Below, in pieces: positions 1-41,360 of a DNA stretch of 41,360 bases. Location of the stretch: positions 1 to 41,360 of IMG/VR virus record IMGVR_UViG_3300027736_001811, one strand, 5' to 3'. Origin of the DNA: a virus. A program made the translations under genes and the position numbers. How positions within the stretch are numbered: the stretch's first letter is position 1; each line of letters starts with the position of its first letter. The notes beneath the pieces were generated by a model. That model was given only the letters and a program-made list of their open reading frames with translations, had not been told where the DNA came from and made no database searches.

Positions 1-285
1 AAGTTTGACGAGCGAATTACGTCAGGCGGTATTGTATTGTTAAATGATGATATGAAAAGTGCAGGAATTCGCCCAAGATGGGCAAGAGTTTACGCTATTG
101 GACCAAAACAAACCGATGTTCAAATTGGGCAATATGTCCTAATTACTCACGGTAGATGGACTCGTGGTGTTAAAATTGAAGATGAAAACGGTGAACGCAC
201 TATCCGTAAAGTAGACAATGATGATGTACTTTTAATTAGTGATGAGCCAGTAGATGATTTAACATTGAGTGATAAGGTATATTAA
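1..285 (+). CDS. GroES/gp31-like co-chaperonin, 5' partial
   Basis: The frame is open from base 1, so the gene starts upstream; 94 residues are visible. They match the C-terminal two thirds of the GroES fold: the end of the mobile loop (TSGGIVLLNDD), then ARVYAIGPKQTDVQIGQYVL, which corresponds to GroES 'GxVxAVGxG...VKVGDxVL', and a final IRKVDNDDVLLI strand. Phage versions such as T4 gp31 cap the host GroEL ring and let it fold the major capsid protein. A TTG at 37 could be read as a start, but it would cut through the mobile loop, so the longer frame is preferred. It overlaps the next gene by one base. The family call is fairly safe; a role in capsid folding is inferred from T4. Confidence 0.75.
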   Translation, partial: KFDERITSGGIVLLNDDMKSAGIRPRWARVYAIGPKQTDVQIGQYVLITHGRWTRGVKIEDENGERTIRKVDNDDVLLISDEPVDDLTLSDKVY

Positions 286-572
286 TGATTAATTGGATAA
301 AAAGACAACTATATAATTTGGGAACTAATTCCTATCCGATGGATAGGCAAAATGTAGTATCGTCAAGAAGGGGAAACCATGGTCTAACTGAGTTTAACTC
401 CGATCCATTACGGTTGAATATATATTTTGCCTCTGGTGGAACGATTGTGGAAAGTTGTATGTTTGATCGTAAGACTGATCATACTCAATCTAAACTACAT
501 ATTGTGGGACCAGATGAAAACTTAGGTGAAAGTATTGGACATATTATTACCCTTGAACTTTTGAAAAAATGA
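285..572 (+). CDS. Hypothetical phage protein, 95 aa
   Basis: No function recognised. The protein is 95 residues, with a basic N-terminus followed by a strand-rich middle (LRLNIYFASGGTIVESCMF) and an acidic stretch near the C-terminus. It shares the A of its ATG with the TAA of the co-chaperonin gene, and its TGA overlaps the ATG of the clamp loader gene, so it is translationally coupled to both sides. A start is clear because no other in-frame ATG lies nearby. Position inside a replication/folding operon suggests an early or middle gene, but nothing more can be said. Confidence 0.7.
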   Translation: MINWIKRQLYNLGTNSYPMDRQNVVSSRRGNHGLTEFNSDPLRLNIYFASGGTIVESCMFDRKTDHTQSKLHIVGPDENLGESIGHIITLELLKK

Positions 573-1495
573 AAAATAACCTTTGGACAGAAAAATATAG
601 ACCTAACACAACTGCGGATTATGTGTTTGTTGATGACAGGCAACGCAGTCAAGTATTAGATTGGATTAAACAAGAAAGTATCCCTAATTTATTACTAAGC
701 GGAGATCCTGGCACAGGAAAAACTACACTAGCAAAAATTCTAATTAATGAATTGGGTGTGGAAAGTTATGATGTATTAGAAATTAATGCTAGTCGTGAAA
801 ACGGAGTGGATGTAATACGAAACAAAATTGTAGGGTTTGTTCAAACAATGCCATATGGAACCTTTAAGGTCGTATTACTTGATGAAGCAGATTATTTAAC
901 TGCTGCGGGTCAAGCTATGCTTAGGCATGACATGGAAGAATATAGTGCTACTGCTAGATTCATACTAACATGTAATTATCAACATAAAATTATTCCAGCA
1001 TTAAAAAGTAGGTGTCATGAATTTCATATTGCTAAAACAGATAGAAATGAATTTACTGCTAGAGCAGCAACCGTACTAGCAACTGAAAATATTGATTTTG
1101 AGTTAGATATATTAGATAATTATGTTAGGGGCACTTATCCTGATTTGCGTAAGTGTCTAAATCAATTACAAGTAAACAGTAGTTCGGGTAAACTATTATC
1201 ACCGCAGGCAGAAGGGTCTAGTGAAAATGAACTAATGATAACTGCTACCCAGTTGTTTAAATCGGGTAAAATTATTGAAGGTAGACAACAATTAATGCAA
1301 TATTTAAGTTTATACCCCACCCGAATTGAAGAAATTTATGTGTGGGCATATTCTAATTTGGATTTATGGTCATCTACTAATAAAGGTAAAGATGCTGCTA
1401 TTATTATTATTAGAAATGGATTGTCTACTTTGCCGCTAGTGGGTATACCGGAAATAGCGATAGCAGCAACTTTATGTGAATTGACTACAATATGA
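569..1495 (+). CDS. 44: DNA polymerase clamp loader ATPase (T4 gp44-like, RFC small subunit family)
   Basis: An AAA+ clamp loader subunit that uses ATP to open the sliding clamp and place it on primed DNA at the replication fork. Walker A GDPGTGKT lies at residues 45-52, Walker B VVLLDEAD at 101-108, and the RFC-type SRC motif (LKSRC, arginine finger in trans) at about 145-149. The start WTEKYRP is typical of RFC and gp44 N-termini. Length 308 residues is close to T4 gp44 (319). It overlaps its upstream neighbour by ATGA and its downstream neighbour by ATGA. T4 normally has gene 45 (clamp) before and 62 (clamp loader partner) after. Neither is recognisable here, so the partner must lie elsewhere or be very diverged. 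Confidence 0.95.
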   Translation: MKNNLWTEKYRPNTTADYVFVDDRQRSQVLDWIKQESIPNLLLSGDPGTGKTTLAKILINELGVESYDVLEINASRENGVDVIRNKIVGFVQTMPYGTFKVVLLDEADYLTAAGQAMLRHDMEEYSATARFILTCNYQHKIIPALKSRCHEFHIAKTDRNEFTARAATVLATENIDFELDILDNYVRGTYPDLRKCLNQLQVNSSSGKLLSPQAEGSSENELMITATQLFKSGKIIEGRQQLMQYLSLYPTRIEEIYVWAYSNLDLWSSTNKGKDAAIIIIRNGLSTLPLVGIPEIAIAATLCELTTI

Positions 1496-1758
1496 GATAT
1501 TTATTAATACAATTTATACGAAAACCGGGAGGGCAAATTGACGAACAAATTACTGTTTCTAAAAAAGTTAAACCCGCAGACTTACAAACAATGAATGTCA
1601 TTCTAGACTATGCTAAAAAAAAGATAGATAAATGCGTTATTGAGGGTAAAACACTAAACCAAGATTGGGATAAAATGAATGAATATTATAAAAACATTTA
1701 TCCTGCATTAATAGAACAGTTAGAAAAAGAAGCGCAAATAACAGCCAATTCTAAGTAA
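1492..1758 (+). CDS. Hypothetical protein after the clamp loader, 88 aa
   Basis: Not recognised by function. The N-terminal half reads as beta strands (RYLLIQFIRKPGGQIDEQITVSKKV) and the C-terminal half as an amphipathic lysine/glutamate-rich helix. Proteins of this general look (RYLL..FIRKPGGQ.DE) occur beside replication genes in T4-like phages of aquatic bacteria, from memory and unchecked. It begins inside the stop of the clamp loader gene (ATGA). It sits where T4 has gene 62, but it is half the size of gp62 and shows no resemblance that I can see. Its last eight bases overlap the converging gene on the other strand. Confidence 0.7.
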   Translation: MRYLLIQFIRKPGGQIDEQITVSKKVKPADLQTMNVILDYAKKKIDKCVIEGKTLNQDWDKMNEYYKNIYPALIEQLEKEAQITANSK

Positions 1759-2179
1759 CATTTAATGTTCGTGCAGTTTTTAAGATTGTACTCATTAATT
1801 TAAAATTATTACTTGCTAATTCAAGCAATTTATCAGCCGGCCTAGTACTAATACTAGCCATTCCAAAAGCAATTTCACCCATATCTATAAAATAGGTTTG
1901 TGTAGGCCAACGGGCTTGCTTTACTTGCCATCCGTCAATAAATAAACATTCTTCACCAATTGATTGTAGTGCAGTAGCCCTTAGTGCTCCACTCAGTGTT
2001 TGAGCACCAAGTATTTTAATTGCAATAGGACGGTCCCAAATATTTGGTTTATCTATTGTACGAGCGATAACATGTACTAGAAAAGCTTCCATATCAGATG
2101 CTAAAAACACCTGACTTTTACCTTGGGCTTCCATAACAATTTCCCACCCTGCTTTAATATATGGTTGCCAGTGTTTCAT
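1751..2179 (-). CDS. Hypothetical protein, 142 aa, minus strand
   Basis: Not recognised. The 142-residue protein is soluble-looking with mixed alpha/beta character, several Trp residues in the first half and a helical C-terminus (ADKLLELASNNFKLMSTILKTARTL). It is the only minus-strand gene in the first 27 kb, and it converges on the preceding gene with an eight-base overlap. The start codon ATG (2177-2179) is preceded on the minus strand by an AT-rich region containing the palindrome AGTTAATATTAACT (2189-2202). Its isolated opposite orientation suggests an independently acquired or separately expressed gene. Confidence 0.65.
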   Translation of the reverse strand: MKHWQPYIKAGWEIVMEAQGKSQVFLASDMEAFLVHVIARTIDKPNIWDRPIAIKILGAQTLSGALRATALQSIGEECLFIDGWQVKQARWPTQTYFIDMGEIAFGMASISTRPADKLLELASNNFKLMSTILKTARTLNVT

Positions 2180-2188
2180 TTAACTATT

Positions 2189-2225
2189 TAGTTAATATTA
2201 ACTCAATTTAGTTGAGTATTTTTTT
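2189..2225 (+). terminator. Hairpin plus T-tract upstream of the tail fibre gene
   Basis: ACTCAA (2201-2206) and TTGAGT (2212-2217) form a 6-bp stem with loop TTTAG, followed by ATTTTTTT. This is a small rho-independent terminator in the plus direction. A perfect 14-base palindrome, AGTTAATATTAACT (2189-2202), overlaps it and could compete. It would insulate the fibre gene from upstream read-through. Confidence 0.5.
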
Positions 2226-2248
2226 GGATTTATTCTTTGTGGTAAAAT

Positions 2249-2257
2249 GATAAATAC
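2249..2257 (+). promoter_or_regulatory. T4-late-type promoter motif GATAAATAC
   Basis: GATAAATAC differs from the T4 late consensus TATAAATA by one base and lies 17 bases before the fibre ATG. A TAAGG Shine-Dalgarno sequence lies between them. A very similar GATAAATAC precedes the gene at 36997. Late expression fits a structural gene. Confidence 0.5.
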
Positions 2258-2273
2258 TTAATAAGGTATATTT

Positions 2274-5200
2274 ATGGCACAAAGAAATATAGATTTTGGT
2301 ACATTTCCGGATGATCCGGACGCAGACGCAATTAGAACAGCCTTTCAAAAAGTACAGGATAATTTTGGTGAACTATTTGCAGGGGTTGATACCGGGTCTG
2401 TTATATCTGTTAATAGAACTCAGGGCGCTGGTATTACTGTAAGTACTCCCACAGGTAATGTTGTTGTTACTGCAAACATTGCTTGTGTTCAGGTGCATAC
2501 TAGTACATTAAGTATTGGGCGTGATGCAAACGGGTCACTAGATACCTCAATTACTGCATCATCGCAAACTCTATATGTTGATTTACCGGCAAATATAGCA
2601 AATGTGGCAAATATTAACTTATCGGGATATGCAAATGTTCAAGGTAATTTATCAGTAGTTGGTAACTCAAATTTAGCAAATGTAGGTATTTCTGGTAATA
2701 TAACTCTTGGTGGAAACATCGTAATTACCGGAAATGTATCCGCATTTAATGTATCTGCTACTAATGCTCTTAGCGCAGGCACTACTTTATCTGTAACCGG
2801 TAATGCTAATGTTGGTAACTTAGGCACTGCAACTGCTATAATCACTACTGGTAATATCACCACTATCAATAGCGGTTTACTAAAAAATGGTAATAGCAAT
2901 ATAACTCTTACTGCTAATGGTAATATCTCTACTACTGTAGTTGGAAATACTGTTTTAGTTGTAACAGGGACTGGAGTTAATGTTGCTGGTACATTAAATG
3001 CCACAGGTAATATAACTGGTGGGAATTTAATCACTGCTGGGTTTGCTAATGTTGGTGCTAATGCTAACATAGGTACTACTTTATTGGTAATTGGTAATGC
3101 TAATGTTGGTAACCTAGGCACTGCTGGGTTAATTGTTGCTACTGGAAACGTAACCGGCGGAAATTTAATCACTGCTGGATTTGCTAATGTTGGTGCTAAT
3201 GCGAATATAGGTACTACTTTATCAGTAGTTGGTAATGCTAATGTTGGTAATCTTGGTACTGCTGGATTGATTGTTGCCACAGGTAACATAACCGGTGGTA
3301 ATTTAATCACTGCTGGATTTGCTAATATAGCCTCTAATGCGAATATAGGTACTACTTTATCAGTAGTAGGTAATGCTAATGTTGGTAACTTAGGCACTTC
3401 AACAGCAATAATCACTACCGGTAATATCACTACTATCAATAGTGGATTGATCCAACTTGGTACAAGTAATATTACAATTGCATCTGGTGCTAATATTTCT
3501 CACTTTGTTGCAGGTAATGCAACCAGTCAATTGACTGTAACCGCTACTGGGGCTAACATTCCCGGAACTGCTAATGTAATCGGTAATGCTAATGTAGGTA
3601 ACTTAGGCACTGCTGGATTGATTGTTGCAACTGGAAATATAACTGGTGGGAATTTAATCACTGCTGGGTTTGCTAATGTTGGTGCTAATGCTAATATAGG
3701 TACTACTTTATCGGTAATTGGTAATGCTAATGTAGGTAATCTAGGCACTGCTGGATTGATTGTTGCAACTGGAAATATAACTGGTGGGAATTTAATCACT
3801 GCTGGGTTTGCTAATGTTGGTGCTAATGCTAATATAGGTACTACTTTATCGGTAATTGGTAATGCTAATGTTGGTAACTTAGGCACATCAACAGCAATAA
3901 TCACTACAGGTAATATCACTACGATCAATAGTGGGTTACTACAAAATGGTAATAGCAATATAACTCTTACTGCGAATGGCAATGTCGCTACATTTACCGC
4001 CGGCAATGCAACCGCACAATTTGTAGTTACTTCAACCGGGGCTAACATTCCCGGAACTGCTAATGTAATTGGTAATGCTAATGTAGGTAATCTAGGCACT
4101 GCTGGATTGATTGTTGCTACCGGAAACATAACCGGTGGTAATTTAATTACTGCTGGATTTGCTAATGTTGGTACTAATGCGAATATAGGTACTACTTTAT
4201 CAGTACTCGGTAATGCTAATGTTGGTAACTTAGGCACTACTGGTGTTATCATTGCAACTGGCAATATAACCGGTGGTAATTTAATTACTGCTGGATTTGC
4301 TAATGTAGGTGCTAATGCGAATATAGGCACTACTTTATCTGTAGTTGGCAATGCCAATGTAGGTAACTTAGGCACTGCTGGTGTTATGATTGCTACAGGT
4401 AATATAACCGGCGGAAATTTAATCACTGCCGGGTTTGCTAATATAGCCTCTAATGCTAATATAGGCACTACTTTATCTGTAATCGGTAATGCTAATGTTG
4501 GTAATCTTGGTACTGCTGGATTGATTGTTGCAACAGGAAATATAACCGGCGGAAATTTAATCACTGCTGGATTTGCTAATATAGCCTCTAATGCTAATAT
4601 AGGTACTACTTTATCTGTAATCGGTAATGGTACATTTGGTAATATAAACACATCTGGAACAGAAACAGCCACTCGTTTTATCTCAAACATAGCAATTGGC
4701 ACCGCTCCACTAACAGTAACATCTACGACACGAGTAGCCAACTTGAATGTTGACTATGCTAATGTAGCAGATTTTATCAATGTAACTGCGCCTGGCACCG
4801 GTACAGCCTACGTGATAGGTGCTAATGCAACTACAGGAAATATTGCTGAGTTGACAAGTTCTGGTATATCAATGAATTTAGCAAATAATGCTATTACTGC
4901 AACTACATTCGTTGGTGCATTATCAGGTGCAGCAACCACAGCAGGCACAGTAACTACTAATGCACAACCAAATATAACTTCAGTTGGGTCATTAACTGAA
5001 CTAACAGTAAGCAATGCAACCGGGATAATTAATTTCACTACATCTGCAAATGTCACTTTAGGTGCAGTGGCAAATTTACATATATCCGGCGGAACAGCAG
5101 GATATAATTTAAAAACTGACGGATTGGGCAATTTATCATGGGGAGTAGATAGTGCGGCTGCCGGCGGGAGTAACACACAAATACAATTCAATGATGATTT

Positions 5201-8200
5201 AGCATTAAACGGTAATTCAGGATTCACATTTAATAAAACAACCGGTGCATTTGCTGTGCCAGGTACCGGAACATTAACTGGATTAGCAGTAAGTAATGCG
5301 TCCGGGCTTGTTAATTTTACCGGAACAGGAAATGTATCACTAGGGTCAGTATCTAATTTACATATTACAGGTGGCACAGCATCTACTTATTTGGTTACCG
5401 ATGGGTCTGGAGGATTATCTTTTACATCGTTGGCAGGAAGTCCTCCGGGAGGTTCTAATCAGGCTATACAGTTTAATGATACTACTGTTTTCCAAGGAAA
5501 CACAGGATTCACTTTTAATAAAACAACAGGTAATGTCGCAGTACCCGGTGCCTTAACAGTAACTGGAAATATTGGTGCAGGAAATGTTTCTGGTACTTTA
5601 TTAACAGGAACATTAACAACAGCGGCACAATCAAATATAACAAGTACCGGTACATTAACAAGTTTAACCGTATCAGGTAATATTGGTGCAGGTAATGTAA
5701 CTGCTAGTAGATTTATATCAAATGTTGCAAACGGAGGACTTTCCCCGTTTGTAGTTTCTTCTACTACAGTAGTTGCTAATTTAGCAGCAGACACTGCTAA
5801 TACAGTAACAGCAGCAGCACAAAGTAATATTACAAGTGTTGGTACATTAACAAGTTTAGCAGTAACAGGTAATATCAGTGCAGGTAACGTAAGTGCAACA
5901 ACATTTACAGGTGCATTAACTGGTAATGCAACTACAGCAGGTACAGTAATAACTGCGGCACAACCAAATATAACAAGTACCGGTACATTAACATCATTAA
6001 ATGTAGTTGGTACTACAACTGGAGCAGCATTCACTGCTAATACAGGTGTCTTTACTGGTAATGGTAGTGCATTAACTGCATTAAATGCTAGTAATGTTTC
6101 TTCTGGTACATTGGCTCAAGCAAGACTGGCTAATGCTAGTGTAACATTAGGTAGTACCGCATTAACTTTAGGTTCAACTGTTACTACAGTTGACGGACTT
6201 ACTAGTGTTACTAGTACAACATTTGTAGGTGCATTAACTGGAAATGCTAGCGGGTCCGCTGCAACAGTAACTACAGCAGCACAACCAAATATAACAAGTA
6301 CTGGCACATTAACTGGTTTAACAATGTCCGGCGCTATTGCAATGGGTAATAGCAAAATTACAGGTCTTGCTACACCAACTGCTGATACAGATGCTTCAAC
6401 CAAAGCATATGTTGACTCAGTAGCACAAGGACTTGATACCAAAGCAAGTGTAATCGCCGCTACTACTGTAAATATTACGCTGTCAGGTACTCAAACAGTG
6501 GATGGGATAGTATTAGTTGCAACTGATCGTGTGCTAGTTAAAAATCAAACTGCAACTGCTGAAAACGGCATATATCTATGCGCTGCTAGTGCTTGGACTA
6601 GAACAACTGACATGGACACATGGGCAGAGGTTCCGGGAGCATATGTATTTGTTGAAACTGGAACAACTAATGCTGATACCGGTTGGGTATGTACATCAAA
6701 TGCAGGCGGTACAATTGGATCAACTGCAATTACTTGGGCACAGTTCTCAGGCGCTGGTAGTTATACCGCAGGAACAGGTTTAACATTAACAGGCACAGCA
6801 TTCAGTGTCAATGCCGCTCAATCACAAATTACTAGTGTAGGAACACTAACAAGTTTAGCAGTAACTGGTAATATTAGTGCAGGTAATGTAAGTGCAACCA
6901 CATTTACAGGTGCATTAACTGGTAATGCCTCTGGATCAGCAGCCACAGTAACTACAGCAGCACAACCAAATATCACTAGTGTCGGTACGTTATCAAGTTT
7001 AACAGTTACTGGTAATGTTACTGCTGGCAATTTAATTGGATCACTTGCTAATGGTAATAGTAATGTAAGTATCCCATCAGCAAACGGAAATGTTAACATA
7101 TCAGCTGCCGGTAATGCTAACATCGTAGTTGTTACTGGCACCGGAGCCGCCGTAACCGGGACGCTGAACAGCAGCGGAAGCCTAGCGGTTGGACATACCA
7201 GTGCTGGGGGTGCAACTTTTGGAGCGGCTAATGGCGCTAATGAAATCCTACAAGTTTATGCTGGTTTTTCTGCTAATTTAAACTTAGTACAAAACTACAA
7301 TCAAACTGCTGCTCTTTATGTAATAAATGAAAACAGGGCGGCTAGTTATTCATGGAAAATTGGGACAGCTAGTGCAGCAATGACCCTCGACTCCAGCGGT
7401 AACTTGCTGGTGGGGACGCTGAGTACAACGGGGGTAACTAATCTAGGAACGGGCGGTGCTAGTGCCTCTCTAGGTGCAAGAACAACAATATCCGATGTAG
7501 GCGCATACCCATCTACGCTTCAAATTTCAGGCACTGCCGTTGATCAGAACTACGGCGGCGCGCTTCGTCTTTGCTCCCAAGATGGCAGCAGTAGCAATAT
7601 AGGAATGTTGGCAGTATCTGGTTTACTTCGCACATTAGTATCAGGTACTACCAGATCGGAGCTATCGTCCACCGGCCTAGCAGTCACCGGGGATATTACC
7701 TTAACTGGCACAAATCGTACTATAACAGCGCCCGGAGATGCTAGTACATCAAGTGGCAGCATTAAATTTACAACTCCGATTTATGCGGCAGACACCGGCG
7801 CTAGTTATGGCGCCAGTGGGGGTACAGCAAGAATACTTTTCACGGGTGGTTTGGGGTTTTATTCTGGAGCAACTTTAAGTGCAGCTACACAAGTTGTAAG
7901 TATAAGCACAACGGGCACAGTAACTGCGGCAGCTTTCACAGCAAATACAGGTGTATTTACTGGTAATGGTAATGGATTAAGTTCATTAGTTGGTGCTAAT
8001 GTAACTGGGGCCGTATCATTTGCAACAACAGCAAATGCAGTAGCCGGTGCTAACGTAAGCGGTGCAGTATCATTTGCAACAACAGCAAATGCAGTAGCCG
8101 GTGCTAACGTAAGCGGTACTGTATCTAGTGCAACTACAGCAGGTACTGTAACTACTGCGGCTCAAGGTAATATCACAAGTGTTGGTACATTAACAGGATT

Positions 8201-9845
8201 AGGAGTTAATGGTACCATTACAGGTGTTAATATTACAGCAAATACTGGTGTCTTTACTGGTAACGGTAGTGCATTAACTGCATTAAATGCTAGTAATGTT
8301 TCTTCGGGTACTTTGCCTCAACCAAGACTTGCTAATGCCAGTGTAACATTGGGTATTACAGTATTAACCTTAGGCTCAACTGTTACAGCCGTTGCCGGAC
8401 TAGCAAACTTAACATTTAGTGGCACAACAAGTGGTACAATTCAATTAATACCGGCTGCTATAGCAGGTACAGGAACAGTATTAACTATGCCGGCAACAAC
8501 TGGTACTGTTATTACTACCGGAGATTCCAACACAGTTACTAATACAATGTTAGCCGGTTCTATTACTAATGCTAAACTCGCTAACAGCAGTTTAACTGTC
8601 AATGGAACAAGTATTTCTCTTGGTGGATCAGGAACTGTCACTGCTACGGCAACCAACGCACTCACAATTGGCACTGGACTTGGCGGCACAAGTTACAATG
8701 GCTCCGCAAATGTTACAATCACTAATACTGGTGTTACTGCTCTTACAACAAGCAGTGGTTTAAGTACAAATACAAGTGCAACTGGAGCAGTATCTGTTAC
8801 TAATACTGGTGTTACTTCAGCAGTGGCAGGAACTGGTATTGGTGTAAGTGCCGCAACCGGCGCAGTTACTATTACTAACAACGGTGTTACTGCTCTCACA
8901 ACAAGCAGTGGGTTAAGTACAAATACAAGTGCAACTGGAGCAGTATCTGTTACGAATACTGGTGTTACTAGTTTGGCTAACGGCGGAGGCATCACTGCTA
9001 GTGCATCAACCGGTGCAGTTACTCTAGGATCAACTGCTACAAGTGTAAACACTGCAAGTGCTATCGTTGCCCGTGATGCAAGTGGAAACTTTAGTGCCGG
9101 TACTATTACTGCTACCTTAAGTGGTGCAGCAACTAGCGCATCTACAGCAGGTACTGTCACAACCGCAGCACAACCAAATATTACAAGTGTTGGTACATTG
9201 ACAGGATTAACTGTTTCAGCAACTATAACTGGTAGTGTATCTGGTTCGGCAGGTACAGCCGGTACTGTCACAACCGCAGCACAACCAAATATTACAAGTG
9301 TTGGTACATTAAGTGCATTAACATTAGGTGGTACATTAACAGGTGCAGTTCAAATTGGTACAGGCGCTGCAACACACTTTGGTACTACACTAACCACTGG
9401 TTCAAATGCTACAGCAGGTACGATTACAGGTAACTGGTCATTAAGTGCAGGGTCAAAACTTAATGCAACATATGCTGACTTGGCAGAGAAATATGTGTCA
9501 GACGCTCAATATGTTCCCGGCACTGTTTTAGTATTTGGTGGCAATTTTGAAGTTACTAAAGCAAATAGTTTTGATTCTAGTGCTGTTGCAGGAGTAGTAT
9601 CAACTAATCCGGCATATTTGATGAACTCAGCATGTAACGGTGAGTTTACTGTGGAATTAGCACTTATAGGTCGTGTTCCAGTCAATGTGTGTGGTCCAGT
9701 AACAAAGGGTGATTTAATGGTTACGGGGCCAAATGGACATGCAGTATCAAACAATATGGCACGTGTAGGAACAGTGATTGGTAAATCTTTAGAAAACTTT
9801 ACCGGTGAATTTGGAACTATTGAAATTGTTGTAGGAAAAACATAA
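2274..9845 (+). CDS. Giant repeat-built tail fibre / receptor-binding structural protein, 2523 aa
   Basis: A very long Gly/Asn/Thr/Ala-rich protein, most probably a trimeric tail fibre reaching for the host surface. Residues 1-40 (RNIDFGTFPDDPDADAIRTA) look like the attachment head of myovirus fibres. Residues about 177-783 hold a 46-residue repeat (138 bp; GNANVGNLGTAG..., GNITGGNLITAGF), in runs separated by 71-residue spacers. Around residue 1370 comes the widespread fibre motif ITGLATPTADTDASTKAYVD. Residues about 1620-1810 contain 'MTLDSSGNLLVGT' and similar units, encoded by distinctly GC-richer DNA. From about 2398 a non-repetitive C-terminal domain begins (YADLAEKYVSDAQYVPGTV), probably a trimerisation or assembly domain. 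No cysteine-rich or enzymatic motif was seen. Long shadow frames on the other strand follow from the repeats. Confidence 0.85.
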   Translation: MAQRNIDFGTFPDDPDADAIRTAFQKVQDNFGELFAGVDTGSVISVNRTQGAGITVSTPTGNVVVTANIACVQVHTSTLSIGRDANGSLDTSITASSQTLYVDLPANIANVANINLSGYANVQGNLSVVGNSNLANVGISGNITLGGNIVITGNVSAFNVSATNALSAGTTLSVTGNANVGNLGTATAIITTGNITTINSGLLKNGNSNITLTANGNISTTVVGNTVLVVTGTGVNVAGTLNATGNITGGNLITAGFANVGANANIGTTLLVIGNANVGNLGTAGLIVATGNVTGGNLITAGFANVGANANIGTTLSVVGNANVGNLGTAGLIVATGNITGGNLITAGFANIASNANIGTTLSVVGNANVGNLGTSTAIITTGNITTINSGLIQLGTSNITIASGANISHFVAGNATSQLTVTATGANIPGTANVIGNANVGNLGTAGLIVATGNITGGNLITAGFANVGANANIGTTLSVIGNANVGNLGTAGLIVATGNITGGNLITAGFANVGANANIGTTLSVIGNANVGNLGTSTAIITTGNITTINSGLLQNGNSNITLTANGNVATFTAGNATAQFVVTSTGANIPGTANVIGNANVGNLGTAGLIVATGNITGGNLITAGFANVGTNANIGTTLSVLGNANVGNLGTTGVIIATGNITGGNLITAGFANVGANANIGTTLSVVGNANVGNLGTAGVMIATGNITGGNLITAGFANIASNANIGTTLSVIGNANVGNLGTAGLIVATGNITGGNLITAGFANIASNANIGTTLSVIGNGTFGNINTSGTETATRFISNIAIGTAPLTVTSTTRVANLNVDYANVADFINVTAPGTGTAYVIGANATTGNIAELTSSGISMNLANNAITATTFVGALSGAATTAGTVTTNAQPNITSVGSLTELTVSNATGIINFTTSANVTLGAVANLHISGGTAGYNLKTDGLGNLSWGVDSAAAGGSNTQIQFNDDLALNGNSGFTFNKTTGAFAVPGTGTLTGLAVSNASGLVNFTGTGNVSLGSVSNLHITGGTASTYLVTDGSGGLSFTSLAGSPPGGSNQAIQFNDTTVFQGNTGFTFNKTTGNVAVPGALTVTGNIGAGNVSGTLLTGTLTTAAQSNITSTGTLTSLTVSGNIGAGNVTASRFISNVANGGLSPFVVSSTTVVANLAADTANTVTAAAQSNITSVGTLTSLAVTGNISAGNVSATTFTGALTGNATTAGTVITAAQPNITSTGTLTSLNVVGTTTGAAFTANTGVFTGNGSALTALNASNVSSGTLAQARLANASVTLGSTALTLGSTVTTVDGLTSVTSTTFVGALTGNASGSAATVTTAAQPNITSTGTLTGLTMSGAIAMGNSKITGLATPTADTDASTKAYVDSVAQGLDTKASVIAATTVNITLSGTQTVDGIVLVATDRVLVKNQTATAENGIYLCAASAWTRTTDMDTWAEVPGAYVFVETGTTNADTGWVCTSNAGGTIGSTAITWAQFSGAGSYTAGTGLTLTGTAFSVNAAQSQITSVGTLTSLAVTGNISAGNVSATTFTGALTGNASGSAATVTTAAQPNITSVGTLSSLTVTGNVTAGNLIGSLANGNSNVSIPSANGNVNISAAGNANIVVVTGTGAAVTGTLNSSGSLAVGHTSAGGATFGAANGANEILQVYAGFSANLNLVQNYNQTAALYVINENRAASYSWKIGTASAAMTLDSSGNLLVGTLSTTGVTNLGTGGASASLGARTTISDVGAYPSTLQISGTAVDQNYGGALRLCSQDGSSSNIGMLAVSGLLRTLVSGTTRSELSSTGLAVTGDITLTGTNRTITAPGDASTSSGSIKFTTPIYAADTGASYGASGGTARILFTGGLGFYSGATLSAATQVVSISTTGTVTAAAFTANTGVFTGNGNGLSSLVGANVTGAVSFATTANAVAGANVSGAVSFATTANAVAGANVSGTVSSATTAGTVTTAAQGNITSVGTLTGLGVNGTITGVNITANTGVFTGNGSALTALNASNVSSGTLPQPRLANASVTLGITVLTLGSTVTAVAGLANLTFSGTTSGTIQLIPAAIAGTGTVLTMPATTGTVITTGDSNTVTNTMLAGSITNAKLANSSLTVNGTSISLGGSGTVTATATNALTIGTGLGGTSYNGSANVTITNTGVTALTTSSGLSTNTSATGAVSVTNTGVTSAVAGTGIGVSAATGAVTITNNGVTALTTSSGLSTNTSATGAVSVTNTGVTSLANGGGITASASTGAVTLGSTATSVNTASAIVARDASGNFSAGTITATLSGAATSASTAGTVTTAAQPNITSVGTLTGLTVSATITGSVSGSAGTAGTVTTAAQPNITSVGTLSALTLGGTLTGAVQIGTGAATHFGTTLTTGSNATAGTITGNWSLSAGSKLNATYADLAEKYVSDAQYVPGTVLVFGGNFEVTKANSFDSSAVAGVVSTNPAYLMNSACNGEFTVELALIGRVPVNVCGPVTKGDLMVTGPNGHAVSNNMARVGTVIGKSLENFTGEFGTIEIVVGKT
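2804..4625 (+). repeat. 138-bp tandem repeats in the tail fibre gene
   Basis: The 46-codon unit beginning GNANVGNLGT recurs with starts near 3094, 3231, 3369, 3582, 3720, 3858, 4071, 4209, 4347 and 4485. Spacing is 138 bp within runs and 213 bp where a different spacer unit (STAIITTGNITTINSG...) is inserted. Copies differ mainly at silent positions, so the protein repeat is under selection while the DNA drifts. Confidence 0.9.
7136..7700 (+). other. GC-richer module inside the tail fibre gene
   Basis: This stretch uses codons such as CTG, GCC, GGG, AGC and ACG that are rare in the flanking AT-rich repeats. It also carries unique protein sequence (ALRLCSQDGSSSNIG and neighbours) between repetitive segments. 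The likely reading is an exchanged receptor-binding cassette acquired from a genome of different composition. Confidence 0.6.
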
Positions 9846-9851
9846 TCAAAA

Positions 9852-9866
9852 AATAGCTATTATTTT
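9852..9866. terminator. Weak palindrome after the tail fibre gene
   Basis: AATAGCTATT (9852-9861) with flanking A and T runs can form a short hairpin just after the fibre stop codon. It is too weak to be sure that it terminates. Confidence 0.3.
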
Positions 9867-9883
9867 ACTGTGATAAGTATGTA

Positions 9884-10321
9884 ATGAATGTTTTTCTTAT
9901 AGACTTTGATGCCAGATTACAAGCCTGGCATCACCTTAAAAAAAAATTAATTGATTCTAGTATAACTCAAACTTGCGTTGAGGTTGATGCCTGGTGGCAA
10001 CAGGCCCCACTTATTAATCATCATCTACATACATCTGATATAGAAAACTGGCCAACTCCTTGGGAATTATTAGCAGAAAATACGTATTGTACTATTTCTC
10101 GTGGGTTGGGCATTTGCTATACATTACTTTTATTGGGCATACAAAACATTGACTTTTCTATTGGAAAAGACGATAATAACGAAGAAGTAGCATTAGTCTT
10201 AGTTGACCACGCTAAATATATACTCAATTACTACCCCAATACAGTACTAAGTAATACTCTACACGATTTTAAAATAAACAACTCATTAGAGTTAACTAAA
10301 CTACTTGAAAAGATAAAATGA
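9884..10321 (+). CDS. Hypothetical phage protein before nrdA, 145 aa
   Basis: No function recognised. Residues 9-80 carry a striking aromatic pattern (ARLQAWHHLKKKL, VDAWWQQAPLINHHLH, WPTPWELLAENTYC), followed by a helical, hydrophobic segment (LGICYTLLLLGI) and an acidic middle. Proteins with the same WW..PL.N.HLH...WP.PW.LL.N pattern occur in other aquatic T4-like phages, by recollection and unchecked. It is coupled to nrdA by an ATGA overlap, so a role linked to nucleotide supply is possible but unproven. Confidence 0.7.
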   Translation: MNVFLIDFDARLQAWHHLKKKLIDSSITQTCVEVDAWWQQAPLINHHLHTSDIENWPTPWELLAENTYCTISRGLGICYTLLLLGIQNIDFSIGKDDNNEEVALVLVDHAKYILNYYPNTVLSNTLHDFKINNSLELTKLLEKIK

Positions 10322-12639
10322 AAATTGAAGTAATAAAAAGAAACGGAACAAAAGAACCGCTCACATTAGAAAAATGGCAAGCTCAAGTAGCCAAAATATG
10401 TAAAGGAATCGCTGATGTAAGTCCCTCAATGGTAGAAATTAAATCTCAACTACACTTCTATGATGGTATTACTACAAAACAAATAGATGAAATTACACTT
10501 AGGGCAATCGTTGATTTGATTGATGTAGAATCAAACACTGATATTGGACATACTAATTATCAATATGTCGCCGGAAAACAACGTATTAGTATGCTTAGAA
10601 AAGATGTATATGGTAAATACGACCCTCCATCATTGTATGAAATAGTTAAAAAAAATGTAGCAACAGGTCTTTATACAAATGAACTATTAACTTGGTATAC
10701 AGAAGAAGATTGGAATAAAATGAATGATATTTTAGATCATTCTAAAGATGAATTATATAGTTATGCTGCCATTGAACAATTAATTGAAAAATATTTAGTA
10801 AAAAATCGTGCTACAAAGCAGATATACGAAACTCCGCAGATTAGATATATAATTGCAGCAGCAACAGTTTTTCATAAAGAAGAACCAAATACTGCTAGAA
10901 TGCGTTATATAAAGGAATACTACAATGCAGCATCAGATGGACTTTTTACCCTTGCTACTCCTGTGCTTGCTGGTCTCGGTACCCCTACTAAGCAATTCAG
11001 TTCGTGCGTACTTATTAGGAGTGATGATGACTTGGATAGTATTTTCGCTTCTGGTGAGATGATGGCCAAGTATGCTAGTAAACGTGCTGGCATAGGATTA
11101 GAAATTGGTAGGCTAAGACCATTGGGTAGTCCTATCCGCGGTGGCGAAATCATGCATACCGGGATGATCCCATTCTTAAAGAAATGGTTTGGTGACTTGA
11201 GAAGCTGTAGTCAGGGTGGCATTCGTAACGCATCCGCCACTGTATTTTACCCTATATGGCATCATCAGTTTGATGACCTTATTGTACTTAAGAACAATCA
11301 AGGAACAGAAGAAACCCGAGTCCGTCATATGGATTATGGGGTTGTGCTTAGTGCTTTCTTCTGGAGACGATTTAAAAACAAAGAAGATATAACATTCTTT
11401 GATCCAAATGAAGTTCCAGACTTGTATGAAGCATTTTATAAGAACACTGAGTTGTTTGAAACGTTATATGTTAAGTATGAAAAACAAAAAGGTCTTCGGA
11501 AAAAGACAATGAGTGCCGAAGAAGTATTCAAAAGTGGCATACTGAAAGAACGCACAGACACTGGACGTATCTATCTAGTGTTCATTGACAATGTAATGAA
11601 GCAAGGTCCATTTGATCCTGAGTACCACACTATCTATCAAAGCAACTTGTGTGTTGAGATTTTATTACCCACAAAATCTTTTAAAAGATTAGATGACGAA
11701 ACCGGGAGGATTGCTTTATGTACACTCGGGAGCATAAATTGGGGTACTTGTCGTAATCCAGAAGACATGCGTAGAGCTTGTCGCATACTACAACGTAGCC
11801 TTTGTAATATTTTAGATTACCAAGACTTCCTAAGCATTCAAAGCAAGTTAAGCAATGACGAAATTCAACCACTTGGTATTGGCATTACTAATCTTGCTTA
11901 CTGGCATGCCAAACGTGGACTAAAGTATGGAGAGAAGGATGCACTACAGGAAGTTAAATCTTGGATGGAACATTTTGCATTTTATCTAACGGAGGCAACT
12001 GTAGAGTTAGCCAAAGAACGCGGTCCTTGCTTGCATAGCCAACACACACGGTATGGTAAAGGTATATTCCCGTGGGAACTACGTGCCAAAGGTGTTAATG
12101 AACTAGCAGACTTTACTCCAGAACTTGATTGGGAAACTCTTCGTGCTAACATGAAACAGTATGGGGTACGCAATGCAACACTTATGGCTGTTGCTCCTGT
12201 TGAGTCTAGCAGTGTTGTTATTAACAGTACGAACGGTATTGAAATGCCAATGAGTTTGATTAGTGTTAAAGAAAGCAAGGCAGGATCGTTTGTACAAGTT
12301 ATTCCAGAGTATCATAGATTAAAGAACAAATATCAACTGATGTGGGAACAGAAAGACTGTGATGGGTACTTAAAAACCGCAGCGGTACTAGCGGCTTATG
12401 TAGATCAGGCTATATCTGTAAATACTTTTTATAATCCCAAACATTTTCCTGACAGAAAAGTTCCAACTACCTTGATAGCAAAGAACTTGATGCAAAGTCA
12501 CTATTACGGTCTAAAAACTTTTTACTACTCACTTATTAATAAGGCCGGTAGCAAATCAGATGATGAAATTCCACCTGATATGCCACTTGAACCTATTAAC
12601 TTTGATGATGAAGAAAATTGTGAGGCCTGCAAATTATGA
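10318..12639 (+). CDS. nrdA: Ribonucleotide reductase class Ia, large (alpha) subunit
   Basis: Reduces ribonucleoside diphosphates to deoxyribonucleotides for phage DNA synthesis, using a radical passed from NrdB. The N-terminus is an ATP-cone (VIKRNGTKEPLTLEKW, residues 5-20). The redox pair is C230 (SSCVLI) and C468 (ALCTLGSINWG). The thiyl radical triad N443-C445-E447 lies in NLCVEI. A tyrosine-free stretch PVESSSVVINSTNGIEMP forms part of the substrate loop. The C-terminal tail ends CEACKL, the swinging CxxC that is re-reduced by glutaredoxin. Its 773 residues compare with 754 in T4 and 761 in E. coli. It is followed by a small gene, then nrdB and a glutaredoxin gene, so the whole redox chain is in one operon. 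Complete and apparently functional. Confidence 0.97.
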   Translation: MKIEVIKRNGTKEPLTLEKWQAQVAKICKGIADVSPSMVEIKSQLHFYDGITTKQIDEITLRAIVDLIDVESNTDIGHTNYQYVAGKQRISMLRKDVYGKYDPPSLYEIVKKNVATGLYTNELLTWYTEEDWNKMNDILDHSKDELYSYAAIEQLIEKYLVKNRATKQIYETPQIRYIIAAATVFHKEEPNTARMRYIKEYYNAASDGLFTLATPVLAGLGTPTKQFSSCVLIRSDDDLDSIFASGEMMAKYASKRAGIGLEIGRLRPLGSPIRGGEIMHTGMIPFLKKWFGDLRSCSQGGIRNASATVFYPIWHHQFDDLIVLKNNQGTEETRVRHMDYGVVLSAFFWRRFKNKEDITFFDPNEVPDLYEAFYKNTELFETLYVKYEKQKGLRKKTMSAEEVFKSGILKERTDTGRIYLVFIDNVMKQGPFDPEYHTIYQSNLCVEILLPTKSFKRLDDETGRIALCTLGSINWGTCRNPEDMRRACRILQRSLCNILDYQDFLSIQSKLSNDEIQPLGIGITNLAYWHAKRGLKYGEKDALQEVKSWMEHFAFYLTEATVELAKERGPCLHSQHTRYGKGIFPWELRAKGVNELADFTPELDWETLRANMKQYGVRNATLMAVAPVESSSVVINSTNGIEMPMSLISVKESKAGSFVQVIPEYHRLKNKYQLMWEQKDCDGYLKTAAVLAAYVDQAISVNTFYNPKHFPDRKVPTTLIAKNLMQSHYYGLKTFYYSLINKAGSKSDDEIPPDMPLEPINFDDEENCEACKL

Positions 12640-12857
12640 ACAAACAACAAAAATTAGTAGCACTAAGAAAAGAACTCATGAATGCATATGAGTATATGAA
12701 ATGTGCAAATTTGGAAGAATTCAAACAAAGATTGCAATGGCTCAGTGAGGGTATGTTGAAAAATCATATTACTGCTGCTGGACATTTAATCAACATGAAA
12801 GAAATTGAACTATATCAAGAATATCGTGAAAAACGAGAACAGATTAAAGGGCAATAA
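12636..12857 (+). CDS. Small helical protein between nrdA and nrdB, 73 aa
   Basis: Not recognised. The 73 residues are almost entirely amphipathic helix rich in Glu, Lys and Gln (KQQKLVALRKELMNAYEYMK ... IELYQEYREKREQIK), suggesting a helical hairpin or coiled coil. ATGA overlap with nrdA and direct abutment to the nrdB ATG put it inside the reductase operon. It may be a regulator or partner of the reductase, but that rests only on position. Confidence 0.7.
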   Translation: MNKQQKLVALRKELMNAYEYMKCANLEEFKQRLQWLSEGMLKNHITAAGHLINMKEIELYQEYREKREQIKGQ

Positions 12858-14000
12858 ATGTCAAAACAACAATACAACTTAACAACAAAGACAGACTATC
12901 TTAATCGTAAGATGTTTCTAGACCCAGCCGGTCCAGTTACTATTCAACGCTTTGAGGAAGTAAGGTATCCAAAAATTGCCAAGTTTGAAGAAACAGCAAG
13001 AGGATTCTTTTGGCAACCAGAAGAAATCAGTTTAACAAAAGATGCCAACGACTTCAAAGATGCTAGTGATGCAGTTAAACATATTTTCACTAGTAACTTA
13101 CTACGTCAAACAGCATTAGATAGTTTACAAGGACGAGCACCAAGTCAAGTATTCACGCCGGTAGTAAGTTTGCCTGAATTAGAAGCATTGATATATAACT
13201 GGAGTTTCTTTGAGACAAACATCCACAGTAAGAGTTATAGTCACATTATCCGTAACATTTATAATGTGCCTAAAGAAATATTCAATACTATACATGATAC
13301 ACAAGAAATTATTGACATGGCCAGTAGTGTTGGTAAGTATTACGAAGACCTACACAGAATTAATTGTATCAAAGAACTAAATGTTAATTCATTGCCAGAC
13401 TGGCAGGCACGATATGCTGGTCTTCACTCTGTTACCGAACAAGAACATGTAAGAGCCATATGGATGGCTTTACATGCTTCATACGCTTTGGAAGCATTCC
13501 GCTTTATGGTATCATTTGCTACCTCATTAGCAATGGTTGAGAACAAAATCTTTATTGGTAATGGCAATATTATCAGTTTAATTCTCCAAGATGAACTTCT
13601 CCATAAAGGTTGGACTGCCTACATTATTAATCAAGTAATCAAAGATGACCAACGTTTTGCTAGTATAAAGCAAGAATGCGAAGGTGAAGTATATGCATTA
13701 TATGCAGATGTTATCCGTGAAGAAAAAGCCTGGGCAGATTATTTGTTTAACAAAGGTCCTGTCATTGGATTGAATGCTAATGTATTGAAAGACTTTGTAG
13801 ACTACACAGCAGTAGGGGCATTGAAAGAGATTGGTATTAAGTATCAAGGTAATAGTCCAAAATCTACTCCTATACCTTGGTTCCGGAAACACACTGATAC
13901 ATCTAATAAACAGGCCGCACTTCAAGAAACAGAAAGTACGAACTATGTAATTGGGGTATTAAACGGAGAGATTAATTATGAAGAATTGCCAAATTTATAA
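12858..14000 (+). CDS. nrdB: Ribonucleotide reductase class Ia, small (beta) subunit
   Basis: Houses the di-iron centre and tyrosyl radical that feed NrdA. Expected ligands are visible: D88 (LDSLQGR), E119 and H123 (FFETNIHSKSY), E212 (ALEAFRF), and E246 and H249 (DELLH). The radical tyrosine is Y127. Length 380 is normal (E. coli 376). One oddity is that the first helix pair reads E-T-N-I-H, three residues between ligands, where E. coli NrdB and, from memory, T4 NrdB have E-T-I-H with two. All residues after this point are shifted by one relative to E. coli. The C-terminus (NYEELPNL) fits the peptide that docks on NrdA. Confidence 0.95.
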   Translation: MSKQQYNLTTKTDYLNRKMFLDPAGPVTIQRFEEVRYPKIAKFEETARGFFWQPEEISLTKDANDFKDASDAVKHIFTSNLLRQTALDSLQGRAPSQVFTPVVSLPELEALIYNWSFFETNIHSKSYSHIIRNIYNVPKEIFNTIHDTQEIIDMASSVGKYYEDLHRINCIKELNVNSLPDWQARYAGLHSVTEQEHVRAIWMALHASYALEAFRFMVSFATSLAMVENKIFIGNGNIISLILQDELLHKGWTAYIINQVIKDDQRFASIKQECEGEVYALYADVIREEKAWADYLFNKGPVIGLNANVLKDFVDYTAVGALKEIGIKYQGNSPKSTPIPWFRKHTDTSNKQAALQETESTNYVIGVLNGEINYEELPNL

Positions 14001-14012
14001 GAAAGAAATATT

Positions 14013-14243
14013 ATGACAGCAATAATATGGAGTAAGTATCATTGTTCTTATTGTGACCAAGCAAAAGCCTTGTTAAAGAGCAAAGGGATAATATTTGAAG
14101 AAAAGAAAATTGGTGACGGTTATACAAAAGAAGAATTATTAGAAGCAGTACCAACTGCAAAAAGTGTCCCGCAAATCTTCCTAGATGGAGAACTTGTGGG
14201 CGGGTTTACAGAACTCAAGAAAAAATTAACAGAAAGCATTTAA
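14013..14243 (+). CDS. Glutaredoxin
   Basis: A 76-residue thioredoxin-fold protein with active site C11-S-Y-C14, cis-proline motif SVPQIF and the glutathione-binding G-G pair in LVGGFTEL. In T4 the equivalent NrdC re-reduces the C-terminal cysteines of NrdA. The location directly after nrdB, with NrdA ending in CEACKL, makes the same role likely here. It is complete for a minimal glutaredoxin. It shares TAATG with the next gene. Confidence 0.92.
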   Translation: MTAIIWSKYHCSYCDQAKALLKSKGIIFEEKKIGDGYTKEELLEAVPTAKSVPQIFLDGELVGGFTELKKKLTESI

Positions 14244-14536
14244 TGGAAGCAGGAAAAATTTATACAATTAAACTTAATTCGGGTGAAGAAGTAATTACCA
14301 AAGTTGTTGAAATAACTAGAGATAATTTAATTATTACTGACCCGGTATCTATCGCACCGGGACAACAGGGAATGCAAATGATTCCTAGTATGTTTACCGC
14401 AGAACCTCGCGGAAAAGTAACACTAAATACTAATGCGATTGCTTTTTATGCTAATACTGATGATAATATAAAAGACAAGTATATTGAGGCAACTACTGGT
14501 ATTAAAATACCAGATAAAAAAATTATATTAGGTTAG
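14243..14536 (+). CDS. Sm-like small phage protein of unknown role, 97 aa
   Basis: The first 50 residues (GKIYTIKLNSGEEVITKVVE ... NLIITDPVSI) read as consecutive beta strands of the kind found in Sm/LSm-like barrels. A less structured tail follows, with a conserved-looking IKDKYIEATTGIKIP. Possible RNA binding is an inference from strand pattern only. It overlaps the glutaredoxin stop codon and lies between DNA-precursor genes and tail genes. Confidence 0.65.
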   Translation: MEAGKIYTIKLNSGEEVITKVVEITRDNLIITDPVSIAPGQQGMQMIPSMFTAEPRGKVTLNTNAIAFYANTDDNIKDKYIEATTGIKIPDKKIILG

Positions 14537-14542
14537 GATTAA

Positions 14543-14824
14543 ATGGCAAACTTAAGTAGAATGGGTGACGCAAATGAACCTGGTGGACAAATTATGCGAG
14601 GAGCAGAAACTGTTTTTGCTAATGGAATAAAAGTGGGTTTACATGTAAGCCAAATTTCTCCACATGCGCCCTGGGGAAAACCTCATCCACCACATGATGC
14701 TGCCAGAACTACAGACGGTAGCCCAACCGTGTTTGCAGAAGGAAGCCCGGTACTCAGAGTCGGTTCTGGAAATACATGTGGACACCGAATTGTTCAAGGG
14801 TCACCTGATGTTTTTTGTCCTTAA
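14543..14824 (+). CDS. PAAR-domain tail spike tip protein (T4 gp5.4-like)
   Basis: A 93-residue PAAR protein, the small cone that caps the membrane-piercing spike of contractile tails. PAAR features are seen in order: G-D...EPGGQIMRGAETVFANG, later DGSPTVFAEGSPVLRVGS, and C-terminal CGHRIVQGSPDVF. Histidines and cysteines (H52, H59, H62, C84 and C92 region) could bind the structural metal. T4 gp5.4 is 97 residues. The following two genes probably also encode tail or virion parts. Confidence 0.88.
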   Translation: MANLSRMGDANEPGGQIMRGAETVFANGIKVGLHVSQISPHAPWGKPHPPHDAARTTDGSPTVFAEGSPVLRVGSGNTCGHRIVQGSPDVFCP

Positions 14825-14832
14825 GGTCATAT

Positions 14833-16068
14833 ATGAGCGATACAGGTAAACAATCACCGTTAGGCACAAATGTATTAAGTTCATTACTAACTAATGTTGG
14901 TTTTTATATTAATCCAATCGCTCAAGGATATATGGGCGTTAGTAAAACATATACTCAATATACGTTTGGAGCAATAGTTAATAATTCATGTTTAAATAAA
15001 TTAACTTATGCTATCAATGATGCTTATACCCGAGGATTAGTAGATGATACTACATATAATAATTTAATATCTATTGGTTCTGACACCATTCCAGCATTAG
15101 GTAATTCACCCTCTGCATCTTTCAATTGGACCGGACCCGCTAATAATGGTAGCCCGGATAGTACAAAAAGAGCATCTTGGTTACCGTATACTGCTACCGG
15201 CAACAAAGCAGTTACACAGTGGGGATATGTGCGGTTATTTGCATTACAAGCATGGAATGAATTTAATTGGAATGGGTTATATGCAGGCACTGTTCCTGCC
15301 TACAAAGATTTTTGTTCATCGTTTATATCATCTTATAGTTTTATTGAATATTCCAATCAATCAATCAATACATTAAATAATGCCAAAACGTTCCTTAAGG
15401 GAACATACAGTAATATGAATGATTTAACTACCGCTGATATATCAGGGGTAAGTCTATCTACACAATTATTTGGTCAAGATTTATTAAATTCAGGGAAGGC
15501 TATTAACCTTGCTAAAATTCTTACATTTGGCTTGCCATCTAATTTATTACAAACGTTAAAAGAATATAATGCATTTACTAGTTCATTAAGTGTAGCATTA
15601 TTATCTAGTGGCTTAACAGCAGCTGAAATTGAATCAATTTCAACTGATGCTGCAACTGTAACTGCCACACAAGAACAAAAACTATACGGTGCATTTTTAA
15701 TAATTATAGGAGTGGATTTAACTGATATATTAATTCCTATAAATTGTAAGACAGAAAATTTAGAATCTCTTGCTGATTTATTAAACGTTAAAAAGTTATT
15801 TCCTAATAGTTATTTAACATTAACTGTTCCGTTATACAATAGTAATCCGGGGCCAACTAACAGTAAGACATACTATCCTATATTTGACCTTAGTGTTGCT
15901 AATCCAGTATTATCCACTCCTGCCATACAAGAACAAGTAGGGTCAGTTGTCCCGCCAGGCGTACCAAGTGAAAGAGACGGCTGGAATGATGGGGCGGATG
16001 CTGGCGGTGGCGCTGGCGATGCCGGCAATGATGGCGGTGGCGGTGGTAGTGGCAGCGGATATCAATAA
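14833..16068 (+). CDS. Probable virion structural protein with Gly-rich tail, 411 aa
   Basis: Start chosen at ATG 14833, preceded by TAAGG, rather than the TTG at 14815 that lies inside the PAAR gene. The protein is Ser/Asn/Thr-rich, with features such as WNEFNWNGLYAGTVPAYKDF and many hydrophobic helices. Its C-terminus is a flexible run of Gly, Asp and Ser after a proline-rich stretch (VVPPGVPSERDGWNDG). No catalytic motif was seen. Placement between the PAAR gene and another large structural-looking gene suggests a baseplate, tail or capsid-decoration component. It is not assigned to any named T4 gene. Confidence 0.7.
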   Translation: MSDTGKQSPLGTNVLSSLLTNVGFYINPIAQGYMGVSKTYTQYTFGAIVNNSCLNKLTYAINDAYTRGLVDDTTYNNLISIGSDTIPALGNSPSASFNWTGPANNGSPDSTKRASWLPYTATGNKAVTQWGYVRLFALQAWNEFNWNGLYAGTVPAYKDFCSSFISSYSFIEYSNQSINTLNNAKTFLKGTYSNMNDLTTADISGVSLSTQLFGQDLLNSGKAINLAKILTFGLPSNLLQTLKEYNAFTSSLSVALLSSGLTAAEIESISTDAATVTATQEQKLYGAFLIIIGVDLTDILIPINCKTENLESLADLLNVKKLFPNSYLTLTVPLYNSNPGPTNSKTYYPIFDLSVANPVLSTPAIQEQVGSVVPPGVPSERDGWNDGADAGGGAGDAGNDGGGGGSGSGYQ

Positions 16069-16080
16069 CAAATAAATGTA

Positions 16081-17718
16081 ATGGCAACCTTTTTTCAAAA
16101 TAGTTTAATACAGCGTAATACTGTTACGTCCGGTATACCACAATTAAATATTCAAGTGGCTGCAATCGGATTTGGCTCGTATTTAACAAATATATTACCG
16201 CCTGATATCGCAGTAGCAGCCGGCGCATTTGCTGCTTCTATGCAACAAATTAAAAATATAGAATCAATCCCAATTGAGAAATTTGCTCAGGTTGCTGCTA
16301 ATATTGAAACTACTAAAGATTTACCTTTAATTAACGGAACCGATGTTCCAGCAGATCAATCATTAGTAAATACTGCATCAGAATTAGTAGCACTTGGCAG
16401 TGGGGTATATGGTATATATACGATGAGTGATTTTTTAGGCTCAATGTCTGGGTTGCCATATCCATGGAAAACCTTAATGACTCAAATTTCATTATTAGAA
16501 ACTGGTCCAAATAATTCAGCCGCCGCATTAGGAGGAACATTATATGAAATTTATGAAAATCTATATAATGCAGTAACCGCAGCTTCCCCGGTTATGCTTA
16601 CTATACAAGGATTTATTGATCAAGCCGATGCTGAAATTTCAGCAATTAGGTCACGCAGCCCACTACTATCAAATAGATTAAATACAGTTTGGGATTTAAC
16701 TGGCAAACAATTAACAATTGAACAACGAGCAAGATATACTGCATTACCGCCAGTACCGGATCCGCAAGATACTTTTCTATCAGTATATCCGGTAACATTG
16801 TATAGTTTTACTGATTCAATGCCGGTATATTCTAAACTCACTAACCCGCATTTATATGCTCAAACATTAGAAAATATATCAGATTGGGGAACTATTGGTG
16901 GACAAAGCATTGTGGGAATGATGCGAGAATCCCGCAATGAGGAACGACTGGCTAAAATAGGTATTACTTTAGATAATAATATTCCAAATACGCTTGATGA
17001 AAAAACAGTTGAGGTATTATTGGCTAATGGAACAGTGCCAGGTGCTATAGTTGGATTACCCATCAAAACTGATTGTCCAGTTACATCATTTACAGTTCCA
17101 GCCAATTCAAATACTCCAGTAGAAGTGTGTGCGGCTGGATATTGGAATCCCAATGATGAATTATATTATGTAAGTCAATTACCACATATTATTACAAATT
17201 CACAATTAGGCGATTTACAATTAGGTAGTGTAGACTCTACCGCAACAAGACAAGGGTTTGATGTCAAAACTTTTGAGGAAAATATATGGGCAGGAATTAT
17301 ATCAGCAACCCCACCAAGTCCGCCGGCTCCCCCTACTGCTATTCCTGCAGGATCGGTAACATCGGCAGCATTCAATTTAGGGCCTGCAAATAACGGAACA
17401 GGTCCATTTGGAAATGGAAAATCATTGTGCGGTGATAATAATGCCCCTATATCAGTAATTAGAACCGGAGATTGTATTACTGTTGGTGAAGGAATCCCCG
17501 TAGAATTTTCCCCAATAACGCCGGGTAGTTTAGCAGGAATTCCGATAGAATTTTCCCCCATGGCGTCGGGTAGTTTAGCAGGAACTCCTTATAAAAACTT
17601 GATACCGCCTAATCTTAATACGTTGTTTACTTCTAAAACGCTTTCTCCGGCATCATATCCTATTCAAGAGGCAATCGATCAAGTAATACATTGTAACTGT
17701 GATTGTTGGATTGGTTAA
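16081..17718 (+). CDS. Probable virion structural protein, 545 aa
   Basis: Not recognised by name. Residues 1-200 are helical and Ala-rich, the middle contains an alternating Pro/Thr region, and residues about 405-425 are Pro-rich (PPSPPAPPTAIPAG). A short internal duplication, (G/A)IP(V/I)EFSP...GSLAG, occurs twice in tandem near residues 473-500, encoded at about 17497-17585. The C-terminus is Cys-rich (HCNCDCWIG), which is unusual for a phage structural protein and could bind metal or form disulphides. It starts 12 bases after the preceding gene, so the two are probably co-expressed tail components. Confidence 0.7.
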   Translation: MATFFQNSLIQRNTVTSGIPQLNIQVAAIGFGSYLTNILPPDIAVAAGAFAASMQQIKNIESIPIEKFAQVAANIETTKDLPLINGTDVPADQSLVNTASELVALGSGVYGIYTMSDFLGSMSGLPYPWKTLMTQISLLETGPNNSAAALGGTLYEIYENLYNAVTAASPVMLTIQGFIDQADAEISAIRSRSPLLSNRLNTVWDLTGKQLTIEQRARYTALPPVPDPQDTFLSVYPVTLYSFTDSMPVYSKLTNPHLYAQTLENISDWGTIGGQSIVGMMRESRNEERLAKIGITLDNNIPNTLDEKTVEVLLANGTVPGAIVGLPIKTDCPVTSFTVPANSNTPVEVCAAGYWNPNDELYYVSQLPHIITNSQLGDLQLGSVDSTATRQGFDVKTFEENIWAGIISATPPSPPAPPTAIPAGSVTSAAFNLGPANNGTGPFGNGKSLCGDNNAPISVIRTGDCITVGEGIPVEFSPITPGSLAGIPIEFSPMASGSLAGTPYKNLIPPNLNTLFTSKTLSPASYPIQEAIDQVIHCNCDCWIG

Positions 17719-17747
17719 CCAAACAATTAGGTGTAAAGTACATACTG

Positions 17748-17756
17748 TGATATAAT
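17748..17756 (+). promoter_or_regulatory. Extended -10 promoter TGATATAAT
   Basis: TGATATAAT is a perfect extended -10 box after the structural genes. Transcription would begin about base 17763, only two bases before the ATG at 17765. Either the mRNA is almost leaderless or translation starts at the second ATG (17783). Confidence 0.5.
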
Positions 17757-17764
17757 ACAATATT

Positions 17765-18349
17765 ATGCATCTACCTATTTATATGATTAATATTGCTAAA
17801 TATGCCATTGGTTTGGCTATACTATTGTTTGGGCTTAGTTTTACTAGTGTTCAAGTACCCACTATTATAAATGATACTGCACATGTAGTGGCTAAAATAA
17901 TTGACCCTAAACAAATTACTTGCATGGCAAAAAATATTTTTTATGAAGCCGGCGCGGAATCTACCCTAGGTCAGGCTGCTGTGGCTCGGGTAGTAATGAA
18001 TAGAGTAGCACATGGATTTGGTAAAAATCCATGTCAAGTAATATATCAAATTAATATGATTGAAAGACCAACAGACGAAGGTGAAATTGCAAAATTTAGA
18101 TTGTGTCAATTTAGTTGGGTTTGCGAGGATAAACCCGAACCTAGTAAAACCAATCCTGCATATATTCAGGCAAATCAAGTGGCATATGATGTACTAGTAA
18201 ATGACGCATATAAAGAAGTAGTCCCGAAATCAACTTTGTTTTTTCATAATATATATGTAGATCCAATGTGGCCATATAAACAAGTAATTAAAATTGGAAA
18301 TCATATTTTTTATAGTAAATCAACAAAACAACAGGATACTAAAAAATGA
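17765..18349 (+). CDS. Cell wall hydrolase, SleB/Hydrolase_2 family (probable endolysin)
   Basis: Cleaves peptidoglycan, probably for host lysis. An N-terminal hydrophobic segment (IAKYAIGLAILLFGLSF, residues 10-26) acts as signal-anchor. The SleB domain then starts at CMAKNIFYEAGAESTLGQ, which contains the catalytic-type Glu of YEAGAE, and continues with AVARVVMNRV and CQFSWVCED, all hallmark motifs of the family. Length 194 is normal. A signal-anchor endolysin can be exported by the host Sec system. No separate holin is obvious nearby. The first ATG lacks a Shine-Dalgarno sequence; the second, at 17783, is possible. It overlaps the next gene by ATGA. Confidence 0.88.
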   Translation: MHLPIYMINIAKYAIGLAILLFGLSFTSVQVPTIINDTAHVVAKIIDPKQITCMAKNIFYEAGAESTLGQAAVARVVMNRVAHGFGKNPCQVIYQINMIERPTDEGEIAKFRLCQFSWVCEDKPEPSKTNPAYIQANQVAYDVLVNDAYKEVVPKSTLFFHNIYVDPMWPYKQVIKIGNHIFYSKSTKQQDTKK

Positions 18350-18936
18350 CTTTAAGCAAAAGTTCTTCTTCAGAGCCTGAGGCCTTAGGAAGTTTACGTA
18401 TACAAAATACAGTTAATAACCCTAACGCAGACTTAGCCCAATCTTCTGCTGAATTATTAGACTTGTTCTCTTCAATGGAACAACAACAATTGGATCTAGA
18501 AGAAACTGCTGACTGGAAAAAAGATAATATGGAATATGATTTACGTTCTACTGAGTGGATAGTAGAAAAAGTAAAGGCAGATAATGTGTATGCCCAGAAT
18601 TTATATGCTAGTATGTGTAATAGAGATTTTGTAAAAAATGATGTATGGCCTATCCTAACAGATAAACGATGGAGTTGCAGTTGGAGGCATGCGGGTAGCA
18701 TAATTGCTGATATGCAAGAAATTGGAGATTATATAAATTGGTATTGCAGTGGTATAATTGACCTACATGAAATAGATGAAAAATTAGACAATCTAGGCAA
18801 CCCATTAAATGAAGACGAAAAGAAAAAAATGCTTGAATTGAAAGCGCATGTTCCTGAAGGTGTAGTAACTGACGAAATACGTAAAGATTTACTACAATTA
18901 GGCTGGATAGTTTTAAATGACATTGAAAACAAATAA
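18346..18936 (+). CDS. Conserved phage protein of unknown function, 196 aa
   Basis: Not assigned. After a disordered Ser-rich N-terminus (SKSSSSEPEALGSL) the protein is helical and acidic. It carries a distinctive segment WSCSWRHAGSIIADMQEIGDYINWYCSG and a C-terminal motif VTDEIRKDLLQLGWIV. I recall similar W.SCSWR.AG.I...GDY..WYCSG proteins in T4-like phages of marine and freshwater bacteria, without known function. It is coupled by ATGA to the lysis hydrolase. Confidence 0.7.
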   Translation: MTLSKSSSSEPEALGSLRIQNTVNNPNADLAQSSAELLDLFSSMEQQQLDLEETADWKKDNMEYDLRSTEWIVEKVKADNVYAQNLYASMCNRDFVKNDVWPILTDKRWSCSWRHAGSIIADMQEIGDYINWYCSGIIDLHEIDEKLDNLGNPLNEDEKKKMLELKAHVPEGVVTDEIRKDLLQLGWIVLNDIENK

Positions 18937-18976
18937 ATACAAAGCTATCTAATCAAAAACTTACCCTATAATTTAT

Positions 18977-19378
18977 ATGAAAAAACTATTAACTATACTA
19001 TGGATATCAGTAATATCTACCTCAGTTTTGGCACAAGACCTCTATATAGTAAACGTACAACCTAGATTTATTACTGTGCAGCAACAACAATGTCATGTAC
19101 AAGAATTTCACCGAGAAAGTAGTTCTGGATCTGGAACTATTGGTGCTGTGGCCGGTGGCTTGCTGGGAAGTACACTAGGTAGCAATCGTAATGACCAGTT
19201 AGCAGGAACTGTTATCGGAGCTCTAATAGGCGGTGCTATTGGTAATGAAGTTGGCCGTGAACCGACTAGAATAGAGCAAAGACAAGTGTGCAGATACATT
19301 CCCGTACAAATTCAACAAGGTGAAATAGTTATATTTAACTATCGCGGGCGAGTGTTTACACAAACATTTAATAATTAA
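18977..19378 (+). CDS. Glycine-zipper envelope protein with signal peptide
   Basis: An exported protein of 133 residues. The signal peptide is MKKLLTILWISVISTSVLAQ, with probable cleavage after VLA. The middle holds a two-helix glycine zipper (GTIGAVAGGLLGSTLGSNR and AGTVIGALIGGAIGNEVG) of the Rick_17kDa_Anti/2TM type. The C-terminal part is strand-like (EIVIFNYRGRVFTQTF). Bacteria use such proteins in the outer envelope, and the gene looks host-derived. It might alter the host envelope during infection. It has no clear ribosome site; a TATAAT at 18967-18972 lies almost on top of the ATG. Confidence 0.8.
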   Translation: MKKLLTILWISVISTSVLAQDLYIVNVQPRFITVQQQQCHVQEFHRESSSGSGTIGAVAGGLLGSTLGSNRNDQLAGTVIGALIGGAIGNEVGREPTRIEQRQVCRYIPVQIQQGEIVIFNYRGRVFTQTFNN

Positions 19379-19393
19379 TAACAGGAGAATACA

Positions 19394-19783
19394 ATGGCAT
19401 ACTCAGAAAAAGTAATTGATCATTACGAAAATCCACGCAACGTAGGCAGATTTGATATAGATGATACAGTGGGTACCGGGATGGTCGGCGCACCGGCATG
19501 CGGCGATGTGATGAAATTACAAATCAAAGTTGATCCTATAACCGGCATAATCCAAGATGCTCGTTTCAAAACGTATGGCTGCGGGTCGGCTATTGCATCA
19601 TCATCGTTAATAACTGAGCTTGTTAAGGGAATGACGCTTGACCAAGCAGGAAGCATTAAAAATTCAGAGATAGCAGAAGAACTTGCGTTACCGCCGGTTA
19701 AAATACATTGTAGCATATTGGCTGAGGATGCTATCAAAGCAGCAGTGAATGATTATCGTAATAAACATTTAATGGTAGTATGA
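19394..19783 (+). CDS. iscU: Iron-sulfur cluster scaffold protein IscU
   Basis: The scaffold on which IscS and partners build [2Fe-2S] clusters. All ligands are present: C36 and D38 (GAPACGD), C63 (YGCGSAIASS) and H105-C106. The chaperone recognition motif LPPVK (residues 99-103), which binds HscA in bacteria, is also intact. Length 129 matches E. coli IscU (128), so the protein is full length and probably able to work with the host Isc system. A strong AGGAG precedes the ATG. No iscS, hscA or ferredoxin gene was seen nearby. Two radical SAM enzymes are encoded downstream and would need Fe-S clusters. Confidence 0.95.
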   Translation: MAYSEKVIDHYENPRNVGRFDIDDTVGTGMVGAPACGDVMKLQIKVDPITGIIQDARFKTYGCGSAIASSSLITELVKGMTLDQAGSIKNSEIAEELALPPVKIHCSILAEDAIKAAVNDYRNKHLMVV

Positions 19784-19947
19784 AAAATTTAAACCATATC
19801 GGTGCAGGTGAAAAATTACTTAATCAAATACAATTACGAAACAGTTCAACAGTGCATCATTGGACCAGACAGCAGCAATTAGAAACTTATAAATTGCAGA
19901 AAAAATTGCCTGTTGTTTCAGATATTGAAAAAAAATCTCGCAGTTAA
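19780..19947 (+). CDS. Small ORF coupled to iscU, 55 aa
   Basis: The ATG overlaps the iscU stop codon as ATGA, and the frame runs 55 residues to TAA at 19945-19947. The product is basic, with a Gln-rich centre (VHHWTRQQQLETYKLQKKL), and is likely helical. It has no cysteines and does not look like IscX, IscA or HscB. The tight coupling is the only argument that it is real and functionally tied to iscU. Confidence 0.55.
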   Translation: MKNLNHIGAGEKLLNQIQLRNSSTVHHWTRQQQLETYKLQKKLPVVSDIEKKSRS

Positions 19948-19967
19948 ATTAATACTTAGGATAATAA

Positions 19968-20825
19968 ATGACAAAACGTATATTAGTAATGGGCTTGCCT
20001 GGTTCAGGAAAAACGTATTTTGCTGAAAAATTAAAAAATTATTTAATAAGTCACGGGGATATTATGAAAATTAATCCCGGTAAAATATTAAATGCAACTG
20101 GTATCCCAAATTCAGCGATATGGCAAATCTCAGTAGATTGGTTTAATGCTGATGAAATTCGTAAAAGATTTAACGATTGGGATTTCAGTAAAGAGGGTAG
20201 GATTCGTCAAAGTATACGAATGTTTGATTTTGCAATAAAATGTTCGGGAGATTTTGTAATATGTGATTTTGTAGCGCCATTAGTTGAGATGAGAAATAAT
20301 TTTAAAGCTGATTGGACCATATGGTTAGATACTATTAATAAAGGTAGATTTGAAGATACAAACCAAGCATTTGTTCCACCCAATGTATATGATTTCAGAA
20401 TTCCTGAACAAAATGCAGAGAAATGGGTAGAATTTGTCGGGGAGCATATTTTAGAAAATAGACGTAGACCCACGTTTGATTGGAAAAAAGAAACAGTTCA
20501 ACAACTTGGTAGATGGCAACCATGGCATGAGGGACATCGTGCGTTATTTGATAGATTAATACAACGTACCGGACAAGTTTGTATTATGATTCGTGATTGC
20601 CATGGATGGCAAGAAAGCAATCCGTTTGAAGTTGAAAAAGTTAAAAGTTTCATTCGCCGTGATTTAGATCCATTGTATCAGGGGCAATATGAAATTCAAG
20701 TAGTTCCTAATATCGTGCATATTGGATATGGCCGTGGGGTTGGATATACCATGGAAGAAGAAAAGTTTGATGATTCTATTACAAGTATATCAGGCACTGC
20801 TATTAGGCAGGCTATGGGATTATAA
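19968..20825 (+). CDS. Bifunctional P-loop kinase / nucleotidyltransferase fusion
   Basis: Two enzyme domains are fused. Residues 1-150 form a P-loop kinase resembling adenylylsulfate (APS) kinases: Walker A GLPGSGKT (9-16), then WFNADEIRKRFNDWDFSKEG, like the CysC substrate region. Residues about 180-285 form an HIGH-type nucleotidyltransferase: GRWQPWHEGHRALF corresponds to G-R-F-x-P-x-H-x-G-H, and SISGTAIRQ to the ISSTxIR motif, as in NMN adenylyltransferases and cytidylyltransferases. NadR proteins fuse related domains in the reverse order. The substrate cannot be told; NAD, sulfate or lipid/sugar-head activation are all possible. It is the first gene of the ten-gene run ending at 27296. 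Confidence 0.8.
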   Translation: MTKRILVMGLPGSGKTYFAEKLKNYLISHGDIMKINPGKILNATGIPNSAIWQISVDWFNADEIRKRFNDWDFSKEGRIRQSIRMFDFAIKCSGDFVICDFVAPLVEMRNNFKADWTIWLDTINKGRFEDTNQAFVPPNVYDFRIPEQNAEKWVEFVGEHILENRRRPTFDWKKETVQQLGRWQPWHEGHRALFDRLIQRTGQVCIMIRDCHGWQESNPFEVEKVKSFIRRDLDPLYQGQYEIQVVPNIVHIGYGRGVGYTMEEEKFDDSITSISGTAIRQAMGL

Positions 20826-20837
20826 TTTAACAACCTT

Positions 20838-21386
20838 ATGCTAGTTAATAAAGATTCATTTTCTAATGGACAAATAGCAAGTAAAATATGGTTATGTCAA
20901 GAATTAGAAAAATTAAAATGGTCTTCTAATCTTACGTGGATATATGGTGGTTGGTATGGAATGACTGCATTCTTACTACTAAGTCGAGAAAATTTTCTAG
21001 TAAAAAGAATAGAAAGTTACGATAGTGATCCAGAATGTGAACCTATTGCTGACCTGATTCATAATAATTGGGTACATTTTCATCCTTTTAAATTTAAAGC
21101 ATATACAAAAAATTGTAATGCGCTAATTCCAAATCAAACTGACTTAATAATTAATACCGCAACAGAACATTTTGATAGTATGGAATGGTTTAATAATATT
21201 CCCGCCGGACACCGAGTTATCTTGCAAGGAAATAACATGACACATGATGATCACTGTGTACATAGTGATTCCTTATTAAGTTTTAAAAATCATTATCCGT
21301 TAACGGAATATTATTATATTGGTAATAAAGATTTTGAGTACAATGATTGGAAATTTACTAGATATATGGTAATGGGAACTAAATAG
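20838..21386 (+). CDS. Class I SAM methyltransferase-like protein
   Basis: The 182-residue protein has the look of a Rossmann methyltransferase. A first strand and turn, LTWIYGGWYGMTAFLLLSR, stands where the SAM-binding glycine loop is expected. An acidic strand end follows (IESYDSDPECEPIADL), then LIINTATEHFDSMEWFNNIP resembling motif IV onward. The glycine motif is degenerate (YGGWYG). Similar proteins in aquatic phages are annotated as methyltransferases, as far as I recall. The substrate is unknown. The start has no clear ribosome site. Confidence 0.6.
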   Translation: MLVNKDSFSNGQIASKIWLCQELEKLKWSSNLTWIYGGWYGMTAFLLLSRENFLVKRIESYDSDPECEPIADLIHNNWVHFHPFKFKAYTKNCNALIPNQTDLIINTATEHFDSMEWFNNIPAGHRVILQGNNMTHDDHCVHSDSLLSFKNHYPLTEYYYIGNKDFEYNDWKFTRYMVMGTK

Positions 21387-21389
21387 AAT

Positions 21390-22235
21390 ATGTACTCTTT
21401 TTATGAAATTACCTTATGCACGCCGGATATTAAAAAACTAACTTATAAAGTACACACACATAAACCTGCCCAAACATGGGCTAAATTAATAAATAATTGC
21501 AATGTAACCCATCTACGAAAAAGTTTAAATCCAATTCGTGCTATTAATAATATAGAAGAGAAAATTAAGGAGTTAATAACGTTAATTGAAAAAATGAATA
21601 CGTGGATACCAACTAAAATAATTACGTTTAGCAATGATGATACAATAGCAAACAATTTAAACCGTTTACATATTCATTTTCCAGATCTGGAAAAATCAGA
21701 AACAGACACCTCTAGATTAGACCAACTATCAGCATATAATGATTTAATACATGAATTAGAAACATTGAATGTCGCAAAAAAATTTAATAAAAATTTTAGT
21801 TATATTTTGGTATGCCCGGATATTCATAATGAATTGAATGAGTTAATATCCATTGAAGATTTTAAATATTTTACTCCAAATAGAAATATTGGAGATTTGC
21901 TGTTGCATTATTCTCATGTAGGAAGACATCCACTTGAATTATATTTAAATAATGATGTCAATTGTCCTGACAATCAAATTTTACCACAATATGAAATATC
22001 ACCATTCCATACCTTGCGATTTTCTAAATTTACAATAGACCAGACGAAATTTACTAATTTTTATTATACTAGTAAACTCAAGTGGCCATACAAAATAGAA
22101 GACCCCAGATTAGCCGTAGGATATATCCCGGCAGGAACATTAATAAAAATAAACGATGTTGAAGTTGAAAATAACGCAATGTGTCAAGAATTAGTTATGC
22201 CGGATACAAAAATAATAAGTTGGAAAATATATTAA
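21390..22235 (+). CDS. Hypothetical protein in enzyme cluster, 281 aa
   Basis: Not recognised. The protein is a Lys/Asn/Ile-rich alpha/beta chain, with a helical N-terminal half (NNIEEKIKELITLIEKMN) and a strand-rich C-terminal half containing HVGRHPLELYLNNDVNCPDNQ and ISPFHTLRFSKFTIDQ. The His/Asp pattern of the second half could suit a small dioxygenase or binding domain, but no family signature is complete. It sits three bases after the methyltransferase-like gene and ends one base before a radical SAM gene, so it belongs to the same operon. Confidence 0.65.
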   Translation: MYSFYEITLCTPDIKKLTYKVHTHKPAQTWAKLINNCNVTHLRKSLNPIRAINNIEEKIKELITLIEKMNTWIPTKIITFSNDDTIANNLNRLHIHFPDLEKSETDTSRLDQLSAYNDLIHELETLNVAKKFNKNFSYILVCPDIHNELNELISIEDFKYFTPNRNIGDLLLHYSHVGRHPLELYLNNDVNCPDNQILPQYEISPFHTLRFSKFTIDQTKFTNFYYTSKLKWPYKIEDPRLAVGYIPAGTLIKINDVEVENNAMCQELVMPDTKIISWKIY

Positions 22236-22236
22236 T

Positions 22237-23781
22237 ATGATAAATATACCTACTAATAATTTTAATGCCATACTAGTTACAGATACATCAGATTATCCAA
22301 ATTGGCAAAGAGGCTACGGGGCACACAGATTAGCCACACATCTTAGAGTAAACGGATATTCGGTATTAGTAATTGATTTTTCTTCAGCACTTAATATTAA
22401 TATTTGGGAAGAAATTATTAAAGTTTCAATAGGTCCTGATACAAAATTTGTGGGTTTTAGTACCTGCTGGTGGCCTTATAGAAAAAAAACAGGCAATAAA
22501 CTGCCTATACCTGGAAGTGTAAGAAAACTTGCCGATGTAAAATCAGTGGATGACCCCACGATAGAACAATATAACACACTAACTGACCTGGCATATATAG
22601 GTCAAGCAAAAATTTATATTGATATTGTTAAAAAATACAATTCAAAAACTAAAATACTTTTAGGGGGTGTTAAAATAGACTGGTATACAGATTTTCCAGC
22701 TGATCATGTCATGTCAGGTTACAGTGAGGTACAAATATTAGATTTTTTACAACAACCAAACCGTATTTGGAATAAGTTAATTAATCATGATACCTCTGCA
22801 GAAAGTAAAAATTGGGGATGGGTAGAAAGTTTTACCGGCTACACAAAATATGATCAAATTCGTAGCAATGAATTAATGACCCTGGAAGTAGCCCGCGGGT
22901 GTCGATTTGCTTGTTTATTTTGTGCCTGGCCACTAATAGGAAAAAAAGACATAGCAAAATATATTAAAGGATCAGATGCACTTTATAAAGAACTATTAGA
23001 CAATTACACAAAATGGGGAATTACTGATTATTGGATAGCAGACGACACTCTAAATGATTCGACTGAAAAATTACAGTATATGGCAGCAGTTGTAAAATTA
23101 TTACCGTTTAAGCCGAAGTTTAGATGTTATCTACGGATTGATTTAATAGTAACGCATCCGGAACAAGCACAATTATTATTAGATATTGGTATAGTGGGTG
23201 TATTTGTTGGCATTGAAACTTTTCATCCTAAAAGTGCTAAGGTAATCGGTAAGGGTATGGATTCTGAAAAACGTAAACAAGCTTTACGCTATTTACAAAA
23301 CGTATGGGAAGACCAGATTAGAATTGAGTGCGGATACATTATTGGACTACCGCACGAATCCTATACAGATATGCGTGATAGTCATGCTTGGTTTATGCAA
23401 TCAGACTGTCCGGTACACTGTGTATATTATTTTCCATTAATAATAACTCCCCCTGCACTTTACCCAAATAAACCGTCAAGTGAACTAGAGAAATCATATG
23501 AAAAATACGGATATACCATTTCAGAGGAAAATATGCATGCGGGAAAGTGGACTAAAAATGATGATTCTGACATAAAAAGTTTTGAACAATCATTTGAAAT
23601 AATGCAAGAGCTAAATGCTGAAATAGCAACAAAAAACACAATGTATAGAAAGCCAAGTTTTCAATGGTCACGACACCAAGCTGATCCGTATATTATTACA
23701 GACCCACTAGTGGAGTACTTCCCGCAGTTGTTAACAATGTTAGAAGCTGATGCTAAAATTATTAAAGTAAATACTATATGA
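22237..23781 (+). CDS. Radical SAM enzyme with possible B12-binding-type N-terminal domain
   Basis: A 514-residue radical SAM protein. The cluster motif is CX3CX2C in ARGCRFACLFCAWP (about residue 220), which binds the [4Fe-4S] that splits SAM. Later barrel segments are visible: ITDYWIADDTLNDS, VGVFVGIETFHPKS and IECGYIIGLPHES. The first 180 residues (YGAHRLATHLRVNGYSVLVIDF, TKFVGFSTCWWP, KILLGGVKID) follow the Rossmann pattern of B12-binding radical SAM proteins, although no DxHxxG cobalamin motif is visible. Such enzymes methylate or rearrange unactivated carbons. The substrate is unknown. It overlaps the next gene by ATGA. Confidence 0.85.
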   Translation: MINIPTNNFNAILVTDTSDYPNWQRGYGAHRLATHLRVNGYSVLVIDFSSALNINIWEEIIKVSIGPDTKFVGFSTCWWPYRKKTGNKLPIPGSVRKLADVKSVDDPTIEQYNTLTDLAYIGQAKIYIDIVKKYNSKTKILLGGVKIDWYTDFPADHVMSGYSEVQILDFLQQPNRIWNKLINHDTSAESKNWGWVESFTGYTKYDQIRSNELMTLEVARGCRFACLFCAWPLIGKKDIAKYIKGSDALYKELLDNYTKWGITDYWIADDTLNDSTEKLQYMAAVVKLLPFKPKFRCYLRIDLIVTHPEQAQLLLDIGIVGVFVGIETFHPKSAKVIGKGMDSEKRKQALRYLQNVWEDQIRIECGYIIGLPHESYTDMRDSHAWFMQSDCPVHCVYYFPLIITPPALYPNKPSSELEKSYEKYGYTISEENMHAGKWTKNDDSDIKSFEQSFEIMQELNAEIATKNTMYRKPSFQWSRHQADPYIITDPLVEYFPQLLTMLEADAKIIKVNTI

Positions 23782-24263
23782 TTAATATTATTGAGACATA
23801 TCCTGTTACTGAATTATTAGACTGCTATTTCAAAATTGAAAAAAATATTGTATGGACATGTTACGGTGATAATAAGAAACAAGCCGGATTGCAATTTAAA
23901 GAAGGTGAAGATCCATGGACTAGTGCTGTGGGGAGGAGTAACGGCGGCGAACTTGAATATACCAATTTAAATTTATTTTTTAAAGATACTCTTTTTGAAG
24001 AGGTAATCAATCAATATACATTAAAAAGAACAAGACTGGTGTGGCTTAGCCCCATGGCCTGTTACAGTATGCATAAAGACACCACTCCGCGCATTCATAT
24101 ACCCATGATTACCAATCCAGAATGTTATTTTGTCTTTAAGACCGGCATTATTCAACATATGCCTGTGGGCTCAGTATATTGGACTAACACTGTTAACCTA
24201 CATACATTTATGAATTGCTCTACTGAATCTAGATTACACTTAATTGGTGTGGTTTCGAAATAA
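23778..24263 (+). CDS. Aspartyl/asparaginyl beta-hydroxylase-like 2OG-Fe(II) dioxygenase
   Basis: The 161-residue protein contains the double-stranded beta-helix pattern of Asp/Asn hydroxylases: SPMACYSMHKD with a possible metal His99 (and Asp101), TPRIHIPM with R105-H107, GSVYWTNTVNLHTF with distal His142, and R152 to bind 2-oxoglutarate. Members hydroxylate amino acid side chains or small molecules using Fe(II), O2 and 2-oxoglutarate. The sequence is slightly short for the family but includes the whole core. TAATG overlap with the next gene shows tight operon coupling. A similar but separate dioxygenase is encoded at 31900. Confidence 0.75.
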   Translation: MINIIETYPVTELLDCYFKIEKNIVWTCYGDNKKQAGLQFKEGEDPWTSAVGRSNGGELEYTNLNLFFKDTLFEEVINQYTLKRTRLVWLSPMACYSMHKDTTPRIHIPMITNPECYFVFKTGIIQHMPVGSVYWTNTVNLHTFMNCSTESRLHLIGVVSK

Positions 24264-25042
24264 TGGAATTTAATAATATAACAACTGCTGCAATTGCAAT
24301 AGAGATGCAATCAGTAGATATAGTTTCATTTATTAAATTTAAAGAAAAATTTAATAAATGGATTCATTCATCTATACAATTAGTAACGGGATTGCCTAAA
24401 TCATATTATATTGTATCAGGGGTCACTGATGCATTTAATCAAATGTATGGAATTTATAATAAGATAGGAGTATTTGATGGAGAATACGGCTATCATTCAT
24501 TAGTTATACAAAATCGTGTTACTTTAAATTTAGATGAGGCCGATGCAATAGTAATAAGTCATCCATTTAGTGCTGACGGAATGAGTTCACATGAAAAAAT
24601 TAAAATTGCAGATTCTTATAATAAACCCATATTCGTTGACTGTGCTTTTTTTGGAGTATGTCACGATATAAATTTTGATTTTTCTAGTTATAAAAATATA
24701 CACAGTGTTTGCTTTTCATTATCTAAATCGTTTGGTACAGGATTACATAGAGTTGGATTATTGTATACCGTAGACCCGTATCCGGTTACCGTGTATTCAC
24801 AGTGGCAGTACCCACTAGTGGCCTGTGCCGAGCATCATTATACATTATTAGATACAATATCGCCGGACTCAATGATAAAAAAATATAAAGATGCTCAATT
24901 GGCTGTTTGTCAAGAATTTAACCTCATACCGTCTAATACTATATTATTTGGATTAGATTACTCTGAAAAATATGTAAGTTTTAAACGGGGACCAGTGAAT
25001 CGTTTATGCATAAGTAAACTACTAAAACAAAATAATGAATAA
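24263..25042 (+). CDS. Compact PLP-dependent, aminotransferase-fold protein
   Basis: Resembles fold-type I PLP enzymes. D126 in IFVDCAFFG is placed to bind the pyridine nitrogen. K155 in FSLSKSFGTGLHRVG is placed as the Schiff-base lysine, followed by the usual Gly-rich turn. The large domain core seems present (VSGVTDAFNQMYG near residue 52, AIVISHPFSADG near 96), but at 259 residues it is much shorter than typical aminotransferases (about 380-400). The C-terminal small domain is therefore reduced. It might be a lyase, a transaminase for an unusual substrate, or a non-catalytic relative. It overlaps the next gene by eight bases. Confidence 0.7.
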   Translation: MEFNNITTAAIAIEMQSVDIVSFIKFKEKFNKWIHSSIQLVTGLPKSYYIVSGVTDAFNQMYGIYNKIGVFDGEYGYHSLVIQNRVTLNLDEADAIVISHPFSADGMSSHEKIKIADSYNKPIFVDCAFFGVCHDINFDFSSYKNIHSVCFSLSKSFGTGLHRVGLLYTVDPYPVTVYSQWQYPLVACAEHHYTLLDTISPDSMIKKYKDAQLAVCQEFNLIPSNTILFGLDYSEKYVSFKRGPVNRLCISKLLKQNNE

Positions 25043-26009
25043 TGTATATCCAATTCACGTTGAAAGATCAGTCCCTCAACCATTTAAAGTAATTAACTGG
25101 AAACTACATAATGTATGCAATTACTCATGCAGTTTTTGCGGTAAAGAAAATAATAGTGGAAATGAACGGTGGTTTACATTAGAAAAGTACAAATCAATTG
25201 TTGATAAAATTGCTGAGGCATGCGCAGGAACTCCATTTTATATGGTTTATACTGGAGGCGAACCTACATTATATCCTGAACTAATGGAATTATTACAGCA
25301 TTCAAAAAGTAAAGGTGCATGGAATATATTAGTAAGCAATGGTTCTAGAACAATTCGTTGGTGGAAAGAATTGGCAAAAATTGATAATATACTTACTCGG
25401 CTATCATTGTCATATCATAATGAGCAAACAACCGATTATAATAATATTGCTGATATAATGAATTTATTCCTTAATTCTGAAACCGAAACAGTGTGTGAAA
25501 TTACTCATACTAAAAATAATATTTCTCAGGCAATTGAAGCATATAATTATTTAATGAACAATACAGGAGGAATACTTGATATTAAAGGAATGAATATAAA
25601 TGAATATGATATATATGATTTATACTCAGCCGACGAACTATCTATCATTAAACACGCTAGTTATACATATGGAAAACTAGTAAATATTAAAAACAAATCC
25701 ACTATCCCGAATAATCTACGATTAGCGCCAGGAATATTAGTTACCAATAATTTAGGAATCACAACAGATATGAATGTTCAATTACTTATGAAAAATAAAT
25801 TGAATAAATTTTTAGGATGGGAATGTCAGGTGGGCAAAGATTTTATAGACATTAATTTTCAGACCATTAGCAGATCGGTATGTGGAGTAACCGGCCCGAG
25901 TGGCCACGTTGACGACCTTAGGTATAATTTTTCTAATAAATCAGTTATTTGTACTAAGGTTACATGCGAGTGCTTTCATGATCTTTTAACTACTAAAACA
26001 AAACAATGA
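25035..26009 (+). CDS. Radical SAM enzyme with C-terminal cysteine cluster
   Basis: A 324-residue radical SAM protein with CX3CX2C in NVCNYSCSFCGKE (about residues 28-40), then the family motif TGGEPTLYPEL (about 74) and strands NILVSNGS and RLSLSYHNEQ. The C-terminal 70 residues hold five further cysteines (WECQVG, SVCGVTG, VICTKVTCECFHD), possibly an auxiliary Fe-S cluster of SPASM/twitch type. Such enzymes often modify peptides or small molecules. Together with the other radical SAM gene it makes a pair of Fe-S-dependent catalysts in one operon, which fits a phage that also carries iscU. Confidence 0.85.
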   Translation: MNNVYPIHVERSVPQPFKVINWKLHNVCNYSCSFCGKENNSGNERWFTLEKYKSIVDKIAEACAGTPFYMVYTGGEPTLYPELMELLQHSKSKGAWNILVSNGSRTIRWWKELAKIDNILTRLSLSYHNEQTTDYNNIADIMNLFLNSETETVCEITHTKNNISQAIEAYNYLMNNTGGILDIKGMNINEYDIYDLYSADELSIIKHASYTYGKLVNIKNKSTIPNNLRLAPGILVTNNLGITTDMNVQLLMKNKLNKFLGWECQVGKDFIDINFQTISRSVCGVTGPSGHVDDLRYNFSNKSVICTKVTCECFHDLLTTKTKQ

Positions 26010-26743
26010 AATACCCGTTTTTAACAAATAATGAATTGATATTGGTCGACTATTTGCCCGGCGGATCCGGTCAACTTCTCATGCGTATTTGGTCAGAGTT
26101 AGATATTAAATTGGATTATACTAATACTAAAATTTTATCTGATATTCCTATAAATTCTCATAAATCTTCTAGAGAGATAGCATATGAAATAATCGTACCC
26201 AAAAGAATCACAAATTGGTTTTTAGACCGGTGTGAACCAACTGATATTAATGACTATGTTCAATTTTTTGAATTTTTAGGAACACATCTATTAGCCGGGC
26301 GACAACGATGGAATTGGGGAGACAACAAATTAAAATTTTATGAAAATTCTAAATATGAAATGAAAGATTATAGAATATTATACGGGATTCATTCTTGGGA
26401 TAAAACGATTCCTTTTAAAGAGATGCAAAATATTGGATATAAAATTCGTTGCATTTCACTCATCCCAAAAACAGAAATAGGAAATTTATATCAAAGTACC
26501 AGGTGTAAAGTATGTTATCCGGCAGATGATTTACTTTGGAGAACTGCATTAGGTAAATTTAACAATAAACCTGTAACAGACTATTTTGATTTTTATACAT
26601 TATTATCAAACAAAGACACCGCAGCAATATTGTCTTGGTTATCTAATCAACTTAAAGAAGATTTTAATGTAAATAAAATATCATATGTGACAGATATTTT
26701 AGAAACGTATTACACAGAGATTGTTGATAATTTATATGTTTGA
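26006..26743 (+). CDS. Hypothetical protein, possible P-loop/sulfotransferase-like fold, 245 aa
   Basis: Function not established. The N-terminus ELILVDYLPGGSGQLLMRIW has a hydrophobic strand, a Gly-rich loop and a helix, like the nucleotide-binding start of sulfotransferase-like proteins. The same style of start is seen in the genes at 37272 and 40686. The rest is Trp/Tyr-rich and helical, with a Cys pair (RCKVCYP) near residue 168. It overlaps both neighbours (ATGA upstream, eight bases downstream), so it is an integral member of the cluster. Confidence 0.6.
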   Translation: MKYPFLTNNELILVDYLPGGSGQLLMRIWSELDIKLDYTNTKILSDIPINSHKSSREIAYEIIVPKRITNWFLDRCEPTDINDYVQFFEFLGTHLLAGRQRWNWGDNKLKFYENSKYEMKDYRILYGIHSWDKTIPFKEMQNIGYKIRCISLIPKTEIGNLYQSTRCKVCYPADDLLWRTALGKFNNKPVTDYFDFYTLLSNKDTAAILSWLSNQLKEDFNVNKISYVTDILETYYTEIVDNLYV

Positions 26744-27296
26744 ACGATATCATTCAATCTATGGGTCTAGGGGAAGTTTAGCCGAAGTATGGATAGACAA
26801 AGACGCAAAATTGGTTAAAAAATATTATAAAATTAACGGCAATACTATTCAAAATCGTCCACCGGTCCATAATACCATAGAAGAAATTGACAAACTTTTT
26901 AAAAATGAAATATATTGGACTACGAAATTAAAATCTAATTTAGTAGTAAACACATATGAACATGGCAAATTAGACGATCAGCCGGGATATTATATTTTGC
27001 AAGAATGGCCGGGCCCAGACTTATTACAATATCCCCGCGAGGATTTAAATATTGTCTTTCCTAATATAACAGAACAAATAGAACATATGTTTAGATTTTT
27101 TAAACAGCATAATATGTATAAATTTAATAATGCCATGTGTAATTTGACTGGAAAAAACGGTCAACTTATGTGTTTTGATTTTAAATATGCGGCTACTAGG
27201 ACCGTAACCAATATTGAAATAGAAAGACATAGTATAAAAGAATGGATCAGTAAGATTGATCCTGAGTTAATTTTTAAACTAGAATCACTATTATAA
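26736..27296 (+). CDS. Small protein-kinase-fold protein, possibly catalytically unusual
   Basis: Start chosen at ATG 26736, which overlaps the preceding gene by eight bases. The order of motifs suggests a minimal kinase fold: Gly-loop-like YGSRGSLAEVW (residues 8-18), a lysine strand LVKKYY, a Glu helix (FKNEIYWTTKL), a hinge YILQEWPGPDL, then HNMYKFNNAMCNL and LMCFDFKYA in the places of the HRD catalytic loop and DFG. The catalytic Asp of HRD appears replaced by Met, while the following Lys and Asn and the DFG-type Asp are kept. It could be an atypical kinase or a pseudokinase. Only 186 residues, so the C-lobe is short. Confidence 0.55.
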   Translation: MFERYHSIYGSRGSLAEVWIDKDAKLVKKYYKINGNTIQNRPPVHNTIEEIDKLFKNEIYWTTKLKSNLVVNTYEHGKLDDQPGYYILQEWPGPDLLQYPREDLNIVFPNITEQIEHMFRFFKQHNMYKFNNAMCNLTGKNGQLMCFDFKYAATRTVTNIEIERHSIKEWISKIDPELIFKLESLL

Positions 27297-27342
27297 AAAT
27301 TTGGGTTAATTGGCAAAATTTATTAATAACACTGTTGCGTTT

Positions 27343-28305
27343 TTAATTACTCCACCCGACTTCTTTGATAATAGGAATCCATTTAATTCTCAATTCCATC
27401 ATGCTTGCTTCAAATCCCTTAGGATCTTGCTCTTTGGGTTCTGTAAACATTAAATTGTCTTTGATAAATTGTTGACCGGGCGTGCTGTTAATAGCATTTC
27501 TAAACTTTACAACATACCAATCAATAATTTCCTTAGGTGTTCCTTTAGGAAATATAATACCCCACGCGGCATAAACATTCATGCCAGGAACATAGTCTTT
27601 CATCAAAGGAACGTCTTTTAATCCTTCTAGTCTATATTCACTGGTCAGTGCAATAATTTTAACTTTGCCGGATTTAACCAACACATTAGCAACTGCCACT
27701 GGAATAATACCAAACTCTACGTGTCCGCCTGCAACATCTTGGCCTGCTTGTGCAGGACCTTTATATGGTATCGTTTTAATTAAAGATTTATTTCCCTTGA
27801 TATTATACATCATGTATTCATATGCAAGTTTATGTGCCCCGCTACCGGCGGCAATGCTAATAGGATTAGTAGTATTCTTCATACGATCTATAAATTCTTT
27901 GGGAGTATTAGTTAAACTACTTTCGTGTGCAATAATAGCTAAGGGACTTTTTGCTAATGTTAATCCGTATTCAAAGTCGTCTAGTGTATACTTTTTATTT
28001 TCTGGATTAGAATAATCGGCTGTGACCCATATGCCTTGGTGACTGGCAATATAGATATGATGACCATCATTGGGTAATTTTATAAAATGGTTCATACCGA
28101 TTGTACCATCCCCTCCGGGTTTATTCTCTACAATAAAATTAATTTTAGGATTGGCTTTTTCAATTAAACTGCTAAATCCTCTAAAACTTAATTCATTGCC
28201 AGATCCTGGCGCAAACCCAATAACTGCTGTAACCGGTTTTGTTGGTTCCCAAGCATGTGCTGAGAATGATAATAATGCTAACGCTAAAAATTTAACTAAC
28301 TTCAT
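27343..28305 (-). CDS. Tripartite tricarboxylate transporter substrate-binding protein (TctC/Bug family)
   Basis: A periplasmic binding protein with signal peptide MKLVKFLALALLSFSAHA. It matches the TctC/Bug family throughout: PVTAVIGFAPGSGNE near the mature N-terminus, FIVENKPGGDGTIGMNHF, IPYKGPAQAGQDVAGGHVEFGI, IIALTSEYRLEGLKDVPLM and WGIIFPKGTP. Length 320 is normal. In bacteria these capture carboxylic acids such as citrate, nicotinate or glutamate for a TctAB membrane channel. No tctA or tctB gene is present, so the product would have to work with host permeases. The family is especially abundant in Burkholderiales, a hint to the host. It is first in a minus-strand group only in map order; transcription comes from the right. 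Confidence 0.93.
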   Translation of the reverse strand: MKLVKFLALALLSFSAHAWEPTKPVTAVIGFAPGSGNELSFRGFSSLIEKANPKINFIVENKPGGDGTIGMNHFIKLPNDGHHIYIASHQGIWVTADYSNPENKKYTLDDFEYGLTLAKSPLAIIAHESSLTNTPKEFIDRMKNTTNPISIAAGSGAHKLAYEYMMYNIKGNKSLIKTIPYKGPAQAGQDVAGGHVEFGIIPVAVANVLVKSGKVKIIALTSEYRLEGLKDVPLMKDYVPGMNVYAAWGIIFPKGTPKEIIDWYVVKFRNAINSTPGQQFIKDNLMFTEPKEQDPKGFEASMMELRIKWIPIIKEVGWSN

Positions 28306-28313
28306 TGTTTTTC

Positions 28314-28541
28314 CTATTTGAAATAAAGATATGCGAGGCCAGGTATAATTATAGCATACTGCGGCAGAAAGTTCAAGATCAATGCTCGTTCATTCCACTT
28401 AAATCCTACATATATCCAACCAGCGGCGCCAACCATTTGAACAATACTGTTCCATGGAGTGATACCTAAAACGTGTAATACCATGGCGCAAAGTATTGTC
28501 AATGCACTAGCATATTTAATATAAAATACGTGATCCTTCAT
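28314..28541 (-). CDS. Small membrane protein, 75 aa
   Basis: Three hydrophobic segments are visible: YASALTILCAMVLHVLGI, IVQMVGAAGWIYVGF and YAIIIPGLAYLYF. The charged loop KWNERAL lies between the second and third. It therefore looks like an inner-membrane protein with three passes. The pattern GWIYVGF.WNERALILNFLPQ is familiar from small phage membrane proteins of unknown role, and a PQ pair is present, but the protein is too short to be called a transporter. It lies between the sulfotransferase-like and TctC-like genes on the same strand, so the three are probably co-transcribed. Confidence 0.65.
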   Translation of the reverse strand: MKDHVFYIKYASALTILCAMVLHVLGITPWNSIVQMVGAAGWIYVGFKWNERALILNFLPQYAIIIPGLAYLYFK

Positions 28542-29113
28542 TTTAATATTGTAACTAAAATATCAGGATATCGGTTTTTCATGTCAATTTCCTGGCCAAA
28601 GTGTTTGGCAATCCATTCTTGTGTAAAATAATTCCATGTTAGATTATTATCGTGAGCAAATTGTAAAATAGCAGAATTCTGTTTTGCTATTTCACCTAAC
28701 ATTGTTGTACTATCTATGTAGGCTGCATAGTTAGGATACTTAATTTTAAATCCTCCGGCCTCATGCCACCAGGCATAACTAGCCATATCGGGTCTGTATA
28801 CTAACATAATCCAATCGTCGGGAAATTTTTCTTTAACTAAATCTAATATATAAGCCCAGTCATGACTTTTGATTATTTTAGTACCACTTAAGTTAGACCA
28901 TGCTTTGTCAATATACGGCCCATCTAGATAGGCTTCTAGTTCCATGTCTAGTCCAAAATAGGCGCCACAATGACCACTGTATTGATTGTGGGTGTATGTA
29001 CGCTCAGGGGTTCGGTCGCTAGTATTAATATTGTTTAGAGACTCTATGATTTGAGCAATACCACTCCAGCGACTTCCCGGAACTCCGGTAAAAAATATTC
29101 TATTAGGTAGCAT
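28538..29113 (-). CDS. Sulfotransferase-like protein
   Basis: The N-terminus NRIFFTGVPGSRWSGIAQII (residues 4-23) matches the PAPS-binding 5'-phosphosulfate loop of sulfotransferases (FxTGxPRSGTT-like). A later TKIIKSHDWAYILDLV fits the K-(S/T)-H strand that follows in the family, and DDWIMLVYRPD matches the 3'-phosphate-binding 'VYRxP' region. Length 191 is short, so the acceptor-binding part is reduced. It may sulfate a surface glycan or metabolite, using host PAPS; the acceptor cannot be predicted. It overlaps the downstream small membrane protein gene (ATGA). Confidence 0.72.
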   Translation of the reverse strand: MLPNRIFFTGVPGSRWSGIAQIIESLNNINTSDRTPERTYTHNQYSGHCGAYFGLDMELEAYLDGPYIDKAWSNLSGTKIIKSHDWAYILDLVKEKFPDDWIMLVYRPDMASYAWWHEAGGFKIKYPNYAAYIDSTTMLGEIAKQNSAILQFAHDNNLTWNYFTQEWIAKHFGQEIDMKNRYPDILVTILK

Positions 29114-29143
29114 AATGTATTAAATATATATTTAGCAAGTAAT

Positions 29144-29683
29144 ATGACAGTCGATCAAAATTATCTCAATCAATACTTTGGAAACATTTGGCACACGAAT
29201 AGCGACCCTTGTAAGAAGAATACTAAATCAGGACTACAACTTGTTGACAAGATAGGTATCTATGAAACAGTTATAGACGTTGGGTGTGGTACAAATCCTT
29301 TTAAAGGTGTTATTCTAAATTTAACAGGGATAGATCCAGCTTTTGATCAAGCGGATCACAAATGTACCATAGATGATTTTGTCACTGACAAAAAATTTGA
29401 TGTGGCATTGTGTCTAGGTAGTATTAATTTTGGTAATGTAGTAGACATTGAAAGACAAATACAAAAAGTTGTTGATTTGTTAAACCTAAATAGCAGAATT
29501 TATTGGCGTTGTAATCCAGGAAAAAATGATCATCCGGATTCTGGCTGTGATCAAATTGAATTTTATCCCTGGAGCATTGAAGAGCATATTCGTCTAAGTA
29601 CTAAGTTTAAATTTAAATTAGTTGAATGTTGTTGGGAACAAGATGGTAGACGTATATATGCTGAGTGGTCTAGAATTAGTTAA
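29144..29683 (+). CDS. SAM-dependent methyltransferase
   Basis: A class I methyltransferase of 179 residues. The SAM-binding motif I is clear (TVIDVGCGTNPF, about residues 42-53), with motif II LTGIDPAFDQAD and motif IV-type KKFDVALCLGSINFGN. A C-terminal YPWSIEEHIRLST segment completes the fold. Unlike the degenerate protein at 20838 this one keeps the full VGCG loop. The substrate is unknown. It is divergent from the sulfotransferase-like gene. A small hairpin TAACCT-ACT-AGGTTA (29681-29695) follows its stop codon. Confidence 0.85.
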   Translation: MTVDQNYLNQYFGNIWHTNSDPCKKNTKSGLQLVDKIGIYETVIDVGCGTNPFKGVILNLTGIDPAFDQADHKCTIDDFVTDKKFDVALCLGSINFGNVVDIERQIQKVVDLLNLNSRIYWRCNPGKNDHPDSGCDQIEFYPWSIEEHIRLSTKFKFKLVECCWEQDGRRIYAEWSRIS

Positions 29684-29727
29684 CCTACTAGGTTATAATA
29701 TCAGGATAAAAACACAATAAATATATT

Positions 29728-30270
29728 ATGAAAATTCACACTATACATGATTTAACTAACACCGATGTTATTAATATTTTAAAAAAAGAATTTAATACAA
29801 TAACTGATACTAATATAATTTCAAATTATCATCCAGATTACAGTGATTTTTCAGGAAATTTATTTTATATATTAGCCCATGGGAGATATATCCGCGGCAA
29901 ATATTTTATAATTGTAGATGAGACTGATAATTTTATAGCCTCGGCCGGCTGGAATGAATTAAATGCGGATGTCGCATTGGTATTAACTAGAATGTATGTT
30001 TCTCCAAAATTTAGACATACTTTTCCTATAGGAAAAACGTTATTGCCATTAATAGTAAACGAAACAGTAGAATATAAAAAATTATGGGGGACTATTAATC
30101 AATATAATAAATCAATGTACAATTGGATTGCTAGATATGAATCACAAAATAAGATCGGAAACTGGCCAGACATTTATAAAAATTTTAAACCGATCGGCCA
30201 AAAACTTATAAATAATACATTACAATATGTATTAGAATATCAAAAAGAAGAAGGTGCTGCTTATAAATAA
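29728..30270 (+). CDS. GNAT-like acetyltransferase
   Basis: The 180-residue protein has the strand order of GNAT N-acetyltransferases: a strand pair KYFIIVDETDNFIASAGWNEL, then ALVLTRMYVSPKFRHTFPIGKTLLP, which corresponds to the central strand and the acetyl-CoA pyrophosphate loop, and LWGTINQYNKSMYNWIAR near the C-terminal side. The canonical Q/RxxGxG/A loop is replaced by FRHTFPIG, so CoA binding may be altered. An AATAAATA motif (29716-29723) just before the ATG resembles a late promoter. It converges on the desaturase gene. Confidence 0.65.
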   Translation: MKIHTIHDLTNTDVINILKKEFNTITDTNIISNYHPDYSDFSGNLFYILAHGRYIRGKYFIIVDETDNFIASAGWNELNADVALVLTRMYVSPKFRHTFPIGKTLLPLIVNETVEYKKLWGTINQYNKSMYNWIARYESQNKIGNWPDIYKNFKPIGQKLINNTLQYVLEYQKEEGAAYK

Positions 30271-30295
30271 TACAAACTGTACTTCATTAATGTTT

Positions 30296-31063
30296 TTACT
30301 TAATTAAGGGTTGAGAAACAGATGAATCAAGCAGTTTAATTAACCGTCCACCTATATCAATTTCCCAAAATTTTTCTCCAAAAGAATACCTATTAGGTGC
30401 GGCATGATGATTGTTATGCCATCCTTCCCCCCACGTAAAAACTCCTAGCAAAAATGAGTTTTTGCTATTATCTTTGGTATCATGGTTTCTATAACCAAAT
30501 ATATGTCCTAGCGTATTAATAAAACTACCTGCATTCCATAATATGGCTGCCGGCGCCAGATACATACAGACCAACAACATTGGATCTATCACGAATAATG
30601 ATGCCGCTGTTGCAATATGTATATAAAAATAATTTTTATGTAAAAATACTTGGAATTTATTCTTTGTCAAATCTGGTACATATCTTAATTTGGCTTGTTC
30701 AAACATACTTAGCCATTGAATTCTAATAAATGATTTGAGCAAGGGACTATGCGGATCAGCTTCTGTATCTGTATATCTATGATGTTCACGATGAACCGCG
30801 ACCCAGGCTAGAGGACTGCCAGTTAACCCGTAGAAACCACATAGTGTTCCTAAATAATAAAACCATTTAGGTGAGTTATAAGACTTATGCGAGAGTAGTC
30901 TATGAAAAGTCATGGTCATGCCCAAACATCCTGTTATAAAATAAACTATACCAGTAACCACCCACATTGTATAAGACCCATTAAATATTTGATAGATTAA
31001 TCCCGCGTGGGCTAAAACTTGAAAAGTAAATAGTAAAAGATTGGGTGCTCGAAGTATCATCAT
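30296..31063 (-). CDS. Membrane fatty acid desaturase (acyl-CoA/lipid delta-9 type)
   Basis: An integral membrane di-iron desaturase of 255 residues. The three histidine boxes are intact: HRLLSH (54-59), HREHH (91-95) and HNNHH (216-220). Hydrophobic helices flank them (LLLFTFQVLAHAGLIYQIF, WVVTGIVYFITGC, FYYLGTLCGFYGL and a further pair after residue 145). The family introduces a cis double bond into acyl chains, increasing membrane fluidity. Electron donors would come from the host. A minus-strand TATAAATA (31072-31065) lies directly before the two adjacent ATGs. The protein is a little shorter than host desaturases but the core is complete. Confidence 0.93.
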   Translation of the reverse strand: MMILRAPNLLLFTFQVLAHAGLIYQIFNGSYTMWVVTGIVYFITGCLGMTMTFHRLLSHKSYNSPKWFYYLGTLCGFYGLTGSPLAWVAVHREHHRYTDTEADPHSPLLKSFIRIQWLSMFEQAKLRYVPDLTKNKFQVFLHKNYFYIHIATAASLFVIDPMLLVCMYLAPAAILWNAGSFINTLGHIFGYRNHDTKDNSKNSFLLGVFTWGEGWHNNHHAAPNRYSFGEKFWEIDIGGRLIKLLDSSVSQPLIK

Positions 31064-31064
31064 C

Positions 31065-31072
31065 TATTTATA
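31065..31072 (-). promoter_or_regulatory. Exact TATAAATA on the minus strand before the desaturase
   Basis: The minus strand reads TATAAATA, the exact T4 late consensus, one base before ATGATG. By T4 spacing the transcript would start at or beside the second ATG, giving a leaderless mRNA. It may also be chance in AT-rich DNA. Confidence 0.35.
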
Positions 31073-31101
31073 CGCTGGCTACTTGTATATAGCCAAATAG
31101 T

Positions 31102-31130
31102 TTGACAAATTAATAAAAAGTTGTTATACT
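31102..31130 (+). promoter_or_regulatory. Consensus sigma70 promoter
   Basis: TTGACA (31102-31107), a 17-base spacer and TATACT (31125-31130). It would drive the short unit that ends at the terminator 31381-31415. Confidence 0.8.
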
Positions 31131-31197
31131 TGATTCTTGAAATAGAAAAAGTGCTGTAATTTTGCAGTATCTTATTATTAGGACTAAATAGAATACA

Positions 31198-31347
31198 ATG
31201 ATTAATAAAACTTGTTACATGCCGAAAAGACATAGTAAACTATGGCTATCAATAGTCATAGGATCCTTTGCGGCAGAGTATACAGTAACCCCAACAAGTA
31301 TTCGTGGCACATCATTAGATAATCAACCAGGTGCTCCGGGAAAATGA
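31198..31347 (+). CDS. Possible small protein, 49 aa, in its own transcription unit
   Basis: Begins at ATG 31198 and ends at TGA 31345-31347. The sequence starts MINKTCYMPKRHSKLWLSIV, so it has a basic N-terminus, one short hydrophobic stretch (LWLSIVIGSFAA) and a Pro/Gly-rich tail. A strong promoter lies 68 bases upstream and a strong terminator 33 bases downstream, so the region is certainly a compact transcription unit. Whether the product is this peptide or the RNA itself is open, because the ribosome site (TAGGAC, 16 bases upstream) is weak. A second start at codon 8 (ATG) is possible. Confidence 0.4.
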   Translation: MINKTCYMPKRHSKLWLSIVIGSFAAEYTVTPTSIRGTSLDNQPGAPGK

Positions 31348-31380
31348 TAAAAAGTTAATAAGAACAACAACTTATCAAAT

Positions 31381-31415
31381 CCCCGGAGAAACTAAACAGT
31401 CTCTGGGGTTTTTTT
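31381..31415 (+). terminator. Strong rho-independent terminator
   Basis: CCCCGGAGA (31381-31389) pairs with TCTCTGGGG (31400-31408) over 9 bp including one G-U, with a ten-base loop, followed by seven T. This is a textbook intrinsic terminator. Confidence 0.9.
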
Positions 31416-31419
31416 ATAG

Positions 31420-31444
31420 AAAAATTTAGTTGAACTAAATTTTT
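31420..31444. terminator. Perfect A/T hairpin, possible bidirectional terminator
   Basis: AAAAATTTAGT (31420-31430) and ACTAAATTTTT (31434-31444) are exact complements with a three-base loop TGA. The A and T runs on either side could terminate transcription in both directions. Confidence 0.5.
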
Positions 31445-31461
31445 AAAACAACAGAAAGAAT

Positions 31462-31490
31462 TTGACAATAAATGGATAAAGTGATACAAT
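31462..31490 (+). promoter_or_regulatory. Consensus sigma70 promoter of a non-coding unit
   Basis: TTGACA (31462-31467), 17-base spacer, TACAAT (31485-31490). Transcription would start near 31497 and run into the structured region 31622-31860. Confidence 0.75.
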
Positions 31491-31496
31491 ACATAC

Positions 31497-31860
31497 ATGA
31501 TACGCAAAAAGTTAATACTCACGTTTTAACAACTGACCAAGTCAAGCAATTGATTAATCAAAAGATAGAACGTGCTAAGATTTTTAGCGTGGCTATTAAA
31601 AACCAATTTTTAGTAGCATAAGAAGAACAGTGTGAATGGGAAACGAGGTCCCGGTCTGCACTTAAAACATGGACAAACGGTCGGCCTGTAGGATGAAGTT
31701 CCTTTTGTGGAATAAAAAATTACAGCGTATTAAAGCATTCTCTATCCTTCACAAGAGGTAACAAGTGGGCTCATGCTCATGTAGAGTGCTTTAATACACA
31801 CATTCCTAAGAGTGTGCATAATAGTTTATAAATTCTTAGCCTTAGGCTAATGGCTAGTTA
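31497..31860 (+). ncRNA. Candidate structured non-coding RNA region
   Basis: No gene of normal size is found between 31497 and the ATG at 31900. A long stem is present: GTATTAAAGCATTCT (31727-31741) pairs with AGAGTGCTTTAATAC (31783-31797) over 15 bp with one G-U, enclosing 41 bases. Further hairpins are GGGA/TCCC near 31640-31653 and TTAGCC-TTA-GGCTAA near 31838-31852. GC content is higher than in the surrounding spacers. A promoter precedes it. It does not match a tRNA, tmRNA, RNase P RNA or riboswitch that I recognise. It lies just upstream of the dioxygenase gene, so a leader or cis-regulatory role is also possible. Confidence 0.45.
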
Positions 31861-31886
31861 GATTCCTAATAGGTAAAATATGTCTG

Positions 31887-31894
31887 TATAAATA
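31887..31894 (+). promoter_or_regulatory. Exact T4-late-type TATAAATA before the dioxygenase gene
   Basis: TATAAATA ends five bases before the ATG at 31900. With T4 spacing the first transcribed base would be the A of that ATG, so the message would be leaderless, or the true start is a later ATG. Confidence 0.45.
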
Positions 31895-31899
31895 TATAT

Positions 31900-32643
31900 A
31901 TGATAAATCCATATATAATAAATGTCGGGAATATTTTTCCCGGCATCACTAATATGTTTGTAGACATATACAACCAAAAAGATTTTTGTAAAAAAAAATC
32001 CTCATACAATGATATAGCTAGTCAACTGTTTGCCTATGCATTGCAGGGGAAGGAATTTACTCCTAATGTTAATCTGTCAGATGTAATTCTGGAAGATATG
32101 GTCCGGCGAATTCAAGATAATGTAAAAGAATTTACCAAAGTTGATGGAGTAATTACCACCTCAATATGGGGAGGTCCTGCTCGGCATGCAATATTTCTAC
32201 AAAATGAACTTTCTAACAATATGCACCAACAAATGTTAGACCTATTACCTGATGAAATGCAACAACATAAGATCACATTTGGGATTCAAATTGCAGGTCC
32301 CGGTCAATTTATTATGCCACATCAGGATCATGAAAGAACTTCTACTTTATTTTATTTGTTAACAGTTCCGGATTCCGAGACTAGATTTTATAAACAAAAA
32401 AAAGACTTTAAAATCCATCATTTTTTTAGAACTGTTAGCATACATGATGTTGAATTAGATCATTCGGAAACAATTCAACAAGGGTCGTGGTATACATTTA
32501 ATAATATGTCATATCATTCAGTACATGCATTAGATCAATCAAAACCGATTAATCGTGTATCATTTGTGATAGAGTTTATAGACTTGCCATTTGACAGATT
32601 AGTAAAATTGATTGAAGATTTGAAAGTTCAAAATAAAATTTGA
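31900..32643 (+). CDS. 2OG-Fe(II) dioxygenase-like protein, 247 aa
   Basis: The C-terminal half has the double-stranded beta-helix signature: FGIQIAGPGQFIMPHQDHERTS with metal pair H141-x-D143, then GSWYTFNNMSYHSVHA with a distal His (206 or 209), and NRVSFVIEF with R219 to hold 2-oxoglutarate. The N-terminal 125 residues are helical and specific. It probably hydroxylates a peptide or small molecule. Two such dioxygenases in the window (also at 23778) suggest related chemistry. No clear Shine-Dalgarno sequence precedes ATG 31900; ATG at codon 19 is an alternative. The gene is followed directly by the tRNA promoter. Confidence 0.75.
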   Translation: MINPYIINVGNIFPGITNMFVDIYNQKDFCKKKSSYNDIASQLFAYALQGKEFTPNVNLSDVILEDMVRRIQDNVKEFTKVDGVITTSIWGGPARHAIFLQNELSNNMHQQMLDLLPDEMQQHKITFGIQIAGPGQFIMPHQDHERTSTLFYLLTVPDSETRFYKQKKDFKIHHFFRTVSIHDVELDHSETIQQGSWYTFNNMSYHSVHALDQSKPINRVSFVIEFIDLPFDRLVKLIEDLKVQNKI

Positions 32644-32699
32644 CACACATTCGTCAGATTATCTATAATTGTCTATAATTGACTATAATTGACTATAAT
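32640..32699 (+). promoter_or_regulatory. Promoter with four repeated -10 boxes before the first tRNA
   Basis: TTGACA (32640-32645) lies 18 bases before TATAAT (32664-32669). The ten-base unit (T/A)CTATAATTG is then repeated, giving further TATAAT boxes at 32674, 32684 and 32694, the last one base before tRNA-Leu. Confidence 0.7.
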
Positions 32700-32700
32700 T

Positions 32701-32777
32701 GCCCTGGTGACGGAATAGGTATACGTACTGGTCTTAGAAACCAGGTTCTGGGAGTTCAAGTCTCCCCTAGGGCACCA
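32701..32777 (+). tRNA. tRNA-Leu (TAG)
   Basis: Acceptor GCCCTGG with CTAGGGC, anticodon arm CTGGT-CTTAGAA-ACCAG, T-arm GGGAG/CTCCC, encoded CCA. Unusual for leucine: the variable region is only five bases (GTTCT) instead of a long arm, although the D-arm looks leucine-like. Confidence 0.85.
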
Positions 32778-32782
32778 ATAAT

Positions 32783-32857
32783 GCGACCGTAGCTCAGAGG
32801 AAGAGCAAGCGACTCATAATCGCTGGGTCGAGGTATCGTAATCCTCCGGTCGCACCA
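32783..32857 (+). tRNA. tRNA with CAT anticodon, probably tRNA-Ile2
   Basis: Acceptor GCGACCG/CGGTCGC and encoded CCA. The anticodon arm GCGACTCATAATCGCT plus GGTCG is almost identical to that of E. coli tRNA-Ile2 from memory, whose C34 becomes lysidine to read AUA. The AT-rich phage uses many AUA codons. A methionine tRNA cannot be excluded. Confidence 0.85.
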
Positions 32858-32866
32858 AATTTTGAA

Positions 32867-32896
32867 GTTGTTGTAAAAATACAACAACAAATTTTT
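32867..32896 (+). terminator. Hairpin and T-run between the first two tRNAs and the main tRNA promoters
   Basis: GTTGTTGTA (32867-32875) and TACAACAAC (32880-32888) form a perfect 9-bp stem with loop AAAA, then AAATTTTT. It probably ends the first small tRNA unit just before the next promoter. Confidence 0.6.
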
Positions 32897-32923
32897 GACA
32901 ACAAATGGTGTTTAGTATATAAT
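32895..32923 (+). promoter_or_regulatory. tRNA operon promoter P1 (sigma70 consensus)
   Basis: TTGACA (32895-32900), 17-base spacer, TATAAT (32918-32923): a perfect consensus match. It lies 95 bp before a second perfect promoter. Confidence 0.88.
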
Positions 32924-32989
32924 ACATACTTAGATTGATTGAAGAGTTCTTGGAAACGGTAGCATAATGCTAGTAGACACAAAAAGTTC

Positions 32990-33018
32990 TTGACAATTAA
33001 TCTAAACGGTGTTATAAT
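32990..33018 (+). promoter_or_regulatory. tRNA operon promoter P2 (sigma70 consensus)
   Basis: TTGACA (32990-32995), 17-base spacer, TATAAT (33013-33018), again perfect. Tandem P1/P2 promoters about 100 bp apart are typical of bacterial rRNA operons. Confidence 0.88.
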
Positions 33019-33027
33019 AGACACATA

Positions 33028-33082
33028 GCAACAAACGATAGAGTCAGTTGCAACAAGGTTCTTTAAAAATTTAATTGTGTAA
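33028..33082 (+). promoter_or_regulatory. rRNA-leader-like boxB-boxA-boxC antitermination region
   Basis: A hairpin GCAAC/GTTGC (33028-33032 with 33047-33051) is followed by GGTTCTTTAAAAATTTAA and then TTGTGTAA. The middle part resembles the boxA (CTCTTTAA-type) of rRNA leaders, and is especially close to the GTTCTTTAAAAATTTA sequence that I recall before betaproteobacterial 16S genes. The order hairpin-boxA-boxC is the same as in rrn operons. Confidence 0.5.
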
Positions 33083-33166
33083 TTTCTTCGCTAAGACAAC
33101 ACCAAGCACGATTTTGTTGCAAGGTGATAACAGTCCGCAATCTTGTGAAAGAAAGCGTAGCGAGAA
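33083..33166 (+). other. Leader segment, weakly structured
   Basis: No tRNA is found here. CGCTA (33088-33092) can pair with TAGCG (33158-33162), closing a region with internal CAAC/GTTG pairing. It joins the antitermination-like leader to element A. Confidence 0.3.
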
Positions 33167-33274
33167 GTTATATTGAAACACATTACGGCTGAGGTCCAGA
33201 GATAACTTCATGCTAAGCCGTAACAGGATATAGAAGCAGACCCAAACCTGTTGTATAGTGTGTTTCAATATAAC
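33167..33274 (+). ncRNA. Stem-closed structured element A
   Basis: GTTATATTGAAACACA (33167-33182) and TGTGTTTCAATATAAC (33259-33274) form a perfect 16-bp closing stem. Inside are an 8-bp stem TTACGGCT/AGCCGTAA (33183-33190, 33216-33223) and a stem ACAGG/CCTGT (33223-33227, 33247-33251), so the RNA would fold as a three-way junction. No tRNA is present. The AGAAGTTATAT flanking the left arm is repeated after the right arm. Confidence 0.65.
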
Positions 33275-33294
33275 AAAGAAGTTATATGTTTTTT

Positions 33295-33369
33295 ACTGCT
33301 ATCGACTATCGGTTAGGTCAGGATACTTTCAATTTCCAGAGCGGGGTTCGACTCCCCGTAGCAGTACCA
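33295..33369 (+). tRNA. tRNA-Glu (TTC)
   Basis: Acceptor ACTGCTA/TAGCAGT, anticodon arm GGATA-CTTTCAA-TTTCC (one T-T mismatch), T-arm CGGGG/CCCCG, encoded CCA. The D-arm TCGACTATCGG resembles that of bacterial tRNA-Glu. Confidence 0.85.
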
Positions 33370-33458
33370 TATAAAAACATACTTACCAATCGCCCTCTTA
33401 GTAAAGGGAGATAACGACTAAGCGTTGAAGACAGGTTTAAAAGTATGTTTCTATATGG
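33367..33458 (+). ncRNA. Stem-closed structured element B, pseudoknot core
   Basis: CCATATAAAAACATACTT (33367-33384) pairs with AAGTATGTTTCTATATGG (33441-33458), 18 positions with one mismatch. The first three bases are the CCA of tRNA-Glu. The core can form an H-type pseudoknot: CCCT/AGGG enclose CTTAGT, which pairs with ACTAAG just downstream. Confidence 0.65.
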
Positions 33459-33585
33459 TTGTTCTAAAGGCCGAGCCAGGACGCATTAAATAGACCTTGA
33501 AGGTCAGCCCGCGATTGTGGATGCATGTCAAAGGGTAAGGCGGAGAACATTAAATGAAGACGGCCGCTTCAGCCATTCTTATTTT
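33459..33585 (+). other. Structured spacer before tRNA-Asp, no recognised gene
   Basis: The segment is GC-richer than average, with possible pairings TGTTCT/AGAACA (33460-33465, 33544-33549), GGCCG/CGGCC (33469-33473, 33561-33565; crossing the first) and a hairpin GACCT-TGA-AGGTC. It may be a further structured RNA outside the stem-closed family. Confidence 0.35.
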
Positions 33586-33660
33586 GGTGCGTTCATATAA
33601 CGGTCATTATCTCGGATTGTCTATCCGAAGACGGGAGTTCGACTCTCCCACGCATCGCCA
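33586..33660 (+). tRNA. tRNA-Asp (GTC)
   Basis: Acceptor GGTGCGT/ACGCATC, anticodon arm TCGGA-TTGTCTA-TCCGA, T-arm GGGAG/CTCCC, discriminator G as expected for Asp, encoded CCA. Confidence 0.92.
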
Positions 33661-33680
33661 AGTTAATGCGACAAAGGATT

Positions 33681-33698
33681 GTTCCCTGTACAGGGAAC
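33681..33698. repeat. Perfect 18-bp palindrome GTTCCCTGTACAGGGAAC
   Basis: An exact self-complementary sequence immediately before the left arm of element C. It could be an RNA hairpin or an operator-like protein site. It does not match a LexA box, which needs eight bases between CTGT and ACAG. Confidence 0.7.
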
Positions 33699-33809
33699 CA
33701 TATTAAAATATATTTCAGGTTGGGTTAGATTCGCGGTCTAACTATTTGGGTCTGTAGACAGGTTTTGATACCATGTCGTGACTAAGATACGGAGTATATT
33801 TTAATATGG
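33698..33809 (+). ncRNA. Stem-closed structured element C
   Basis: CCATATTAAAATATATTTC (33698-33716) and GGAGTATATTTTAATATGG (33791-33809) form a 19-bp stem, 15 Watson-Crick at the outer end then two G-U pairs within the last four. The core has a hairpin GTTAGA-TTCGCGG-TCTAAC. The last two bases of the right arm are the first GG of tRNA-Tyr. Confidence 0.65.
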
Positions 33810-33893
33810 ATGTGTAGGAAAACTGGTAACCCCAGAAGACTGTAAATCTTCCGCCTCACGGCTCTGTTGGTTCGACTCCAACCGCATCCACCA
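33808..33893 (+). tRNA. tRNA-Tyr (GTA)
   Basis: Acceptor GGATGTG/CGCATCC, anticodon arm GAAGA-CTGTAAA-TCTTC, long variable arm, T-arm GTTGG/CCAAC, encoded CCA. Confidence 0.93.
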
Positions 33894-33900
33894 AGTTTTT

Positions 33901-33974
33901 GGGCTGCTAGTATAATGGGATTACACTGGCCTTGCAAGTCAGTTATTGGGGTTCGATTCCCCAGCGGTCCACCA
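33901..33974 (+). tRNA. tRNA-Ala (TGC)
   Basis: Acceptor GGGCTGC/GCGGTCC, including G-U pairs, anticodon arm CTGGC-CTTGCAA-GTCAG, T-arm TGGGG/CCCCA, encoded CCA. Confidence 0.9.
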
Positions 33975-34203
33975 AGTTTTGTTAGAGTGTTAGCAAGAGA
34001 AAGTCACGCTATCTAGGTTTGTTCGAACAACTGAAATAGTAGAAGGCAATGGGTTCGACTCCCACCTGGGCACGTAGTGTCCATGGGCAGAAGGTTGCAA
34101 GCTGGACAAGTATCCCAAGTAACTTACCGAATCCCGTCCGGACTTGTTAATTCGGGTGAATGGTTCCTATAATGTGGTGGAACAACTTTAACAAATTCAA
34201 TTT
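33975..34203 (+). other. 229-base spacer with hairpins, no recognised gene
   Basis: No tRNA could be folded here. It contains palindrome TTGTTCGAACAA, a T-arm-like hairpin TGGG-TTCGACT-CCCA (34050-34064), a hairpin GGGCAC-GTA-GTGTCC next to it, and GTTCC/GGAAC. The isolated T-arm suggests a decayed tRNA or another tRNA-like RNA. No group I intron core or tmRNA tag frame was seen. Confidence 0.4.
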
Positions 34204-34205
34204 TC

Positions 34206-34314
34206 GGAGACTGAAACTTATCTTTGGCGTGTAGGCTTGCCATAAAGCGCAAAGATAAGCGGATAAAGTGGACGACACAAGAGGCAGAACCTCCCTTTTG
34301 TGTAGGCTGTCTCC
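34206..34314 (+). ncRNA. Three-way-junction RNA before tRNA-Gly
   Basis: GGAGAC (34206-34211) pairs with GTCTCC (34309-34314). Inside are a 9-bp stem CTTATCTTT/AAAGATAAG (34217-34225, 34251-34259) and a stem ACACAA/TTGTGT (34275-34280, 34298-34303) capped by GAGG/CCTC. The layout is like elements A and D, but without the CCATA-type outer arm. Confidence 0.55.
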
Positions 34315-34324
34315 ATCTTTTCAT

Positions 34325-34398
34325 GCGGGGTTCGTATAGTGGTAATACCTTAGCCTTCCAAGCTAAAGCGAGGAGTTCGATTCTCCTACCCCGCTCCA
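34325..34398 (+). tRNA. tRNA-Gly (TCC)
   Basis: Acceptor GCGGGGT/ACCCCGC, anticodon arm TTAGC-CTTCCAA-GCTAA, T-arm AGGAG/CTCCT, encoded CCA. Confidence 0.94.
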
Positions 34399-34413
34399 GA
34401 TTTTAAGTTTTAA

Positions 34414-34501
34414 GGATAGTTGGCCGAGTGGTTAAGGCAACGGTTTGCTAAACCGTCGCTCCGAAAGGGGCGCATAGGTTCGAATCCTATACTATCCGCC
34501 A
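34414..34501 (+). tRNA. tRNA-Ser (GCT)
   Basis: Acceptor GGATAGT/ACTATCC, anticodon arm ACGGT-TTGCTAA-ACCGT, long variable arm with a GCTCC/GGGGC stem, encoded GCCA. Confidence 0.95.
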
Positions 34502-34508
34502 AGTTTAT

Positions 34509-34583
34509 TCCCTAGTAGCTCAGCGGTAGAGTAGTTGGCTGTTAACCAATTGGTCCGTGGTTCGATCCCACGCTGGGGAGCCA
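34509..34583 (+). tRNA. tRNA-Asn (GTT)
   Basis: Acceptor TCCCTAG/CTGGGGA, anticodon arm GTTGG-CTGTTAA-CCAAT, T-arm CGTGG/CCACG, encoded CCA. Confidence 0.93.
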
Positions 34584-34590
34584 ATAATTT

Positions 34591-34664
34591 GCCTCGGTAG
34601 TTTAATGGTAGAACGGCATCCTTACACGGTGCATACGGGAGTTCGATTCTCCAACGAGGTACCA
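34591..34664 (+). tRNA. tRNA-Val (TAC)
   Basis: Acceptor GCCTCGG with ACGAGGT (G-U first, mismatch last), anticodon arm GCATC-CTTACAC-GGTGC, encoded CCA, which also begins the left arm of element D. Confidence 0.85.
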
Positions 34665-34780
34665 TAGATAAGCACAGTCAACGGCAATCATAACGATACC
34701 TGGCAACTGGACGCAGGGGCTATCGCAAAGAGTAGGGCACTACCGCCGTAAAGTCAGGAAAAGAATGTGTTTTTCTATGG
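34662..34780 (+). ncRNA. Stem-closed structured element D
   Basis: CCATAGATAAGCACA (34662-34676) pairs with TGTGTTTTTCTATGG (34766-34780), one mismatch and one G-U. The core is a three-way junction: ACGGC/GCCGT close it, with nested CGATA/TATCG plus CCTG/CAGG in one branch and a small hairpin GTAG-GGCA-CTAC in the other. The left arm begins with the CCA of tRNA-Val. Confidence 0.68.
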
Positions 34781-34803
34781 TTATATATTATGATAAATAT
34801 TAT

Positions 34804-34882
34804 TGCGGAGTAGGGGAGTCTAGCCGTCCCCGGAAGTCTCATAAGCTTCAGATCGCAGGTGCGAATCCTGCCTCCGCATCCA
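34804..34882 (+). tRNA. tRNA-Met (CAT), second CAT tRNA
   Basis: Acceptor TGCGGAG/CTCCGCA, anticodon arm GAAGT-CTCATAA-GCTTC, T-arm GCAGG/CCTGC, encoded CCA. The D-arm is initiator-like in look, but the anticodon stem lacks the three G-C pairs of initiators, and the first acceptor pair is formed. Confidence 0.85.
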
Positions 34883-34887
34883 TTCTT

Positions 34888-34967
34888 TCTCCGGTTCGCC
34901 TAATCTGATCATGGCACCTCGTTTGGGACGAGGAATAATGTGAGTTTAAATCCCACACTGGAGACCA
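34888..34967 (+). tRNA. tRNA-Pro (TGG)
   Basis: Acceptor TCTCCGG/CTGGAGA, anticodon arm CCTCG-TTTGGGA-CGAGG, encoded CCA. The T-loop reads TTTAAAT, with T in place of the usual C. Confidence 0.9.
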
Positions 34968-34974
34968 ACAATAA

Positions 34975-35050
34975 GCCCTTATAGCTCATTTGGTAGAGCA
35001 ACCGCCTTGTAAGCGGTAGGTGGTCAGTTCGAATCCGACTGAGGGCACCA
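34975..35050 (+). tRNA. tRNA-Thr (TGT)
   Basis: Acceptor GCCCTTA/TGAGGGC, anticodon arm ACCGC-CTTGTAA-GCGGT, encoded CCA. Confidence 0.94.
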
Positions 35051-35056
35051 AACAAT

Positions 35057-35133
35057 GCGTCTGTAATTCAATTGGATAGAAAGTCAGTCTTCGAAACTGA
35101 AGGTTGGGAGTTCGAATCTCTCCAGACGCACCA
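35057..35133 (+). tRNA. tRNA-Arg (TCG)
   Basis: Acceptor GCGTCTG/CAGACGC, anticodon arm TCAGT-CTTCGAA-ACTGA, encoded CCA, which begins the left arm of element E. Confidence 0.93.
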
Positions 35134-35256
35134 TATAAAAACACATTGAATAGCTACAGTGGAACAACACTGAACTTAACTAGCCCGCGGCGTGTTAAGA
35201 GGTGCCATGAAGATGGGCTATCACAGATTCAAGTTCTACAGTGTGTTCCTATATGG
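35131..35256 (+). ncRNA. Stem-closed structured element E, pseudoknot core
   Basis: CCATATAAAAACACA (35131-35145) pairs with TGTGTTCCTATATGG (35242-35256) with two mismatches. Inside lie TTGAAT/ATTCAA, a hairpin CAGTG-GAACAA-CACTG, and an H-type pseudoknot: CTTAAC/GTTAAG enclose TAGCCC, which pairs with the later GGGCTA. The right arm ends in the first GG of tRNA-His. Confidence 0.68.
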
Positions 35257-35330
35257 TGTTGGTAGCTCAATGGTAGAGCCTCGGATTGTGATTCCGATGG
35301 TTGCGGGTTCGAGTCCCGTCCTTCACCCCA
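35255..35330 (+). tRNA. tRNA-His (GTG)
   Basis: Has the histidine-specific extra G(-1) opposite C73, anticodon arm TCGGA-TTGTGAT-TCCGA, encoded CCA. The acceptor GTGTTGG/CCTTCAC contains two adjacent T-T mismatches, which is odd. Confidence 0.87.
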
Positions 35331-35342
35331 ATAAAGAATAAT

Positions 35343-35434
35343 GGAAGATGATGCAGCGGGGATGGTCCTGCGACTGGCCTTGAAAACCAGGTTCTCTTAA
35401 CAGGGATGGGGTTCGACTCCTCCGTCTTCCGCCA
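35343..35434 (+). tRNA. tRNA-Ser (TGA)
   Basis: Acceptor GGAAGAT/GTCTTCC, anticodon loop CTTGAAA on stem CTGG/CCAG, long variable arm, encoded GCCA. Confidence 0.92.
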
Positions 35435-35439
35435 AAAAT

Positions 35440-35513
35440 GTATCTCTAGTGTAATGGCAGCATTGCGGTCTCCAAAACCGTCAGTCAAGGTTCGAGTCCT
35501 TGGAGGTACGCCA
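35440..35513 (+). tRNA. tRNA-Trp (CCA)
   Basis: Acceptor GTATCTC/GAGGTAC, anticodon arm GCGGT-CTCCAAA-ACCGT, discriminator G, encoded CCA. Confidence 0.93.
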
Positions 35514-35520
35514 AAGTTAT

Positions 35521-35597
35521 ATGAGGATTCCAGAGTGGTCTAATGGCGCAGTCTGCAAAACTGTTGTTCGTGGGTTCAAATCCCACTCCTCATTCCA
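35521..35597 (+). tRNA. tRNA-Cys (GCA)
   Basis: Acceptor ATGAGGA/TCCTCAT, anticodon loop CTGCAAA, T-arm GTGGG/CCCAC, discriminator T as normal for Cys, encoded CCA. Confidence 0.92.
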
Positions 35598-35604
35598 ATA
35601 TCAT

Positions 35605-35680
35605 GCGGGTGTAGCTCAGTTGGTAGAGCGCCACGTTGCCAACGTGATTGTCGTCGGTTCGACTCCGATCACCCGCTCCA
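35605..35680 (+). tRNA. tRNA-Gly (GCC)
   Basis: Acceptor GCGGGTG/CACCCGC, anticodon arm CACGT-TGCCA-ACGTG region with GCC, discriminator T, encoded CCA. Confidence 0.94.
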
Positions 35681-35687
35681 AACAAAT

Positions 35688-35779
35688 GCCAGCGAGACTT
35701 GGAAGTCAGAGAGGTCTTATAAGCCTTTTAGCGCCAGATTAGCGTTCTTGAGAGGGTTCGATTCCCTCCGCTGGTACCA
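35688..35779 (+). tRNA. Class II tRNA with anticodon TAT (identity uncertain, Ile or Leu)
   Basis: Acceptor GCCAGCG/CGCTGGT with a G1-T72 pair and A73, as in tRNA-Leu. A 24-base variable region with a 5-bp stem AGCGC/GCGTT marks a class II tRNA. The anticodon arm GAGGT-CTTATAA-GCCTT places TAT at positions 34-36, which would read the isoleucine codon AUA. Long variable arms belong to Leu, Ser and Tyr tRNAs, so structure and anticodon disagree. Confidence 0.75.
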
Positions 35780-35800
35780 AATATAGTTATCGTTCACTGT

Positions 35801-35876
35801 TGGGGTGTCGCCTAGAGGCCTAAGGCACTGGTCTTTGAAATCAGTATCATGAGTTCGAATCTCATCTCCCCTGCCA
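35801..35876 (+). tRNA. tRNA-Gln (TTG)
   Basis: Anticodon arm CTGGT-CTTTGAA-ATCAG, T-arm ATGAG/CTCAT, encoded GCCA. Acceptor TGGGGTG/CTCCCCT has T-T mismatches at the first and sixth pairs; a weak first pair is usual in bacterial tRNA-Gln. Confidence 0.88.
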
Positions 35877-35883
35877 AGCATTT

Positions 35884-35957
35884 GCCCCTTTAGTTAAAAA
35901 GTATAACACCGTGCTGATAACGCGGAGTCGCAGGAGCGTTACCTGCCGGGGGTACCA
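35884..35957 (+). tRNA. tRNA-Ile (GAT)
   Basis: Anticodon arm CCGTG-CTGATAA-CGCGG, T-stem GCAGG/CCTGC with atypical loop AGCGTTA, acceptor GCCCCTT/CGGGGGT with G-U pairs and one mismatch, encoded CCA. Confidence 0.87.
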
Positions 35958-36033
35958 GCCGCTTTTGTAGATATGGTTATTACGCTAGTTTGAAGCACTA
36001 GAGAACCAGGATCAAAACCTGGAGGCGGCACCA
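35958..36033 (+). tRNA. tRNA-Phe (GAA)
   Basis: Starts on the base after the CCA of tRNA-Ile, with no spacer. Acceptor GCCGCTT/AGGCGGC, anticodon arm CTAGT-TTGAAGC-ACTAG, T-arm CCAGG/CCTGG, encoded CCA. Confidence 0.9.
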
Positions 36034-36040
36034 TTTATAT

Positions 36041-36114
36041 GCTCTTATAGTAAAGTGGTATTACACGGCTTTGGTAAAGCCGAGTTCCAAGTTCAATTCT
36101 TGGTAAGAGCACCA
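36041..36114 (+). tRNA. tRNA-Thr (GGT)
   Basis: Acceptor GCTCTTA/TAAGAGC, anticodon arm CGGCT-TTGGTAA-AGCCG, encoded CCA. It complements tRNA-Thr (TGT). Confidence 0.92.
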
Positions 36115-36128
36115 ACCAGGAGAAAAAT

Positions 36129-36239
36129 ATGAGATATGTAAAAATTGCTGCTCCTTGGTTGTTCCGTGCATATATTGTATGGAGCATATGTGCTGATTTA
36201 TTTTTAATTGGTTTGGCTGTATGGTATTTTTTCTTTTAA
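36129..36239 (+). CDS. 36-aa membrane microprotein inside the tRNA cluster
   Basis: ATG 36129 follows a good AGGAG (36118-36122) and runs to TAA 36237-36239. The product is nearly all hydrophobic: a short MRYVKIAAPWLF start, then one or two close-packed helices (AYIVWSICADLFLIGLAVWY). It sits between tRNA-Thr (GGT) and the next promoter and is the only likely protein gene within the tRNA array. It could be a small lysis, membrane-stress or superinfection-exclusion protein, but no family is recognised. Confidence 0.6.
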   Translation: MRYVKIAAPWLFRAYIVWSICADLFLIGLAVWYFFF

Positions 36240-36298
36240 GAAGTACAGATAGCAAACGTAAAAAAGTATCTAGTCCTGTCACCCACTTTAAATAAAGG

Positions 36299-36327
36299 TT
36301 GACAACAAACCTAAATTGTTGTATAAT
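36299..36327 (+). promoter_or_regulatory. Internal sigma70 promoter of the tRNA cluster
   Basis: TTGACA (36299-36304), 17-base spacer, TATAAT (36322-36327): perfect consensus. It drives the last five tRNAs. An eight-codon frame MKRKSRKL at 36354-36380 follows and may be a leader peptide or chance. Confidence 0.88.
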
Positions 36328-36399
36328 AGATTTTTAAACGAAAGAGATACTATATGAAACGAAAATCTCGTAAACTATAGTGTCAATTGTAGACCCCGT

Positions 36400-36521
36400 A
36401 TATGGTCCATGGTTGGCACATTAAAGACAATTAATATGCACAACCCACTGCAAACATTAAGGTGATGTAACTGGCTCTTAACCAGTAAAACACGGTTCAA
36501 TACCGTGGCAGTGGACCATAT
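36400..36521 (+). repeat. Inverted repeat spanning the tRNA-Lys (CTT) precursor
   Basis: ATATGGTCCA (36400-36409) is the exact complement of TGGACCATAT (36512-36521). The right arm includes the last three acceptor-stem bases, the discriminator base and CCA of tRNA-Lys, so the leader could compete with folding of the mature tRNA end. Confidence 0.7.
36445..36518 (+). tRNA. tRNA-Lys (CTT)
   Basis: Acceptor CCACTGC/GCAGTGG, anticodon arm ACTGG-CTCTTAA-CCAGT, T-arm CACGG/CCGTG, encoded CCA. Confidence 0.9.
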
Positions 36522-36523
36522 AT

Positions 36524-36597
36524 GGGATCATAATTCAAAGGTAGAATAGTCGGCTTTTAACCGATCTATCCCGGTTCGAGTCCGGGTGGTCCTACCA
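36524..36597 (+). tRNA. tRNA-Lys (TTT)
   Basis: Acceptor GGGATCA/TGGTCCT, anticodon arm GTCGG-CTTTTAA-CCGAT, T-arm CCCGG/CCGGG, encoded CCA, which begins element F. Confidence 0.92.
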
Positions 36598-36680
36598 TAG
36601 ATAAACACACTAGGCCTGGTCAAAAGCCATCGCGGGTATAGTGCCTTCCGTGCCGCGGACTTGAGTGTGTTTTTCTATGG
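36595..36680 (+). ncRNA. Stem-closed structured element F
   Basis: CCATAGATAAACACAC (36595-36610) pairs with GTGTGTTTTTCTATGG (36665-36680), one mismatch in 16. The core has CGCGG/CCGCG, whose loop contains GCCT able to pair with the upstream AGGC, again a pseudoknot-type contact. The right arm ends in the first GG of the following tRNA. Confidence 0.66.
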
Positions 36681-36754
36681 TAACGTAGCATAGTGGCTAA
36701 TGCACCACCTTCATACGGTGTTTATCGTCGGTTCGAGTCCAACCGTTACTACCA
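36679..36754 (+). tRNA. tRNA-Met (CAT), third CAT tRNA
   Basis: Acceptor GGTAACG/CGTTACT, anticodon loop TTCATAC on stem CACC/GGTG, T-loop TTCGAGT, encoded CCA. Confidence 0.85.
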
Positions 36755-36755
36755 T

Positions 36756-36830
36756 CTCGCTATAGTTCAATGTACAGAATAGAAGTTTCCTAAACTTAGG
36801 GTCCTGGTTAGATTCCGGGTAGCGAGTCCA
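36756..36830 (+). tRNA. tRNA-Arg (CCT)
   Basis: Acceptor CTCGCTA/TAGCGAG, anticodon loop TTCCTAA on stem AAGT/ACTT, encoded CCA. Reads AGG. Confidence 0.87.
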
Positions 36831-36841
36831 TTAAAATTCAT

Positions 36842-36919
36842 GCCCATATAGACAAATTGGAAAAGTCACTTCTCTCAAAAGGAAGAGTTTTCTCGGTTCG
36901 ACTCCGAGTGTGGGTACCA
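36842..36919 (+). tRNA. tRNA-Leu (CAA)
   Basis: Acceptor GCCCATA/TGTGGGT with leucine-like G1-T72 and A73, anticodon arm CTTCT-CTCAAAA-GGAAG, T-arm CTCGG/CCGAG, encoded CCA. As in tRNA-Leu (TAG), the variable region is short (AGTTTT). Confidence 0.87.
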
Positions 36920-36969
36920 AATTCACCTTTTGCTGTCAATGAAATTTTTTAGTTTTTGATTCCTGTAAT

Positions 36970-36977
36970 GATAAATA
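36970..36977 (+). promoter_or_regulatory. Late-type promoter motif GATAAATA
   Basis: The same GATAAATAC as before the tail fibre gene, 19 bases before the ATG at 36997, with a CAGGAG ribosome site between. The duplicated gene at 38385 has the diverged form GTTAAATA. Confidence 0.5.
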
Positions 36978-36996
36978 CAACACAGGAGATATTTTC

Positions 36997-37269
36997 ATGG
37001 CTACAATGACAAAGGCAACTATTATTACTTGGCTATCATCAGACGCCCAAGACGGTAATCTTTTATTAAATGACGAACGGAATGAAAAACTAACAGAAAT
37101 GTTTGAAGCCGGCAAAACCGATAATGAGCCAATTCAGATTACCAACAGTGTTACAGTCCGTTACTGGGTAGATCAGGCAGCTGCCGAAGAATATAGAGAT
37201 TTTATGTTAGCACTTTCCGAAAAATATGGAGGTGGACGTATAATAAGTGCTAATATTGAGGATGCATAA
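36997..37269 (+). CDS. Small conserved protein, first copy of a duplicated gene, 90 aa
   Basis: Not recognised by function. An acidic alpha/beta protein with a helical region (ERNEKLTEMFEAGKTDNEPI), a strand pair (SVTVRYWVDQ) and a helix AAAEEYRDFMLALSEKYGG. The gene at 38385 encodes a close homologue over its whole length, and the two share the upstream region including the CAGGAGATATTTTCATG ribosome site. It is followed closely by the gene at 37272. A stable, well-translated product is likely from the strong Shine-Dalgarno sequence. Confidence 0.8.
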   Translation: MATMTKATIITWLSSDAQDGNLLLNDERNEKLTEMFEAGKTDNEPIQITNSVTVRYWVDQAAAEEYRDFMLALSEKYGGGRIISANIEDA

Positions 37270-37271
37270 AG

Positions 37272-38318
37272 TTGCAAACTAAAAACATATACATTTTATT
37301 CCCCGCGGGTTATTCTGGTACCTATTTAAGTTGGTGCTTGGATAAAAGTGAATTATCTACTAGTGTTAACACCATTAATGATCCAATAAATAAAACAAAA
37401 AGCGATAAGTACGGTGGCACTGGTACGTGCCACCTGTACTATCGTGAGCCTACACATGCTGGTATCGACCACATTATGTCTTGGTTGATTTTAAATCAAC
37501 CCAAAGATAAAAGAATCTATTTAGTAAATGTTTGGGGTTGGTTTCAATTAACTAGAGCAATTAATCATATCTTGAGTTTTGATAGAGATCCTATTATTAT
37601 TCATATTACAGCTGATGATGCTGATGCTGAAGCATTGGGTAATTTAAATGCAATGACAAAATGGCCATTAATATTTGATATATTTGAGCAGACAGACAGA
37701 TTTGGCATAGATTTTTATAACATAGATGATTCTATGCGAACTAGAAATATACTAGTAAAAAATTATAACCATATTTTCACCTCTTCTAAATCAATTACAT
37801 TTGAAGATAAAGAAATTAATAAATTTGAATACGACCAACCGGACAAGGCAATGAAAATGATGTGGTCTCAAGATTATTACTATTTTATGAGACATTGGAT
37901 AACTAAATGGTTTACTGTTAGAAATAAACATACCCCTCATGAGGTAAATGAAGAACAGTTTATAAAACCATACAAGTTGCCTAAAAATTATTATTCAATT
38001 GGGTTGAAAGAAATATATCAGTCTGATTTTCCAAACAAATTGGAAATGATTGTGTCTGACAAAGATATAGGTAACTATAATTTTGATTATGTAAAATCAT
38101 TCCATCAAACATATATTGATAATCAATCGAATATACAATATCTTAGTGAAATTAAAATGTTCAGAGAGACCGGTGTGCTAACAGAATATTTAAATTCACA
38201 TCCGTTGCTCCGTGCTTTGGTAATTAAGAATATGCTTTTAAAATTGCCTAATGATTATGATTGGGAAACAAAAGAGTTGAATGAGATTGTAGGTTACTAC
38301 AATACAATTGACAAATAA
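37272..38318 (+). CDS. Sulfotransferase-like / P-loop-type protein of unknown role, 348 aa
   Basis: Starts at TTG 37272, two bases after the previous stop and about 10 bases after GAGG. No ATG lies before residue 68, and the N-terminus NIYILFPAGYSGTYLSWCL looks like a genuine nucleotide-binding start, so TTG is accepted. The rest is helical and rich in Trp, Tyr, Asp and Lys, with MRHWITKWFTVRNKH near residue 212. The genes at 26006 and 40686 have similar starts, suggesting a phage-specific family. A decayed second copy follows at 38658. Sulfotransferase relation is tentative. Confidence 0.65.
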   Translation: MQTKNIYILFPAGYSGTYLSWCLDKSELSTSVNTINDPINKTKSDKYGGTGTCHLYYREPTHAGIDHIMSWLILNQPKDKRIYLVNVWGWFQLTRAINHILSFDRDPIIIHITADDADAEALGNLNAMTKWPLIFDIFEQTDRFGIDFYNIDDSMRTRNILVKNYNHIFTSSKSITFEDKEINKFEYDQPDKAMKMMWSQDYYYFMRHWITKWFTVRNKHTPHEVNEEQFIKPYKLPKNYYSIGLKEIYQSDFPNKLEMIVSDKDIGNYNFDYVKSFHQTYIDNQSNIQYLSEIKMFRETGVLTEYLNSHPLLRALVIKNMLLKLPNDYDWETKELNEIVGYYNTIDK

Positions 38319-38384
38319 TATACATCAATGAAAAGTTTTAAGTTTGCTGCCTGTAATGTTAAATATAACACAGGAGATATTTTC

Positions 38385-38660
38385 ATGACTACAATGACAA
38401 AAGCAACTATTATCAGTTGGTCATCATATAATTCCCAACAAGGTAATCTTTTATTAAATGACAAACGGAATGAAAAACTAACAGAAATGTTTGAAGCCGG
38501 CAAAACCGATAATGAGCCAATTCAGGTCAGCCCCCGTATTACTATTCGTCACTGGGTAGATCAGGCAGCTGCTGAAGAATATAGAGATTTTATATTAGCA
38601 CTTTCCGAACAATATGGAGGTGGAAGTATACTAAGTGTTAAGATTGAAGATGTAAACTAA
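38385..38660 (+). CDS. Second copy of the small duplicated gene, 91 aa
   Basis: Start chosen at ATG 38385, because it follows the same CAGGAGATATTTTC ribosome site as the copy at 36997 and the protein sequences align from there (ATGAC..TKATII). A longer frame from 38328 would extend into the duplicated promoter region. Differences from copy one are scattered (for example SSYNSQQGNLLLNDKRN), and the frame is intact, so both copies are probably kept by selection. What follows is a broken remnant of the neighbour gene. Confidence 0.8.
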   Translation: MTTMTKATIISWSSYNSQQGNLLLNDKRNEKLTEMFEAGKTDNEPIQVSPRITIRHWVDQAAAEEYRDFILALSEQYGGGSILSVKIEDVN

Positions 38661-38741
38661 AAACATATATTTTGTTCACCGCAGGTTATTCTGGTACATA
38701 TTTAAGTTGGTGCATGGCTAATTAAGAATATATTTCTAACT
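38658..38741 (+). pseudogene. Decayed remnant of a second copy of the gene at 37272
   Basis: Bases 38658-38717 align with the start of the 37272 gene: the segments GGTTATTCTGGTAC and TATTTAAGTTGGTGC match closely, but the frame is shifted and soon stops. From about 38718 the sequence (TAATTAAGAATATATTT) instead matches the region near 38220 close to the 3' end of that gene. So most of the second copy has been deleted. Confidence 0.75.
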
Positions 38742-38746
38742 GCAAG

Positions 38747-38764
38747 TTGTCACACAATTGTAAT
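38747..38764 (+). promoter_or_regulatory. Possible Pho box upstream of pstS
   Basis: TTGTCAC and TTGTAAT, two seven-base direct repeats separated by four bases, have the architecture of a PhoB site (CTGTCAT-like repeats every 11 bp). They lie about 47 bases before the pstS start. If real, the host phosphate-starvation regulator would switch on this phage gene. Confidence 0.45.
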
Positions 38765-38810
38765 AATTCCTAGTGTAAATAGTTATATCACTACTATAAG
38801 GAGCCTTACA

Positions 38811-39806
38811 GTGAAAAAACTACTTACAATTTTATTAATCGCATTATCTAGTAATGTACATGCACAAGAAATAACCGGGGCTGGTGCAACATTCCCCGCA
38901 CCATTATATTCTAAATGGGCAAGTGATTACAACAAAGCAACCAACATAAAAGTCAATTATCAAAGTGTCGGAAGTGGCGCCGGATTGAAACAAATTGAAT
39001 CAAAAACTGTGGCATTCGGGGCTAGTGATATGCCACTCACTGATGAAAGACTTAAAGAATTAGGGTTGTTTCAGTTTCCAACTGTAATAGGTGGAGTTGT
39101 TCCTGTAATTAATATTAAAGGAATAGAATCTGGTAAACTAAAATTAACCGGTACTTTACTTGCTGATATTTATTTGGCTAAAATTACTAAATGGGATGAT
39201 GCAGCAATTAAAACTTTAAATCCTACCCTCTCATTGCCCAATGATAGTATTACCGTAATACGTAGAGCAGATGGATCTGGTACAACATTTATTTGGACTA
39301 ATTACTTAAGTAAAGTTAGCCGAGAGTTTAAAGATACTATTGGCGAAGGTACTGCGGTCAACTGGAAAGTAGGAGCAGGCGGAAAAGGTAACGAAGGTGT
39401 TGCTGCTTTTGTTGCTAAAATTCCTAATAGTATTGGATATGTTGAATATGCATATGTTAAACAAAATAAAATGAATGCAGTGCAAGTTCAAAACTCTGCA
39501 GGTAATTGGATTAGTCCAACAGAAGATTCTTTTAAAGCAGCCGCATCTGGTGCTGATTGGAACAAAACATATTATCATATTTTAACTAATCAATCTGATA
39601 AAAATGCATGGCCAATTTCTGGTGCTACATTTATTCTTGTACATGTAAAATCTGATAAACCAGAATCAGTTAAAACAAGTTTAGCATTTTTTGATTGGGC
39701 ATTTACAAATGGTGATCAAGCCGCAGATGATTTAGATTATGTAGCGTTGCCACTAACAGTAAAAAATAAGATTCGTACTGATTGGAAAAAATTAGGACTT
39801 TATTAA
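38811..39806 (+). CDS. pstS: Periplasmic phosphate-binding protein PstS
   Basis: Captures phosphate in the periplasm for the host PstCAB transporter. Signal peptide MKKLLTILLIALSSNVHA. The mature start ITGAGATFPAPLYSKWASDY is the PstS hallmark. Phosphate-ligand motifs follow: YQSVGSGAGLKQI, FGASDMPLT, and RRADGSGTTFIWTNYLS. Length 331 is normal. The start is GTG 38811, preceded by AAGGAG. A Pho-box-like sequence lies upstream and a terminator downstream, so it is a self-contained unit. Phage pstS genes are best known from cyanophages, where they respond to host PhoB. It carries no pstC, A or B partner. Confidence 0.96.
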   Translation: MKKLLTILLIALSSNVHAQEITGAGATFPAPLYSKWASDYNKATNIKVNYQSVGSGAGLKQIESKTVAFGASDMPLTDERLKELGLFQFPTVIGGVVPVINIKGIESGKLKLTGTLLADIYLAKITKWDDAAIKTLNPTLSLPNDSITVIRRADGSGTTFIWTNYLSKVSREFKDTIGEGTAVNWKVGAGGKGNEGVAAFVAKIPNSIGYVEYAYVKQNKMNAVQVQNSAGNWISPTEDSFKAAASGADWNKTYYHILTNQSDKNAWPISGATFILVHVKSDKPESVKTSLAFFDWAFTNGDQAADDLDYVALPLTVKNKIRTDWKKLGLY

Positions 39807-39847
39807 ACCGGCTACAAAATAAGGTAGTGCTGGAACTCGTAACCAGC

Positions 39848-39871
39848 AATAGGGCTTATAGCCCTATTTTT
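39848..39871 (+). terminator. Terminator of pstS
   Basis: AATAGGGC (39848-39855) and GCCCTATT (39861-39868) form an 8-bp stem with loop TTATA followed by T residues. A further hairpin TGCTGG/CCAGCA (39828-39833, 39843-39848) lies just before it. Confidence 0.88.
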
Positions 39872-39918
39872 ACCACTACAATAAAATGTAGTAAATATTA
39901 TTTTACAGGAGTATAAAA

Positions 39919-40479
39919 ATGACAGTATTAGCACTAGACGTTTCGGGAGTTCCAAGACAATGGATCTCACACGATGATGCAATTACCTATCAGGCAAAAC
40001 AAGCTGTAGCCTGGAGCTTGGGCGAAATTGTGGCTAAATATCGTGGCGGTACACAAAATGATGGCACTCCTAGTTATTTGGAAACTTCTAGTATTATTGC
40101 AATTAAAGGACATGGATTCAATCCATACAAACATTCTACAGTAGCGTTAACTAATAAAACACTATTTGGACGTGACCGAAATATTTGTGCATACTGTGGA
40201 GGACATTTTCCAAATGTTAATCATTTAAGTAGAGATCATATTATTTCTAAATTTTTAGGTGGTGAAAACACTTGGACTAATGTAGTTTCAGCTTGTAAAA
40301 ATTGCAACAGTAAAAAAGGTCATAAGACATTGAAAGAAGCACGAATGGAATTATTATATGTACCGTATGTGCCAACACATTTTGAAAATATGATTTTACA
40401 AAATAGAAATATTCTATCTGACCAGATGGATTATTTGTTGTCAGGTGTACCAAAAAATTCTAGGATTTGGTTAATGTAG
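39919..40479 (+). CDS. HNH endonuclease
   Basis: A free-standing HNH nuclease of 186 residues. Two zinc-binding CxxC pairs (ICAYCGG at about 92-98, ACKNCNSKKG at about 126-135) frame the catalytic LSRDHIISKFLGGENTWTNVV, with the H of DH as general base. The N-terminal region (ISHDDAITYQAKQAVAWSL) resembles bacterial HNH proteins of the same length rather than intron-borne homing enzymes. It has a strong AGGAG site. It may nick host or competitor DNA, act in packaging or be a homing gene beside the tRNA at 40564; that choice is open. Confidence 0.9.
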   Translation: MTVLALDVSGVPRQWISHDDAITYQAKQAVAWSLGEIVAKYRGGTQNDGTPSYLETSSIIAIKGHGFNPYKHSTVALTNKTLFGRDRNICAYCGGHFPNVNHLSRDHIISKFLGGENTWTNVVSACKNCNSKKGHKTLKEARMELLYVPYVPTHFENMILQNRNILSDQMDYLLSGVPKNSRIWLM

Positions 40480-40480
40480 A

Positions 40481-40509
40481 TTGACAATAACTCAATCTTA
40501 TGTTACAAT
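40481..40509 (+). promoter_or_regulatory. sigma70 promoter of the lone tRNA-Arg
   Basis: TTGACA (40481-40486), 17-base spacer, TACAAT (40504-40509), directly after the HNH stop codon. A hairpin TTATCCGGTA/TACTGGATAA (40527-40552) lies between it and the tRNA, possibly guiding 5' processing. Confidence 0.82.
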
Positions 40510-40563
40510 AAAGACAAATCAGAAAGTTATCCGGTATTGATTTACTGGATAATACAACAATTT

Positions 40564-40639
40564 CAGCCTATAGTGAAACTGGATATCACATAATTCTTCT
40601 AAATTTATAGTCCCTGTTCGAGTCAGGGTGGGCTGACCA
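40564..40639 (+). tRNA. tRNA-Arg (TCT)
   Basis: Acceptor CAGCCTA/TGGGCTG, anticodon arm TAATT-CTTCTAA-ATTTA (one mismatch), T-arm CCCTG/CAGGG, encoded CCA. It lies apart from the main cluster with its own promoter and reads AGA, a frequent arginine codon in this AT-rich genome. Confidence 0.87.
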
Positions 40640-40646
40640 TAAAATG

Positions 40647-40654
40647 TATAAATA
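40647..40654 (+). promoter_or_regulatory. Exact late-type motif TATAAATA
   Basis: The T4 late consensus lies 32 bases before the ATG at 40686, with a TAAGGA ribosome site between. The spacing is right for a normal leader. Confidence 0.55.
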
Positions 40655-40685
40655 TATTTAAATTTACTCTTTAAGGAAATAATAA

Positions 40686-41360
40686 ATGAATATACTTTGT
40701 TACGAGAATCACATGGCGGGTGGCTTAATGTGTGATTTACTAAATAATACCAGCCTGGCCAATGTTCTCTCATTAAAGAAAAGTTCGGACCTACCGTATA
40801 CGATTTACAATCGAGAGCATTATATGTTAAAGAGTGGTATAATTGATCCTCTAATAGATATAGGTAACGGGGTGTTCACTGATAAGATATATTCGGCGTG
40901 CATACGTGAACTCAAATATCGGAATAAACCGCAAGATACATGGGTAGCAACACATTGGCATCCTACAGTTATTCCAGACCATATATTAACTAGTAACAAG
41001 GTCATAGTCATTACAAATGAGAGATATGCTAGTCGATTATTATTATTTATAAGATTAGTCAATGGGATTATTAAAATAGGGAAAGGGATTACACCATGGG
41101 ATGTTGCCCTAGGAAAAAAACCCAGTACTGATATAACTGAAGCAATATTATCTGCCGGATTTAATATTAACGATTTATTAGATGAATCTATAATGTTTGA
41201 TCTTTTTCCTGACCAATTAAAAAGGTATAAAAGTCAGGCTAATCATAGATGGAAATCTCATTCGTTATGTCAAAACGTAGAATTTGAAGATATAGTAAAT
41301 GGTAATTTTGTAAGAGACAACAATTTAAATATCGAAGTATTCAATTATTGGAAAAGTATA
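40686..41360 (+). CDS. Hypothetical protein, 3' partial (225 codons visible)
   Basis: Begins at ATG 40686 after TAAGGA and stays open to the last base, so it is cut by the window end. The start MNILCYENHMAGGLMCDLLN has the strand/Gly-loop/helix pattern also seen at 26006 and 37272. Later segments are VIVITNERYASRLLLFIRL and FEDIVNGNFVRDNNLNIEVF, the latter resembling C-terminal parts of sulfotransferase-like proteins. No firm family. A late-type promoter precedes it, suggesting late expression. Confidence 0.7.
   Translation, partial: MNILCYENHMAGGLMCDLLNNTSLANVLSLKKSSDLPYTIYNREHYMLKSGIIDPLIDIGNGVFTDKIYSACIRELKYRNKPQDTWVATHWHPTVIPDHILTSNKVIVITNERYASRLLLFIRLVNGIIKIGKGITPWDVALGKKPSTDITEAILSAGFNINDLLDESIMFDLFPDQLKRYKSQANHRWKSHSLCQNVEFEDIVNGNFVRDNNLNIEVFNYWKSI

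Follow-up and report, generated by a model that had tools for sequence, protein, structure and literature searches.

The window analysed here is a stretch of 41,360 nt from the IMG/VR record IMGVR_UViG_3300027736_001811, which represents a freshwater T4-like phage. It carries a cassette of nine genes (A to I, positions 19968-27296), all of which are encoded on the + strand (Table 1). The ORF calls reproduce the gene positions given in a first-pass annotation of this DNA. That annotation had counted ten genes where the ORF calls give nine; in two relatives, L002 and L008, gene I is followed by a tenth gene (Methyltransf_24), which is absent from the window. The tight spacing which had been noted is confirmed by the measured junctions (overlaps of 1-8 nt, gaps of at most 12 nt). 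Short spacers separate A/B (12 nt), B/C (3 nt), and C/D (1 nt), and the genes overlap at D/E (4 nt), E/F (1 nt), F/G (8 nt), G/H (4 nt), and H/I (8 nt). The dN/dS ratios of 0.12-0.25 obtained for C to I (versus L008 and L003) reflect purifying selection, and we thus consider these to be real genes; the ratio for gene B is 0.14 (versus L008). Neither promoters nor terminators are clearly prominent within the block: promoter-like sites occur at the shuffled mean, and nine terminator-like sites compare with 4.6 expected, with only one each in A, D, and I on the + strand.

Table 1. Genes of the cassette and upstream features, with positions in the 41,360 nt window.
Feature	Position	Strand	Basis of assignment
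Giant repeat-rich tail-fibre-like ORF, upstream of the cassette	2274..9845		
IscU Fe-S scaffold, directly upstream of the cassette	19394..19783	+	NCBIfam TIGR01999
A: P-loop kinase + HxGH nucleotidyltransferase fusion	19968..20825	+	phrog_10255, APS_kinase
B: methyltransferase-like, 182 aa	20838..21386	+	no Pfam family; weak spermidine-synthase-type profile match
C: family without assigned function, 281 aa	21390..22235	+	no Pfam family
D: predicted B12-type (class B architecture) radical SAM enzyme, 514 aa	22237..23781	+	PF04055, model
E: 2OG/Fe(II) hydroxylase, Asp_Arg_Hydrox family, Cpz10-like	23778..24263	+	PF05118, profile
F: predicted miniature fold-type-I PLP aminotransferase, 259 aa	24263..25042	+	model, PLP residues
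G: second radical SAM enzyme, C-terminal cysteines (SPASM/twitch-like)	25035..26009	+	PF04055
H: 245 aa, N-terminal glycine-rich loop	26006..26743	+	no family match
I: protein-kinase-like by motif, catalytic Asp replaced by Asn	26736..27296 (start 26721 less likely)	+	motifs

Protein D matches PF04055 (E-value 3e-14), and the cysteines of its CxxxCxxC cluster motif (C222/C226/C229) are invariant in 28 sequences. According to its structural model (pLDDT 86), D is predicted to combine an N-terminal B12-binding-type Rossmann domain with a radical SAM barrel, which is the class B architecture. Residues 8-485, and thus both domains, align to MgmA, OxsB, AprD4, TsrM, and CysS with Z scores of 19.7-20.6. 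The two-domain fold of class B cobalamin radical SAM enzymes (TsrM, OxsB, MgmA, AprD4) is therefore shared over nearly the full length, whereas sequence identity to D is 14-17%. AprD4 illustrates that this fold is able to serve without cobalamin chemistry. An assignment of D as PhpK P-methyltransferase was rejected (TIGR04479, 56.7 bits from a partial match, cutoff 600), as was that to any named B12 radical SAM subfamily, with every NCBIfam score far below its cutoff. A short-peptide pattern scan of 84,980 bacterial and archaeal species genomes, which misses divergent homologues, returned no match to D.

Protein E scores 24.0 bits against PF05118 (cutoff 22.6), and its nearest relative in the PDB is the caprazamycin hydroxylase Cpz10 (7v4f, profile E-value 2e-29), followed by the free L-proline cis-4-hydroxylase. 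The facial triad HxD...H (H99, D101, H142) and the 2-oxoglutarate-binding Arg (R152) are invariant in six sequences, as are H107, T112, H127, and H154, which correspond to the Cpz10 second-shell residues H123, T128, H144, and H172 when paired by matching or near-matching spacing rather than from a printed alignment. Cpz10, which thus shares triad, Arg, and second shell with E, performs the beta-hydroxylation in the pathway of the nucleoside antibiotic caprazamycin, where it acts on an aminoacyl-nucleoside rather than on a sugar (PMC9814697). Cpz10 belongs to a nucleoside-antibiotic pathway from Streptomyces, whereas E belongs to a phage cassette with radical SAM genes. We know of no radical SAM partners in the Cpz10 pathway.

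Protein F is predicted to be a fold-type-I aminotransferase which retains the PLP residues. Its model (pLDDT 85) superimposes on HisC, MalY, and C-S lyases with Z scores of ca 17 over about 240 of the 259 residues. As no structural match starts before target residue 46, the N-terminal arm is missing. In 16 sequences, the Schiff-base Lys (K155), the ring-nitrogen Asp (D126), and the phosphate site (G53, T55, S152, S154, R163) are invariant. The score against PF00155 (15.6 bits) is under the gathering score of 19.7. No cellular relative was found among genome contigs by a short-peptide pattern scan, a procedure which misses divergent homologues.

Protein G, the second radical SAM enzyme (PF04055, E-value 1e-12), has C28/C32/C35 together with C264, C283, C306, C311, and C313 invariant in five sequences. 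The C-terminal cysteines resemble those of auxiliary clusters and do not give a Pfam SPASM match. Viperin models produce the best scores for the radical SAM core of G (54-58 bits), with the match to prokaryotic viperins (pVip) being limited to residues 18-141. The viperin assignment was rejected (NF038283, 53.8 bits over residues 18-133, cutoff 180), and G is distinguished from pVip by its C-terminal cysteine cluster. PADLOC matches to G and D are only partial, and an interpretation of the cassette as a defence system was rejected.

Protein A belongs to phrog_10255 (E-value 1e-41) and scores 22.7 bits against APS_kinase (cutoff 21.1). B shows a weak profile match to a spermidine-synthase-type fold (E-value 0.007), with an invariant E110-H111 and an invariant QxN motif; its family occurs at 58 viral loci, often within the same islands. 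For C, none of six members matched a Pfam family; after iteration, the family comprises 17 loci, at several of which it immediately precedes a radical SAM gene of the G type. For H, no relative was found outside such modules, and in L158 and L162 its homologues (54-60% sequence identity) are neighbours of E, F, and I. Homologues of I (48-58% identity) lie beside E/F/H in L154, L158, and L162. All five aligned sequences of I carry K-x-N-x-A-x-x-N followed by D-F-K, with Asn at the position of the HRD-type catalytic Asp; judged from these motifs, I looks like a kinase without the catalytic Asp. The fusion, the two radical SAM enzymes, the Asp/Asn-hydroxylase-like dioxygenase, and the small PLP-fold protein named in the first-pass annotation are all recovered. 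The IscU gene (TIGR01999, 207.8 bits, cutoff 192.4) also precedes E/F/B at other loci (L044, L157, L158, L162, L169-L172) and is adjacent to D in L004/L005; it is probably a support gene for the cassette.

The block C to I is intact in three relatives (L002, L003, L008) and in two genomic contexts, with L003 differing in that its TTT-receptor/s191/MT2 genes form a cluster of their own, ca 30 kb distant. When E alone or G alone served as the seed, the scans retrieved the other families nearby in rearranged order, at about 23-65% identity. The G-only scan, dereplicated to 42 loci, which are not fully independent events, has E in 20, B in 19, F in 9, D in 6, and C in 5 of these; the G proteins of the window and of L068 share 45% sequence identity. 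In the E-only scan, the arrangements E-I|H-F-G (L158) and E-F-I|H (L162) were encountered, with most pairs at 53-65% identity and F at 25% in L158. Overlapping D and E genes adjoin F in L101, L108, L111, L115, and L119. Recurring orders are thus C-D-E-F-G-H-I, E-F-I/H, D-E adjoining F, and F-P-T1-C-G. Gene A is close to E in L154 (73%) and L159 (63%). Because A is absent from L003 and L008 and occurs on its own in siphophages, it is a frequent neighbour with its own distribution rather than part of the core, and the natural unit is C to I (with B). D is often, and F, B, and E are sometimes, solitary or otherwise combined. The first-pass annotation held that independent occurrence without shared order would speak against a joint pathway: D, F, B, and E are indeed separable, whereas shared gene orders do exist. 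Its proposal of a co-functioning biosynthesis or modification cassette is well supported by the intact C to I blocks and the clustering around E and G. We regard as established that the genes are real, that D, E, and F have the described folds and active-site residues, and that the families are recurrently linked.

Genes for sugar metabolism are found next to the block or its members at several loci. In L003, the block comes straight after a PF16363 dehydratase gene and a DUF707/GT-like gene, and the same two genes precede E in L161, L163, and L164 (99/91% and 91/77% identical). Upstream of the nearest relatives of G are genes for a 4,6-dehydratase-like epimerase and for a DegT aminotransferase resembling PseC/WecE; at these loci, the G slot holds one to three copies with 32-60% identity and the epimerases are 89-97% identical. 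Altogether, several loci link E, G, or the block with sugar-nucleotide and glycosyltransferase genes. In the window, no glycosyltransferase or sugar-nucleotide gene is located within the block or adjoins it. Among the products suggested initially (an amino-acid, nucleotide, or surface-glycan derivative), this neighbourhood appears to favour the surface glycan.

Since the families recur together in other uncultured phages, often beside sugar genes, the cassette probably builds an unusual building block. We tentatively prefer the interpretation that B to I (core C to G, plus H and I) form an exchangeable biosynthetic or tailoring module of phages, the likeliest product being an amino-substituted, hydroxylated building block of a host surface glycan. 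The module lies in a hypervariable hotspot that follows nrdAB and iscU. We infer a scheme that covers the sequence of steps, the individual reactions, a glycan as end product, and the benefit. D might perform a C-methylation or a rearrangement by B12/radical chemistry, E a hydroxylation, and G an additional radical step, with B possibly contributing a methylation and IscU supplying the Fe-S clusters. F could convert a keto or aldehyde intermediate to the amine by transamination, and C, H, and I may bind the product or hand it on. Incorporation of the building block into a glycan would alter the host cell surface during infection. Against a glycan speak the position of F directly after the DNA polymerase in L045/L046, the solitary D genes near nrdAB, the pairing of F with a desaturase in Mosig-type phages, and the non-sugar substrate of Cpz10.

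Since the nearest solved relative of E acts on an aminoacyl-nucleoside, a nucleoside product also retains some probability. A product which is soluble, either a modified amino acid or an aminoacyl-nucleoside (serving as antimetabolite or inhibitor, or as an altered nucleotide), rather than part of a glycan, although rather unlikely, would fit the Cpz10-like second shell and the proline hydroxylase as next relative of E, the resemblance of D to OxsB and AprD4 from nucleoside and aminoglycoside antibiotic pathways, the nucleotidyltransferase domain of A, and a 353-aa protein resembling the TauD-type dioxygenase of Mosig directly before D in L004. Yet no export, resistance, or peptide-ligase gene was seen in the block, sugar genes are neighbours at several loci, and the Cpz10 match may merely mirror which small family members have structures. 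Peptides are common substrates of SPASM/twitch radical SAM enzymes, class B methyltransferases, and Asp/Asn hydroxylases. Modification of a protein or peptide (a tail fibre or a RiPP-like peptide), comparable to proteusin-type pathways with B12 radical SAM methyltransferases, a hydroxylase, and a methyltransferase, would draw on these preferences, on the giant tail-fibre gene upstream, and on MgmA, the best VIA match of D, which methylates a protein glutamine. We consider this unlikely, as the sugar genes are partners of E and G at several loci, no free small ORF in or near the block is conserved between the window, L008, and L003, with only antisense shadows present, and there is no PqqD/RRE-type Pfam match. 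A RiPP gene cluster was rejected for the same lack of a precursor ORF and of an RRE/PqqD match.

That independent accessory genes were merely heaped in a recombination hotspot after iscU, with no common pathway, is improbable. The solitary or variously combined D, F, B, A, and E genes and the unrelated genes also present in the hotspot would be expected in that case, but start-stop junctions overlap, C to I moves as a unit between contexts, and the same families re-associate in distant phages, including the adjacent pairs E-F, D-E, C-G, and E-I. Phage DNA hypermodification uses radical SAM and PLP enzymes. The cassette could by this precedent serve DNA hypermodification or the supply of a modified deoxynucleotide, with D flanked by nrdA and nrdB in L007 and close to nrdAB at many loci, and with F behind the DNA polymerase in L045/L046. 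We hold this to be very improbable, as no known thymidine or guanine hypermodification gene was identified among the genes read in the window and the hotspot of T4-like phages is in any case bordered by nrd genes.

A more far-reaching and more doubtful interpretation is that viruses themselves evolved a small-molecule pathway, in which a B12-type radical SAM enzyme, a Cpz10-like hydroxylase, a miniature aminotransferase, and a SPASM-like radical SAM enzyme, with no close counterpart from cells found here, would jointly produce a compound absent from cells. Aquatic phages would exchange this pathway much as antigens are exchanged, for recoding the surfaces of hosts or for inhibition. If the preferred surface-glycan interpretation is true, phages synthesise unusual surface-modifying chemistry, which goes beyond borrowing, and the minimal aminotransferase and the small hydroxylase would be new enzyme tools. 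Radical-SAM-rich islands of aquatic T4-like phages have been on record for years without an assigned function. One such island is here resolved into a small recurrent module (partners E-F, D-E, C-G, and E-I/H) in which the active sites of three enzymes are conserved. With its repeated links to sugar-nucleotide and glycosyltransferase genes, the question becomes testable by a seven- or eight-gene construct.

We found no report of the present gene set. In pelagimyophages, an Asp/Asn beta-hydroxylase is a core gene (PMC7029224), and their host recognition cluster is located between VrlC and gp14, together with tail fibres. The island in the window follows nrdAB/iscU. The cassettes of pelagimyophages are named in that paper just generically, and the set and order of B to I are not described. 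A T4-like environmental viral genome encodes an Fe-S carrier besides 12 radical SAM genes, and IscU/ATC genes have been seen as phage auxiliary genes (PMC5332604). These genes are interpreted there as Fe-S metabolism, and we found no pathway, gene order, or mini-PLP/hydroxylase partners described. Among cultured phages (50,697 records, tblastn), none matched B, C, D, H, or I, one matched F, and four matched G in the radical SAM core only. A tail-side island of the pelagiphage Mosig EXVC030M, in whose annotated stretch C, D, H, and I are missing and a desaturase partners F, carries the F homologue (29%) next to tail fibres, along with genes for Asp_Arg_Hydrox, a radical SAM protein, a methylase, and an acetyltransferase.

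The window, a 41.4-kb linear piece of a T4-like phage from an IMG/VR-type virus record, carries nrdA/nrdB, one ORF resembling a clamp loader, a repeat-rich ORF of 2523 aa that resembles a tail fibre, and a large tRNA set; its NrdB is closest, among cultured phages, to that of Xanthomonas phage X1 (61%). The cassette consists of nine genes (A-I) whose neighbours overlap by 1-8 nt or lie no more than 12 nt apart throughout, so that the tight spacing described in the first-pass annotation is borne out. Its count of ten genes is corrected to nine; a tenth, a Methyltransf_24 gene, lies 3' of I in the related viral loci L002 and L008 but not in the window. G+C content is lower in the cassette block (31.7%) than in the window (36.3%), and dN/dS of C-I is 0.12-0.25 (compared with L008 and L003).

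Coordinates of the cassette and associated features in the window and in other viral loci (L handles)
Location	Coordinates	Feature	Remark
Window	19968-27296	Cassette A-I	+ strand
Window	19968-20825	A	P-loop kinase fused to HxGH nucleotidyltransferase
Window	27343-28305; 38811-39806	Phage-borne periplasmic binding proteins	TTT-type (Bug) receptor-like, PstS-like; recognised by sequence
Window	30296-31063; 31900-32643	Fatty-acid desaturase; 247-aa 2OG-oxygenase-like protein	Joint entry; desaturase PF00487, E 1e-16, family overlapping F in pelagiphages; 247-aa protein read by eye
Window	32701-36919; 40564-40639	28 tRNA genes	Nearly complete set; 31 adjoin the cassette in L003
L045; L046	7293-10783; 987-4475	F directly 3' of family B DNA polymerase gene	Apart from other cassette genes
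L154	4047-5500	A overlapping a protein with sulfotransferase-like loop	Our own reading
L158; L162; L157; L154	8821-9989; 7222-8405; 10522-10971; 5624-6073	Peroxiredoxin/AhpD-like, rubrerythrin-like genes	By eye; between or beside IscU and E

Three loci carry C-D-E-F-G-H-I as an intact block: L002 (97-100% identity), and L008 and L003 (73-91%). In L003, sugar genes lie on one side of it and a tRNA array on the other, and the window's flanking genes (TTT receptor 78%, s191 73%, MT2 84%) are clustered apart from it, some 30 kb distant; C-I thus behaves as a single unit in two contexts. Independent occurrence without shared order, named beforehand as evidence against a common pathway, does apply to D, which is common without its partners (the first distant scan gave 35 loci, most without the other families), and to F, which also follows DNA polymerase, occurs as F-I-B in L047/L048 and overlaps a desaturase gene in Mosig EXVC030M and other pelagiphage-type loci, but not to C-I, with its order conserved in three loci. 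We consider it likely that a co-functioning module exists.

A profile scan with G only kept 80 loci, or 42 after dereplication at 80% G identity, in which B (19/42), E (20/42), F (9/42), C (5/42), D (6/42), a PP-loop ATPase (17/42) and twitch radical SAM proteins (23/42 and 26/42) were found. The order F - PP-loop - twitch radical SAM - C - G recurs, with the family labelled T2 and B on the opposite strand and G 23-30% identical to that of the window; E overlaps D and adjoins F in five loci (L101, L108, L111, L115, L119). The E-only scan gave 27 loci, among them L158 (IscU ... E I | H F G) and L162 (IscU ... E F I | H), which are 53-65% identical to the window for E, G, H, I and the F of L162 (F of L158, just 25%), L154 (E, I, a distant F and A), and L157 and L169-L172 (IscU, E and B). 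From these scans, all nine families re-associate in one post-iscU hotspot in rearranged order. In 50,697 cultured-phage records, a biased background for aquatic phages, tblastn gave one match for F and none for B, C, D, H and I. In large phage islands (L026-L031, L085-L145; contigs up to 353 kb), PP-loop ATPases, 2OG oxygenases and as many as eight radical SAM genes follow a conserved order.

Earlier work has described radical SAM cassettes within the hypervariable islands of T4-like phages from aquatic habitats (PMC7029224) and a T4-like genome that combines an Fe-S carrier with 12 radical SAM genes (PMC5332604). Our literature search, confined to open-licence papers, turned up no account of the present gene set.

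Most enzyme assignments of the first-pass annotation hold. Its two radical SAM enzymes are D (514 aa; Radical_SAM, E 3e-14) and G (324 aa). The AlphaFold2 model of D (28-sequence alignment, pLDDT 86) superposes over almost its full length on B12-architecture enzymes: MgmA (Z 20.6, rmsd 3.9, 350 aligned), OxsB (Z 20.3, rmsd 3.5, 395 aligned), AprD4 (Z 20.0, rmsd 3.7, 376 aligned), TsrM (Z 19.7, rmsd 3.7, 406 aligned) and CysS (Z 19.7). All three cluster cysteines are invariant in the 28 sequences. D occurs as tandem pairs in L020, L021, L030 and L032-L036. In G, five C-terminal cysteines are conserved (five sequences); an identity as viperin was rejected, the matches being partial and under cutoff.

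The small PLP-fold protein, F (259 aa), models as a fold-type-I aminotransferase without the N-terminal arm (pLDDT 85), with HisC, MalY and C-S lyases tied as best matches (Z ~17, ~240 residues, rmsd ~4). Sixteen relatives, with identity down to 23%, all keep Asp126, the phosphate-site residues and the Schiff-base Lys155, so PLP-dependent activity of F is very probable. The Asp/Asn-hydroxylase-like E exceeds the PF05118 cutoff, and a profile built on it hits L-proline cis-4-hydroxylase (8e-7) and, at E 2e-29, 7v4f, a beta-hydroxylase of 182 aa. The latter is Cpz10, whose substrate for beta-hydroxylation in caprazamycin biosynthesis is an aminoacyl-glycyluridine (PMC9814697). By spacing, its H115/D117/H160/R170 and H123/T128/H144/H172 correspond to H99/D101/H142/R152 and H107/T112/H127/H154 of E, all invariant in six relatives.

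The kinase-nucleotidyltransferase fusion A was correctly recognised, and B is methyltransferase-like. The kinase-fold protein, I, has kinase-like motifs, but its catalytic Asp is replaced by Asn in all five aligned sequences. C and H matched no known family in Pfam, phrog and NCBIfam. A is also present in unrelated Stenotrophomonas, Clavibacter and Xanthomonas siphophages, in one directly 3' of a NADAR-domain gene (L059). Its NADAR and sulfotransferase-like neighbours could indicate NAD or PAPS chemistry.

For the pathway to an unusual derivative proposed earlier, the module is the firmer part, and the reactions are those we infer for each enzyme: F would convert a keto or aldehyde intermediate to an amine, E would hydroxylate, D would add a methyl group or rearrange carbon by B12/radical chemistry, G would contribute an additional radical step and B possibly a methylation, with accessory roles for C, H and I and Fe-S clusters supplied by IscU. 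A glycan is a tentative choice of end product. In L003, C is immediately preceded by a GDP_Man_Dehyd/Epimerase gene (PF16363, E 3e-54) together with a DUF707/GT-like gene, and this pair also precedes a lone E in L161 and L163/L164 (99/91% and 91/77% identical). The closest relatives of G (L068-L077, 31-47% identity) lie 3' of a dTDP-glucose-4,6-dehydratase-like epimerase and a PseC/WecE-like DegT aminotransferase, so that an aminotransferase 5' of G recurs from two unrelated families. There, the epimerase is 89-97% and the aminotransferase 72-100% identical, with G at 32-60% in most pairs (31% at the lowest) and present as 1-3 copies. Judged from these identities, the G slot is clearly hypervariable, with the radical SAM gene swapped between close relatives, which fits a tailoring step that varies.

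These three observations on neighbouring genes speak for sugars; L003 has, besides, a second F (35%) whose island includes UDP-glucose dehydrogenase and an epimerase. Against a glycan count the lack of sugar genes inside the block of the window and the nucleoside substrates of Cpz10 and OxsB; peptides are often the substrates of SPASM-type enzymes. The peroxiredoxin/AhpD-like and rubrerythrin-like genes near IscU and E possibly protect the oxygen-sensitive radical SAM enzymes.
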